A stretch of DNA of 44,793 nucleotides from an uncultured Lachnospiraceae bacterium (lineage in GTDB: Bacteria > Bacillota > Clostridia > Lachnospirales > Lachnospiraceae): NCBI GenBank assembly GCA_900314255.1, contig OMUP01000040.1, positions 1-44,793 of the forward strand. The letters run 5' to 3'. Under the pieces are notes generated by a model. The model was not told the origin of the DNA and did not search any database. It worked only from the letters and a program-made list of their open reading frames with translations. A program made the position numbers and the translations under genes. Below are positions 1-44,793 of this stretch, one piece after another. How positions within the stretch are numbered: position 1 is the stretch's first letter; every line of letters starts with the position of its first letter.

Positions 1-438
1 TATCCGGCGCGGGTTTGCCATTTGCCACCTGGTCGCCGAAGACAACGCCGGAGAGGTAGTCCCAGGCGCCGACCTGCCGCAGAATTTTTTCTGCTGTCTG
101 GTGCTCGGTCGAGGTGGCGACCACAGCGGGAATGTTCTTTTCGCGCAAATATTTCAGAAGCGTGAAAAGCCCCGGCTTGGCCGGTATCCCTTCCTTTGCC
201 TGAAGCGCCGAAACATAGCGGTTCTTGAGCTCCCGCGTGTGCCAGTACTCGATACGGCCTTTGAAGTAGTCGTTGAACATGCGGATGCACGGCTCACGGG
301 GTGCACCTTTGAAGTTGTTCATGAGCCAGACGGGCATCTGCGTGTTCTGCTGAGAGCAGGCCCAGACCCAGCCTGCATCCGACTGTCTCTCGGTGTCGAC
401 CATCAGGCCGTCCATGTCAAATAGTACTGCCTGAATCT

Positions 439-442
<4 letters not shown>
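1..442 (-). CDS. HAD-superfamily hydrolase, beta-phosphoglucomutase-like (partial, C-terminus off the window)
   Basis: Only the first 147 residues are present; the gene runs off the left edge. The reading opens [17 protein letters not shown], the HAD motif I (DxDG, nucleophile and acid/base Asp). It continues with a cap region and then VVATSTEH (motif II Ser/Thr) and [12 protein letters not shown] (around the motif III Lys). This is the class I HAD layout of beta-phosphoglucomutases and sugar-phosphate phosphatases; the substrate cannot be told from this part. The start is a GTG whose last two bases lie in the uvrA stop codon (GTGA overlap). It is preceded inside uvrA by GGGGAGAGGAAGC, a strong ribosome binding site, so it is very probably translated by coupling to uvrA as the last gene of a uvrB-uvrA-HAD transcript. 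Confidence 0.85.
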
Positions 443-3327
<2,885 letters not shown>

Positions 3328-3331
3328 GTTC

Positions 3332-5326
3332 TTACTTCCTTTCCTCATACAGGTATTTGTTGATTTCAATCATCTGGTCGCGCAGGCGGGCGGCCTCCTC
3401 GAAGTTCAGCTCGGCCGCTGCCCGGTGCATGTTTTTCTCCACCTTTGTCTTCAGAGCTTTCAGCTCCTTGTCGCTCATGGACTCCATATCCTTCGCGAGT
3501 TTTCCGGAATCGCTGCTTTCCTCTGCCGCATGGCTGATGGAAATCAGATCGCGGACGGCCTTGCGGATTGTCGTCGGCGTGATGCCGTGCTCCTCATTGT
3601 ACGCCTGCTGAATCTTCCGGCGCCGCTCGGTTTTCTCAATGGCCGCCTTCATGGCGTCTGTCACCTTGTCCGCATACATGATGACGTGGCCGTCCGCATT
3701 GCGGGCGGCGCGGCCGATCGTCTGAATCAGCGATGTCTCTGTGCGCAGAAAGCCTTCCTTGTCCGCGTCCAGAATCGCCACAAGGCTGATCTCCGGGATG
3801 TCGAGTCCTTCCCTTAGCAGGTTGATGCCGACCAGGACATCAAAGCCATCCAGCCGCATATCCCGGATGATCTTCTGGCGTTCCATCGTGTCAATGTCCG
3901 CGTGCAGGTAATTGACTCGGATGCCCAGCTCCTTCAGGTACTTGGTCAGATCCTCCGCCATCTTTTTGGTCAGGGTGGTGACGAGGACTTTGTTGTGTTT
4001 TTCTGTCTCCCGGTTGATCTCCGAAACCAGGTCATCGATCTGTCCCTTCACCGGCCGCACAAACACTTCCGGATCCAGGAGACCCGTCGGCCGCAGCACC
4101 TGTTCGGCTCTCAGCAGCTCATGCTCCGCCTCGTAAGGCCCCGGCGTCGCCGACACGAACATCATCTGGTTGATCTTCCCCTCAAATTCATCAAAGGACA
4201 GCGGCCGGTTGTCCAGCGCCGAGGGCAGCCGGAAGCCGTAATCCACCAGCGTCTTTTTTCTCTGCTGGTCGCCGTGGTACATGCCGCGCACCTGCGGCAG
4301 CGTGATATGGGACTCATCCACGATGATCAGATAATCCTTCGGAAAGTAGTCCAGCAGCGTGTACGGCGGCGTGCCCCGCTTCCGGCCCTCCAGCGGCGCC
4401 GAGTAGTTCTCGATGCCGGAACAGAACCCCGTCTCCAGCATCATCTCGATGTCGTAGTTGGTACGCTCTTCGATTCTCTGCGCCTCGATCAGCCGGTCAT
4501 TTTTCTTGAAAAATGCGATCTGCTCCGCCAGTTCCTTCCGGATCCGGCCGACGGCCTTTTCCATCTTCACCTTGTCCACGACGTACAGCGACGCCGGGAA
4601 AAGCACTACGTTGTTGACCTCCGCCTTCACTTCGCCCGTCAGCGCATCGGTCTGACAGATCCGGTCGATCTCATCCCCGAAAAATTCAATCCGATACGCG
4701 TCACCAGAAGACCCCGGCGGGTAGACTTCCACAATGTCCCCGCGGACCCGGAAAGTCGAGCGCTTGAAATCCTGTTCGTTCCGGGTGTACTGGATATCGA
4801 TCAGCTTCCGCAGCAGATCATCCCGGTCAAGTTCCATCCCGGGCCGCAGGCTGACCGCCTGGGTCCGGTAGTCAATCGGCTCACCCAGTCCGTAAATACA
4901 GGAAACCGACGCCACGATAATCACGTCATTTCTCTCGGAAAGCGCCGCCACCGCCGAGTGGCGCAGCTTGTCGATTTCGTCGTTGATAGCCGAGTCCTTG
5001 GCGATGTACGTGTCGCTCTGCGGCACATATGCCTCCGGCTGATAGTAGTCGTAGTAGGACACGAAGAATTCGACGGCATTTTCCGGGAAGAATTCCTTCA
5101 TCTCACTGTACAGCTGGGCCGCCAGCGTCTTGTTGTGGGACATGATGAGCGTCGGCTTCTGGACTTTCTGGATCACATTGGCCATGGTGAAGGTTTTGCC
5201 CGATCCGGTCACGCCCTCGAGTGTCTCAAACTGATTTCCCTCCAGGAATCCGCGGCTGAGCGCGTCGATCGCCTGGGGCTGATCGCCGGTCGGTTTATAG
5301 TCGGAATGTAGTACGAATTTTCCCAT
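3332..5326 (-). CDS. uvrB: Excinuclease ABC subunit B (UvrB)
   Basis: UvrB is the helicase-like subunit that verifies DNA damage and recruits UvrC. The 664-residue protein opens with the typical [17 protein letters not shown] and has Walker [13 protein letters not shown]. The beta-hairpin region [19 protein letters not shown] follows, then helicase motif II (VDESH), motifs V and VI ([22 protein letters not shown]), and a C-terminal UVR domain ([16 protein letters not shown]) that contacts UvrC. AAAGGCAGGCAG lies before the ATG. It heads the uvrB-uvrA-HAD transcript and is divergent from the kdgK-type gene. Its upstream region holds a 13-base inverted repeat but no recognisable LexA box of the GAAC-N4-GTTC type. 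Confidence 0.97.
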
Positions 5327-5363
5327 GCTGCCTGCCTTTATCGTGTATGTAAGTACCGTATTT

Positions 5364-5376
5364 TGTTATCATAACA
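5364..5376. promoter_or_regulatory. Inverted repeat in the uvrB upstream region
   Basis: TGTTAT-C-ATAACA is a perfect 6-base inverted repeat around one central base, 38 bases upstream of the uvrB start. On the minus strand its core contains TATGAT, a possible -10, with no convincing -35 at normal distance. It could be a repressor site overlapping the uvrB promoter. It does not match the Firmicutes LexA consensus. A chance AT-rich palindrome is possible. Confidence 0.3.
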
Positions 5377-5395
5377 CAAGCGGCCGCCTTGCGGA

Positions 5396-5424
5396 TTGAA
5401 CCGGCCGGCCGAAATCACTATAAT
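5396..5424 (+). promoter_or_regulatory. Sigma-A promoter of the kdgK-type gene
   Basis: TTGAAC at 5396-5401 and a perfect TATAAT at 5419-5424 are separated by exactly 17 bases. The spacer contains the GC-rich palindrome CCGGCCGG. Transcription should start near 5431, about 65 bases before the ATG. This is one of the clearest promoters in the window. Confidence 0.85.
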
Positions 5425-5442
5425 GAATAAAGAAGCTGACAC

Positions 5443-5470
5443 CCGGTCTTTCGTGCGTCCTGAAAGCCGG
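5443..5470 (+). promoter_or_regulatory. Leader stem-loop before the kdgK-type gene
   Basis: CCGG-T-CTTTC (5443-5452) pairs with GAAAGCCGG (5462-5470) as nine base pairs with one bulged T and a 9-base loop. It lies in the transcribed leader between the promoter and the ribosome binding site (AGGAGG at 5485-5490). No T-run follows, so it is not an intrinsic terminator. It may stabilise the mRNA or bind a regulator; no riboswitch class is recognised. Confidence 0.4.
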
Positions 5471-5495
5471 ATTATACGCATATCAGGAGGAAAAC

Positions 5496-6521
5496 ATGAA
5501 CAATCACAAGGAATTTGATCTTGTCGCCATGGGGGAGCTGATGCTCCGTCTTTCCCCTCCGGGTGAAGACCGTCTGACAAGAGGCGAGACGTTTGAGAAG
5601 CAGGTGGGCGGCGCCGAACTCAACGTGCTGACCGGCGTGGCGCTGGCCGGCCTGCGCTCCGGCATCATCTCCAAGCTTCCCGCCAACGATATCGGAACCT
5701 ATGTAAAGAACCGGGTCCGCTTCTGCGGTGTCTCCGATGACTATCTTGTCTGGGACTCTTCGGCGGACGCCCGTGTCGGCTTGTATTACTACGAGAGCGG
5801 CTCGTATCCGAAAAAGCCGCGCATCGTCTATGACCGCAAGCACTCTTCCTTCAACAAGATCGCCCTCAGCGAATACTCGGATTCCCTGTACGCATCGGCC
5901 CGCATGTTCCACACCAGCGGCATCACTCTGGCACTCAGCCAACAGTCCCGCGAGACCGCCATCGAGATGATCAAGCGCTTCAAGGAGGCCGGTGCCCTGA
6001 TTTCCTTTGACGTAAACTACCGTGCCAACCTCTGGACCGGCGAGGAAGCCCGCCGCACTATCGAGGGAATTCTGCCGTATGTGGACATTTTCTTCTGTTC
6101 GGAGAGTACCGCGCAGCTCACCTTCAAAAAGACGGGCGACCTGCACTCGATCATGAAGAGCTTCACGCAGGAATACCCGATCCGCATTGTTGCCTCCACG
6201 CAGCGCATTGTGCACAGCCCGAAGATCCACACCTTCGGCTCTGTCATCTATGACGCGCGAAGCAACCGGTATTACACCGAGGATCCGTATCACAACATCG
6301 AGGTTGTGGACCGCATCGGATCCGGCGACGCCTACGTGGGCGGTGTTCTCTACGCACTGCTCTCGGACCCGGAGAACATCCAGCGCGCGGTCGAGTTCGG
6401 CGACGCCGCCAGCGCCGTGAAGAACACGGTTCCGGGCGACCTTCCGACCAGTGACCGTCAGGAGCTCGAAAGTGTCATTGCCGACCACAAGAGCACCGTT
6501 CACACGGAAATGTCCCGGTAA
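5496..6521 (+). CDS. kdgK: PfkB-family sugar kinase, probably 2-dehydro-3-deoxygluconokinase
   Basis: The 341-residue ribokinase/PfkB-fold kinase carries GELMLRLSPP near the N-terminus, the substrate-contact glycines GGAELNVLTGVALAGL (38-53), FDVNYRANLW (171-180), and the catalytic/ATP signature GSGDAYVGG (275-283, base Asp278). The FDxNYRxxLW element and overall length fit KDG kinases, which phosphorylate 2-keto-3-deoxygluconate to KDPG in the Entner-Doudoroff or pectin/uronate route. The gene stands alone: no KDPG aldolase or uronate gene is adjacent, so another ketose or sugar acid remains possible. It has its own promoter, an AGGAGG site 5 bases before the ATG, and a terminator just after the stop. 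Confidence 0.8.
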   Translation: MNNHKEFDLVAMGELMLRLSPPGEDRLTRGETFEKQVGGAELNVLTGVALAGLRSGIISKLPANDIGTYVKNRVRFCGVSDDYLVWDSSADARVGLYYYESGSYPKKPRIVYDRKHSSFNKIALSEYSDSLYASARMFHTSGITLALSQQSRETAIEMIKRFKEAGALISFDVNYRANLWTGEEARRTIEGILPYVDIFFCSESTAQLTFKKTGDLHSIMKSFTQEYPIRIVASTQRIVHSPKIHTFGSVIYDARSNRYYTEDPYHNIEVVDRIGSGDAYVGGVLYALLSDPENIQRAVEFGDAASAVKNTVPGDLPTSDRQELESVIADHKSTVHTEMSR

Positions 6522-6551
6522 CCCGCTGTCTGTATCACAAAGATGCAAAGG

Positions 6552-6592
6552 CCTCCCGTTCTGACCTGCTGGTCAGCCGGGAGGTCTTTTTT
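6552..6592 (+). terminator. Intrinsic terminator after the kdgK-type gene
   Basis: CCTCCCG (6552-6558) pairs with CGGGAGG (6578-6584). An inner stem CTGACC/GGTCAG closes a TGCT loop, and TCTTTTTT follows. It lies 30 bases past the stop. Read from the other strand, the same hairpin is followed only by CCTTTGC, so it may also slow transcription coming from the convergent Mur-ligase operon, but more weakly. Confidence 0.85.
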
Positions 6593-6638
6593 GTGCAGTT
6601 ATCTGAAGGTGCACCGCTTCTCTGTGCCCCCGCCTGCT

Positions 6639-8036
6639 TCACCTGCGCTTTGCAAGTACCTGCTGCAGGCGCACATCATCGCCCGGATACGCAACTGTGC
6701 GGCTCCCGAGGCGTATATCGCCGTCGCCGCCGCGGCCGAGAATCATGAGCACGTCGCCGTCCTGACATTCCCGGACGGCTTCCTCAACAGCCTCTGCTCT
6801 GTCGCGGAGATACACGTGCGGCGTGCGCGGACTGATTCCGGCGCCGATCTGCGCTGCGATGGCATCCGGATCCTCATCGCCCGGATCGCCCATCGTCAGA
6901 ATAACCCTGCCGCAGTTTTCAGAAGCCGCCGCGCCGAGCTTATGTCTGCTTTCCTCGTCCCGGCCGCCGTCATCGCCAAATACCGCGATCAGACGCCCGT
7001 TCTCTTTTACAAGTTCCTTTCCGACAGCAAAGACATCCGAGAATTGCTGCGGCGTATGTGCATAGTCCACAATCGCCGCAAACGGCTGCCCCGCGTCGAT
7101 GCATTGCATCCGCCCGCGGACCGGCCCGACTTCAGATGCGGCCGCCGCCACTTCTTTAAACGGCATTCCGGCGGCAGTACAGGCCGCCATCGCACCCAGA
7201 AGATTGTAAATGTCAAATTCCGCGATAAGCCCCGCGCATACGCGTTCTTCCCTGTTTCCGCTGCGGAACGTGAAGGAAGTCTGCATTCCCTGCCGGCGGA
7301 TGTCGACTGCCCTGTAATCAGCTTCCCGGCGGATGCCATAGGAGATAACACGCGCCTTGGTGATGGCGGACAGTTCGCTGTATGTGTCGGAATCGATATT
7401 CAGCACTGCCGCGGCGTCCCCTTTGAGTCCCCGGAACAGCTGTTTCTTGGCTTCATAATAGGCGTCCATGCTGCCGAAAAAGTCCAGATGATTTTCCGAG
7501 AGATTTGTGAAGACGGCCACGTCAAAATCAACACAGGCCGCGCGGCCTTCCGCCAGGGCATGTGCGGATACTTCCAGAGCGGCAGCTTTTGCGCCGTCAT
7601 CAAGCATCCTCTTCAGCGCCGTCTGCAGCGTCACCGCCTCCGGCGTAGAAAGACCAGTGTCGTATTTCTTTCCCTCAAACGAAATGCCGCTGCTGCTGAT
7701 CAGGCCGCAGGGCATCCGGCGTGCAAAAATCTGGCTGATGAAAGCGGCCGTCGTCGTCTTGCCGCTTGTCCCCGTCACGCCGAACACCTTCATGTGATGA
7801 CTCGGGTGTCCGTAAAACGAATCGCACGCCTCATTCAGCGCCTTCACCACGTCCGGGACACGGATGTAGCAAACGCCGTCGCTCTGCGCCTCCGGCAGCT
7901 CGTCCTGATAGACAATGACCGACGCGCCGCGGTCTGCCGCCATGCCGGCAAAGCGGTGCCCGTCCGTGACGGAGCCCGGCATGCAGAAAAACACATCGCC
8001 TTTTTCAACTTTTCTCGAATCAATACAGAGTTTCAT
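6639..8036 (-). CDS. Divergent MurE-like Mur ligase
   Basis: The 465-residue Mur-ligase-fold protein has DSRKVEKGDVFF (UDP-sugar domain), P-loop GTSGKTT (89-95), LEVSAHAL, FTNLSENHLDFF, the EAKKQLF stretch around the carbamylated-Lys position (197-198), VDYAHTP (323-329) and a C-terminal ligase domain. MurE adds the third amino acid to UDP-MurNAc-dipeptide. Here the substrate-recognition motifs are altered: GDPGDEDP replaces DNPRxEDP, GRGGDGD replaces GKGHEDY, and FGDDGGRDEESR replaces the usual CGGDRD. About 20-25 N-terminal residues of MurE are missing. The frame stays open to 8099, but those residues overlap the MBOAT gene; the ATG at 8036 has GAGGGCAAATGCAGC before it. As the last gene of the glycopolymer run, it probably acts on a cluster-specific substrate rather than diaminopimelate, which is inference. 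Confidence 0.8.
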   Translation of the reverse strand: MKLCIDSRKVEKGDVFFCMPGSVTDGHRFAGMAADRGASVIVYQDELPEAQSDGVCYIRVPDVVKALNEACDSFYGHPSHHMKVFGVTGTSGKTTTAAFISQIFARRMPCGLISSSGISFEGKKYDTGLSTPEAVTLQTALKRMLDDGAKAAALEVSAHALAEGRAACVDFDVAVFTNLSENHLDFFGSMDAYYEAKKQLFRGLKGDAAAVLNIDSDTYSELSAITKARVISYGIRREADYRAVDIRRQGMQTSFTFRSGNREERVCAGLIAEFDIYNLLGAMAACTAAGMPFKEVAAAASEVGPVRGRMQCIDAGQPFAAIVDYAHTPQQFSDVFAVGKELVKENGRLIAVFGDDGGRDEESRHKLGAAASENCGRVILTMGDPGDEDPDAIAAQIGAGISPRTPHVYLRDRAEAVEEAVRECQDGDVLMILGRGGDGDIRLGSRTVAYPGDDVRLQQVLAKRR

Positions 8037-8052
8037 GCTGCATTTGCCCTCA

Positions 8053-9651
8053 TCAGAAATTTGCGTAAATAAATCCGCTTGTCTGTTTTGCCCAGCCAAG
8101 GAGCAGGATCGAAAGAAGCATCAGAAGATACAGCGTCCAGCGCAGTGCCAGCGGTTTTGCGGCAAGCGTCTCCCGCACCTGCTTCCCGGTCCGTTCCTTG
8201 TACAGACTCACGAAGAAGATCACAAGACAGCCAAAGAGCAGAATCAGATAATCAGACTTCAGCAGGCCCAGCGCCGCGATGTCGCCGTTGGTGAACTGCG
8301 CAAACGAAGGAGACGTAAACGTCAGCTTCAGCGCCAGATTGCCCTCGGACAGGTTGTTCGGAATGTCGAAATACCAGCTGATCTGCACCAGAATAAAGGT
8401 GCGGATGATCTGGAAGATATGCCAGCCTCTCGACTTCGGGTTAATGTGGAACTTCTCGAAGCCCGAGCGGTACAGCGGCGCCATGAAGCTTGAAAAGGCC
8501 ATGATTCCGCCATTGTAGATACCGTAAATGATGTATTTCCACGACGCTCCGTGCCAGATGCCGACCACAAAGAATACCAGCAGGTCGCCCAGCGCGATCG
8601 GAAGACCGCGGCCGAAACGTCCGAGTTTCTTTCCGGCCCAGTGACCGAGCTTACTCATGCTCTTGCTGAGCGAGAACGGATAGAAGATGTAGTCCTTCAT
8701 CCACGTTCCGAGCGTGATGTGCCATCTGCGCCAGAAATCGCTGATTGACGTCGAGAAATACGGCTGCCGGAAGTTCTCGTCCATGGTGATGCCGAACATC
8801 TGCGCCGCTCCGATGACGATGTCAATGCCGCCCGAAAAATCCGCATACAGCTGAATCGAGTACATCAGAATGCCCACCGCGATCTGAAAGCCGTGGTAAT
8901 TGCCGACGCCGGCGGAAAAGACTGTCGCCGTCACCGATCCGGCCCGGTCCGCCAGGATCATCTTCTTGAAAAGTCCCCAGCCGATGCGGATGAGTCCGTA
9001 CTCGAAATTGTCAAAGTCAAACCGGCGCTCCTGTATAAGCTGCGGCTCGAGTCTGTCAAAACGTCCGATCGGGCCCTGCATGAGCTGCGGGAAGAAGCAC
9101 ACGAACAGAGCCAGTTTCCCGATGTTCTTCTGGGCTTCAATTTTTCCGTTGTACAGATCGATCAGATACGACGCCGACTGGAACGTATAGAAAGAAATGC
9201 CGAGCGGCAGCAGCATCGTCGGGATGGAAAATGTGCTCTGCCCAAGCGCCGCGAGGATGGCATTGACATTTTCCAGGACGAAGCCGGTGTACTTGATGAC
9301 CGCCAGAATGCCGAATACATACAGCATGAGGACGATCAGAACCGCCCGTTTCTTCTTCTTCATGGAAGCCCGGTAGGCTTTTCTCTGCTCGCGCGGCCAC
9401 GCCGCCTTGTTGGCGGCAACCGTCTCTTTTTCCGTTTTGTTCAGATAATCCAGCACGCGCCCGCCGGCATAGGTGCCGAAAATCGTCATGAACAGGAGCA
9501 GAATGCCTTTCCAGCTGAATGTGCTCAGATAAAACAGGCTCATTCCGAGCAGAACGACCCACTGAAAACGCCTGCATTTCCCCGGCAGCAGGTAATAGAT
9601 CAGCAGGCCGGCTGCCAGGAACAGAAACCAGGATACCGTTGTAAAACTCAT
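8053..9651 (-). CDS. MBOAT-family membrane O-acyltransferase (AlgI/DltB-like)
   Basis: The 532-residue polytopic membrane protein opens with FTTVSWFLFLAAGLLIYYLL and has many hydrophobic segments. The MBOAT hallmarks are SDFWRRWHITLGTWMKDY (His311) and the catalytic VVGIWHGASW (His367). The QLMQGPIGRFD and YSIQLYADFSGG motifs are typical of AlgI/PatA/DltB relatives. These proteins carry an acyl group (acetyl or D-alanyl) across the membrane to an extracellular polymer. The upstream gene, an SGNH-like protein, overlaps it by ATGA (9648-9651), giving the membrane-acyltransferase plus exported-partner pair known from AlgI/AlgJ and DltB/DltD. No DltA or DltC is nearby, so acetylation is likelier than D-alanylation. 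The substrate is probably the polymer made by this operon (inference). Confidence 0.9.
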   Translation of the reverse strand: MSFTTVSWFLFLAAGLLIYYLLPGKCRRFQWVVLLGMSLFYLSTFSWKGILLLFMTIFGTYAGGRVLDYLNKTEKETVAANKAAWPREQRKAYRASMKKKKRAVLIVLMLYVFGILAVIKYTGFVLENVNAILAALGQSTFSIPTMLLPLGISFYTFQSASYLIDLYNGKIEAQKNIGKLALFVCFFPQLMQGPIGRFDRLEPQLIQERRFDFDNFEYGLIRIGWGLFKKMILADRAGSVTATVFSAGVGNYHGFQIAVGILMYSIQLYADFSGGIDIVIGAAQMFGITMDENFRQPYFSTSISDFWRRWHITLGTWMKDYIFYPFSLSKSMSKLGHWAGKKLGRFGRGLPIALGDLLVFFVVGIWHGASWKYIIYGIYNGGIMAFSSFMAPLYRSGFEKFHINPKSRGWHIFQIIRTFILVQISWYFDIPNNLSEGNLALKLTFTSPSFAQFTNGDIAALGLLKSDYLILLFGCLVIFFVSLYKERTGKQVRETLAAKPLALRWTLYLLMLLSILLLGWAKQTSGFIYANF

Positions 9652-10703
9652 TGCGTGTCCACCCCCGGCATTGCCTCAAAATAATCCGATTTCACATAGG
9701 TCCCGGCTGCTTTTTTCTGCAGAATTTCCGCCACGACAGCCGTGAAGCGGCTTCCGGCGCTGCCGGTGATATGCCCTTCCAGATCCCGGTAATCCATCGT
9801 GGTGCGCAGGAACACACTCTGCTTCATGAAATATCCGTCAAACCACTCGATGCCCTCGCTCTTGAAATAGGTGGCCAGCTGCGTGTGAATGTTGTTCAGA
9901 TCCCAGACAGACTCTGCATACGGCGTCGTCGGAACCGAGAAGCACACCAGATTGACGCCGGCCGCATCGCAGACCTTTTTGATCTCCGTCATCTGCTCCA
10001 GCATCTTCTGCGAGAACTGCGCCTGAGAGTGTTCTGCCATTTTCAGGACATATTTTTTGCCGGATGGCTCCTCCGTCATGTCTGGCGCCGAAAACCAGCC
10101 GCGGCCCATGTAATTGTCCGGCATGCCCTTGGTGTTCACCTCTTCGATCGTGGCGTCCTTCCAGGAGTCGGTGGACTTTACGTACAGATTGTGCCGGATC
10201 TCTTCCGGCGTCAGCTGATAGATGGCACGCCCGGAAATAGCACCGCGGATATCGTACGTATTGCAGTTGCGGAAAAGCTCCGTGCATTTCGTGATGGAAA
10301 ATGGCGTGCAGGCGAAGTATTTCGTCTCGTACAGCTGACCTGACTCCGTGCTGTCGTTCCAGAAATACTGCCAGTCCACATCGAAAAGGACCGTTTCCAC
10401 GTGATTTGTCTCGATCGCGTATTTGATGACGTCAATGCTCTGATTCAGCGTCTCTCCCGGCACCGCCAGCGTATACGCATTGACTCCCAGCGCATCGGAT
10501 ATCACCTGCGGATCATATGCATATGCTGCATGCGAGGACCCGACAATGACAAAATTGTAGTCCTCATCCTTCTTTCCAACGTTGCGAAGTAAAAATTCCG
10601 TGGTCCCGTACGGCATGAACACATAATCACAGATCTGCACCAGTATGAAGAATACCGCGAAAAATGCAACAAGCCGCAGAGCTTTTTTCCTGCCGGACAT
10701 CAT
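9648..10703 (-). CDS. SGNH/DltD-like membrane-anchored protein, partner of the MBOAT acyltransferase
   Basis: The 351-residue protein has one N-terminal transmembrane segment (about 9-27, LRLVAFFAVFFILVQICDY) and an outward domain. NFVIVGSSHAAYAYDP (50-65) matches the block I position of GDSL/SGNH proteins such as DltD and AlgJ. NYMGRGWF and CFSVPTTPYAESV lie further on. A plausible late Asp-x-x-His pair is DLEGHITGSAGSRF. DltD/AlgJ-type partners finish acyl transfer or remove acyl groups outside the membrane. ATGA overlap with the downstream MBOAT gene argues for coupled translation and a shared complex. It starts ATGATG after AAAGGACAGAT. Assignment is by topology, motif and context; overall sequence identity to any named family is not obvious by eye. 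Confidence 0.7.
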   Translation of the reverse strand: MMSGRKKALRLVAFFAVFFILVQICDYVFMPYGTTEFLLRNVGKKDEDYNFVIVGSSHAAYAYDPQVISDALGVNAYTLAVPGETLNQSIDVIKYAIETNHVETVLFDVDWQYFWNDSTESGQLYETKYFACTPFSITKCTELFRNCNTYDIRGAISGRAIYQLTPEEIRHNLYVKSTDSWKDATIEEVNTKGMPDNYMGRGWFSAPDMTEEPSGKKYVLKMAEHSQAQFSQKMLEQMTEIKKVCDAAGVNLVCFSVPTTPYAESVWDLNNIHTQLATYFKSEGIEWFDGYFMKQSVFLRTTMDYRDLEGHITGSAGSRFTAVVAEILQKKAAGTYVKSDYFEAMPGVDTQ

Positions 10704-10729
10704 ATCTGTCCTTTCTGTTTCCTTTCTGC

Positions 10730-12256
10730 TTATGAATTCGGGTTCTGCGCGTCGTATTCTGCCAGAATTTCCTTGATCAGATCTCCATCCGTCGGAAACG
10801 GAATGAATTTCGTCCCCCGCCTCATAATCGGGTCCTCGCCCCGGCCGGCCAGAAGAAGTACCGTCGGCACCTTGCTGTCATACACGGCCCGGCGGATCGC
10901 CTCTCTTCTGTCCGGAATAATCTCATACGGGCAGTTCTGCTCGCGAACTGCCTGCGCGATCTGCTCGTTGATCTGCGCGAGATCTTCCTCCTGCGGATCG
11001 TCCTCGGAAATGTACACGAAATCCGCATATTTACCGGCAATCTCGCCCATGTCATGCCGCCGGTCCAGGGCCTTTCCGCCCGGAGCCCCGAAGACAATGA
11101 CCGTCCGCATCCCCGGGAAATCCTCGCGGACCGCCTCAAAGAGCTTCTGGAATGAAAGCTGGTTGTGCGCATAATCCACGACAACCGTCAGCTTCCCGTC
11201 GGCGCTGTGGTAAAAATCCATATGCCCCGGCACCTTTGTATTTTTCAGGCCTTCCCGCATGCAGTCCGTCGAAACGCCGTATTCGCCGCACACAGCGATC
11301 GCCGCGAGCGCATTGGAGACATTAAAGCTCCCCAGCATGTTCAGCTCAAACATCTCGTCCCGGCCCTTCCGGCGCACCTGAAACGAAAGCCGCCCGCCGT
11401 CTCTTTTCAGCGAATGTCCGAAAACATCCGCCGTCTCATCCTTCATGGAAAATGTGACAACCTTCGACGTCTTTTCCTTCGCGCGGCTCAGGATCTCCTG
11501 CGCATGGTCCGAGTCCAGATTCACGACAGCCATGCGGCTCTGATCGAAAATCTTCAGCTTGCTGGCAAAATAATCTTCCCAGGTCGGATGCTCAATCGGA
11601 GAGATGTGATCATACCCGATGTTCAGGAAAACGCCCGCGTCAAACTGCACGCCCAGCACCCGGTCGTACTTGAGCGCCTGGGACGAAACCTCCATCGTGG
11701 CATACGAAATTCCGTGTTCCGCCGCCGTGTAGAAATGATATTCCAGATCGAGCGGTTCCGGCGTCGTTATAACCGACTCAAACCGGTCAACACCGTTATA
11801 CGTCGTGAAAGAAGAGATCAGCGCCGGTTCCGGCTTCCCGTTCTTCTTCTCCCACGCAGAAAGGATGCCATTGATGAAAAATGCGGTTGTCGACTTCCCC
11901 TTCGTCCCTGTTATGCCGGTGACCGTGAGACGTTTCCAGGGCTCCCCGTAAAATTTCTGCGCCAGCCAGGCCGCAGCGGCACGGATGTCCGTCACCTGTA
12001 TAAAGGGAAGGCTGCTGCCTTCGACCGCTTTTTCCGCCACATAACAGAAGGCGCCTGCCTCCGCCGCATCTTTCAGGTACTGCGGGCGGAAATGAGCGCC
12101 TTTTACTATGAAAAGAGTTCCTTCCTCAACTTGTTTCGAATTGCAGCTGACCAGCCGGACCGTCTGCCCGAAAAGCGTTTCCGGGCAGATGATATTGCCG
12201 ACCAGGTTTTTCTGTTTCAGAAAGTCGATATAGCTGCCAAGTGTGTACGTCTTCAT
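10730..12256 (-). CDS. MurE homologue of the lysine-adding (streptococcal) type
   Basis: The 508-residue Mur ligase has P-loop GTKGKSTT (117-124), MEVSSQALKYDRVLG, FLNIGYDHISPIEHP and EDYFASKLKIF (Lys233 at the carbamylated position), VDYAHN (about 360-365) and a C-terminal domain. The spacing and wording around FLNI-DHI-PIEHP-EDYF closely resemble streptococcal MurE, which adds L-Lys to UDP-MurNAc-L-Ala-D-Glu. The specificity loop is EDDPQEED (418-425), without the Arg of the diaminopimelate DNPR motif, and VPGHMD stands where VPGRME is usual. The frame extends to a GTG at 12277; the ATG at 12256 has GGAAAGGAAAAGAGG before it. It lies between the ABC exporter and the acylation pair. It could be the cell's ordinary MurE if the peptidoglycan contains Lys, or a ligase dedicated to the glycopolymer. 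Confidence 0.85.
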   Translation of the reverse strand: MKTYTLGSYIDFLKQKNLVGNIICPETLFGQTVRLVSCNSKQVEEGTLFIVKGAHFRPQYLKDAAEAGAFCYVAEKAVEGSSLPFIQVTDIRAAAAWLAQKFYGEPWKRLTVTGITGTKGKSTTAFFINGILSAWEKKNGKPEPALISSFTTYNGVDRFESVITTPEPLDLEYHFYTAAEHGISYATMEVSSQALKYDRVLGVQFDAGVFLNIGYDHISPIEHPTWEDYFASKLKIFDQSRMAVVNLDSDHAQEILSRAKEKTSKVVTFSMKDETADVFGHSLKRDGGRLSFQVRRKGRDEMFELNMLGSFNVSNALAAIAVCGEYGVSTDCMREGLKNTKVPGHMDFYHSADGKLTVVVDYAHNQLSFQKLFEAVREDFPGMRTVIVFGAPGGKALDRRHDMGEIAGKYADFVYISEDDPQEEDLAQINEQIAQAVREQNCPYEIIPDRREAIRRAVYDSKVPTVLLLAGRGEDPIMRRGTKFIPFPTDGDLIKEILAEYDAQNPNS

Positions 12257-12300
12257 CCTCTTTTCCTTTCCGGACACGTCTGCCGATCAGCAGCCGGTAA

Positions 12301-13587
12301 TCAGATATCCAGCTTCCAGCTGTGCGGGAACCGGGCTATGCCGACATCGGCCGTGTTGCTGAAGACTGTGAACTTCAGGGCCTTCTTGTAGTAATCCACC
12401 GGGATTCCGGCTCCGTATTCAATCGTGATGTCACACCAGTAGGAACCCGGAATCAGATTCAGATTGTCAATTTTGACCGTATAGCTTCCGTCCTTTTCAA
12501 TATCAAAGTTCGGAAGACGGTCGATCCGCGTGTTGGTGCCGTAGACCCAGAGTCCGTCCGAGCGGAAAATTCCGAAGCCGAACACACAGTCCGTCACCTT
12601 TGTCTTCACGGTATAGTGAAGATTCAGCGTCATCGGTTCTCCTGTGGTGAAGGAATTGCTGTCCTGTCCCTTCTCATCCAGAAGATGGATCTCCGTGAAC
12701 ATAGCGTCCTGGCTGCCGTAGCGCAGTCTGGCCGCTGCCTTCCGCTTCTCCTCTTCCTTGCGTTTTCTTTCTTCCTCGGCCTGCCGCTTTGCGGCTTCCT
12801 CCTGCTCGTGCTTTTTCCGCTCGAGCTCCGCCTTCTGGCGGGCGATCGCCGCATCATTCATATAGTCAAGGTACGCCAGATGCACTTCCTTCGGCGGGCC
12901 TTCCTTCTCGATCTTTCCGTCCTTGATCCACAGCGACCGGTCGCAGAACTGCTCGATCGAGCTCAGGTCGTGCGATACGATGACAATCGTCGTGCCCTCT
13001 CCCTTGATTTCCCGCAGTTTATTGTAGCACTTGCGCTGAAAGTTGGCGTCGCCGACGGCCAGGATCTCATCGATCAGAAGCACATCCGCGTCCACGTTGA
13101 TGGCGACGGAAAACGCCAGGCGCATGTACATGCCGGACGAATAGGTGCGCACCGGCTCATTGATGAAATCGCCGAGCTCCGAGAACTCGATGATGTCATC
13201 CAGGCGCTCGTCGATCTCTCTCTTGGTCAGACCGAAAATCGATGCATTGGTGTAAATATTCTCACGCCCGCTCATGTCCGGATGAAATCCGGCGCCCAGC
13301 TCGATGAGCGACGACACACGCCCGTTGATCTTTATGGAGCCGCTGTCCGGGTAGATAATCCGCGACAGGAGCTTGAGCGTGGTTGACTTGCCGCAGCCGT
13401 TTTTGCCGACAAGACCGATGGACTCGCCCTTCTTCACCTTGAAACTGATGCCGCGGATAACTTCGCGGTTCTCGTGGCGGTTGCGCCGCCAGAAGATCAT
13501 CTTTTCCTTCAGGGAATTGGATTTGTCGTAGTAGACCTTGAAGGCCTTCGTTATATTATTGACTTCGATAGCGTATTCACTTTCCAT
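12301..13587 (-). CDS. wzt: Polysaccharide ABC exporter ATPase with C-terminal carbohydrate-binding domain (Wzt-like)
   Basis: The 428-residue protein has three parts. The ABC domain (1-245) contains Walker A GLVGKNGCGKST (58-69), LIELGAGFHPDMSGREN, signature YSSGM (149-153), Walker B ADVLLIDE and the H-loop SHD (205-207). A linker (about 247-290) is almost entirely Lys, Glu, Arg, Gln and Ala, a probable charged coiled coil. The C-terminal beta domain (about 295-428) is of the Wzt_C kind, ending in PHSWKLDI. In O-antigen exporters that domain recognises the modified non-reducing end of the glycan before export. The frame is open to 13725, but the ATG at 13587 has TTGGAGAAACCAG before it. It lies 16 bases after the permease stop and energises export of the polymer made here. 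Confidence 0.93.
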   Translation of the reverse strand: MESEYAIEVNNITKAFKVYYDKSNSLKEKMIFWRRNRHENREVIRGISFKVKKGESIGLVGKNGCGKSTTLKLLSRIIYPDSGSIKINGRVSSLIELGAGFHPDMSGRENIYTNASIFGLTKREIDERLDDIIEFSELGDFINEPVRTYSSGMYMRLAFSVAINVDADVLLIDEILAVGDANFQRKCYNKLREIKGEGTTIVIVSHDLSSIEQFCDRSLWIKDGKIEKEGPPKEVHLAYLDYMNDAAIARQKAELERKKHEQEEAAKRQAEEERKRKEEEKRKAAARLRYGSQDAMFTEIHLLDEKGQDSNSFTTGEPMTLNLHYTVKTKVTDCVFGFGIFRSDGLWVYGTNTRIDRLPNFDIEKDGSYTVKIDNLNLIPGSYWCDITIEYGAGIPVDYYKKALKFTVFSNTADVGIARFPHSWKLDI

Positions 13588-13603
13588 CTGGTTTCTCCAA
13601 ACA

Positions 13604-14389
13604 TCAGAAGTTCTCGGCGAACCCCTTCTGCAAATGTTCGAAGAGGAAGAAGCCGAATATGGTAAGCACGACGCCGAACACAAGCCCGTATCCGAGCTGT
13701 CCGAAATCAGGAACCACCTTGTCATACAGGCAGTCGCGGTAGCTGTTGAGAATCGACGTCATCGGATTCAGCTTAAAAATCCACATCAGACGATCCGGCA
13801 CGAGACCGGTATCCACCCGGTACATCACCGGGGATGCATACTGCAGACCCATGACAAATATGCCGAATATATACTGCAGATCCCGCAGATACACCGTCAG
13901 CGCCGACGCGATGAACGCGACGCCGAGGCACAGGATATATTCCACGATCATGACAATGGGCAGGCACGCAATCGCCTTCGGATTGATGCCGCGGCCCGAT
14001 ATGAGCGTCACCGCGATAACCACGATGAATGTCAGAAGCATGTTCACAAAGCCGCTGGTCACCGTTGCGATCGGCAGAACAGCCCGCGGAAAATAAATCT
14101 TTTTCACCATATCCTGTTCCCGTATGATCGCAATCGACCCGTCCTGAAGACTGGTTGCGAAGAACATCCACGGGATCAGGCAGACAAACAGGAACAGATA
14201 GTACTGATCCTCTCCCGAACGCATGATCACCGAGAAAACCATGGTGTAGATCAGCAGCTGGAACAGCGGATTGATGAACGTCCACAAAAAACCCAGAACC
14301 GATCCCTTGTAACGGCCGCGCAGGTCCTTGCGGACCAGTGTGGCAATCATCTCGCGGTACGCGTAAATTTCCTTAATACCTTTTATCAT
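13604..14389 (-). CDS. wzm: Polysaccharide ABC exporter permease (Wzm-like, ABC-2 family)
   Basis: The 261-residue ABC-2 permease contains LVRKDLRGRYKGSVLGFLW and INPLFQLLIYTMVFS at the N-terminus, the usual start of O-antigen/teichoic-acid exporters (Wzm, TagG, RfbD). About six hydrophobic segments follow. LRDLQYIFGIFVMGLQYASPVMY and LNPMTSILNSYRDCLY are family-typical C-terminal motifs. The ATG at 14389 is chosen because AGAGGGCAG lies 4-5 bases before it and it gives the usual length; ATGs at 14404 and 14461 are further inside the upstream glycosyltransferase. The gene overlaps the 3' end of that gene by 17 bases. With the ATPase downstream it forms the exporter that moves the lipid-linked glycan out of the cytoplasm. 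Confidence 0.93.
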   Translation of the reverse strand: MIKGIKEIYAYREMIATLVRKDLRGRYKGSVLGFLWTFINPLFQLLIYTMVFSVIMRSGEDQYYLFLFVCLIPWMFFATSLQDGSIAIIREQDMVKKIYFPRAVLPIATVTSGFVNMLLTFIVVIAVTLISGRGINPKAIACLPIVMIVEYILCLGVAFIASALTVYLRDLQYIFGIFVMGLQYASPVMYRVDTGLVPDRLMWIFKLNPMTSILNSYRDCLYDKVVPDFGQLGYGLVFGVVLTIFGFFLFEHLQKGFAENF

Positions 14390-15710
14390 TCTGCCCTCTG
14401 TCATGTAAGCCGCCAGAACAGATCGTCCGGATCCGCTCTGCCGCCTTTTCTGCCGGCACATTAAGACTCAGCCTGTTTTTCACGGCCTCAGAAGCCGTGC
14501 GTTTTATTTTATCATAGAATTCTGTGTCTGTGTATAAACGTCTCATAAAGCCTGCGGCAGCCTGCGTGTCAGGAGCTGCCCAGTGCATGCCCTTTCGGAA
14601 CGCCCCCGTCTGGTGCGCAATCTCTTCCAGCGCGCAGGGGACCATGCAGGCACAGGACTCGTCCATGAACTCCGTGTTGGCCGACCAGTCTGTGGCGACG
14701 ACCGGCGTTCCCAGCTCCATGGCCTCCGCCATGACAAGCCCGAAGCCCTCTGCCCTGTGCAGGCTGACAAATGCGTCACACGCGCAGGTGAGCGCATCAA
14801 CCTGCGGCTTGGGCAGGTTTCCGCCGATGACGTATACATGTTCAAGACCTTCGCACAGTCTCTCCCGCTCTGCCGCCTGCTGCGGTGTCTCTTCGTGCAC
14901 CTTGAGCACAAGACCGCTGCCTTTTACTTTTCTGTCTCTCTCTCTGCCGTCAGGTTCCGGCGCTTCATCTTCCCGCCCGGCAAATGCCTTCCGGTACGCT
15001 TCAATCGCCGCAGCCGGATTTTTGCGCGCAGCACCGCTGCCGCCGTCGTACATCACCAGAAACAGAAAGCGGTCCTCGGGAAGTCCGAAGCGCTTCCTGT
15101 CCCAGGCCGGATCTGCCGCCGTCTGCACCGGATAAGGCACAGTGAGCACCGGCTTGTCCGTCACCTTCCGGATCGTATCCGTGATGAAGCCGGACGGCGT
15201 CCAGATTTCATCCGCCAGGCGGATGCACGCCTTCCACTCCTGCGGAAACTCCTGAAGCTCCCACAGCCAGTACGCGATATTATAGTGACCGGAAAACCGC
15301 TCCGTCCCAAGATCCAGAAAAGGAAGCGGGAATTCAGACGGATTTACGTGGATCAGATTGACTCCGTAGCGGTCCTTGTCTGTTTCCAGCGATGCAAACG
15401 GATCCGGCTCCGTCGCCGCGTCACTCGGCACGACCCAGGGCTGCACCGCAAAAGGCACGCCGCCTGCCTGCAGAATCTGCCCGACAAGGCGCATGCTCTG
15501 CCCGAGCCCCGTCGGCGCCTTGATGTTGCCGATCAGATTGACACCTGCCGGACGCGCCGAACGGTCAAACGCCGCAAGCTGCTTTTCGATCTTCGGAATT
15601 TTTCCAAGGATCGCCTTTGCCTTCAGGTCTGAGAGCACCGTCTGCGGGATGACTTTTTTCAGCAGGGGCCGCAGTTTTTCCGCCGCGCCCAGCACTCCTC
15701 CGGTACTCAT
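14373..15710 (-). CDS. GT4-type glycosyltransferase
   Basis: The 445-residue GT-B-fold transferase has GVNLIGNIKAPTGLGQSMR (56-74) as donor/acceptor-side Gly-rich element, WLWELQEFPQEW, a central VMYDGGSGAARKNP (about 219-232) and the GT4 signature RAEGFGLVMAEAMELGTPVV (319-338, with the EX7E glutamates). Between the domains lies an unusual acidic/basic insert (REDEAPEPDGRERDRKVK, about 246-263). Its product is not predictable from sequence. It starts by ATGA overlap (15707-15710) with the preceding transferase. It should add one sugar to the lipid-linked chain before the adjacent exporter acts. Confidence 0.88.
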   Translation of the reverse strand: MSTGGVLGAAEKLRPLLKKVIPQTVLSDLKAKAILGKIPKIEKQLAAFDRSARPAGVNLIGNIKAPTGLGQSMRLVGQILQAGGVPFAVQPWVVPSDAATEPDPFASLETDKDRYGVNLIHVNPSEFPLPFLDLGTERFSGHYNIAYWLWELQEFPQEWKACIRLADEIWTPSGFITDTIRKVTDKPVLTVPYPVQTAADPAWDRKRFGLPEDRFLFLVMYDGGSGAARKNPAAAIEAYRKAFAGREDEAPEPDGRERDRKVKGSGLVLKVHEETPQQAAERERLCEGLEHVYVIGGNLPKPQVDALTCACDAFVSLHRAEGFGLVMAEAMELGTPVVATDWSANTEFMDESCACMVPCALEEIAHQTGAFRKGMHWAAPDTQAAAGFMRRLYTDTEFYDKIKRTASEAVKNRLSLNVPAEKAAERIRTICSGGLHDRGQNDKRY

Positions 15711-16822
15711 CCGACATTCTCCACAATAAAATCCGCCACCGTCTTCCCGAGTTTCTCCGGGCTGTAGCGGCTGATCACCTCATCGTACTGCTCCCGGTTT
15801 ACCGGCCGGTCCGCATCCGCGTCAAATCCGGCCAGGGAGCGGGCCAGATTCCTGATGCGGTCTTCGTCGCTTCCTTCCCAGGGCGATATGCGCAGTACGC
15901 CCGGCCCTTCGATTTCATTATAAATCGGAAGATCACTCACCAGGACCGGCTTGTAGAACTTCATGACTTCGATGACCGGCATGCCGAATCCTTCTGCACG
16001 GCTCGGGAACACAAAACAGGAGCAGCCGGCGTAGAGCGCATGCTTCTCCTCGTGCGGAACGTAATTTTTATATGTGATTCCCGGAACTTCCTGCTGCGTC
16101 TGCCGGATCATCTGCCCGATGGGCTCCTCCTGGATTTTTCCGGCAAGTACCAGCGGCCGTGTGCCGCCATACTTTCTGTAGAGACGGTATGCCTGCAGAA
16201 GAATATCCACGCCCTTGCGCAGCTCCATGTTGCCGACGTAAAGGAAGTAATTCTGATCCGTGATCTTGCGCTTCACCCGCAGAGGGTGCGCAATAATATA
16301 GGAATCCGCACTCGGAATTTTCTGTGCTTCCGGGAAGAAATGATAGGTTGACTTCCGGGTCTGCTCCGAGTTGTACAGGATCATGTCCGTGTCTTTCAGA
16401 GTGCGCCGCATGGCGAGCCGGAAATACAAGCCGTAGACATGGCCCACATACTGCGGATATTCCAGCGGAAACATGTCGTGAATTGTGATCATCGTGCGGA
16501 AGGACCCACCCAGCCGCACCGGGATCAGCGAATTCACCTCCCAGAAAAGATCCGGTTTCACATCCGCGAGCTCCCGGCGGATCCAGCGGAAATACTTAAA
16601 TACCGACGAGGACACATTGACAGCCGATCCGAACGCGCGCACTTCCATGCCCGCCCGGCGGCATTCCTTCATATATTCACTGGTCTGCACATCCGTTAGA
16701 AGAATGAACTCAAACCGCTCATCCTTTCCCAGAATTTTCAGGAAATCATAAAAGTACATCCCGACTCCGCTGGGCCGGCTTCCGAGATTTCTTGCGTCTG
16801 CCGCAATCCGGATTTTTTTCAT
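15707..16822 (-). CDS. GT4-type glycosyltransferase
   Basis: The 371-residue GT-B transferase starts KKIRIAADARNLGSRPSGVGMYFYDFL, the N-terminal Gly loop common to mannosyl/rhamnosyl-type GT4 enzymes. It has YVGNMELRKGVDILLQAY at the start of the donor domain and FPSRAEGFGMPVIEVM with the EX7E pair. TIHDMFPLEYPQYVG matches the acceptor-domain motif of this subgroup. The start ATG has ACAGGAAAGAGAGA before it and lies 16 bases after the preceding gene's stop. It belongs to the chain-extension set of the glycopolymer operon; linkage and donor sugar are unknown. Confidence 0.9.
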   Translation of the reverse strand: MKKIRIAADARNLGSRPSGVGMYFYDFLKILGKDERFEFILLTDVQTSEYMKECRRAGMEVRAFGSAVNVSSSVFKYFRWIRRELADVKPDLFWEVNSLIPVRLGGSFRTMITIHDMFPLEYPQYVGHVYGLYFRLAMRRTLKDTDMILYNSEQTRKSTYHFFPEAQKIPSADSYIIAHPLRVKRKITDQNYFLYVGNMELRKGVDILLQAYRLYRKYGGTRPLVLAGKIQEEPIGQMIRQTQQEVPGITYKNYVPHEEKHALYAGCSCFVFPSRAEGFGMPVIEVMKFYKPVLVSDLPIYNEIEGPGVLRISPWEGSDEDRIRNLARSLAGFDADADRPVNREQYDEVISRYSPEKLGKTVADFIVENVG

Positions 16823-16838
16823 TCTCTCTTTCCTGTCT

Positions 16839-17915
16839 TCAGCTCCAGGTTCTGAGCTTGTCCGACAGCCTGTGAATCGGCCGCGAAAGGGCCGCTGCCG
16901 TCTTATCCCATGAAAAATGCATCAGCACATTTTCCGCAGGCGCCGTGCTGGTCTTCAGCATATCTTCCAGGTCATAGTTCGGCGAATCGGGGTCGACGTA
17001 AAGAGCTGTCTGCCCGTAAACCTCCCGCATGACCGGTATATCCGACACAATGATCCGCGCGCCGCAGGAGAGCGCCTCCATCGGCGGGATCCCGAATCCC
17101 TCATACTTCGTCGGGAACAGAAATGCGCGGCAGTGCTGCATCAGAGCCTTCATCTGACCGTCGCTCACTCTCCCGGTGCGGATTACATTCGGGAGATCCT
17201 GTCCCAGGACCGATTCCCCGAAGTCACCGCCGCTGATCACGTACCAGAGCTCCGGGTGGAGCTGCGCATTGTGAACAACCCACGGCACATTTTTGTACTT
17301 GGAAAGAGAACCGCAGTACAGAAAATAATTGCCCGGGATGATCCGGGGATTTCTGGCAAATACAGTCTCATCCGGCTCAATCGCAAGAAAATGCTGCCAC
17401 CCGCAGCCCGTGATCGTAATCCGCGGGTTCTTCGGATTGTAGCAGTTTAATATCTCGCGCCGGCTGAAGCCGCTGTCCGTCGCAATTTCATCCGCTTCCT
17501 CAAACGCCTTCTTGTACAGCAGCCTGCGGAAGATGATCTCTTTCTTGTCCGGTCCCGGGGAAAGCAGAGGCTCCCTCGTCTTGTAGACGATATCGTGGAT
17601 CATGATCAGCCCCTTCGGCCAGGACAGCGGAAACGTATTGCACAGATGAATTCCGAACGTCTGCTTTTCCTTCAGATATTTTCCGAGTTCTATCTGCTCC
17701 CACCAGCGGATGCTTTTTCCTGTCTTTCCGAGCCGCACCGCCGGAATATTCGTGTACTTCGGAATGGCGCTTTCCGGAAGGTCGCCGGGGACGGCAATCT
17801 CCACCGGCACGTCTGAAAGCCGCCGGTCAAGACAGGCAAGCGTCTCTCGTGCGAAACGCTGGACACCCGTCACCGGTTCTGCCAGGAACGCCCCGTTGAT
17901 GACAAGTTTTTTCAT
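16839..17915 (-). CDS. GT4-type glycosyltransferase
   Basis: The 358-residue GT-B transferase starts KKLVINGAFLAEPVTGVQRFARE, the N-terminal motif of GT4 enzymes acting in surface polysaccharide loci. It has FLYCGSLSKYKNVPW at the donor-domain opening and FPTKYEGFGIPPMEALSCGARIIVSD carrying the EX7E pair. Its start codon overlaps the dehydratase stop by ATGA (17912-17915). It resembles the downstream transferase in domain layout, so the two may be an old duplication and add neighbouring residues. The sugar specificity cannot be read from the sequence. Confidence 0.9.
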   Translation of the reverse strand: MKKLVINGAFLAEPVTGVQRFARETLACLDRRLSDVPVEIAVPGDLPESAIPKYTNIPAVRLGKTGKSIRWWEQIELGKYLKEKQTFGIHLCNTFPLSWPKGLIMIHDIVYKTREPLLSPGPDKKEIIFRRLLYKKAFEEADEIATDSGFSRREILNCYNPKNPRITITGCGWQHFLAIEPDETVFARNPRIIPGNYFLYCGSLSKYKNVPWVVHNAQLHPELWYVISGGDFGESVLGQDLPNVIRTGRVSDGQMKALMQHCRAFLFPTKYEGFGIPPMEALSCGARIIVSDIPVMREVYGQTALYVDPDSPNYDLEDMLKTSTAPAENVLMHFSWDKTAAALSRPIHRLSDKLRTWS

Positions 17916-19948
17916 CGCTCGCCCTCTCTTTCCGAATTTTTACCGCTTTCATCGGCGTCCCGTCTGGCTTCCATGGCCGCTTTGCTCGCATTTTCCTCGG
18001 CTGCTCTCTCCTCGGCCTCCCGCTTGCGGGCAAGCTCCAGTTTCGCGGCTTCATTGACCGCAGACTCACCGCCTCGCTCCGGATGGTATGTCGGTGCCAG
18101 CTCATGCAGCAGCGGGCGGATATCTCCGATTTCATCGTACGCCGCTTCCTTGAGCTTCACAAGCCGCTCCTCGAAATGCTCCTGGTCAAAGTTGATCGGC
18201 CGGCCGATGTGGATCAGCTTATTGGCTGTATCCTGCATGCCTTCTTCCTTCATCAGCATCTCTTCGTACAGCTTCTCGCCGGGGCGCAGTCCCGTATAGC
18301 GGATCTGCATGTCAACCCCGAGCGTGTAGCCCGAGAGTCTGATCAGGTTCTTCGCCAGATCGTCAATTTTGACCGGCTTGCCCATATCCAGCACGAAGAT
18401 TTCACCGCCCTTCGCGTATGCACCGGCCTGAAGAACCAGCGACACCGCCTCCGGAATCGTCATGAAATACCGGATGATATCCGGGTCCGTGACCGTCACC
18501 GGACCGCCGGCCGCGATCTGCTTCTTGAACAGCGGAATGACCGATCCGTTGCTGCCCAGGACGTTTCCGAACCGGACTGCCACAAACTCTGTCTTGCTGC
18601 GGCTGTTGTAGTACTGGATAATCATCTCGCAGATCCGCTTGGTGGCTCCCATCACATTGGTCGGATTCACCGCCTTGTCCGTCGAAATCATGACAAAGCG
18701 CTCCACGCCGTACTTGTCCGCGGCGCGCACCACATTCAGCGTCCCGAAAATATTATTCTTCACGGCTTCATTCGGGCTGACTTCCATCAGCGGCACATGC
18801 TTGTGGGCCGCCGCGTGATAGACGATGTCCGGATGATACTTGGAAAAGACCGCCGCCAGTCTGCCGCGGTTTCTCACCGATCCGATCAATGTCACGACAT
18901 TGGCATCCGGATACTTGAACTTCAGTTCCTGCTGAATTTCGTAGGCATTGTTCTCATAAATATCGAAAATAATCAGGCACTTCGGCTTGTGTGTAATCAG
19001 CTGCCGGCAGAGCTCTGATCCGATGGATCCGCCGCCGCCTGTCACCAGAACCGTCTTGCCCTTCACATATCCCATGATCGAATCCAGATCGACAGAAATC
19101 GGATCCCGTCCCAGCAGGTCCAGAACGTCAACATCCCGGATATCCCGCAGGTTGATTTCACCGTCCACCATCTGGTATACGCCCGGTACGATCTTCAGCT
19201 TGCAGCTTGTCTCCTTGCAGATGTTCAGGATCTTTCCCTTTTCCTCATTGGAACAGGAAGGAACCGCAAAAATGATCTCGTCGACATGAAAGTCTTTCGC
19301 CGCCTGACGGATCTTCTCGCGGCCGCCCACAACCCGGACACCGCGGATATATTTACCCTTTTTTCTCGGATCGTCGTCGATCAGGCAGACAACCTCCGAA
19401 CCGGCCAGATACCGGCTCATCTGCAGCTCGCGCACCAGGATATTTGCCGCCTCGCCGGCGCCGATGATCATGATCCGTGTGCTGTCGTTATTGTCCTTGA
19501 TGCCCCGCCAGCGGTGAAGAAGCTGCCGGACTGTGCGGTAAAAGAACCGCGTGAAACACTCCGCCAGAATCAGAAAACATCCCGCCACGAAATATACCGA
19601 GCGCGGCATGTTGTTGAACGTGATCATCGTGAGGAAGGCATAGAAAATCTCCGTCAGAATGCACGCCTCGAAAATCCGGTACGCCTCCGCGATGCTGGCG
19701 TACTGCCACAGGCTGTGATACATCCGGCAGGCCCAGAACACGCACAGGCCGATGATGGTAAATGGAATGCACGTCTCGACGTACGCCCTCCAGTACTCCG
19801 GCGGAATGAAGCTCAGGTGCATGTCAAACCGGATCAGAAGCGCAAAGATAGTTGTCGCATTCAGCCAGAAAATATCGATGATGATCAGGAACATACGCCG
19901 CACAAACAGCTGCGTCCTGTCCTTCTTTTCAACTGACGTCGTTGTCAT
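17912..19948 (-). CDS. Membrane-bound UDP-sugar 4,6-dehydratase (FlaA1/CapD/PglF family)
   Basis: The 678-residue protein has four N-terminal membrane segments (about 18-135), a first Rossmann-like domain (IMIIGAGEAANI, 159-170) and the catalytic SDR domain with TGGGGSIGSEL (303-313), YHAAAHKHVPLMEV (377-390) and STDKAVNPTNVMGATK (422-437). There the Thr-Asp-Lys and Met residues replace the usual SDR Ser-Tyr-Lys in this family. Relatives PglF and WbpM convert UDP-GlcNAc to UDP-4-keto-6-deoxy-GlcNAc. The next committed enzyme would be the DegT aminotransferase of the same operon. The last 50 residues are an Ala/Glu/Arg/Lys-rich tail, unusual for the family and similar in composition to the Wzt linker. 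It overlaps the GT2 gene by ATGA (19945-19948). Confidence 0.92.
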   Translation of the reverse strand: MTTTSVEKKDRTQLFVRRMFLIIIDIFWLNATTIFALLIRFDMHLSFIPPEYWRAYVETCIPFTIIGLCVFWACRMYHSLWQYASIAEAYRIFEACILTEIFYAFLTMITFNNMPRSVYFVAGCFLILAECFTRFFYRTVRQLLHRWRGIKDNNDSTRIMIIGAGEAANILVRELQMSRYLAGSEVVCLIDDDPRKKGKYIRGVRVVGGREKIRQAAKDFHVDEIIFAVPSCSNEEKGKILNICKETSCKLKIVPGVYQMVDGEINLRDIRDVDVLDLLGRDPISVDLDSIMGYVKGKTVLVTGGGGSIGSELCRQLITHKPKCLIIFDIYENNAYEIQQELKFKYPDANVVTLIGSVRNRGRLAAVFSKYHPDIVYHAAAHKHVPLMEVSPNEAVKNNIFGTLNVVRAADKYGVERFVMISTDKAVNPTNVMGATKRICEMIIQYYNSRSKTEFVAVRFGNVLGSNGSVIPLFKKQIAAGGPVTVTDPDIIRYFMTIPEAVSLVLQAGAYAKGGEIFVLDMGKPVKIDDLAKNLIRLSGYTLGVDMQIRYTGLRPGEKLYEEMLMKEEGMQDTANKLIHIGRPINFDQEHFEERLVKLKEAAYDEIGDIRPLLHELAPTYHPERGGESAVNEAAKLELARKREAEERAAEENASKAAMEARRDADESGKNSEREGER

Positions 19949-21060
19949 AAAGTACAGTCCTTTCCCCCCTCTGACAATGCCTGAGGCTTTTTAAGCTGTC
20001 CGCGCTTAAACGGAAGACAGATAAAGCCCGCCAGTGTTCCCAGTCCGTAGCTGACATGAAGCAGCAGGAACAGAACCGGAAGCATCCAGAAATAATATTT
20101 TCTGTCCCTGTTGTGCACACCGGCGTTCATCGACATGAACACGGCCAGACTGATATAAAGCGCCCAGAGAAGCCCCGTGAGGATCTGCACCGTGCGGATA
20201 AACACCCCCGTGGCACCGCACACTGCGCCTCCGATCGAAATTCCCGTCCCCAGAAACGCCAGCAACGTGAAAACAAGCGGGACAAAATAAAAAACAGAAA
20301 GGCACCGGGGACATACGGCACAGGTCAGAGCAATCCAGTACCCGTTTGCCGCCTTCTGGGCAAGCATGGCCTTAAGCGACCCCCGGATGTGTTCCCGTGA
20401 AACAATCTGCGGCGCAAAGCGGATCTTAAATCCTGCCTGGCGGATGCGCCAGTGCATCTCATTGTCCTCCGTCCGTTTCAGAGACTCGTTGTAAGGCCCC
20501 ACACGGTCAAATACCTTTTTCCGGTACATTCCGTGGAAGACGGAATTCACATACAGCTTCTCCGTGCTGTTTTTGTCTCCTGCCGCTTTCCCGTTCCGGC
20601 GGTACGAGGCAAAGCTGCTGCCGAACATAGAGGATTCTGCCATCAGAAGAGTATTCTTCCATGGCGTCTCTTCGTCCGTGATGCAGGGCCGCCTTCCGCC
20701 TACGACATCCTCCCCTTCCATGAGCACCGAAACATTTTTGCTCACAAAATCAGCGGGGATTTCCGCATGGGCATCGACGCGCACGATGGCCTCGCCGGCC
20801 GCTTCCTTCAGGATCACATTCCAGCCGCAGGGGAGCGTCCGGCCCGGGTTGTCAAGCACCCTGACCGCCGCAAACGATTTTCCCTCCCGTCCGGCGAACT
20901 CTTCCATGACTTTTTTCGTGCCGTCCGCGGATTCGCTGTCAACGAGCAGAATCTCCATGGATTTGTGCGGATAATCCTGCGCCGCGATCTGCTTCAGAAG
21001 TTCCGGCAGCGTCTTTTCCTCATTATAAGCGATAACCGCAAAGGTCACAAACATTGTCAT
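19945..21060 (-). CDS. GT2-family membrane glycosyltransferase (ExoA-like)
   Basis: The 371-residue GT-A transferase has FVTFAVIAYNEEKTLPELL at the N-terminus, LLVDSESADGTKKVMEEF (nucleotide-binding Asp), RVDAHAE as DxD-like metal site, and TEDNEMHWRIRQAGF with the catalytic-base ED motif. Two or more hydrophobic segments near the C-terminus (about 245-350) anchor it in the membrane, as in the ExoA-type enzymes that extend a lipid-linked primer. It starts by ATGA overlap (21057-21060) with the priming sugar transferase, so it is the natural candidate for adding the second sugar. Donor and linkage are unknown. Confidence 0.88.
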   Translation of the reverse strand: MTMFVTFAVIAYNEEKTLPELLKQIAAQDYPHKSMEILLVDSESADGTKKVMEEFAGREGKSFAAVRVLDNPGRTLPCGWNVILKEAAGEAIVRVDAHAEIPADFVSKNVSVLMEGEDVVGGRRPCITDEETPWKNTLLMAESSMFGSSFASYRRNGKAAGDKNSTEKLYVNSVFHGMYRKKVFDRVGPYNESLKRTEDNEMHWRIRQAGFKIRFAPQIVSREHIRGSLKAMLAQKAANGYWIALTCAVCPRCLSVFYFVPLVFTLLAFLGTGISIGGAVCGATGVFIRTVQILTGLLWALYISLAVFMSMNAGVHNRDRKYYFWMLPVLFLLLHVSYGLGTLAGFICLPFKRGQLKKPQALSEGGKDCTL

Positions 21061-21746
21061 TTCTTAACAACTCCGATCGTCTGAAAAAGCACGCTCAGAT
21101 CTTCTCTGCAGCTGCCGTTTTTCAGATTTTCCAGATTGTACTTCATTTTCCGGGGCAGGACTTCTTCTACATAAATCCGGTCCGCCTCTTCAGGACTTTC
21201 CGCCACGGCGAGCATCTGCGCCTCATCCTTGAACGCAATGCTGGTGCGGCTCGTAAGACCGGCCGGCATCAGAAGCGTCGCCCTCATCACCGGCGTGTAG
21301 CACGCCACATACTTCGGCACTTCCGGCCTTGTCCCGACAAATGTCATCGATCCCGCCAGAATATTAAAGAGCTGCGGGATCTCGTCCAGCCGGTGCTCCC
21401 GCAGCGCATGACCGATCGGCGTGACACGCGGATCCTCGTTCATCGTCACCTGCGGCCCCACCGCCTCGGCGTCTGTCACCATCGTCCGGAATTTGAAAAT
21501 CCGAAATGTTTTGCCGTAGCGCGTCACCCGCGTCTGCCGGAAAAAGACCGGGCCCGGTGAGCTCATCTTGATCCGGACGGCAATAACAGCCATCGGAATC
21601 AGCAGAATCACCGTCAGAACGGATGCCGCCGCAATATCAAACGCACGCTTCAGAAAACGGTAGGCGCGCCGGGATACCAGACAGTCGTAATATTCTTTTA
21701 CCTCCGGCGTGCGCATATCCTCCGGCAGATCCTCGAAGCGTCTCAT
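21057..21746 (-). CDS. Priming polyprenyl-phosphate sugar-1-phosphate transferase (WcaJ/PglC-like)
   Basis: The 229-residue bacterial sugar transferase has one hydrophobic segment (about 33-57), SPGPVFFRQTRVTRYGKTFRIFKFRTM and LDEIPQLFNILAGSMTFVGTRPEVP, the full family signature. It is the short PglC-like form without the four-helix N-terminal domain of WbaP/WcaJ. Such enzymes load a sugar-1-phosphate onto undecaprenyl phosphate and begin glycan assembly on the inner membrane face. A preceding aminotransferase and a 4,6-dehydratase in the same operon suggest a 4-amino-4,6-dideoxy sugar or its parent as first residue. The ribosome binding site is weak (GTGGATG). Confidence 0.93.
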   Translation of the reverse strand: MRRFEDLPEDMRTPEVKEYYDCLVSRRAYRFLKRAFDIAAASVLTVILLIPMAVIAVRIKMSSPGPVFFRQTRVTRYGKTFRIFKFRTMVTDAEAVGPQVTMNEDPRVTPIGHALREHRLDEIPQLFNILAGSMTFVGTRPEVPKYVACYTPVMRATLLMPAGLTSRTSIAFKDEAQMLAVAESPEEADRIYVEEVLPRKMKYNLENLKNGSCREDLSVLFQTIGVVKK

Positions 21747-21753
21747 CTTGTGT

Positions 21754-22977
21754 TTACATCCACTTCAGCAGCGTACGGATGACGTAATCGACCTGCTCAT
21801 CCGTCAGTTTTGTGTGCAGCGGCAGCGTAATCTCACAGCGGTACTGATCATACGCATGCGGGTAATCCTTTATGTCAAATCCCAGATTCTTGTATGCCGT
21901 GTGCATCGGAAGCGGCTTGTAATGAACATTCGTTGCCACTCCGTCCTCGGCCATATGCCGGATCAGGGCATTGCGTCCGGCTTCATCCAGCTTCGGTATT
22001 CTCACCAGCATCAGATGGCCGGAAGATGTGACACCTTCTCTGAAATGGCAGACCGGCTCAGCACCGCTGCCCTGAAGTCCCTTCTCGTAGTGTCCGATAA
22101 TCTCTTTCCGGCGCGCAAGAAGTCCCGGGAACCGCTTCATCTGTGCAAGTCCGATCGCCGCAAGCACATCGGTCATGTTGCACTTGTACCAGAGACCGAC
22201 GATGTCATACTCCCAGCCGCCGAGCTCTGTCTTGTCAAGGGCGTCCTTGCTCTGCCCGTGCAGAGACAGAAGCATCATCATCTTGTAAATTTCTTCGTCG
22301 TCAATGCCCGGAAGCGGACGCCATGTGAGCGCTCCGCCCTCAGCGGTGGTAAAGTTCTTGACGGCATGAAACGAAAAGCTCGTAAAGTCCGCGGCCTGTC
22401 CGCTCATCACCAGCTGTCTGCCGCCCCCGTAAATCGGATTCTCAAGAACGCGGGAAGCGCCGAATCCATGGGCCGAATCGGCCAGAATAAGCACATGCCC
22501 AAGGGCCTCCTGGTAACGGCTTGATGGATGAAACAGGCTCTTTTTTCTCTCGACGATGTCGCGCAGCCGGTCATAATCGCACATAATACCGCCCAGATCA
22601 ACCGGAACAATGGCCTTGGTGTGCTCATTGATCATGGATTCGATGGCGTCATAATCCGGTTCATAGGAACCGGCGGCGCAGTCGACAATGCGCACAGTGG
22701 CACCGACATGATAGGCGGCAGCAGCTGTCGCCGTGTAAGTGTACGCCGGAACGATGACTTCGTCACCCGGTCCGATTTCAAAGAGGCGCAGGGCCATTTC
22801 CTCACTGGCTGTCGCCGAAGACATGCATGCCGCCTTCGGGCTGCCCGTCAGAGCGGCCACCTCTCTTTCAAGCTCTTTTGTGCGGGGGCCGGTCGTAATC
22901 CAGCCTGAACGCAGTGCAGCGCTGACTTCATTTACCTCTGCATCAGTTATATCCGGTGGTGAAAAAGGAACCTTCAT
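21754..22977 (-). CDS. DegT/DnrJ/EryC1-family PLP sugar aminotransferase
   Basis: The 407-residue fold-type I aminotransferase opens with VPFSPPDITDAEVNEVSAAL and GWITTGPRTKELE. It has VIVPAYTYTATAAAAYHVGA, the PLP-phosphate/ring site ADSAHGFGA (Asp167), and SFSFHAVKNFTTAEGG, in which Lys207 should form the PLP Schiff base. Close relatives aminate UDP-4-keto-6-deoxy sugars (PglE, WecE, PseC types). Paired with the dehydratase it would give a UDP-4-amino-4,6-dideoxy-N-acetylhexosamine. No PglD-like acetyltransferase is in the window. AAGGAGACAGATC precedes the ATG, 12 bases after cca. It is the first gene of the polymer block behind proS-cca. Confidence 0.93.
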   Translation of the reverse strand: MKVPFSPPDITDAEVNEVSAALRSGWITTGPRTKELEREVAALTGSPKAACMSSATASEEMALRLFEIGPGDEVIVPAYTYTATAAAAYHVGATVRIVDCAAGSYEPDYDAIESMINEHTKAIVPVDLGGIMCDYDRLRDIVERKKSLFHPSSRYQEALGHVLILADSAHGFGASRVLENPIYGGGRQLVMSGQAADFTSFSFHAVKNFTTAEGGALTWRPLPGIDDEEIYKMMMLLSLHGQSKDALDKTELGGWEYDIVGLWYKCNMTDVLAAIGLAQMKRFPGLLARRKEIIGHYEKGLQGSGAEPVCHFREGVTSSGHLMLVRIPKLDEAGRNALIRHMAEDGVATNVHYKPLPMHTAYKNLGFDIKDYPHAYDQYRCEITLPLHTKLTDEQVDYVIRTLLKWM

Positions 22978-22989
22978 GATCTGTCTCCT

Positions 22990-24282
22990 TCATTCCTGCT
23001 TTAAGCCTCCGCCCATGCGGCTGCCGTATCCTTCCAGAACTTCTTTGTGATTGAGTTCCGGCTTTTCAATAACCAGCGCCATCAGGCGGTTCAAAACTTC
23101 TCCGATTTCCCGTCCCTTGAATCCCATAGCCGCGAGATCGTTTCCCGTAATATCCAGGTCTGTGATGTTAACCGGATCTTTCCGGGTAATAACGGTGTCC
23201 AGCAGCCGGTCCAGCACCTGCCTGTGCGCCCGGTGCCTTCCGAGCGGGAATCCCGAGATCTTTTCCTTGGCCGCCGTCATGCCGTCATCAAATGCAGCGA
23301 TCAGCTTCAGCGCGTCAAGCCCGTATGTGTGAATCGCCGACCGGACGGCTGCCTCGTTTTCTCCGATCCGAAGATCCTTCGCCGCAAGAATCGTCCGCAC
23401 TTCCCGGATTGTCTGGTTGTCCATCTTCAGGTGCCGGAGCGTCTTTTCGGCCGCCTCCGGTGTCTGAAAATACAGAAGTCCCGCGTAGCGCAGCGTCTTG
23501 TCTGCCGGCAGACTCTCCAGCAGCCGGACCGTCTTCTCCCGCCGGCACATGTCAAATGCACCGTCGAGCTCCGGCAGAATCCGGTGAAACAGGCCTGTGT
23601 CCGTGTACAGGCTGCATCTGGCCGGATTCGGGCTCATCAGCGTCTTAGTCAGCTCTGCCTGGACTCTCTCCATGCTCACCAGCGTGATGTTTCCGGCCAG
23701 ATCGACGATGGCCCCGTAGGTATCCTGGTCAATGGAAAACCCTAGCTGAGCCGAAAAGCGGATGGCGCGCATCATGCGCAGCGCGTCCTCACCGAACCGC
23801 TCATGCGGAATGCCGACGCAGCGCACCACCTTGCGCGCAAGATCCTCTCTTCCGCCGAACAGATCGACAAGTCCGCGGCTTTCCGAGTACGCCATGGCGT
23901 TGATTGTGAAATCCCGCCGCCTCAGATCCTCGGAAAGCCTGTCCGTGAATTCCACCTTGTCCGGATGTCTGCCGTCGGCATACGTCCCGTCGATCCGGTA
24001 CGTCGTGACCTCATAGCCGTGATTTCCGGACATGACGGTCACTGTGCCGTGTTTGATCCCGGTATCCACCGTACGGTAGAACAGCCTCTTGATGTCCATG
24101 GGCAGCGCCGACGTGGTGATATCCCAGTCATGCGGCGGAAGTCCCAGCGCGCAGTCCCGCACGCACCCTCCGACCACATACGCCTCGTATCCGGCATCTT
24201 CAATTGTCTCAAGAATTCTTCTCACGTCCGCGGGCACATGAACCTGAAACTTTTCGGACGCCGCCTTGCCGGATTCTGGCAT
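22990..24282 (-). CDS. cca: CCA tRNA nucleotidyltransferase
   Basis: This enzyme builds or repairs the 3'-CCA of tRNAs. The 430-residue class II enzyme has GYEAYVVGGCVRDCALGLPPHDWDI (catalytic GG and Asp-x-Asp), YRTVDTGIKHGTVTV, FTDRLSEDLRRRDFTINAMAYS (second Asp set and RRDFTINA) and GEDALRMMRAIRFSAQLGF, followed by the helical neck and tail. The frame is open to a GTG at 24309; the ATG at 24282 is preferred because AAGAGGAGAGAAG is right before it. It lies 33 bases after proS and 12 before the aminotransferase, so it is read with both. The only tRNA in the window, tRNA-Phe, has no encoded CCA and so needs this activity. Confidence 0.95.
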   Translation of the reverse strand: MPESGKAASEKFQVHVPADVRRILETIEDAGYEAYVVGGCVRDCALGLPPHDWDITTSALPMDIKRLFYRTVDTGIKHGTVTVMSGNHGYEVTTYRIDGTYADGRHPDKVEFTDRLSEDLRRRDFTINAMAYSESRGLVDLFGGREDLARKVVRCVGIPHERFGEDALRMMRAIRFSAQLGFSIDQDTYGAIVDLAGNITLVSMERVQAELTKTLMSPNPARCSLYTDTGLFHRILPELDGAFDMCRREKTVRLLESLPADKTLRYAGLLYFQTPEAAEKTLRHLKMDNQTIREVRTILAAKDLRIGENEAAVRSAIHTYGLDALKLIAAFDDGMTAAKEKISGFPLGRHRAHRQVLDRLLDTVITRKDPVNITDLDITGNDLAAMGFKGREIGEVLNRLMALVIEKPELNHKEVLEGYGSRMGGGLKQE

Positions 24283-24315
24283 CTTCTCTCCTCTTGCCTC
24301 TCCTGGCACAAAGCA

Positions 24316-25755
24316 TCAATATGCCTTGTCCCAGTAAACCATGTATTTCGCCGGCTTCCCGCAGCACGCGCATACGCCGGAGATCTTCTCCTGCTTGAAC
24401 GGGATGCATCTGGATGTCGCTCCCGTGTCCTCTTTGATCTTGTCCTCGCAGGCCTGATCGCCGCACCACATAGCCTTGACAAATCCCGGCTTGTTCGCGA
24501 TCGTGTCCTTGAACTCGTCGTATCCGGCCGCCGTCCAGGTGTGACTGTCGCGGTGCTTCGTGGCCCTCTCCAGCATCTCTTTCTGGATGGTCTCAAGAAG
24601 CTGCGGCACTGCCTCTGACAGCGAATCCAGAGACACAGTTGTCTTCTCGCCATTGTCGCGGCGCACAAGAACAGCCTGGCCGGCGGCAATGTCTCTTGGT
24701 CCCATCTCGATGCGGAGCGGAATACCACGCATCTCCTGCTCGGAGAACTTCCAGCCCGGGCTCTTGTCCGTGTCGTCCACTTTCACGCGGCATCCGGCCT
24801 CGATAAGTCCGGCCTCCGCCTTGCGGCAGGCCTCCAGAACGCCTTCCTTGCGCTGCTGGATCGGAATGATGTCCACCTGAACCGGCGCGATGTGCGGCGG
24901 CAGAACCAGACCGGAGTTGTCGCCGTGAACCATGATCATGGCGCCAATCACTCTGGTCGTCATGCCCCAGGACGTCTGCCATACATACTTGAGCTTGTTG
25001 TCCTTGTCGGTGAACTGAATGCCATAGGCTTCTGCGAACTTCTGCCCGAAGAAGTGGGACGTGCCGCTCTGCAGCGCCCGGCCATCGTGCATCATGGCCT
25101 CTACCGTGTAGGTCGCCTCTGCGCCGGCGAACTTTTCCTTCTCCGTCTTGCGCCCCTTGATGACCGGAATCGCCATCTCATCCGCCAGGAAATCCGCGTA
25201 GACATTTAACATCTGCTGCGTGCGCGCCTCGGCTTCTTCCTTTGTCGCGTGAATCGTGTGGCCCTCCTGCCAAAGGAACTCACGGGACCTGAGAAACGGC
25301 CTGGTCTCCTTCTCCCAGCGTACCACCGAGCACCACTGATTGTAGAGTCTCGGCAGATCTCTGTAGGAATGAACATCGTCCTTATAGAAATCGGAAAAAA
25401 CGGTCTCAGATGTCGGACGCACGCAGAGACGCTCTGTCAGAGGCTCTGTTCCGCCGCTTGTCACCCAGGCAACTTCCGGCGCGAATCCCTGCACCAGTTC
25501 TCCTTCCTTTGCGAGAAGACTTTCCGGGATCAGGAGCGGCATGTACACATTCTGCACCCCCGTCGCCTTGAACCGCGCGTCCAGAAGTTTCTGAATATTC
25601 TCCCAGATCGCATATCCGTACGGCTTGATCACCATGAACCCCTTGATGTGCGAATAGGCGATCAGATCCGCCTTGACGCACACGTCCGTATACCACTGGG
25701 CGAAGTCATCCTCCATGGAGGTGATTTCCTTAACCAATTTTCCGTTGTCAGCCAT
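24316..25755 (-). CDS. proS: Prolyl-tRNA synthetase, archaeal/eukaryotic type
   Basis: This enzyme charges tRNA-Pro. The 479-residue class II synthetase is of the short ProS type without the inserted editing domain. It has [17 protein letters not shown], motif 2 elements ([29 protein letters not shown] and [22 protein letters not shown]), [17 protein letters not shown] and motif 3 [17 protein letters not shown]. The C-terminal zinc-like domain has Cys pairs ([15 protein letters not shown]) and ends with the typical Tyr. GCAGGAGAGAGG lies before the ATG. A promoter sits 70-100 bases upstream. No T-box leader fits in the 107-base gap, which is unusual only if other tRNA synthetases here use T-boxes. 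Confidence 0.97.
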
Positions 25756-25826
25756 TTCGTTCCTCTCTCCTGCGCCCTGCCGGATAACACAAAGGCAGAC
25801 GCCTGTTTACTTGTGCATACTGCCTC

Positions 25827-25855
25827 ATCCTATCACGAATACTGTGCGGATACAA
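25827..25855 (-). promoter_or_regulatory. Promoter before proS (probable promoter of the proS-cca-glycopolymer run)
   Basis: On the minus strand TTGTAT (25850-25855) and TAGGAT (25827-25832) are exactly 17 bases apart. The start point would be near 25820, about 65 bases before the proS ATG. It is the last recognisable promoter before the 15-gene run down to 6639, since the following gaps are at most 44 bases. Confidence 0.65.
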
Positions 25856-25862
25856 ATGCTTC

Positions 25863-26546
25863 TCACGCTCTGAACCGGTACCCGACGCCCCAGATCGTCT
25901 CGATGTACTGCGGCTTGCTCGTGTCTGCCTCGATCTTCTCGCGGATCTTCTTGATGTGCACCGTAACCGTCGCGATGTCGCCGATGGAATCCATGCCCCA
26001 GATCTCCCGGAACAGCTCGTCCCTCGTGTATACGTGATTCGGATGCTCCGCCAGGAATGTCAGCAGGTCAAACTCCTTGGTCGTGAACTGCTTCTCCTCG
26101 CCGTTTACGAATACCCGGCGCGCCGTCTTGTCAATCCGCAGGCCCCTGATCTCCAGCACGTCATTTTCCGGCGTGTTCACCAGCCGCTGATAGGCGGCCA
26201 GATGCGCCTTGACTCTCGCCACCAGCTCGCTTGTGGAAAATGGCTTCGTCATGTAGTCGTCGGCTCCCATGCCGAGTCCACGTATCTTGTCGATGTCTTC
26301 TTTCTTGGCCGAAACCATGATGATCGGGATATTCTGCTTTTCCCGCACCCGGCGGCAGATTTCGTATCCGTCCACACCCGGAAGCATGATGTCCAGAATC
26401 AGAATGTCATACTTTCCCGTCAGCGCTTCTGCCAGTCCGCTTGTTCCGTCGTTACAGATCTTCACCTGAAACCCGGACAGCTCGAGATAATCTTTTTCGA
26501 TGTCCGCAATGGACTCCTCATCCTCTACAATCAGAACTTTGCTCAT
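25863..26546 (-). CDS. OmpR/PhoB-family response regulator
   Basis: The 227-residue two-domain regulator has a receiver with VEDEES acidic pocket, phosphorylation Asp52 (ILDIMLPGVDG), switch Ser (MVSAKKED) and Lys (MTKPF). The C-terminal winged helix has FTTKEFDLLTFLAEHPNHVYTRDEL and VTVHIKKIREKIE, ending IETIWGVGYRF. It should bind direct repeats near promoters when phosphorylated. The frame extends to 26588; the ATG at 26546 is used since AAAGGAGAGGAAC precedes it and the receiver begins there. It lies 14 bases after the histidine kinase gene, its evident partner. Its targets are not visible, but the glycopolymer operon begins directly downstream. Confidence 0.95.
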   Translation of the reverse strand: MSKVLIVEDEESIADIEKDYLELSGFQVKICNDGTSGLAEALTGKYDILILDIMLPGVDGYEICRRVREKQNIPIIMVSAKKEDIDKIRGLGMGADDYMTKPFSTSELVARVKAHLAAYQRLVNTPENDVLEIRGLRIDKTARRVFVNGEEKQFTTKEFDLLTFLAEHPNHVYTRDELFREIWGMDSIGDIATVTVHIKKIREKIEADTSKPQYIETIWGVGYRFRA

Positions 26547-26560
26547 GTTCCTCTCCTTTG

Positions 26561-28111
26561 TCACGGCTGCCGCCTGCGTCTGCTCCACCGTCCTGGCTCT
26601 GTCTTCTGCGGAAGAGCCGGCGCGGGTCCCGTCATTTTTTTCTTCAGATCAATGTGCATCGTGGTGCTCTGGCCTTCCACGCTCTCCGCCCAGATCTTGC
26701 CGCCGTGATCGGTGATGATCTTGCGCACGATGGCAAGTCCGATGCCGCTGCCGCCGGTACGAGAATTTCTCGCCCGGTCAGTGCGGTAGAAGCGGTCAAA
26801 GATCTTCGGGAGATCAGCCGCCGCGATGCCTTTGCCGTTGTCGGCTATGGCGATGTGGGCATATTCGCCCTCATCATATATATCTATACGGATCCGCCCG
26901 GGTCTTGACGGTTCCATATATTTTACCGAATTGCTGATGATGTTGTTGATCACCCGCTTCAACTGTTCCGGATCCGCCGTGATGATCATGTCTTCGTCCG
27001 GATGGTACTTGTAATCCAGACGGATGTTCTGTGCATCCAGATCAAGCGACAGCTCACTGACGCAGTCATTGAAATACGTGCGCACCGAAAGATCCGTGAA
27101 ATTGTACGGAATCCGGTTTGTATCAAGCCTTGAGTACAGCGTCAGTTCGTTGATCAGCCGGTCCATATCCTGCGTCTTGTTGCAGATCGTCAGGATATAC
27201 TTCTGCTGCTTTTCCGGTGTCCTCGCCACGCCGTCCCGCAGGCCCTCCGCGTAGCCGCGGATGGACGCCAGCGGCGTCTTCAGATCGTGGGAAATGTTGC
27301 GGATCAGTTCTTTCTCCTCGGCATCATTTTTCAGGCGTTCCTCAGCCGACTCCTTCAGCCGTTTGCGCATGTCTTCGAAATCCGCCATAACCTCGGAAAA
27401 CTCGTCTTTTCCGCCCGACGGAATTTCAAAGTCCAGGTTGCCGTCGCGCACATTGTTGGCCACAAGTTTCAGTCTGTCCAGAGGAATGATAATCGAAAGA
27501 TAAAGCCAATAATCCAGAATAAAACTGGTGAAAACAAGAACCGCCAGAACAATCAGCAATGCTTCCGTGAGCATTCCGCGGATCCGCGGGAGCACCTCCT
27601 GCGTGGATGTGAGCAGAAAAATCATGCCGCTCGCCCCGTCCGACGTGGTAAAAGGAACAGTCCGGATGATCGTCGGGTACTCACTGTACTGATAATACCC
27701 TGTGCCTTCATCCCGCTGCAGCGTCCGGACATCCGGCATCGATGAAAAAATATCCGAGAGAGTGCGGTCCGAGTTGGAATAAATCTGCCGGCCGCCCGCA
27801 TAGACAATCGCGGAAGAAAGCCGGTCCTTCAGACTGTCTCCGAAAGACTCCAGCCAGTCCGGATCCGTAAAACGGTCCGGATCCTCATCTACCTGCGCGT
27901 CGACAGTTTTGTAGACACTCTGAGAGATCTCCGACAGCAGATTCATCGGAGACACAAGAGTATTCAGATCCAGATTCTCTTCCACGTCATAGAGCTTCTT
28001 CAGTTTCTGACTCTGCACGTGAAATGCGAAATTAACAGAAGCTGCTCCCAGGACTACCGGGAGCAGGACCATTACAACAAATGTCAGATGTAGTTTCGTC
28101 CGGATCTTCAT
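26561..28111 (-). CDS. Membrane sensor histidine kinase
   Basis: The 516-residue kinase has TM1 (about 8-30), an extracellular sensor of about 150 residues, TM2 (about 183-206) and a HAMP region (IIPLDRLKLVANNVRDGNLDFEIPSGG). HisKA follows with ISHDLKTPLASIRGYAEGL (His275), then the N box (NNIISNSVKYM), G1 (IADNGKGI), F box (FDRFYRTD) and G2 (GGSGIGLAIV). A short Arg/Pro-rich tail ends the protein. The ATG at 28111 is preferred to the GTG two codons earlier because GGAAGAAG lies 7 bases before it. It follows murA by 21 bases, so it is probably cotranscribed. Linkage to murA suggests a cell-envelope signal, which is inference. Confidence 0.95.
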   Translation of the reverse strand: MKIRTKLHLTFVVMVLLPVVLGAASVNFAFHVQSQKLKKLYDVEENLDLNTLVSPMNLLSEISQSVYKTVDAQVDEDPDRFTDPDWLESFGDSLKDRLSSAIVYAGGRQIYSNSDRTLSDIFSSMPDVRTLQRDEGTGYYQYSEYPTIIRTVPFTTSDGASGMIFLLTSTQEVLPRIRGMLTEALLIVLAVLVFTSFILDYWLYLSIIIPLDRLKLVANNVRDGNLDFEIPSGGKDEFSEVMADFEDMRKRLKESAEERLKNDAEEKELIRNISHDLKTPLASIRGYAEGLRDGVARTPEKQQKYILTICNKTQDMDRLINELTLYSRLDTNRIPYNFTDLSVRTYFNDCVSELSLDLDAQNIRLDYKYHPDEDMIITADPEQLKRVINNIISNSVKYMEPSRPGRIRIDIYDEGEYAHIAIADNGKGIAAADLPKIFDRFYRTDRARNSRTGGSGIGLAIVRKIITDHGGKIWAESVEGQSTTMHIDLKKKMTGPAPALPQKTEPGRWSRRRRQP

Positions 28112-28132
28112 AGGCACGCTTCTTCCGCGGTT

Positions 28133-29434
28133 TTACGCGTATCTGAGCTTAAACTTTCTCTCTTTGTAGTCGTCGTCCACCTCTTCGATCTTTGCGCCGA
28201 GACTGCGCAGTTTTCCAACAAAATCCTCATATCCTCTCTGAATAAAGTGGATATCTTCGATTTTTGAGAAACCTTCTGCGGAAAGCGCCGCCATGACGAG
28301 CGCCGCGCCGGCTCTGAGGTCCGGAGCCGCCAGCTGCGCACCGGTGAGCTGCTGCACGCCGGTCACATACGCCGTATTGCCCTCGACCTGGATTCTGGCC
28401 CCCATACGGTTTAATTCATCGACATATTTAAAACGGTTTTCAAAAATGCTCTCGGTCACCAGGCTCGAGCCGTCCGCAAGAGACAGTGCGACGGTGATCT
28501 GCGGCTGCATGTCCGTCGGAAAGCCCGGGTACGGAAGTGTCTTCACATTGGCCGGACGAAGTCTTTCCGGTCCGATCACCCGGACACTCTCGTCGTCCTC
28601 GATCACAGTGCATCCCATCTCTGCAAGTTTTGCGGAAATGCACTCCAAGTGCTTCGGAATGACATTGGTAACGGTGATATCGCCGTGGGTGATGGCCGCT
28701 CCTGCCATGAATGTCCCGGCCTCGATCTGGTCCGGAATGATGGAATAGGTCGTCCCGTGCAGACGTCTCACGCCGTTGATGCGGATCACATCTGTGCCGG
28801 CGCCGCGGATATCCGCGCCCATCGCGTTCAGGAAGTTGGCCACATCGACGATGTGCGGCTCCTTTGCGACATTTTCCAGAACTGTGTAGCCGTCCGCCAT
28901 GCAGGCCGCCAGCATCAGGTTGATCGTGGCGCCGACGCTGACCACATCAAAATAGATGTGGGCGCCGTGCAGATGCTCTGCCTTCGCGTAGATCATGCCG
29001 TGATCCAGGTCAACCGAGGCTCCCAGAGCCCGGAAGCCCTTCAGGTGCTGGTCGATCGGCCGGCTCCCGATGGCGCAGCCGCCCGGAAGTGCCACACTGG
29101 CCTCATGATACTTGCCCAGCAGGGCGCCGAGCAGATAGTACGAGGCACGAATCCTGCGGATATAGTCGTACTCCACATCAATATTGGTAATTCCCGTGCC
29201 GTTGATCTGCACGGAATTGCTGTAAACATGCTGAACCTTGGCGCCGATTCCCTCGATCGCCTGCAGCATCACACCGGTATCGCGGACATTCGGGACGTTG
29301 TCGATGGAAACCGTCGAATCCGCCATGATCGCGCCCGCCAGAATTCCCAGTGCCGCGTTCTTTGCTCCCCCGATTGTAACAGAACCTTTCAGCGGCGCGC
29401 CGCCTTTAACAATATATGCATCCATAGATCGCAT
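28133..29434 (-). CDS. murA: UDP-N-acetylglucosamine 1-carboxyvinyltransferase
   Basis: MurA transfers enolpyruvate from PEP to UDP-GlcNAc, the first committed step of peptidoglycan synthesis. The 433-residue EPSP-synthase-fold protein starts AYIVKGGAPLKGSVTIGGAKNAAL and has LPGGCAIGSRPIDQHLKGF, with the active-site Cys that fosfomycin alkylates. IIPDQIEAGTFMAGAAITHG and YPGFPTDMQPQ are also family motifs. Another Cys, not Asp, at the active site means no intrinsic fosfomycin resistance of that kind. The frame is open to 29494; the ATG at 29434 follows GGAAAAGGTCAG and matches the family N-terminus. It has its own promoter and is followed by the two-component system. Confidence 0.95.
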   Translation of the reverse strand: MRSMDAYIVKGGAPLKGSVTIGGAKNAALGILAGAIMADSTVSIDNVPNVRDTGVMLQAIEGIGAKVQHVYSNSVQINGTGITNIDVEYDYIRRIRASYYLLGALLGKYHEASVALPGGCAIGSRPIDQHLKGFRALGASVDLDHGMIYAKAEHLHGAHIYFDVVSVGATINLMLAACMADGYTVLENVAKEPHIVDVANFLNAMGADIRGAGTDVIRINGVRRLHGTTYSIIPDQIEAGTFMAGAAITHGDITVTNVIPKHLECISAKLAEMGCTVIEDDESVRVIGPERLRPANVKTLPYPGFPTDMQPQITVALSLADGSSLVTESIFENRFKYVDELNRMGARIQVEGNTAYVTGVQQLTGAQLAAPDLRAGAALVMAALSAEGFSKIEDIHFIQRGYEDFVGKLRSLGAKIEEVDDDYKERKFKLRYA

Positions 29435-29518
29435 CTGACCTTTTCCGTATACTGACGCAGGGAAAACCGCGCCTTCCCTCTCAGACAAAAACAAATGTCG
29501 TAGTTACACAAGCACTAA

Positions 29519-29547
29519 ATTCTACCATACATATGCGCTTCTGTCAC
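29519..29547 (-). promoter_or_regulatory. Promoter before murA
   Basis: On the minus strand GTGACA (29542-29547) and TAGAAT (29519-29524) are 17 bases apart, with TGG directly before the -10 (extended -10). Transcription would begin near 29512, giving a leader of about 78 bases. It should drive murA, the kinase and the regulator. Confidence 0.65.
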
Positions 29548-29590
29548 GGAAATCTTAACACAATGTGCCGGGTCCGTCAAAAATGCCCTG

Positions 29591-30169
29591 TCAGTGCCTG
29601 GTGTGCTTCTTTTTCTTTACCGAGAAGCCGAAGGTCCCGAGCTTTCTGCCGAGAGCCCGGTACTCCCCGTGCGAATAGCAGACAAGCCCCGACGCGTTCA
29701 AAAGCAGCCGCCCCGACGCATCCATGCAGCTCTCATCGGCCTGCACAGAAACGACTCTGGCCAGAAACAGATCGTGTGACCCCAGATGCTTTACTTCCGT
29801 CACTTTGCATCCGATGTTTACCGGACTCTCCTCAATTCCGGGCGCGGTGACACCCGGAAGCGCACACCGGTGCAGCTGGCAGGCTTCCCATTTGTCAAGA
29901 TCACGGCCGCTCTTCACGCCGCAGAAATCCGCCGCCCGCGCCAGTTTTTCCGTGACCAGATTGATGACAAATTCTCCCGAATCCAGTATGAGCTGATGTG
30001 AAAAACGCGACGGTCTCACCGAGATCGACACCATGGCGGGGTCCGAGCAGACGGTTCCCGCCCACGCGATGGTCAGAATGTTGTCCCGCCCGTCTTTTCC
30101 GCGGCAGCTGACCATGACCGCCGGAACCGGATAGAGCATGTTGCCCGGTTTAAAACTGATTTTTCCCAT
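29591..30169 (-). CDS. Flavin reductase-like (FMN-binding split barrel) protein
   Basis: The 192-residue protein opens MGKISFKPGNMLYPVPAVMVSC and has NILTIAWAGTVCSDPAMVSISVRPSRFSHQLI followed by GEFVINLVTE. These are the flavin-binding features of the flavin reductase/FMN-binding split-barrel family (PF01613-like). HLGSHDLFLARVVSV near the end is also typical. Members reduce flavins or flavoprotein partners, and anaerobes carry several. The tail is very basic (KKKKHTRH). It begins 5 bases after the NUDIX gene stop, so the two are one transcript. Its partner is unknown. Confidence 0.88.
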   Translation of the reverse strand: MGKISFKPGNMLYPVPAVMVSCRGKDGRDNILTIAWAGTVCSDPAMVSISVRPSRFSHQLILDSGEFVINLVTEKLARAADFCGVKSGRDLDKWEACQLHRCALPGVTAPGIEESPVNIGCKVTEVKHLGSHDLFLARVVSVQADESCMDASGRLLLNASGLVCYSHGEYRALGRKLGTFGFSVKKKKHTRH

Positions 30170-30174
30170 CTGTC

Positions 30175-30891
30175 TTACCTGCCGGCCTTCGCCGCAATTG
30201 TATCCAGCCCTTCCAGAATCACAGCCCCGTGATCCGCTGCCAGGAGATCTGTCTTTACTACTTTGTACTGCCTGTTTTTAAAGAAAGAATTCGTCTGCTC
30301 CGAGACTTCGATTTCCGTATGCGTGACGACATCCCCGGCTGTCTGTGTCAGCGTGAGTTCCCAGTTCTGATATCTTTTCCCGTCTTCTTCTCTTTCGGAG
30401 AGCTTCTTTCTGGCGATTTTGAACCATCCTGCGTCCTTGGCGTCATCGCCGGCCTTTTCTTTCACGCTGTCATCCGGAACCAGCGCGATATACGCCGTCG
30501 TGATGATCCGGGTCCGCGGATCCCGCCCCACGGCTCCGTATGTTTTCATCTGCTCTTCGACAATTCCCGTCAGCCCTGTCTCTTCCGCCAGTTCTCTGGC
30601 CGCTGCCGTGTCAAGATCTTCCCGGAACTCCACAAAGCCGCCCGGAAGCGCCCACCAGCCGATGCTCGGATGATTTCTTCTTTTTATCAGAAGGACCCGG
30701 TCCGGAACCGGATTCCCGACTGCGATCTGTGCGGCCGGCGCCTCGAAGATCAGGTTGTCCACCGTGCTGCAGGGCGAATCGTATTTTTTCGGATCGTACT
30801 TTTCCAGAAATGTCTGCAGTGTCAGCCCGTCAGCGTTTTTCTCACCGGTGCCGATGAATCTGCGGTTCTCTTCTTCACTCAAGAATGTCAT
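30175..30891 (-). CDS. NUDIX hydrolase
   Basis: The 238-residue protein carries a perfect Nudix box GX5EX7REUXEEXGU at 85-107 (Gly85, Glu91, Arg99-Glu100, Glu103-Glu104, Gly106), which binds divalent metal and splits a nucleoside diphosphate linked to another group. GNPVPDRVLLIKRRNHPSIGWWALPGG precedes it. The family layout, with an N-terminal extension of about 45 residues, suggests an ADP-ribose/NAD-type substrate, but this is not decided. The frame is open to 30951, but that ATG lacks a ribosome binding site and lies inside the probable promoter. The ATG at 30891 has GAAAGG ten bases before it. It is cotranscribed with the flavin reductase. Confidence 0.88.
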   Translation of the reverse strand: MTFLSEEENRRFIGTGEKNADGLTLQTFLEKYDPKKYDSPCSTVDNLIFEAPAAQIAVGNPVPDRVLLIKRRNHPSIGWWALPGGFVEFREDLDTAAARELAEETGLTGIVEEQMKTYGAVGRDPRTRIITTAYIALVPDDSVKEKAGDDAKDAGWFKIARKKLSEREEDGKRYQNWELTLTQTAGDVVTHTEIEVSEQTNSFFKNRQYKVVKTDLLAADHGAVILEGLDTIAAKAGR

Positions 30892-30946
30892 ATCGTGCCA
30901 GCCTTTCAAAATCCGGATTCCTGCCGTCTGTCTTTTTTTAAGTATT

Positions 30947-30955
30947 ATCATATCA
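30947..30955 (-). promoter_or_regulatory. Probable extended -10 promoter of the NUDIX gene
   Basis: Minus strand TGATATGAT has an extended TGn element and a TATGAT -10, about 60 bases before the NUDIX start. No -35 is convincing. It lies back to back with the phosphofructokinase promoter, whose -35 begins at 30968. Confidence 0.4.
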
Positions 30956-30967
30956 TACTTATATTTA

Positions 30968-30996
30968 TTGTACGGCTTTAAAATCTATGCTAAACT
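30968..30996 (+). promoter_or_regulatory. Promoter before the phosphofructokinase gene
   Basis: TTGTAC (30968-30973) and TAAACT (30991-30996) are exactly 17 bases apart. The start would be near 31003, leaving a 90-base leader that includes the palindrome at 31021-31038. Confidence 0.6.
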
Positions 30997-31020
30997 AGAA
31001 GAATCAACAGAAATGTCCGG

Positions 31021-31038
31021 GATGTAAATATTTACATC
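31021..31038. promoter_or_regulatory. 18-base perfect palindrome, putative operator of the phosphofructokinase gene
   Basis: GATGTAAATATTTACATC reads identically on both strands. It lies about 25 bases downstream of the -10 and 56 bases before the ATG. A dimeric repressor bound here would block transcription of the glycolytic gene. It matches no operator I can name: it is too short for the GlnR/TnrA spacing and is not of the CcpA, Rex or PerR type. Confidence 0.5.
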
Positions 31039-31093
31039 TGTAAAAACTGCCTAAAATCAGAGTATTTTCAAGGATTAAGGAGGAATCTGCTGT

Positions 31094-32329
31094 ATGGAAG
31101 GAAACGTAATTGTCGGACAGTCCGGCGGCCCGACCTCTGTCATCAACGCCAGTCTCGCCGGTGTCTACAAGACCGCCAAGGACCGGGGCGCCAAAAACGT
31201 CTACGGCATGATGCACGGAATCAAGGGCCTGATCGACGGGCAGTATGTCCGCCTGGAGGACAAGATCCGCTCCGATCTTGACATCGATCTGCTGAAGCGC
31301 ACACCCTCTTCGTTCCTGGGCTCCTGCCGATTCAAGCTCCCGGAGATCCGCGAAGACGAGGATCTGTACAAAAAGATCTTCAAGCGTCTCACCGATCTGG
31401 ATGTAAAGTACTTCTTCTACATCGGCGGCAATGATTCGATGGATACCATCAAAAAGCTCTCGGATTACGGCATTTTCATCAACAGCGACATCCGCTTCAT
31501 CGGCGTTCCCAAGACCATCGACAATGACCTGGCCGTGACCGACCACACGCCGGGATACGGCAGCGCCGCCAAATTCATCGCTTCCACCATGAAGGAGATC
31601 ATCCGCGACGGTCTTGTTTACGATTATCCGACCATCTCCATCGTAGAGGTCATGGGACGCAACGCCGGCTGGCTCACAGCCGCAGCCGCTCTTGCCAAAG
31701 GAGAAGACTGCGAAGGCGTCGATCTGATCTATCTTCCGGAGAAGGTATTTGACATCGATCATTTCATGCAGCGCATTCATGATCTGACGAGCCAGAACCG
31801 TTCTCTTGTCATCGCTCTTTCCGAAGGTATCAAGGTTGCGGACGGGCGCTATGTCTTCGAGCTGGCCGACCACGTCGAAATGGTCGATGCATTCGGCCAC
31901 AAGCTGCTTTCCGGTTCTGCCAAGTTCCTGGCCGACAAGATTGCCGCCGAATACGGAATCCGCACCCGCGCGATCGAGTTTTCAACGCTGCAGCGCTGCG
32001 CCGCACATATGGCGTCCCGCGTGGACATCACCGAAGCCTTCAATGTCGGCGGGTCTGCTGTCAAGGAAGCCTTTGAGGGCGAGACGGGAAAAGTCATCGT
32101 TCTCAAGCGCATCAGCGATGATCCGTACATGTGCATCACCGAGGCCTGTGACGTGCACAAGATCGCCAATATCGAGAAAAAAGTACCTCTCGAATGGATC
32201 ACGGACGACGATTATGTGACGCAGGACATGATCAACTACATTCACCCGCTGATTCAGCAGGAACTGCCGCCGATCATGGTCGACGGTCTTCCGCGCCATC
32301 TGAATCTCTCCCGCTGCCCGGAAAAATAA
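31094..32329 (+). CDS. pfp: 6-phosphofructokinase, probably pyrophosphate-dependent
   Basis: The 411-residue PFK phosphorylates fructose-6-phosphate. VGQSGGPTSVINASLAGV holds the N-terminal Gly loop. The donor-site signature is IGGNDS (110-115) with PKTIDND (139-145). Asp114 and Lys140 at these two positions are the marks of pyrophosphate-using PFKs; ATP enzymes have Gly at both. The first Asp of the usual GGDD is Asn, a variant seen in clostridial-type enzymes. MGRNAGWL is the substrate-site motif. With PPi as donor the step is reversible and saves ATP, common in fermentative anaerobes. AAGGAGG lies 11 bases before the ATG. A promoter and palindrome lie upstream. Confidence 0.88.
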   Translation: MEGNVIVGQSGGPTSVINASLAGVYKTAKDRGAKNVYGMMHGIKGLIDGQYVRLEDKIRSDLDIDLLKRTPSSFLGSCRFKLPEIREDEDLYKKIFKRLTDLDVKYFFYIGGNDSMDTIKKLSDYGIFINSDIRFIGVPKTIDNDLAVTDHTPGYGSAAKFIASTMKEIIRDGLVYDYPTISIVEVMGRNAGWLTAAAALAKGEDCEGVDLIYLPEKVFDIDHFMQRIHDLTSQNRSLVIALSEGIKVADGRYVFELADHVEMVDAFGHKLLSGSAKFLADKIAAEYGIRTRAIEFSTLQRCAAHMASRVDITEAFNVGGSAVKEAFEGETGKVIVLKRISDDPYMCITEACDVHKIANIEKKVPLEWITDDDYVTQDMINYIHPLIQQELPPIMVDGLPRHLNLSRCPEK

Positions 32330-32368
32330 CAACTGAAATAATCTGGAAATTATGTATCAGAAAGGAAA

Positions 32369-32390
32369 CGGCTGCCGTTTAAGGCAGCCG
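32369..32390 (+). promoter_or_regulatory. Stem-loop between a Shine-Dalgarno-like site and the hydrolase start
   Basis: CGGCTGCC (32369-32376) pairs perfectly with GGCAGCCG (32383-32390) around a GTTTAA loop. No T-run follows on the plus strand, so it is not a normal terminator. AAAGGAAA lies directly before it and the ATG at 32402 lies 11 bases after it. Folding would bring the purine-rich site to about 14 bases from the start codon. Confidence 0.55.
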
Positions 32391-32401
32391 TCGTCAGATG
32401 T

Positions 32402-33589
32402 ATGATATCTGAAAAAATAAAACTTTTGTCCGACCGGATGTCGGAAGCCGTGGAAACCCATGAAACAGCCGGTGTCTCTCTCCTTTTTCAGAAGCAGGAT
32501 GAAGAACCGGTGTTCCTTTCAAAAGGCCTGGCAGATCTTAAGACCGGCCGCCCGATGAGCCGTGACACAATTTTCAGCATGTACTCCCAGACAAAACCGG
32601 TCACCTCTGCAGCTGCGATGCTCCTTCTGCAGGACGGCAGAATCGATCTGTATGAACCGGTGGCATCCTATATTCCTTCGTTTGAAAACCAGAAAATCTG
32701 CACGGACCGCGATCCCATTCCCGCCGGCAGACCTGTGACGATACGGGATCTGCTGAACATGACCTCCGGTCTGGTATACCCCGGTCCTCACTCACAGGCA
32801 GAGACAGAAACCGGAGAAGTGTACGACGAGCTTATCCGGCGGCTTGACACGGATCACCCGATGACGACGCAGGAATTTGCCTCCCGGATCGGCGAATGCC
32901 CCCTGCAGTTTGAACCAGGATCAGGCTGGAAATACGGAACTTCTTCGGATATTCTGGGCGCCGTCATTGAAAAGGTCTCAGATATGCCGCTGGATGAATT
33001 CATGAAGACCCGGCTGTTTCTGCCTCTTGGTATGTATGATACGGACTTCCGGGTTCCGGAGGAAAAACGGGGCCGGTTCGCCACGGCCTGCCAGGTGAGC
33101 GGCAATACACTGCCGGGGCAGAAACCGGAACTGACTGTATATACCCAGAATCACCTCGGCATCCGCCGCGACGGAAAACAGAATGCATTCCTTTCCGGCG
33201 GCGCCGGCCTTTTCTCCACTCTGGACGATTATCTCCGGTTTGCGAAAATGCTCCGGTCAGGCGGGAAATCTGCCGATGGTGAAACCATCCTCCGGGAAGG
33301 CACCGTTCGCTTCATGACCAGCCGTCAGCTGACTCCTGTCCAGCAGACATATTTCAACCGCTGGGTCGGACTCGACGGCCACAGCTACGGGAACCTTATG
33401 CGCGTTCTTCAGGACGAAAAACAAGCCGGCATCATTGGAGACGCCGGCGAGTACGGATGGGACGGATGGCTTGGCACCTACTTTGCCAACGATCCGAAGC
33501 GGGATGCAACACTTCTGCTCGGAATCCAGCGCCGTGACTACGGTACCGGACCTCTCACGAGAAAACTCCGGAACATCGTTTTCAGCTGA
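32402..33589 (+). CDS. Serine hydrolase of the class C beta-lactamase/EstB esterase fold
   Basis: The 395-residue beta-lactamase-family protein has SQTK (62-65) as the SxxK nucleophile motif in FSMYSQTKPVTSAAAMLLLQDG. DLLNMTSGLVYPG follows, then a Tyr motif in SGWKYGTSSDILG (Tyr178), and a glycine-rich end region (GAGLFSTLDDYLRFAKML, GWDGWLGTYF). No signal peptide or lipobox is present, so it is cytoplasmic, which argues against a true beta-lactamase or PBP and for an esterase or peptidase like EstB. The ATG has no ribosome binding site at normal distance; a hairpin lies in between. It follows the phosphofructokinase by 72 bases and ends in a good terminator. Confidence 0.85.
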   Translation: MISEKIKLLSDRMSEAVETHETAGVSLLFQKQDEEPVFLSKGLADLKTGRPMSRDTIFSMYSQTKPVTSAAAMLLLQDGRIDLYEPVASYIPSFENQKICTDRDPIPAGRPVTIRDLLNMTSGLVYPGPHSQAETETGEVYDELIRRLDTDHPMTTQEFASRIGECPLQFEPGSGWKYGTSSDILGAVIEKVSDMPLDEFMKTRLFLPLGMYDTDFRVPEEKRGRFATACQVSGNTLPGQKPELTVYTQNHLGIRRDGKQNAFLSGGAGLFSTLDDYLRFAKMLRSGGKSADGETILREGTVRFMTSRQLTPVQQTYFNRWVGLDGHSYGNLMRVLQDEKQAGIIGDAGEYGWDGWLGTYFANDPKRDATLLLGIQRRDYGTGPLTRKLRNIVFS

Positions 33590-33623
33590 AACCTTCCCGT
33601 AAAACCATTTTGTTTTCCATTTC

Positions 33624-33655
33624 AGGGCTGCTTTGTAAAAGCGGCCCTTTTTATT
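33624..33655 (+). terminator. Intrinsic terminator after the serine hydrolase, overlapping the putP stop
   Basis: AGGGCTGCTTT pairs with AAAGCGGCCCT (33624-33634 with 33638-33648, one T-G wobble) around a 3-base loop. TTTTTAT follows. The T-run includes the last codon of the convergent symporter gene at 33651. Confidence 0.85.
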
Positions 33656-35180
33656 TGCTCTTTACACTGTCAAATACATCTGTGATCTCTTTGTCCGGCG
33701 CCGCCGTGATCAGGCTTACGATGACATTGACCGCAAGCGCAATGAGGAAAGCCGGGAGCAGTTCATAGATATTCCAGATGCCGCCCAGAGGTCTGATGGC
33801 GAATTTCCAGATAAAGACCATAAGACCGCCGGAGAGAATTCCCGCGAGCGCACCGGCGCCGTTGGAACGTCTCCAGTACAAAGCCAGCAGCACAACCGGC
33901 CCGAAGGCCGCACCGAATCCGGCCCAGGCAAATGACACAATGCCGAACACCGAGCTGTCCGGATTCCACGCGAGGAAAATGGCTATCAGAGAAATGACAA
34001 ATAATGTAACCCGCGATACGAGCAGTGTCTTTGCCTCCGGCATATCCCGGTGGAAGAACCGGGTGAGAATATCATTGGACACCGAAGAAGAGGCGGCCAG
34101 AAGCTGTGAATCCGATGTGGACATGGTAGATGCCAGGATTCCGGAAAGCACAATACCGGCCACCATAGCGGCCAGAATACCGCGCTGTGCCAGATTGCTC
34201 GTGATCTCCACAATGACTGTCTCGGAAGCAGATCCGGAGAGCGGAGCGATCAGTCCTTCCTTTGTCATGCCGAGGCCGGCCACACCGATCAGCGCTGCAA
34301 TGCCCATCGCCAGAAGAGCCCAGATGGATGCAACGCGGCGGGAAATGGAAAGTTTCTTTTCATCTTCAATCGCCATGAAGCGCAGCAGAATATGAGGCAT
34401 GCCGAAATATCCGAGTCCCCACGCGAGCGTTGAAACAATTGTCAGCAAACCGTAAGGTTTTGCCGCGCCGGCAACCGGGTCATAGCTCTGCGTAAACGAC
34501 AGATACCCCGGGAGTGCCCGTACATTGACCGCCGCCGCCTCGGCTCCGCCCGCCTGATTCAGCGCAAACAGCAGGACAATAATCAGTGCGGCGGTCATGA
34601 TGATGCTCTGAATCAGATCCGTCAGAGAGGCCGCAAGAAATCCGCCCGTGGACGTGTAAAAAATGATGACAGCGGCCGATACCACCATGGCCGCGTAATA
34701 ATTCACGCCGAAAAGCGATGAAAACAGCTTGCCGCAGGCCGCAAAACCGGATGCCGTGTATGGCACGAAGAATACAATGATGATCAGCGCCCCGGCCAGT
34801 GTCAGAAGATTCTTCTTGTCGCCGTAGCGCTTCGAGAAAAATTCCGGAACCGTAATCGCGCCGATCTTTTCCGTGTAGCGGCGGATCTTCTTCGCCACGA
34901 TCAGCCAGTTCAGATATGTCCCGGCCGCCAGGCCGATCGCCGTCCAGCCGACATCCGCCAGCCCCGAAAGATATGCCAGACCCGGAAGTCCCATCAGCAG
35001 GTAACTGCTCATGTCGGACGCCTCGGCGCTCATCGCCGTGACCAGCGGTCCCAGTTTTCTTCCGCCCAGATAAAAGTCGCCCGCGGTTTTATTGCGATTC
35101 GAAACCTTTACTCCGATAAGCATCATACCGGCCAGATAGACGATCATCACAATCAGAATTCCAATCTGAGCTGTAGTCAT
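33651..35180 (-). CDS. putP: Sodium/solute symporter, PutP (sodium/proline) type
   Basis: The 509-residue SSS-family carrier has about 13 membrane segments. It has DFYLGGRKLGPLVTAMSAEASDMSSYLLMGLPG, the substrate and Na+ site region of PutP (the AEASDMSSYL stretch). GWTAIGLAAGTYLNWLIVAKKIRRYTE, IPEFFSKRY-like VPEFFSKRYGDKK, and MSTSDSQLLAASSSVSNDI with the Na+-coordinating Ser/Thr also fit. PutP imports proline driven by sodium; length and motifs fit, though related carriers move other solutes. AGGGGAGA lies about 10 bases before the ATG. It follows a small ORF and mtnN on the same strand, so they are probably one transcript. Confidence 0.88.
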   Translation of the reverse strand: MTTAQIGILIVMIVYLAGMMLIGVKVSNRNKTAGDFYLGGRKLGPLVTAMSAEASDMSSYLLMGLPGLAYLSGLADVGWTAIGLAAGTYLNWLIVAKKIRRYTEKIGAITVPEFFSKRYGDKKNLLTLAGALIIIVFFVPYTASGFAACGKLFSSLFGVNYYAAMVVSAAVIIFYTSTGGFLAASLTDLIQSIIMTAALIIVLLFALNQAGGAEAAAVNVRALPGYLSFTQSYDPVAGAAKPYGLLTIVSTLAWGLGYFGMPHILLRFMAIEDEKKLSISRRVASIWALLAMGIAALIGVAGLGMTKEGLIAPLSGSASETVIVEITSNLAQRGILAAMVAGIVLSGILASTMSTSDSQLLAASSSVSNDILTRFFHRDMPEAKTLLVSRVTLFVISLIAIFLAWNPDSSVFGIVSFAWAGFGAAFGPVVLLALYWRRSNGAGALAGILSGGLMVFIWKFAIRPLGGIWNIYELLPAFLIALAVNVIVSLITAAPDKEITDVFDSVKSK

Positions 35181-35207
35181 GAAATATGTTCTCCCCTCAA
35201 GAAATCC

Positions 35208-35480
35208 TCAATCTTCTTCTATTACCTGCACATCCAGAAACCGGAACGGAATCTCCTCCACAAAATTATCCTGGCTGAAGCGGACATGCGACGTTTTCTG
35301 GAAATCCCGGATATTGCTGTCCAGCCATATAGGCTCGGACAGATCGAATTTCCGGCAGGCCTCTGTAATCCCGGCAAATATCTTCTTCGTGCGGTTTGTC
35401 CGGATATCCCCGTCCTCATAGACGAATTCGCCGACCGTGTGCCGTCCTCCGTCAATCATCCTGCACCAAAGACGAAACAT
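35208..35480 (-). CDS. Small protein of unknown function (90 aa)
   Basis: The 90-residue acidic protein begins MFRLWCRMIDGGRHTVGEFV and contains SEPIWLDSNIRDFQ and NFVEEIPFRFLDVQVIEED. I do not recognise a named domain, although similar short proteins with IWLDSN and FVEEIPF appear to be common in Lachnospiraceae (from memory, unverified). It is soluble, without signal or membrane segment, and has one Cys. The start at 35480 is chosen because AAAGGAGGGCGGAGG lies before it and overlaps the mtnN stop (17 bases apart). The open frame to 35588 lies inside mtnN. It ends 28 bases before the symporter start, so it is the middle gene of a three-gene run. Confidence 0.75.
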   Translation of the reverse strand: MFRLWCRMIDGGRHTVGEFVYEDGDIRTNRTKKIFAGITEACRKFDLSEPIWLDSNIRDFQKTSHVRFSQDNFVEEIPFRFLDVQVIEED

Positions 35481-35496
35481 ACGCCTCCGCCCTCCT

Positions 35497-36189
35497 TTAC
35501 CTGGTTCTGCAGAATTCCCGCACCGACCGCACCAGATGGTCAATCGCCTTCTTCTCGAAGACGTCATAGTCCATGGTGGCCGATCCATCCGCCTTGTCGC
35601 TGATCGCTCTCAGAATGACAAATGGCACCCCGTTCAGCCACGCCGTCTGGGCAATCGCCGCGCCCTCCATCTCGGCACAGGAAGCCCCGAACGTCTCCCG
35701 GATCCATTCTTTTTTGACCCGGTCGGAAATAAATGAATCGCCGGAGGCGATCCGGCCGCTGTGAACATCGATATCAGGCACCGCCGTCCGGCATGCCTGC
35801 TTTGCGCGCCGCACCATCGCCTTGTCAGCGGTAAACTCGCGGGTGCCCAGCTGCGGGATTTCGCCCGGCCGGTATCCCCAGACAGTAGCCTCCACATCAT
35901 AATACAAAGCGTCTGAAGAAACAACGATGTCGCCGATGTCAATCGAAGCATCCAGCGATCCGGCTATTCCTGTGTTGATGAGCCCCGTCACATGAAAATC
36001 GTCCACCAGAATCTGGGCACAGATGCCGGCATTGACCTTCCCGACACCCGATTTTACAATGACAGCCGGTTCGCCTTCCAGTGTTCCGGTGTGAAAGAGC
36101 ATTCCGGCCTTTGTCTCCGTTCTCTCTTCCTTCATTCCCTCTATCAGTTCCGCCACTTCTTCCGGCATGGCGCCGATGATTCCAAGCAT
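35497..36189 (-). CDS. mtnN: 5'-methylthioadenosine/S-adenosylhomocysteine nucleosidase
   Basis: MTA/SAH nucleosidase splits adenine from MTA and SAH, recycling methyl-donor by-products and supplying S-ribosylhomocysteine. The 230-residue protein starts LGIIGAMPEEVAELIEGM, with the catalytic-water Glu. NTGIAGSLDASIDIGDIVVS is the ribose region, and AEMEGAAIAQTA plus ISDKAD hold the substrate-binding Glu and the acid Asp. Length matches the family. The ATG at 36189 is chosen because GGAGGGGAATGT precedes it and the family N-terminus starts there; the frame is open to 36219. An extended -10 promoter lies upstream. Confidence 0.95.
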   Translation of the reverse strand: MLGIIGAMPEEVAELIEGMKEERTETKAGMLFHTGTLEGEPAVIVKSGVGKVNAGICAQILVDDFHVTGLINTGIAGSLDASIDIGDIVVSSDALYYDVEATVWGYRPGEIPQLGTREFTADKAMVRRAKQACRTAVPDIDVHSGRIASGDSFISDRVKKEWIRETFGASCAEMEGAAIAQTAWLNGVPFVILRAISDKADGSATMDYDVFEKKAIDHLVRSVREFCRTR

Positions 36190-36217
36190 ACATTCCCCTC
36201 CGGGTGTTTTTCGGGCC

Positions 36218-36226
36218 ATTATATCA
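36218..36226 (-). promoter_or_regulatory. Extended -10 promoter of mtnN
   Basis: Minus strand TGATATAAT gives a TGn element with a perfect TATAAT, 29 bases before the mtnN ATG. No clear -35 is present, as is usual for extended -10 promoters. It is divergent from the MurG-type gene's promoter. Confidence 0.6.
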
Positions 36227-36254
36227 TATTTTTACATAAAAATCTTTCTTATGA

Positions 36255-36283
36255 TTGTAACAAGAGATTGATAATGATATACT
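36255..36283 (+). promoter_or_regulatory. Promoter of the MurG homologue-perR unit
   Basis: TTGTAA (36255-36260) and TATACT (36278-36283) are exactly 17 bases apart, 36 bases before the ATG. A short direct repeat TAAGTAAGTAA follows in the initial transcribed region. Confidence 0.75.
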
Positions 36284-36318
36284 TTACTGGTAAGTAAGTA
36301 AATTTCAAAGAGGCCTCC

Positions 36319-37386
36319 ATGAAAAAGATCATTCTAACCGGCGGCGGGACCGCCGGCCATGTGACACCGAATCTGGCACTTCTTCCTTCACTGGAAAAGG
36401 CCGGTTTCTCCGTATCCTATGTCGGCTCCTACGACGGAATTGAAAAGACTCTCGCCGAGTCAAAAGGACTGCCATACTACGGAATCTCCAGCGGAAAGTT
36501 CCGCCGGTACGCCAGCGCAAAAAATTTCACAGACATTTTCCGTGTGCTGCACGGCATCTCCCAGGCCAAGGGTCTGATGAAGAAGATCCGGCCGGATGTC
36601 GTCTTTTCCAAGGGCGGATTTGTCTCCGTGCCGGTGGTACTGGCCGCTGCCTCAAAAGGCATACCGGTTGTCATCCACGAGTCGGACATGACCCCGGGAC
36701 TGGCCAACCGCATCGCCATGAAGAAGGCGTCGAAGATCTGCTGCACATTCCCGGAGACGCTTAAATACCTTCCGCAGGACAAGGCGGTCCTCACAGGCGC
36801 CCCGATCCGCGAAGAACTGCTCCACGGAAACGCAGCCGCAGGCCTTTCCTTTGCCGGCTTCACAGATGACAAGCCGATGCTTCTGGTCGTGGGCGGCAGC
36901 ACCGGAGCCACCAAAGTAAACGAAGCCGTGCGCAGCATCCTTCCGGAACTACTGAAGACCTTCAACGTCTGCCACCTGACCGGAAAAGGCAAGGCGGACA
37001 GGAGTCTGGACGGTACGGCCGGATATGTACAATTTGAATATGTATCCGATGAGATGAAAGATCTTCTGGCGGCCTGCAGTATCGCCATCTCGCGGGCCGG
37101 TTCCAACGCGATCTGCGAACTTCTGGCCACGCGGACACCGGCAGTTCTGATACCGCTCTCCGCACAGGCAAGCCGCGGCGATCAGATTTTGAACGCAAAG
37201 TCATTTGAAAAACAGGGATTTTCCAAGGTTCTGGACGAAGATACGATGAAGCCGGAAGATCTGCTTTCCGCCGTCCGGACCGTGTATGAATCAAGAGAGA
37301 CCTATATAGAGGCCATGGAGAAGAGTCCGACATCTGACGCTGTCCGGACGATCACGAACATTCTCACCGGCCTTGCAAAATCCTGA
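36319..37386 (+). CDS. murG: MurG-family UDP-GlcNAc:lipid I N-acetylglucosaminyltransferase homologue
   Basis: MurG makes lipid II from lipid I at the inner face of the membrane. The 355-residue GT28 protein starts KKIILTGGGTAGHVTPNLAL. FSKGGFVSVPVVLAA and IHESDMTPGLANRIA follow, both matching MurG G-loops. VVGGSTGATKVNEAV and SRAGSNAICELLATRTPAVLIPLS are in the donor domain. The downstream SRGDQILNA stands where SRGDQ-type MurGs differ from the DHQxxNA of E. coli MurG, a subgroup seen in Bacillus and Clostridia, sometimes as a second copy. It lies outside any mur/dcw cluster, so it may be a paralogue. It has its own promoter and is read with perR 26 bases on. Confidence 0.85.
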   Translation: MKKIILTGGGTAGHVTPNLALLPSLEKAGFSVSYVGSYDGIEKTLAESKGLPYYGISSGKFRRYASAKNFTDIFRVLHGISQAKGLMKKIRPDVVFSKGGFVSVPVVLAAASKGIPVVIHESDMTPGLANRIAMKKASKICCTFPETLKYLPQDKAVLTGAPIREELLHGNAAAGLSFAGFTDDKPMLLVVGGSTGATKVNEAVRSILPELLKTFNVCHLTGKGKADRSLDGTAGYVQFEYVSDEMKDLLAACSIAISRAGSNAICELLATRTPAVLIPLSAQASRGDQILNAKSFEKQGFSKVLDEDTMKPEDLLSAVRTVYESRETYIEAMEKSPTSDAVRTITNILTGLAKS

Positions 37387-37412
37387 AACAAACAAAAGAA
37401 AGGAGACTTACC

Positions 37413-37826
37413 ATGGAAGTTCAGACCCGGCACAGCACCAGGCGCGATGCAGTCCTGGAATGCCTCAGAAAACATCACGACCACCCGACAGCCGACATGC
37501 TGTACAACGAGATTCGCCATGATTACCCGAATATCAGCCTGGGAACCGTATACCGCAATCTCAACTTCTTCGTCGAGCACGGCGAAGCCGTCCGAATTCC
37601 GGTGACAGACGGTCAGACACGGTTTGACGGAAATGTGAATCCTCATTTTCATTTCCGCTGCTCCTCCTGCGGAGCGCTTCTGGATCTGGACCTGGATGAC
37701 GGAAAAGAGCTTGAGGAAAGCCTGAATCATCCGAAAACCAGATTCAAGGGCAGCATCACCGGATACGATCTCGTATTTACGGGAATCTGCGAAAGCTGTC
37801 TGAGCAAGAAAAAAGAAACCGCATAA
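37413..37826 (+). CDS. perR: Fur-family peroxide-stress regulator (PerR-like)
   Basis: The 137-residue Fur-type protein has a winged helix (TADMLYNEIRHDYPNISLGTVYRNLNFF) and a dimer domain. FDGNVNPHFHFRCSSC (about 69-84) contains the metal-site Asp and His cluster and the first zinc-like CxxC; CESC near the end gives the second. The Asp (rather than Glu) before NPHxHF is the PerR type, where iron-bound His oxidation by peroxide releases DNA. AAAGGAG lies before the ATG. It is cotranscribed with the MurG homologue and ends in a terminator. Its likely target is the rubrerythrin gene just downstream, which carries a PerR-box-like site. Confidence 0.9.
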   Translation: MEVQTRHSTRRDAVLECLRKHHDHPTADMLYNEIRHDYPNISLGTVYRNLNFFVEHGEAVRIPVTDGQTRFDGNVNPHFHFRCSSCGALLDLDLDDGKELEESLNHPKTRFKGSITGYDLVFTGICESCLSKKKETA

Positions 37827-37833
37827 GTGTTTC

Positions 37834-37883
37834 ATCCGCCGTGATCCGGGAATGCCGTTCCCGAATGCGGTGGATATTTTTTT
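37834..37883 (+). terminator. Intrinsic terminator after perR
   Basis: ATCCGCCG (37834-37841) pairs with CGGTGGAT (37868-37875) with one G-T wobble. An inner stem GGGAA/TTCCC extends it. A run of seven T's follows. It separates perR from the rubrerythrin gene. Confidence 0.85.
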
Positions 37884-37908
37884 ACAGAAACCGGATCAAA
37901 ATTTTATC

Positions 37909-37923
37909 TAATAATAGTTATTA
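37909..37923. promoter_or_regulatory. PerR-box-like operator before rubrerythrin
   Basis: TAATAATAGTTATTA has TAATAA and TTATTA arms around TAG. It agrees with the Per-box consensus TTATAATNATTATAA at 11 of 14 fixed positions. It ends 6 bases before the -35 of the rubrerythrin promoter. Confidence 0.6.
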
Positions 37924-37929
37924 TTATTA

Positions 37930-37958
37930 TTGACATTTGCCATCGTCAATGCTATTCT
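37930..37958 (+). promoter_or_regulatory. Rubrerythrin promoter
   Basis: A perfect TTGACA (37930-37935) and TATTCT (37953-37958) are exactly 17 bases apart, a strong sigma-A promoter. The ATG follows about 48 bases after the -10. Confidence 0.85.
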
Positions 37959-38005
37959 AAACATGTCAGGAAGTTAAGAGCTATCTCTTGAAAGGAGAAC
38001 AAATA

Positions 38006-38623
38006 ATGAAATACAAGTGCAAAGTATGCGGTTACATCTATGATGAAGAAAAGGAAGGAAAGAAGTTTGCGGATCTTCCGGATGACTGGAAATGCCCGGT
38101 TTGCGGTGTTCCGAAGAAGATGTTCGAGCCGGTTGAAGAAAGTGCTGCAAAGCCGGAAGAGAAGAAGGCTGACGCTCCTGTCAGCACCGACGATCTTTCC
38201 TGGGCTTCCGAGCATGTAATCGGTGTCGCGAAGGACCTTCCGGAAGATATGAAGCAGTTCCTGAGATCTGAATTCCAGGGCGAATGCAGCGAAGTCGGCA
38301 TGTACTTGGCTATGAGCCGCGCAGCGATCCGCGAGGGATATCCGGAAGTCGGCATGTTCTACCGCCAGGTTGCTTTTGAAGAGGCTGATCACGCTTCCCG
38401 TTATGCAGAGATGCTCGGCGAGGTTGTAAGCCCGTCCACAAAGGAGAATCTGACTGTCCGCGTTGCCGCTGAAAACGGCGCTACAAAGGGCAAAACCGAT
38501 TTCGCCAAGAAGTGCAAGCAGATGAACCTTGACGCACTGCATGACTCCATCCATGAGATGGCACGCGACGAGGCTCGTCACGGCAAGGGCTTCAAAGGCC
38601 TTCTCGACAGATACTTCGGCTGA
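38006..38623 (+). CDS. rbr: Rubrerythrin with N-terminal rubredoxin domain
   Basis: The 205-residue non-haem iron protein reduces hydrogen peroxide in anaerobes. The N-terminal rubredoxin domain (1-45) has [14 protein letters not shown] and [13 protein letters not shown], binding one iron by four Cys. An acidic linker (about 46-70, rich in Glu, Lys, Ala) follows. The C-terminal ferritin-like domain carries the di-iron ligands in [19 protein letters not shown] and [13 protein letters not shown]. The domain order (rubredoxin first) is that of reverse rubrerythrins. AAAGGAG lies before the chosen ATG at 38006; the frame opens 18 bases earlier without a site. It has its own promoter, a PerR-box-like operator and a terminator. 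Confidence 0.95.
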
Positions 38624-38644
38624 TTAAGTTTCTGAAATAAATTA

Positions 38645-38683
38645 AGCTCCGGCAGACGTTTCAAATCTGCCGGAGCTTTTTTT
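38645..38683 (+). terminator. Intrinsic terminator after rubrerythrin
   Basis: AGCTCCGGCAGA (38645-38656) and TCTGCCGGAGCT (38666-38677) form a perfect 12-base-pair stem around CGTTTCAAA. Seven T's follow from the last stem base. It lies next to the convergent rsmI stop at 38685 and may act weakly in both directions. Confidence 0.92.
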
Positions 38684-38684
38684 G

Positions 38685-39542
38685 TCACGATGACCTGACG
38701 ATCTCGTTGTAAATTTCTCTCTTCGGAACACCGCGGTCTTTTGCCGCCTGTTTCATCGCTTCTTTTCTGTCCATTCCCTGATCGACGTACATCTGAACAT
38801 GCTCGGCCGCCGTCAGATCTTCCCAGCGGCTGCGGGCTTCCTGCAGGATTTCCTCCTGCGGCTTTCCGCCGATGACCAGCACATACTCGCCGCGCGGCTG
38901 CAGAGTTTCATAGCGCTTCACAGCCTCGCCAAGCGTCAGACAGCACACTTCCTCGTGAATTTTCGTCAGTTCCCGGCAGATGCTGACCGGTCTGTCTTCT
39001 CCGAGGACCCCCGCGAGCTCCGCCAGTGTCTTCTCCAGATGATGCGGCGCCTCATACAGCACAATGGTCCGCCGCTCCCCGGCAAGCTCAGCCAGCACTT
39101 CCTGCCGCTCTTTGTGGTCCGCCGGCAGAAATGCCTCAAAACAGAAGCGCCGCGTCGGCAGCCCGGAAATCGTGAGCGCCGTCACACAGGCACAGGGTCC
39201 GGGAATCGCACTCACCCGGATGCCAGCCTCATGGCACTGGCGCACCAGTTCCTCTCCCGGATCCGAAATGCCTGGCATGCCGGCGTCTGTGATCAGGGCA
39301 ACTTTTGTGCCGGAGAGCATTTTTCTCACAAGCACCCTGGCCTTGTCCACCTTGTTGTACTCGTGGTAGCTGGTCATCGGCGTGTGGATGTCAAAATGAT
39401 TCAGCAGCCGGATGCTGTTTCTTGTATCCTCGGCCGCGATCAGATCCGCTTCTTTCAGACACTCCGTCACTCTGGGCGGCATGTCCGCCAGATTTCCGAT
39501 CGGCGTCGGACACAGCACGAGATATCCGATTTCAGTAGGCAT
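38685..39542 (-). CDS. rsmI: 16S rRNA (cytidine-1402 2'-O)-methyltransferase
   Basis: RsmI 2'-O-methylates C1402 in the ribosomal P site. The 285-residue SAM-dependent tetrapyrrole-methylase-fold protein has LVLCPTPIGNLADMPPRVTECL and AAEDTRNSIRLLNHF. LITDAGMPGISDPGEELV and AIPGPCACVTALTISGLPT are also typical. The ATG has AGGAGGTGAGAA, an ideal ribosome binding site. It overlaps the methyltransferase gene before it by 11 bases. The order holB-ricT-methyltransferase-rsmI is the conserved Firmicutes block. Confidence 0.96.
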   Translation of the reverse strand: MPTEIGYLVLCPTPIGNLADMPPRVTECLKEADLIAAEDTRNSIRLLNHFDIHTPMTSYHEYNKVDKARVLVRKMLSGTKVALITDAGMPGISDPGEELVRQCHEAGIRVSAIPGPCACVTALTISGLPTRRFCFEAFLPADHKERQEVLAELAGERRTIVLYEAPHHLEKTLAELAGVLGEDRPVSICRELTKIHEEVCCLTLGEAVKRYETLQPRGEYVLVIGGKPQEEILQEARSRWEDLTAAEHVQMYVDQGMDRKEAMKQAAKDRGVPKREIYNEIVRSS

Positions 39543-40320
39543 TTCTCACCTCCTGCGTGTACGTTCCGTCCGGACCGTAAATGACAAGCGGCGGCTCGGC
39601 CGTCAGCTGCTTTCCGCCGCCTTTCACGGCTTCCAGCAGGACCATGTTGGCATTCTGCCCCGCCTTCGGGTACACCAGGCGCATCCGCTTGGGCTCCAGC
39701 CCGTGTTTTCCCAGCGCCTCAAAAACCTCTGCAAGCCGCGCCGGGCGGTGGACCATATACAGTCTTCCCTTTACCTTCAGGCACCGGGAAGCCTCCCGCG
39801 CCACATCATCGATTGTGCAGAAAATCTCATGCCTGGCCGCTGCCTTTGCCGCGTCAGGATTCAGAAGCCCGTGTCCGCCTTTCATATACGGCGGATTCAC
39901 CGTCACAACCGGAAAAGCGTCACGGCCGAACACCTCCGAAGCATGACAGATGTCTCCGCAGACCACTTCTGCACAATCCTGCATGCCGTTTAAATGAAAA
40001 TTCCGGTCCGCCAGATCCGCACTGTCCGGATTGATTTCCATGGCCCGGTAATTTCTTCCCTTGCCGCGCGCTTTCAGAAGCACCGGAATCACGCCGTTTC
40101 CTGTACAAAGATCCAGGACATCCTCATCCGGCAGCGCGCGCGCAAAAATGCCGAGCAGCACAGCGTCCATCCCGAAACAGAACATCTTCGGATTCTGAAT
40201 CAGGCGATACCCGTTTCTCTGAAGATCATCGATCCTCTCCCCGTCCCTGATCCTGACCTGTGTGTCCGGCACTTTTCTCTCCTTCAGAAGCCTTCCGCTC
40301 TTATCCTCAGCCTCTGTCAT
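39532..40320 (-). CDS. TrmN6-like tRNA/RNA adenine-N6 methyltransferase
   Basis: The 262-residue class I SAM methyltransferase has DVLDLCTGNGVIPVLLKARG (SAM-binding loop), AMEINPDSADLADRN (acidic residue for ribose), and TVNPPYMKGGHG, the NPPY motif of N6-adenine methyltransferases. Relatives (YabB/TrmN6) modify A37 of tRNA1(Val). It begins inside the ricT end (14-base overlap) and overlaps rsmI, as in the Firmicutes yabA/yabB/rsmI region. The target RNA is inferred, not shown. Confidence 0.85.
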   Translation of the reverse strand: MTEAEDKSGRLLKERKVPDTQVRIRDGERIDDLQRNGYRLIQNPKMFCFGMDAVLLGIFARALPDEDVLDLCTGNGVIPVLLKARGKGRNYRAMEINPDSADLADRNFHLNGMQDCAEVVCGDICHASEVFGRDAFPVVTVNPPYMKGGHGLLNPDAAKAAARHEIFCTIDDVAREASRCLKVKGRLYMVHRPARLAEVFEALGKHGLEPKRMRLVYPKAGQNANMVLLEAVKGGGKQLTAEPPLVIYGPDGTYTQEVRNAY

Positions 40321-41560
40321 GATCCATGTTGGAATTCTGTTCCCGGCGGTCCATGTCCTCCAGCTGCTTCAGAGACCGTTCCTGATTCTCTCTGGCAGCC
40401 TTCTCAATCCGCCGGCTGCGGCTCTTGTCGCGCTCCGTCCGGTCAGCTTTGTCAGCATGCTGCCCTGGCGCCTGATTTCTGCGGCGCCGTCTTGCGTCGC
40501 CCTCCGCCTTTGCGTCCTTTTCGCGCCCGGACTGCAGCTTCCCCGCGCTTTCCTTCCCGTCACCGGAAATGTTGGCCAGCGTGCTGAAATCCTTTTCCGT
40601 CACTTTCCCGTCCACGGCCTTGCGGTAACTGCTCCTGTGAGCCTTGCGGCGCTCCATGGACTTCTCAAGACGCTCATTTTCCCTGGCTTCCTTGTTGGCC
40701 TCTGCCTGGGCGACCGCCTCCTTGAACTTGCGGTCCGGCTTGCGCCCGCGGGTGAACTCAAGATCACTTACCGCGTAATCCCTCTGCTCTCTCTCGTCAT
40801 TGTCCAGATTCACAATGACTCTGGCCCGCTGCTTCAGAATATCAATCGCCGAAACCTCGCCCTCCAGATTGTCGCTGGTGCGTACATAGTCACCCTTGCG
40901 CGGCATTCGGGCATTCAGATACGTATATGTGTCGTCTTCAAAACTCAGGCAGCACATCAGTCTGCCGCACATGCCGGAAATCTTCTCCGGATTCAGGCTC
41001 AGATTCTGGTTCTTCGCCATTTTGATCGAAACCGGATAAAATCCCTGCATATACGTCGTGCAGCAAAGCGGCCGCCCGCAGATTCCGATTCCACCGAGCA
41101 TCTTCGCCACATCCCGGATGCCGATCTGCAGCAGCTCGATTCTCGTGTGGAACGTCGAAGCCAGATCCTTGACCAGCTCGCGGAAATCCACGCGGTGCTC
41201 CGCCTTGAAGAAAAAGATCAGCCGGTTGTTGTCAAATGTATACTCCGCCCGGACAAGCTCCATCTCCAGCTTGTGGTACTTTACCTTTTCCTCGCAGATC
41301 TCCAGCGCCTGCTTTTCGCGGACCTGATTCTCCTCGTAATGCCGGTCATCCTCCGGCGTCGCAATCCGGATGACATTCTTGATGATCGCCGGAAGACTCT
41401 CCGACGGAATTTCCCTCGGGGCAAATGCGACCGTCCCGTATTCCACGCCGCGCCGGGTCTCCACAATCACGTGATCGCCCAGCTTCGGAGAAAGCTCCTC
41501 CGGCGAATAAAAATAAATCTTACCGGCCTGTCTGAATCTCACGCCGATTATTCTTGCCAT
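40307..41560 (-). CDS. ricT: PSP1-domain protein RicT (YaaT family) with a long charged tail
   Basis: RicT, with RicA and RicF, binds iron-sulphur clusters and supports mRNA maturation by RNase Y, with a role in development in Bacillus. The 417-residue protein has the PSP1 core in the first 275 residues or so: ARIIGVRFRQAGKIYFYSP and VRAEYTFDNNRLIFFFKAEHRVDFREL. The Cys motifs are GICGRPLCCTTYM and MCGRLMCCLSFE. The remaining 140 residues are rich in Lys, Arg, Glu and Ala, longer than Bacillus YaaT (about 275 residues), and probably disordered. It lies 42 bases after holB and overlaps the next gene by 14. Confidence 0.93.
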   Translation of the reverse strand: MARIIGVRFRQAGKIYFYSPEELSPKLGDHVIVETRRGVEYGTVAFAPREIPSESLPAIIKNVIRIATPEDDRHYEENQVREKQALEICEEKVKYHKLEMELVRAEYTFDNNRLIFFFKAEHRVDFRELVKDLASTFHTRIELLQIGIRDVAKMLGGIGICGRPLCCTTYMQGFYPVSIKMAKNQNLSLNPEKISGMCGRLMCCLSFEDDTYTYLNARMPRKGDYVRTSDNLEGEVSAIDILKQRARVIVNLDNDEREQRDYAVSDLEFTRGRKPDRKFKEAVAQAEANKEARENERLEKSMERRKAHRSSYRKAVDGKVTEKDFSTLANISGDGKESAGKLQSGREKDAKAEGDARRRRRNQAPGQHADKADRTERDKSRSRRIEKAARENQERSLKQLEDMDRREQNSNMDHDRG

Positions 41561-41602
41561 ATATCCTCCAAATTCTTTCTTCTGTGCAGCTGCTCCCCGG
41601 AC

Positions 41603-42598
41603 TTATGAATTCTCCCGGATCGTCAGATACAGAAGCTCCATCGTGAGCTGGAAACTCACATTGGCCTTCAGCCTCTGCTTTGCCCTCTCAAGAGCAGCGA
41701 ATATCTCGCGGATACCATTATAGGTACAATGGGAAGCCTGATCCTTTAGTTCCGGCAGATACCCGGTGAAAATCACCTTGTTCGGATCCTGCGTGCTCTT
41801 CATGACCAGAACGTCGCGGAACCACATGGCGATGACATCCAGATAATCGTCAATACTCAGCTTCCACGATGTCTCCGCGCTGCGCACAGCCGCCGCCATA
41901 TCCGCGGCACTCATCGAATGAATGTTCAGAACCAGATCCAGAACACTCTTCACCATTATCGAGAAATCCTCGGATCCGGAAATCTGAACGGCCCTCCCCA
42001 GAGCCCCCTGGGCAAATGCGGCCGCAAACCGGGCATTCCGGGCATTGACGCCCATATTCTTTTTCAGATACTCCATGATATCCGTGTCCGGAACCGGCTT
42101 CATCGCCAGGCGGACACAGCGGCTCCTGACCGTCTCAAGAAGCTTTCCCGCATCGGTTGTGAGCAGAATAATCACACCGTATGCCGGCGGCTCCTCGATC
42201 GTCTTCAGAAGGGCATTCTGCGCCTCCTGTGCCATGAGCTCAGCATCCGGAATAATATAAATCTTATACGGCCCCTGATACGGCCGGATCTGAATATCCG
42301 CGACAACCTGCCTGCGGATTTCATCGACCGAAAGGACCGTCGGCTTTTCATGTGACACGACCCGGATATCCGGGTGATTGTGCGAATCCGCCTGCCGGCA
42401 GGAATGGCACTTACCGCAGGGATTTATTCCTTTTTTCTCACACTGAAGTGTTTTGGCGAAAAGCTCAGCCATCGTCCGCTTTCCGGATCCCTTGTTTCCT
42501 GAAAAAATATACGCATGGGAAACCTTGTCATGGGCAATCGCCTGCTGAAGATGAGAGCTTACCGCTTCCTGCCCGATCATCTGGGAGAAATTATCCAT
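41603..42598 (-). CDS. holB: DNA polymerase III subunit delta'
   Basis: Delta' is part of the clamp loader. The 331-residue AAA+ protein starts MDNFSQMIGQEAVSSHLQQA, with P-loop GNKGSGKRTM. The zinc-site CGKCHSCRQADSHNHPD follows, then YKIYIIPDAELMAQEAQNALLKTIEEPP and TVRSRCVRL (SRC motif). The ATG at 42598 is used since AGGAGGGCACATT precedes it; the frame is open to 42637. An extended -10 promoter of its own lies in the 87-base gap after the kinase-like gene. It leads holB-ricT-methyltransferase-rsmI. Confidence 0.95.
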   Translation of the reverse strand: MDNFSQMIGQEAVSSHLQQAIAHDKVSHAYIFSGNKGSGKRTMAELFAKTLQCEKKGINPCGKCHSCRQADSHNHPDIRVVSHEKPTVLSVDEIRRQVVADIQIRPYQGPYKIYIIPDAELMAQEAQNALLKTIEEPPAYGVIILLTTDAGKLLETVRSRCVRLAMKPVPDTDIMEYLKKNMGVNARNARFAAAFAQGALGRAVQISGSEDFSIMVKSVLDLVLNIHSMSAADMAAAVRSAETSWKLSIDDYLDVIAMWFRDVLVMKSTQDPNKVIFTGYLPELKDQASHCTYNGIREIFAALERAKQRLKANVSFQLTMELLYLTIRENS

Positions 42599-42627
42599 AA
42601 TGTGCCCTCCTGTGCCACCTGATTTGC

Positions 42628-42656
42628 ATTGTATCATGGGACTGTCAGTGCTTCAA
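42628..42656 (-). promoter_or_regulatory. Promoter of the holB operon
   Basis: On the minus strand TTGAAG (42651-42656) and TACAAT (42628-42633) are 17 bases apart. TGA directly before the -10 gives an extended element. It lies in the only gap of the 38685-44661 gene run. Confidence 0.75.
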
Positions 42657-42685
42657 GCGGCCTGAATTCCGTACTTTATCCCACC

Positions 42686-43282
42686 TCACGGGGTATTCTC
42701 AAGGATTGCCTTCCGGATCTCCTCCACACAGTCCTCCAGATCGCCATTGTTTTCAAACTGCTTCGTTATCCCGGCTCTCCGGACATTCTCCTCTGAAAAA
42801 TCCTCGCTGTCCGCAAGAAACCTTCGGCAGACTTCCTGGTAATCCGGATTCTCCTGCTTCTGTTCCCGGTGAATGGCGCGCAGCAGCCGCACGTCATCTC
42901 TTGAGGAAATCAGTACCGGATAGACGTGTTCCCGGCCGAAATACCGGACAAATGCCCTGTACGACTCCAGCGTTCCGACGGCCAGATACCTCGTCCTGCC
43001 GTCTGCCACAATCTGACCGTCATCCATCGAGAAATAATGCCACGGCCCCTGAATCGTCTCATACGTACGCTTCTCGATCAGCCGCCCCGAGGCAAACAGT
43101 TCTGCGGCCTGCTCATCGCTCACAAAGTGATAGTCAATTCCCTGCCGCTCGCCCTGGCGCATCGGCCTCGTCGTGTATATGACAACCGGGTGAAGGGCCA
43201 GCTGCTCATCCGCCTCGAGCTGCCGGCGGATCTTGTCCTTGCCGCTCGCGCTCTTCCCCATCAGAAATATTATTTCAGGCAT
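42686..43282 (-). CDS. Guanylate-kinase-like protein with altered P-loop
   Basis: The 198-residue P-loop kinase has FLMGKSASGKDKIRRQL (P-loop 9-16), and YTTRPMRQGERQGIDYHFVS, the GMP-binding element of guanylate kinases (Gmk: RxGExxGxDYHF). Gmk would convert GMP to GDP. The P-loop ends Gly-Lys-Asp-Lys instead of the usual Gly-Lys-Ser/Thr, so ATP/Mg2+ binding may differ and another substrate is possible. GGAGGAAAAGTTCG precedes the ATG, and the start overlaps the decarboxylase by 13 bases. A second, ordinary gmk may be elsewhere in the genome. Confidence 0.75.
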   Translation of the reverse strand: MPEIIFLMGKSASGKDKIRRQLEADEQLALHPVVIYTTRPMRQGERQGIDYHFVSDEQAAELFASGRLIEKRTYETIQGPWHYFSMDDGQIVADGRTRYLAVGTLESYRAFVRYFGREHVYPVLISSRDDVRLLRAIHREQKQENPDYQEVCRRFLADSEDFSEENVRRAGITKQFENNGDLEDCVEEIRKAILENTP

Positions 43283-44661
43283 CGAACTTTTCCTCCGCGA
43301 AGTCCCAGAACCGGAAGGCCCGCCTCACGGGCCTCCAGCAGCACAGCGATCTCTCGTTCTCCAAAACACTCGCCGGGTATCACAGCGGGAATCCCGGGCG
43401 GGTAGATGCACACCTGGTCCGCAGAAACCCGGCCGGCCGCCTGTTCCAGCGCCACATCCTCCGACAGCGCATCCGCAGCCTGAGAGATCCTGCATTTTCT
43501 CTGCGGCAGAACGCCTGTCATAAATGCCGCAGCATCCGCCTTTTTGCCAGGAAGTCCCGCCTCATCCATTCTTTCAATCGCTTCTGCAAACCGATTCAGA
43601 TCTTCATCCGTATCAATCGGAGAAGTCATGGCAATAAAGTACCGCAGAGATGCCATTTCAAGCTCAATATGCTCCTCGTTCCGAAGCCATCTGGCGGCCG
43701 CCGGGCCATCCGGAACACAGAAAACCAGCTTTCCCGGATCAGCGGTGATACCTTCCGGCGCAAACAGCCGCACATGACTCAGCCTGCCCAGACGCTTCCT
43801 TACTGCGGCAATTCTTCTGCCGTAAGCCTCCATCGCCTGTCGGCCGTCTTCCTCCAGCCAGGTAAGACACCGGCTCATACTTCCCATAATCACATACGAC
43901 GGGCTGGTCGTCTGAAAATCATCCCAGTATCTGCGCACCCGCTCCCGGTCAATCCGCGGCCCGCACAAATGCAGCAGAGCCGACTGCGTCAGTGCCGGCA
44001 GCGTCTTGTGCATACTCTGAATCACCGCATCCGCCCCGAGCCTCACCGACGTCTCAGGAAAGCCGCCCCCGAATCCGAAATGCGCCCCGTGCGCCTCATC
44101 GACAATCAGCAGCGCACCATTCTCATGGCAAATGTCTGCAATTGCCCGGATATCAGAGACAATTCCCTCATATGTCGGCGAAGTGAGGATTACGGCCTTT
44201 ATTCCGGTTTCTTCATTCAGTGCACGCCGCACATCGTCCGGTCTGATCCGACCATATATCCCGCATTTGTCATCAGCCGTTTCCGGAAGTATAAATACGG
44301 GATCGAGATCTGCCAGTTCCAAGGCATGATAGACCGACGTATGGCAGTTGCGGCCGACAAGACAGCGTTCGCCCTTTTTAAGAGAGCCGCAGATTGCTGC
44401 AAGTACAGCTCCGGTCGATCCATTGGTCCCGAAAAGTGTCTCGTCGGCACCGTACAGCGAGGCCGCCAGCTGCATTTCTCTTTTTATAATACCATCCGGG
44501 CGATGCAGATTGTCGAAATCCGTGATTTCGGTTATATCAATCCGGAATGGATCCGGAAACCCGAGAGCTTTCCGCTTTCCGCCCGGCATGTGCATCGGCA
44601 GTTCATCTGACGCGCTGAGGCGCAGAAGCCGGTCATACAAGTTGTCTTTCTGAATGTTCAT
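43270..44661 (-). CDS. PLP-dependent Orn/Lys/Arg-type decarboxylase
   Basis: The 463-residue fold-type I decarboxylase opens LYDRLLRLSASDELPMHMPGGKRK, the family N-terminal motif. FGTNGSTGAVLAAI binds PLP phosphate, and LIVDEAHGAHFGFG holds the pyridine Asp188. QSMHKTLPALTQSALL contains the Schiff-base Lys219. It has no N-terminal wing domain, unlike the inducible E. coli type. Relatives decarboxylate lysine, ornithine or arginine in polyamine synthesis; the substrate is open. It leads the minus-strand run after tRNA-Phe and is translationally coupled to the kinase-like gene. The site before its ATG is weak. Confidence 0.88.
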   Translation of the reverse strand: MNIQKDNLYDRLLRLSASDELPMHMPGGKRKALGFPDPFRIDITEITDFDNLHRPDGIIKREMQLAASLYGADETLFGTNGSTGAVLAAICGSLKKGERCLVGRNCHTSVYHALELADLDPVFILPETADDKCGIYGRIRPDDVRRALNEETGIKAVILTSPTYEGIVSDIRAIADICHENGALLIVDEAHGAHFGFGGGFPETSVRLGADAVIQSMHKTLPALTQSALLHLCGPRIDRERVRRYWDDFQTTSPSYVIMGSMSRCLTWLEEDGRQAMEAYGRRIAAVRKRLGRLSHVRLFAPEGITADPGKLVFCVPDGPAAARWLRNEEHIELEMASLRYFIAMTSPIDTDEDLNRFAEAIERMDEAGLPGKKADAAAFMTGVLPQRKCRISQAADALSEDVALEQAAGRVSADQVCIYPPGIPAVIPGECFGEREIAVLLEAREAGLPVLGLRGGKVRCLK

Positions 44662-44700
44662 CTGAAGCAGGCCTTAAACTTAAATGTCAGATTACGTACG

Positions 44701-44731
44701 AAAAAAGCCTGCAGAAGAATTCTGCAGGCTT
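44701..44731 (-). terminator. Intrinsic terminator after tRNA-Phe
   Basis: On the minus strand AAGCCTGCAGAA pairs perfectly with TTCTGCAGGCTT around a 3-base loop (44705-44731), followed by a run of T's at 44701-44706. It ends the tRNA transcript just after the mature 3' end. Confidence 0.88.
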
Positions 44732-44733
44732 CG

Positions 44734-44793
44734 TGCCTAGAACCGGAATCGAACCAGTGACACGAGGATTTTCAGTCCTCTGCTCTACCGACT
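44734..44793 (-). tRNA. tRNA-Phe (GAA), partial: 5' acceptor strand and part of the D arm lie past the right edge
   Basis: The visible part holds AGTCGGTAGAGC (D loop), anticodon stem GAGGA/TCCTC around loop CTGAAAA (anticodon GAA), variable loop GTGTC, T arm ACTGG-TTCGATT-CCGGT and the 3' acceptor strand TCTAGGC with discriminator A. The following three bases are CGA, so CCA is not encoded and must be added by the cca product. Confidence 0.9.

Follow-up and report, generated by a model that had tools for sequence, protein, structure and literature searches.

The window, the whole 44,793-nucleotide stretch of DNA that was analyzed, has on its minus strand the gene order Wzm, Wzt, MurE2, SGNH, MBOAT and MurE1. 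Successive spacings from Wzm to MurE1 are 16, 44, 26, -4 (an overlap) and 16 bases when ATG starts supported by homologues are used. These coordinates, together with profile matches, confirmed the layout described in the sequence-only reading, namely two Mur ligases around an MBOAT/SGNH pair behind Wzm/Wzt, on one strand and with no gap above 44 bases.

The exported-polymer operon

Wzm (13604..14389) is an ABC-2 permease (ABC2_membrane, PF01061) and Wzt (12301..13587) a polysaccharide ABC exporter ATPase with a Wzt_C carbohydrate-binding domain (PF00005, PF14524). Upstream, also on the minus strand, are three GT4-type glycosyltransferases identified by profile matches (14373..17915), a membrane nucleotide-sugar 4,6-dehydratase of CapD/PglF-like type (17912..19948, PF02719), a GT2-like glycosyltransferase (19945..21060; weak NCBIfam family 2 matches, all below cut-off), a probable polyprenyl phosphosugar transferase, the initiating enzyme (21057..21746; TIGR03025, 200 bits, under the cut-off of 296), and a PseC/DegT-like sugar aminotransferase (21754..22977; TIGR03588, 258 bits, under the cut-off of 424). 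MurA and MurG are encoded on the same contig. A plus-strand PfkB-type sugar kinase (5496..6521), recognized by a profile match and by synteny with the relative G010, is convergent with MurE1; this kinase and uvrB form the conserved edge of the polymer island in that comparison.

The gene order was sought in related genomes, as had been proposed, and both sister species, G005 and G009, proved to have the six-gene block; the Wzm gene of G009 is overlain by an antisense ORF and was detected by tblastn. Chance co-location within one bin was ruled out because the arrangement is common to all three species.

The MBOAT O-acyltransferase (8053..9651; PF03062, E 1e-21) has the WHG histidine and a C-terminal FxYxxF, as do all six proteins compared, itself included; its own tail reads FIYANF. 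In the part of PMC12148441 available to us, FxYxxF is described as an acyl-shuttle motif. The SGNH gene (9648..10703) had no persuasive Pfam hit, even with the threshold relaxed to E<=1, but its product has an N-terminal helix and, by alignment, GSSH and DLEGH (D..H) motifs. The best Foldseek match of its predicted fold, a modest model (pLDDT 68.3, pTM 0.70), was DltD (6o93, E 2.2e-4, TM-score 0.41); GDSL-type hydrolases were also among the top matches, whose E values ranged from 2e-4 to 1e-3. Profile matches recognized no DltA or DltC carrier gene within the operon. Together, these data supported an operon that makes an ABC-exported surface polymer with an MBOAT/SGNH O-acylation pair. To that extent, the earlier proposal of an O-acylated, amino-acid-bearing glycan was borne out; its other part, that the Mur ligases were repurposed for the glycan, was not supported.

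The murE complement

Both ligases scored above the murE cut-off (TIGR01085, 257.3 bits), MurE1 (6639..8036) with 394.1 bits and MurE2 (10730..12256) with 325.6 bits. They were under the cut-off of 536 for the L-lysine MurE equivalog NF010628 (278 and 346.5 bits, respectively). A cyanophycin synthetase role was ruled out (TIGR02068, 100.8 and 88.9 bits against a cut-off of 850), and no CapB-type model was among the best 25 NCBIfam rows for either ligase. The genome of the window, a 224-contig bin that is 96% complete, had six Mur-ligase matches, of which only MurE1 and MurE2 exceeded the murE cut-off. MurC, MurD and MurF were each identified by their own model, and the sixth match (L006), with no NCBIfam match at 1e-60, we read as MurT-like.

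The sequence-only reading had pointed to the dcw region as the place for a third, canonical murE. The profile search found none in the genome of the window, and there the gene next after a SpoVD-like PBP gene is MurD, without an intervening murE. No third murE was found in G005, or in G009, which is 99% complete in about 20 contigs and has exactly five Mur ligases (MurC, MurD, MurF, MurE1 and MurE2). A canonical murE missed in the assemblies might be suspected from the fragmented state of the bin, but its like absence from both sister species and the MurD neighborhood make this extremely improbable. In this small group of gut-type bacteria, the only two MurEs found, the enzymes able to attach the third residue of the stem peptide, sit inside an exported-polymer operon.

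Either type of ligase occurs as the only MurE elsewhere. The MurE1 type is the only MurE of G010 (98% complete). The MurE2 type is the only MurE above cut-off in G015 and in four of the 16 named genomes tested, Eubacterium ruminantium among them, and it is the only MurE in seven of 11 genus members (70-95% complete; two of the seven are partial with sub-cut-off matches, and G002 has a further 100-bit match). The other 12 named genomes combine an Arg-type with a MurE2-type MurE, the two lying no more than 1.4 kb apart in five.

These inventories bear on the earlier model, which would have one of the ligases, or both, join an amino acid or peptide to the exported glycan, for example at a uronic or lactyl carboxylate. 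Three findings speak for it: in 3/3 species MurE2 is placed between Wzt and SGNH, there are two MurEs although one would suffice, and both pockets are altered. Against it, no other murE was found to serve peptidoglycan, the relatives G010 and G018 have Wzm, Wzt, SGNH and MBOAT with no MurE between them, and no uronic-acid gene was recognized among the polymer genes examined. In addition, relatives of MurE2 occur in other contexts: at 78 of the best 80 of at least 594 MurE2 loci, a sample that could miss polymer-linked MurE2 among more distant loci, the examined flanks had no polymer genes, and the remaining two loci are those of the sister species. We therefore consider that at least one of MurE1 and MurE2 should, judging from the lack of a third murE and the MurE-free polymer core of G010 and G018, build peptidoglycan; the other may have a second role. 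The outcomes named beforehand as refuting a repurposing for the glycan, no other murE and nearest relatives without polymer genes, were largely those obtained, and we regard that model as improbable.

Origins and specificity residues of the two ligases

In the tree, MurE1 formed a clade with sequences of G010 and G368 (support 100/100) inside the Arg-type MurEs. With its location near uvrB, as in G010, this identifies MurE1 by descent and synteny as the vertically inherited MurE. The G010 gene is about 18 kb from MBOAT, and the MurE1-like gene of G368 has no polymer gene nearby except a generic 27% ABC-ATPase match. Both of these relatives keep the Arg of the DNPR motif. In MurE1 of all three species, the motif is GDPG, with the Arg, the Asn and the first Asp changed, and the pocket Glu is also changed, LGRGGDG replacing AGKGHE. 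MurE1 keeps the hinge Arg at the place of MurD Arg302. Over the last 40-residue stretch, MurE1 and MurE2 are 35-45% identical in the three species; the identity to MurE2 over this tail is 15% for G010 and 25% for G368, but it also reaches 30% for G025, whose MurE is an ordinary one. This comparison gives a weak hint of gene conversion of the tail.

MurE2 fell within a 27-row clade (support 100/100) that excluded MurE1, and the MurE2 proteins of the three species were sister to Oscillospiraceae members (93/86). This non-DAP type clade, to which the tree and motif comparison assign MurE2, is widespread in Clostridia. Neighbor fractions were taken from 66 assessable loci among the best 80 of at least 594, the other 14 having less than 2.5 kb upstream. 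An ATP-grasp ligase was adjacent at 53/66 and an aspartate racemase at 47/66; both were missing at 13/66, those of the sister species (L057, L058) and 11 others. At some loci, the MurE2-type protein is fused to acetylglutamate kinase (ArgB), as in an Intestinimonas-type relative. NCBIfam names the ATP-grasp protein only weakly, as carbamoyl-phosphate-synthase-like, and no relevant solved structure was found for it. The AslA/RacD-like neighbors and the ArgB fusion tie the MurE2 clade to peptidoglycan chemistry, and this context suggests peptidoglycan with lysine or ornithine plus D-Asp.

The Arg of DNPR is missing from both ligases in all three species, GDPG in MurE1 being matched by DDPQ in MurE2, whose pocket reads AGRGEDP. 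Within the amino-acid pocket, both have K-to-R and E-to-D substitutions; among the other MurEs compared, the former occurred in none and the latter in one (RUG254). Among 37 columns that are nearly invariant in MurEs of either type, seven are changed in MurE1, three in MurE2 (hinge Arg included) and two in both, so neither ligase is a textbook MurE. We did not take the matching pocket changes to prove joint adaptation, as the overlap is suggestive only (hypergeometric P 0.086). A joint move of both ligases to a third residue that is neither meso-DAP nor lysine/ornithine, giving an undescribed peptidoglycan wired into an O-acylated-glycan operon, or with one ligase putting the residue on the glycan, is in our view unlikely.

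Among the three species, pairwise dS was 0.44-1.03 and dN/dS 0.05-0.125 for the MurE1, MurE2, MBOAT and SGNH genes. The dN/dS values of MurE1 (0.118-0.125) and MurE2 (0.099-0.112) resembled those of MurF (0.110-0.125) and MurD (0.092-0.099). Both ligases are under purifying selection, as are MurD and MurF, and decay of the MurE1 gene was ruled out on this basis.

MurE2 has one further peculiarity. The hinge Arg is His (PGHMD) in 3/3 species, and Arg in 78/78 other MurE2-type loci and in 40/40 Arg-type MurEs, in an alignment from which five rows were removed (two partial sequences, two Mur ligases below cut-off and one divergent row) and whose 40 Arg-type rows have Arg by selection. The hinge Arg was equated by motif with MurD Arg302, which the part of PMC4816537 available to us describes as a molecular handle in contact with the alpha-phosphate of ADP. 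This substitution would suit a scheme in which peptidoglycan ligation falls to MurE1, with MurE2 serving as a non-catalytic or regulatory partner. That scheme is unlikely, given that MurE2 retains its P-loop (those of the two ligases are TGTSGKT and TGTKGKS) and, like MurE1, the carbamylated-Lys place in an alignment with the MurEs of S. aureus and T. maritima, that its dN/dS is low, like that of MurD and MurF, and that MurE1 has more altered columns than MurE2.

Predicted wall chemistry and known systems

We propose that the operon product would be an ABC-exported, O-acylated surface glycopolymer, and that the two MurEs within the operon, the only ones found, probably act on the peptidoglycan stem peptide and not on the glycan, whichever of them would do the main work. 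MurE1 would already have been at the edge of the polymer island near uvrB before MurE2 arrived nearby. MurE2, of the lysine/ornithine-plus-D-Asp type, was probably acquired, landing between Wzt and SGNH. The co-location likely reflects shared expression of wall-building steps that use the same lipid carrier. Because both ligases have moved away from DAP-selecting residues, we predict that the third stem residue is not ordinary meso-DAP, and hence a peptidoglycan without, or poor in, meso-DAP. It is more likely that the pair makes such an unusual peptidoglycan than that it decorates a sugar polymer. Three observations count against this proposal: both ligases depart from textbook MurEs at otherwise near-invariant columns, the mid-operon position of MurE2 in 3/3 species is unexplained by a purely accidental landing, and the usual partners of lysine/ornithine walls were not found in the genome of the window (ATP-grasp ligase homologue, best E 0.04; FemAB). 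LysA-like matches, present in 6/6 genomes tested and above cut-off only in G007 and G008, do not discriminate. A YkuD L,D-transpeptidase gave one match in the genome of the window (contig C192), none in G005 or G009 and one below cut-off in G010.

The presence of both MurE types in 12 of the 16 named genomes raises the thought of two wall chemistries per cell, one ligase serving ordinary growth and the other a special stage or stress. In Bacillus sphaericus, the walls of vegetative cells and of spores are divided in a comparable way. We find this very unlikely here, where both genes share one tight operon in three species and neither has a DAP-type motif.

The proposed stem-peptide role matters since the residue at position 3 determines the mode of wall cross-linking, and the host sensor NOD1 detects DAP-containing fragments. 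Clostridia are usually assumed to have meso-DAP, according to the part of PMC4015370 available to us. Two findings call for chemical checks of this assumption: the only two MurEs found in one lineage lack the DAP determinant, and Clostridia have a second, widespread type of MurE whose gene neighbors a racemase and a D-Asp ligase-like protein. The locus further offers a natural set of changes at the residues that set MurE specificity. Our literature searches, which covered polymer clusters containing MurE, genomes with a second MurE, the association of MurE with acetylglutamate kinase or, in Clostridia, with a D-Asp ligase, and Lachnospiraceae of lysine type, found nothing on this locus.

Compared with meso-DAP MurE (E. 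coli, DNPR), both proteins share the three-domain Mur ligase architecture and MurE1 descends from that group, but the DNPR and pocket residues of MurE1 are changed and its gene is in a polymer-exporter operon. Like L-lysine MurE (S. aureus, DNPA), the pair has no DAP-binding Arg. Asp406 and Glu460 of the S. aureus enzyme bind the lysine amine, according to the part of PMC3829189 available to us, and MurE2 is acidic at both places; unlike that enzyme, it has lost the hinge Arg and has Asp at the Glu460 place. In gene neighborhood, the wider MurE2 clade recalls the AslA/RacD D-Asp cross-bridge pair of lactic acid bacteria: an ATP-grasp ligase and an Asp racemase accompany it at most loci, much like the pairing of aslA with racD, whereas the three species lack the partner pair at the locus and the genome of the window lacks the ligase. 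The acylation genes resemble the PatA/PatB and DltB/DltD pairs in WHG, the FxYxxF tail, the DltD-like SGNH partner and gene adjacency, and differ in that the polymer here is predicted to be an ABC-exported glycan. Finally, the operon has the permease, the ATPase with Wzt_C, the phosphosugar transferase, the glycosyltransferases, the sugar dehydratase and the aminotransferase of Wzm/Wzt polysaccharide clusters but, unlike them, contains two MurE genes.

Gene block and a probably acylated polymer

The genes for Wzm, Wzt, MurE2, SGNH, MBOAT and MurE1 lie on the minus strand of the window (14389-6639), with spacings of 16, 44, 26, -4 and 16 bases from Wzm to MurE1. These gene calls confirmed the order claimed in the sequence-only reading: Wzm/Wzt, then two MurE-type ligases around an MBOAT/SGNH pair, on one strand with gaps of at most 44 bases. 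Both MurE1 (6639-8036, minus) and MurE2 (10730-12256, minus) exceeded the TIGR01085 murE cut-off. Upstream of Wzm, in the same direction, are three GT4 enzymes, a CapD/PglF-like dehydratase, a GT2-like enzyme, a polyprenyl phosphosugar transferase and a PseC/DegT-like aminotransferase, an ordinary complement for an ABC-exported polysaccharide. Elsewhere in the window are MurA and MurG genes (28133-29494, minus, and 36319-37386, plus), which fit a wall-synthesis neighbourhood without being decisive. An Rfam match, with none by ARAGORN, marked a tRNA gene truncated by the contig end (44734-44793, minus).

The MBOAT has a WHG motif, and its C-terminal end, FIYANF, matches FxYxxF, described in PMC12148441 as the acyl-shuttle motif of MBOAT-SGNH pairs; the motif was kept in 6/6 proteins compared. 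A Pfam search gave no useful match for the SGNH protein, and its predicted structure (a modest model) was nearest to DltD. The exported glycan is thus probably O-acylated, as proposed. Two relatives have the pair behind Wzm/Wzt with no MurE between, G018 as Wzm, Wzt, SGNH, MBOAT (L052; a further SGNH/MBOAT pair is at L053) and G010 with a GT before SGNH, so the pair belongs to the polymer. By descent, the MurE genes are not part of the polymer cluster.

Mur ligases of the genome and its relatives

The bin containing the window (G000, 96% complete) had six Mur-ligase matches, of which only MurE1 and MurE2 exceeded the murE cut-off. The others were MurC, MurF (next to Ddl), MurD (immediately after a SpoVD-like PBP gene) and a protein without an NCBIfam match at 1e-60 that we read as MurT-like. 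Sister species G009 (99% complete) had exactly five, MurC, MurD, MurF, MurE1 and MurE2, and G005 (83%) the same five. A third, canonical murE was not found in any of these three genomes. With murE being essential, MurE1, MurE2 or both should therefore act in peptidoglycan. A strong L,D-transpeptidase (YkuD) match at G000:C192:749-1120, with none in G005 or G009, could be genuine or come from a contaminating contig (bin contamination 4%).

In the genus (the tool's grouping), 11 genomes were compared: the pair occurred in three, the MurE1 type alone in G010, and a MurE2-like type alone in seven (70-95% complete; ligase partial and below cut-off in two). In five small-genome members (G007, G008, G001, G002 and G006; L041-L045), the sole MurE over cut-off was a divergent MurE2 type with EDPD/EDSD. 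Wall chemistry seems variable inside one genus.

Pairwise dN/dS among the three species was 0.118-0.125 for MurE1 and 0.099-0.112 for MurE2, with 0.110-0.125 for MurF, 0.092-0.099 for MurD, 0.053-0.093 for MurC and 0.027-0.043 for UvrB. Both MurEs are maintained as core Mur ligases are.

Descent and amino-acid pocket of the pair

A tree of 72 rows placed MurE1 of the three species with G010 and a further relative, G368, in one group (100/100) among Arg-type MurEs. MurE2 stood apart in a 27-row clade (100/100), where it is the sister, with a stem length of 0.69, of Oscillospiraceae members (93/86). Of 397 family genomes, four (G000, G009, G010 and, more weakly, G368) had a MurE1-like protein at E<=1e-95. 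G010 shares the island of ProS, PcnB, sugar genes, Wzm, Wzt, SGNH and MBOAT, followed by ~18 kb with other sugar and surface genes; then come MurE1, further surface genes, PfkB, UvrB and UvrA. Because MurE1 is near the island edge there, this position looks older than the arrival of MurE2, although MurE2 may instead have been lost in G010. The MBOAT-PfkB stretch of G010 (L170, L040; G010:C5:57800-84000) also encodes an amidase, a GH5 protein, an NlpC/P60 protein bearing choline-binding repeats and a second sugar-nucleotide/PGT set, this last partly by our own reading.

According to PMC3829189, S. aureus MurE binds the lysine amine through Asp406 and Glu460, Asn407 touches Glu460 and Lys457, alanine at 406, 407 or 460 greatly lowers or abolishes activity, and E. 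coli Arg416 binds the DAP carboxylate. The corresponding places are D, N, R, K, E in 40 Arg-type MurEs (R by selection of rows), Q, D, R, K, E in G010 and D, D, R, K, E in the G368 MurE1-like protein. In the three species they are G, D, G, R, D in MurE1 and D, D, Q, R, D in MurE2. The hinge Arg of MurE, matched by motif, is the place of MurD Arg302 (PMC4816537). At the K, E and hinge-Arg places, MurE2 of the three species has R, D and His, and 78 other MurE2 loci (with the two sister-species loci, the best 80 of at least 594 relatives) have K in 78/78, E in 77/78 and Arg in 78/78. At two of 37 doubly conserved columns both paralogues have changed, and each time to a shared residue; because the overlap P is 0.086, the parallel is only suggestive, and there is a faint sign of short gene conversion.

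The pair is best read as the peptidoglycan MurEs of this lineage, both altered at the amino-acid pocket, one inherited and the other probably acquired. The exported O-acylated glycan of the sequence-only reading remains probable; repurposing of the ligases for it is not supported, with no third murE found and the polymer core lacking MurE in G010 and G018. Less probable alternatives are a non-catalytic MurE2, stage-specific use of the pair or a second role on the glycan.

The wider MurE2 type

One genome per species was scanned (84,980 species), giving at least 594 MurE2 relatives; the analysis used the best 80. The ligases had been expected to accompany polymer genes; among these 80, in the available flanks, only the sister-species loci L057 (G009) and L058 (G005) had them. 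In 66 of the 80 with at least 2.5 kb upstream, neighbours were sought within 5 kb: an ATP-grasp gene was near MurE2 in 53, together with an Asp racemase in 47, and 13 lacked both.

An acetylglutamate kinase-like (ArgB-like) stretch followed MurE2 in 22 of the 80 (one weak, one cut by a contig end). Two MurE2-ArgB proteins tested hold both parts, passing the argB cut-off (239 and 241 vs 151 bits). Most records with such fusions (e.g., L060:2249-4606, L099:9974-12379) bear names of Oscillospiraceae or their kin. The MurE2 type would add lysine or ornithine, and the ArgB fusion leans towards ornithine.

Of 16 named genomes, 12 had both Arg-type and MurE2-type MurEs and four the MurE2 type alone. 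FemAB genes were found in G007 and G008, where the MurE2 type is the sole MurE, and in none of the eight others of ten genomes searched; in the FemAB-less G015 and G046 the only MurE over cut-off is also the MurE2 type, with an ATP-grasp gene beside it. In G041, G042, G043, G044 and G050 (L080, L091, L098, L102, L120), a DNPR MurE lies within ~1.4 kb of a MurE2-type ligase, the duo standing behind an ATP-grasp ligase and Asp racemase.

The ATP-grasp protein shows similarity to carboxylate-amine ligases from Latilactobacillus curvatus (38%), where the gene adjoins one for an amino acid racemase, and from Limosilactobacillus fermentum (32%). According to PMC4155827, AslA is an ATP-grasp D-Asp ligase of lactic acid bacteria, racD lies within the aslA operon of L. 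lactis, and L. fermentum contains L-ornithine. The neighbours of MurE2 thus resemble AslA/RacD, a likeness drawn through these carboxylate-amine ligases and the published description of AslA.
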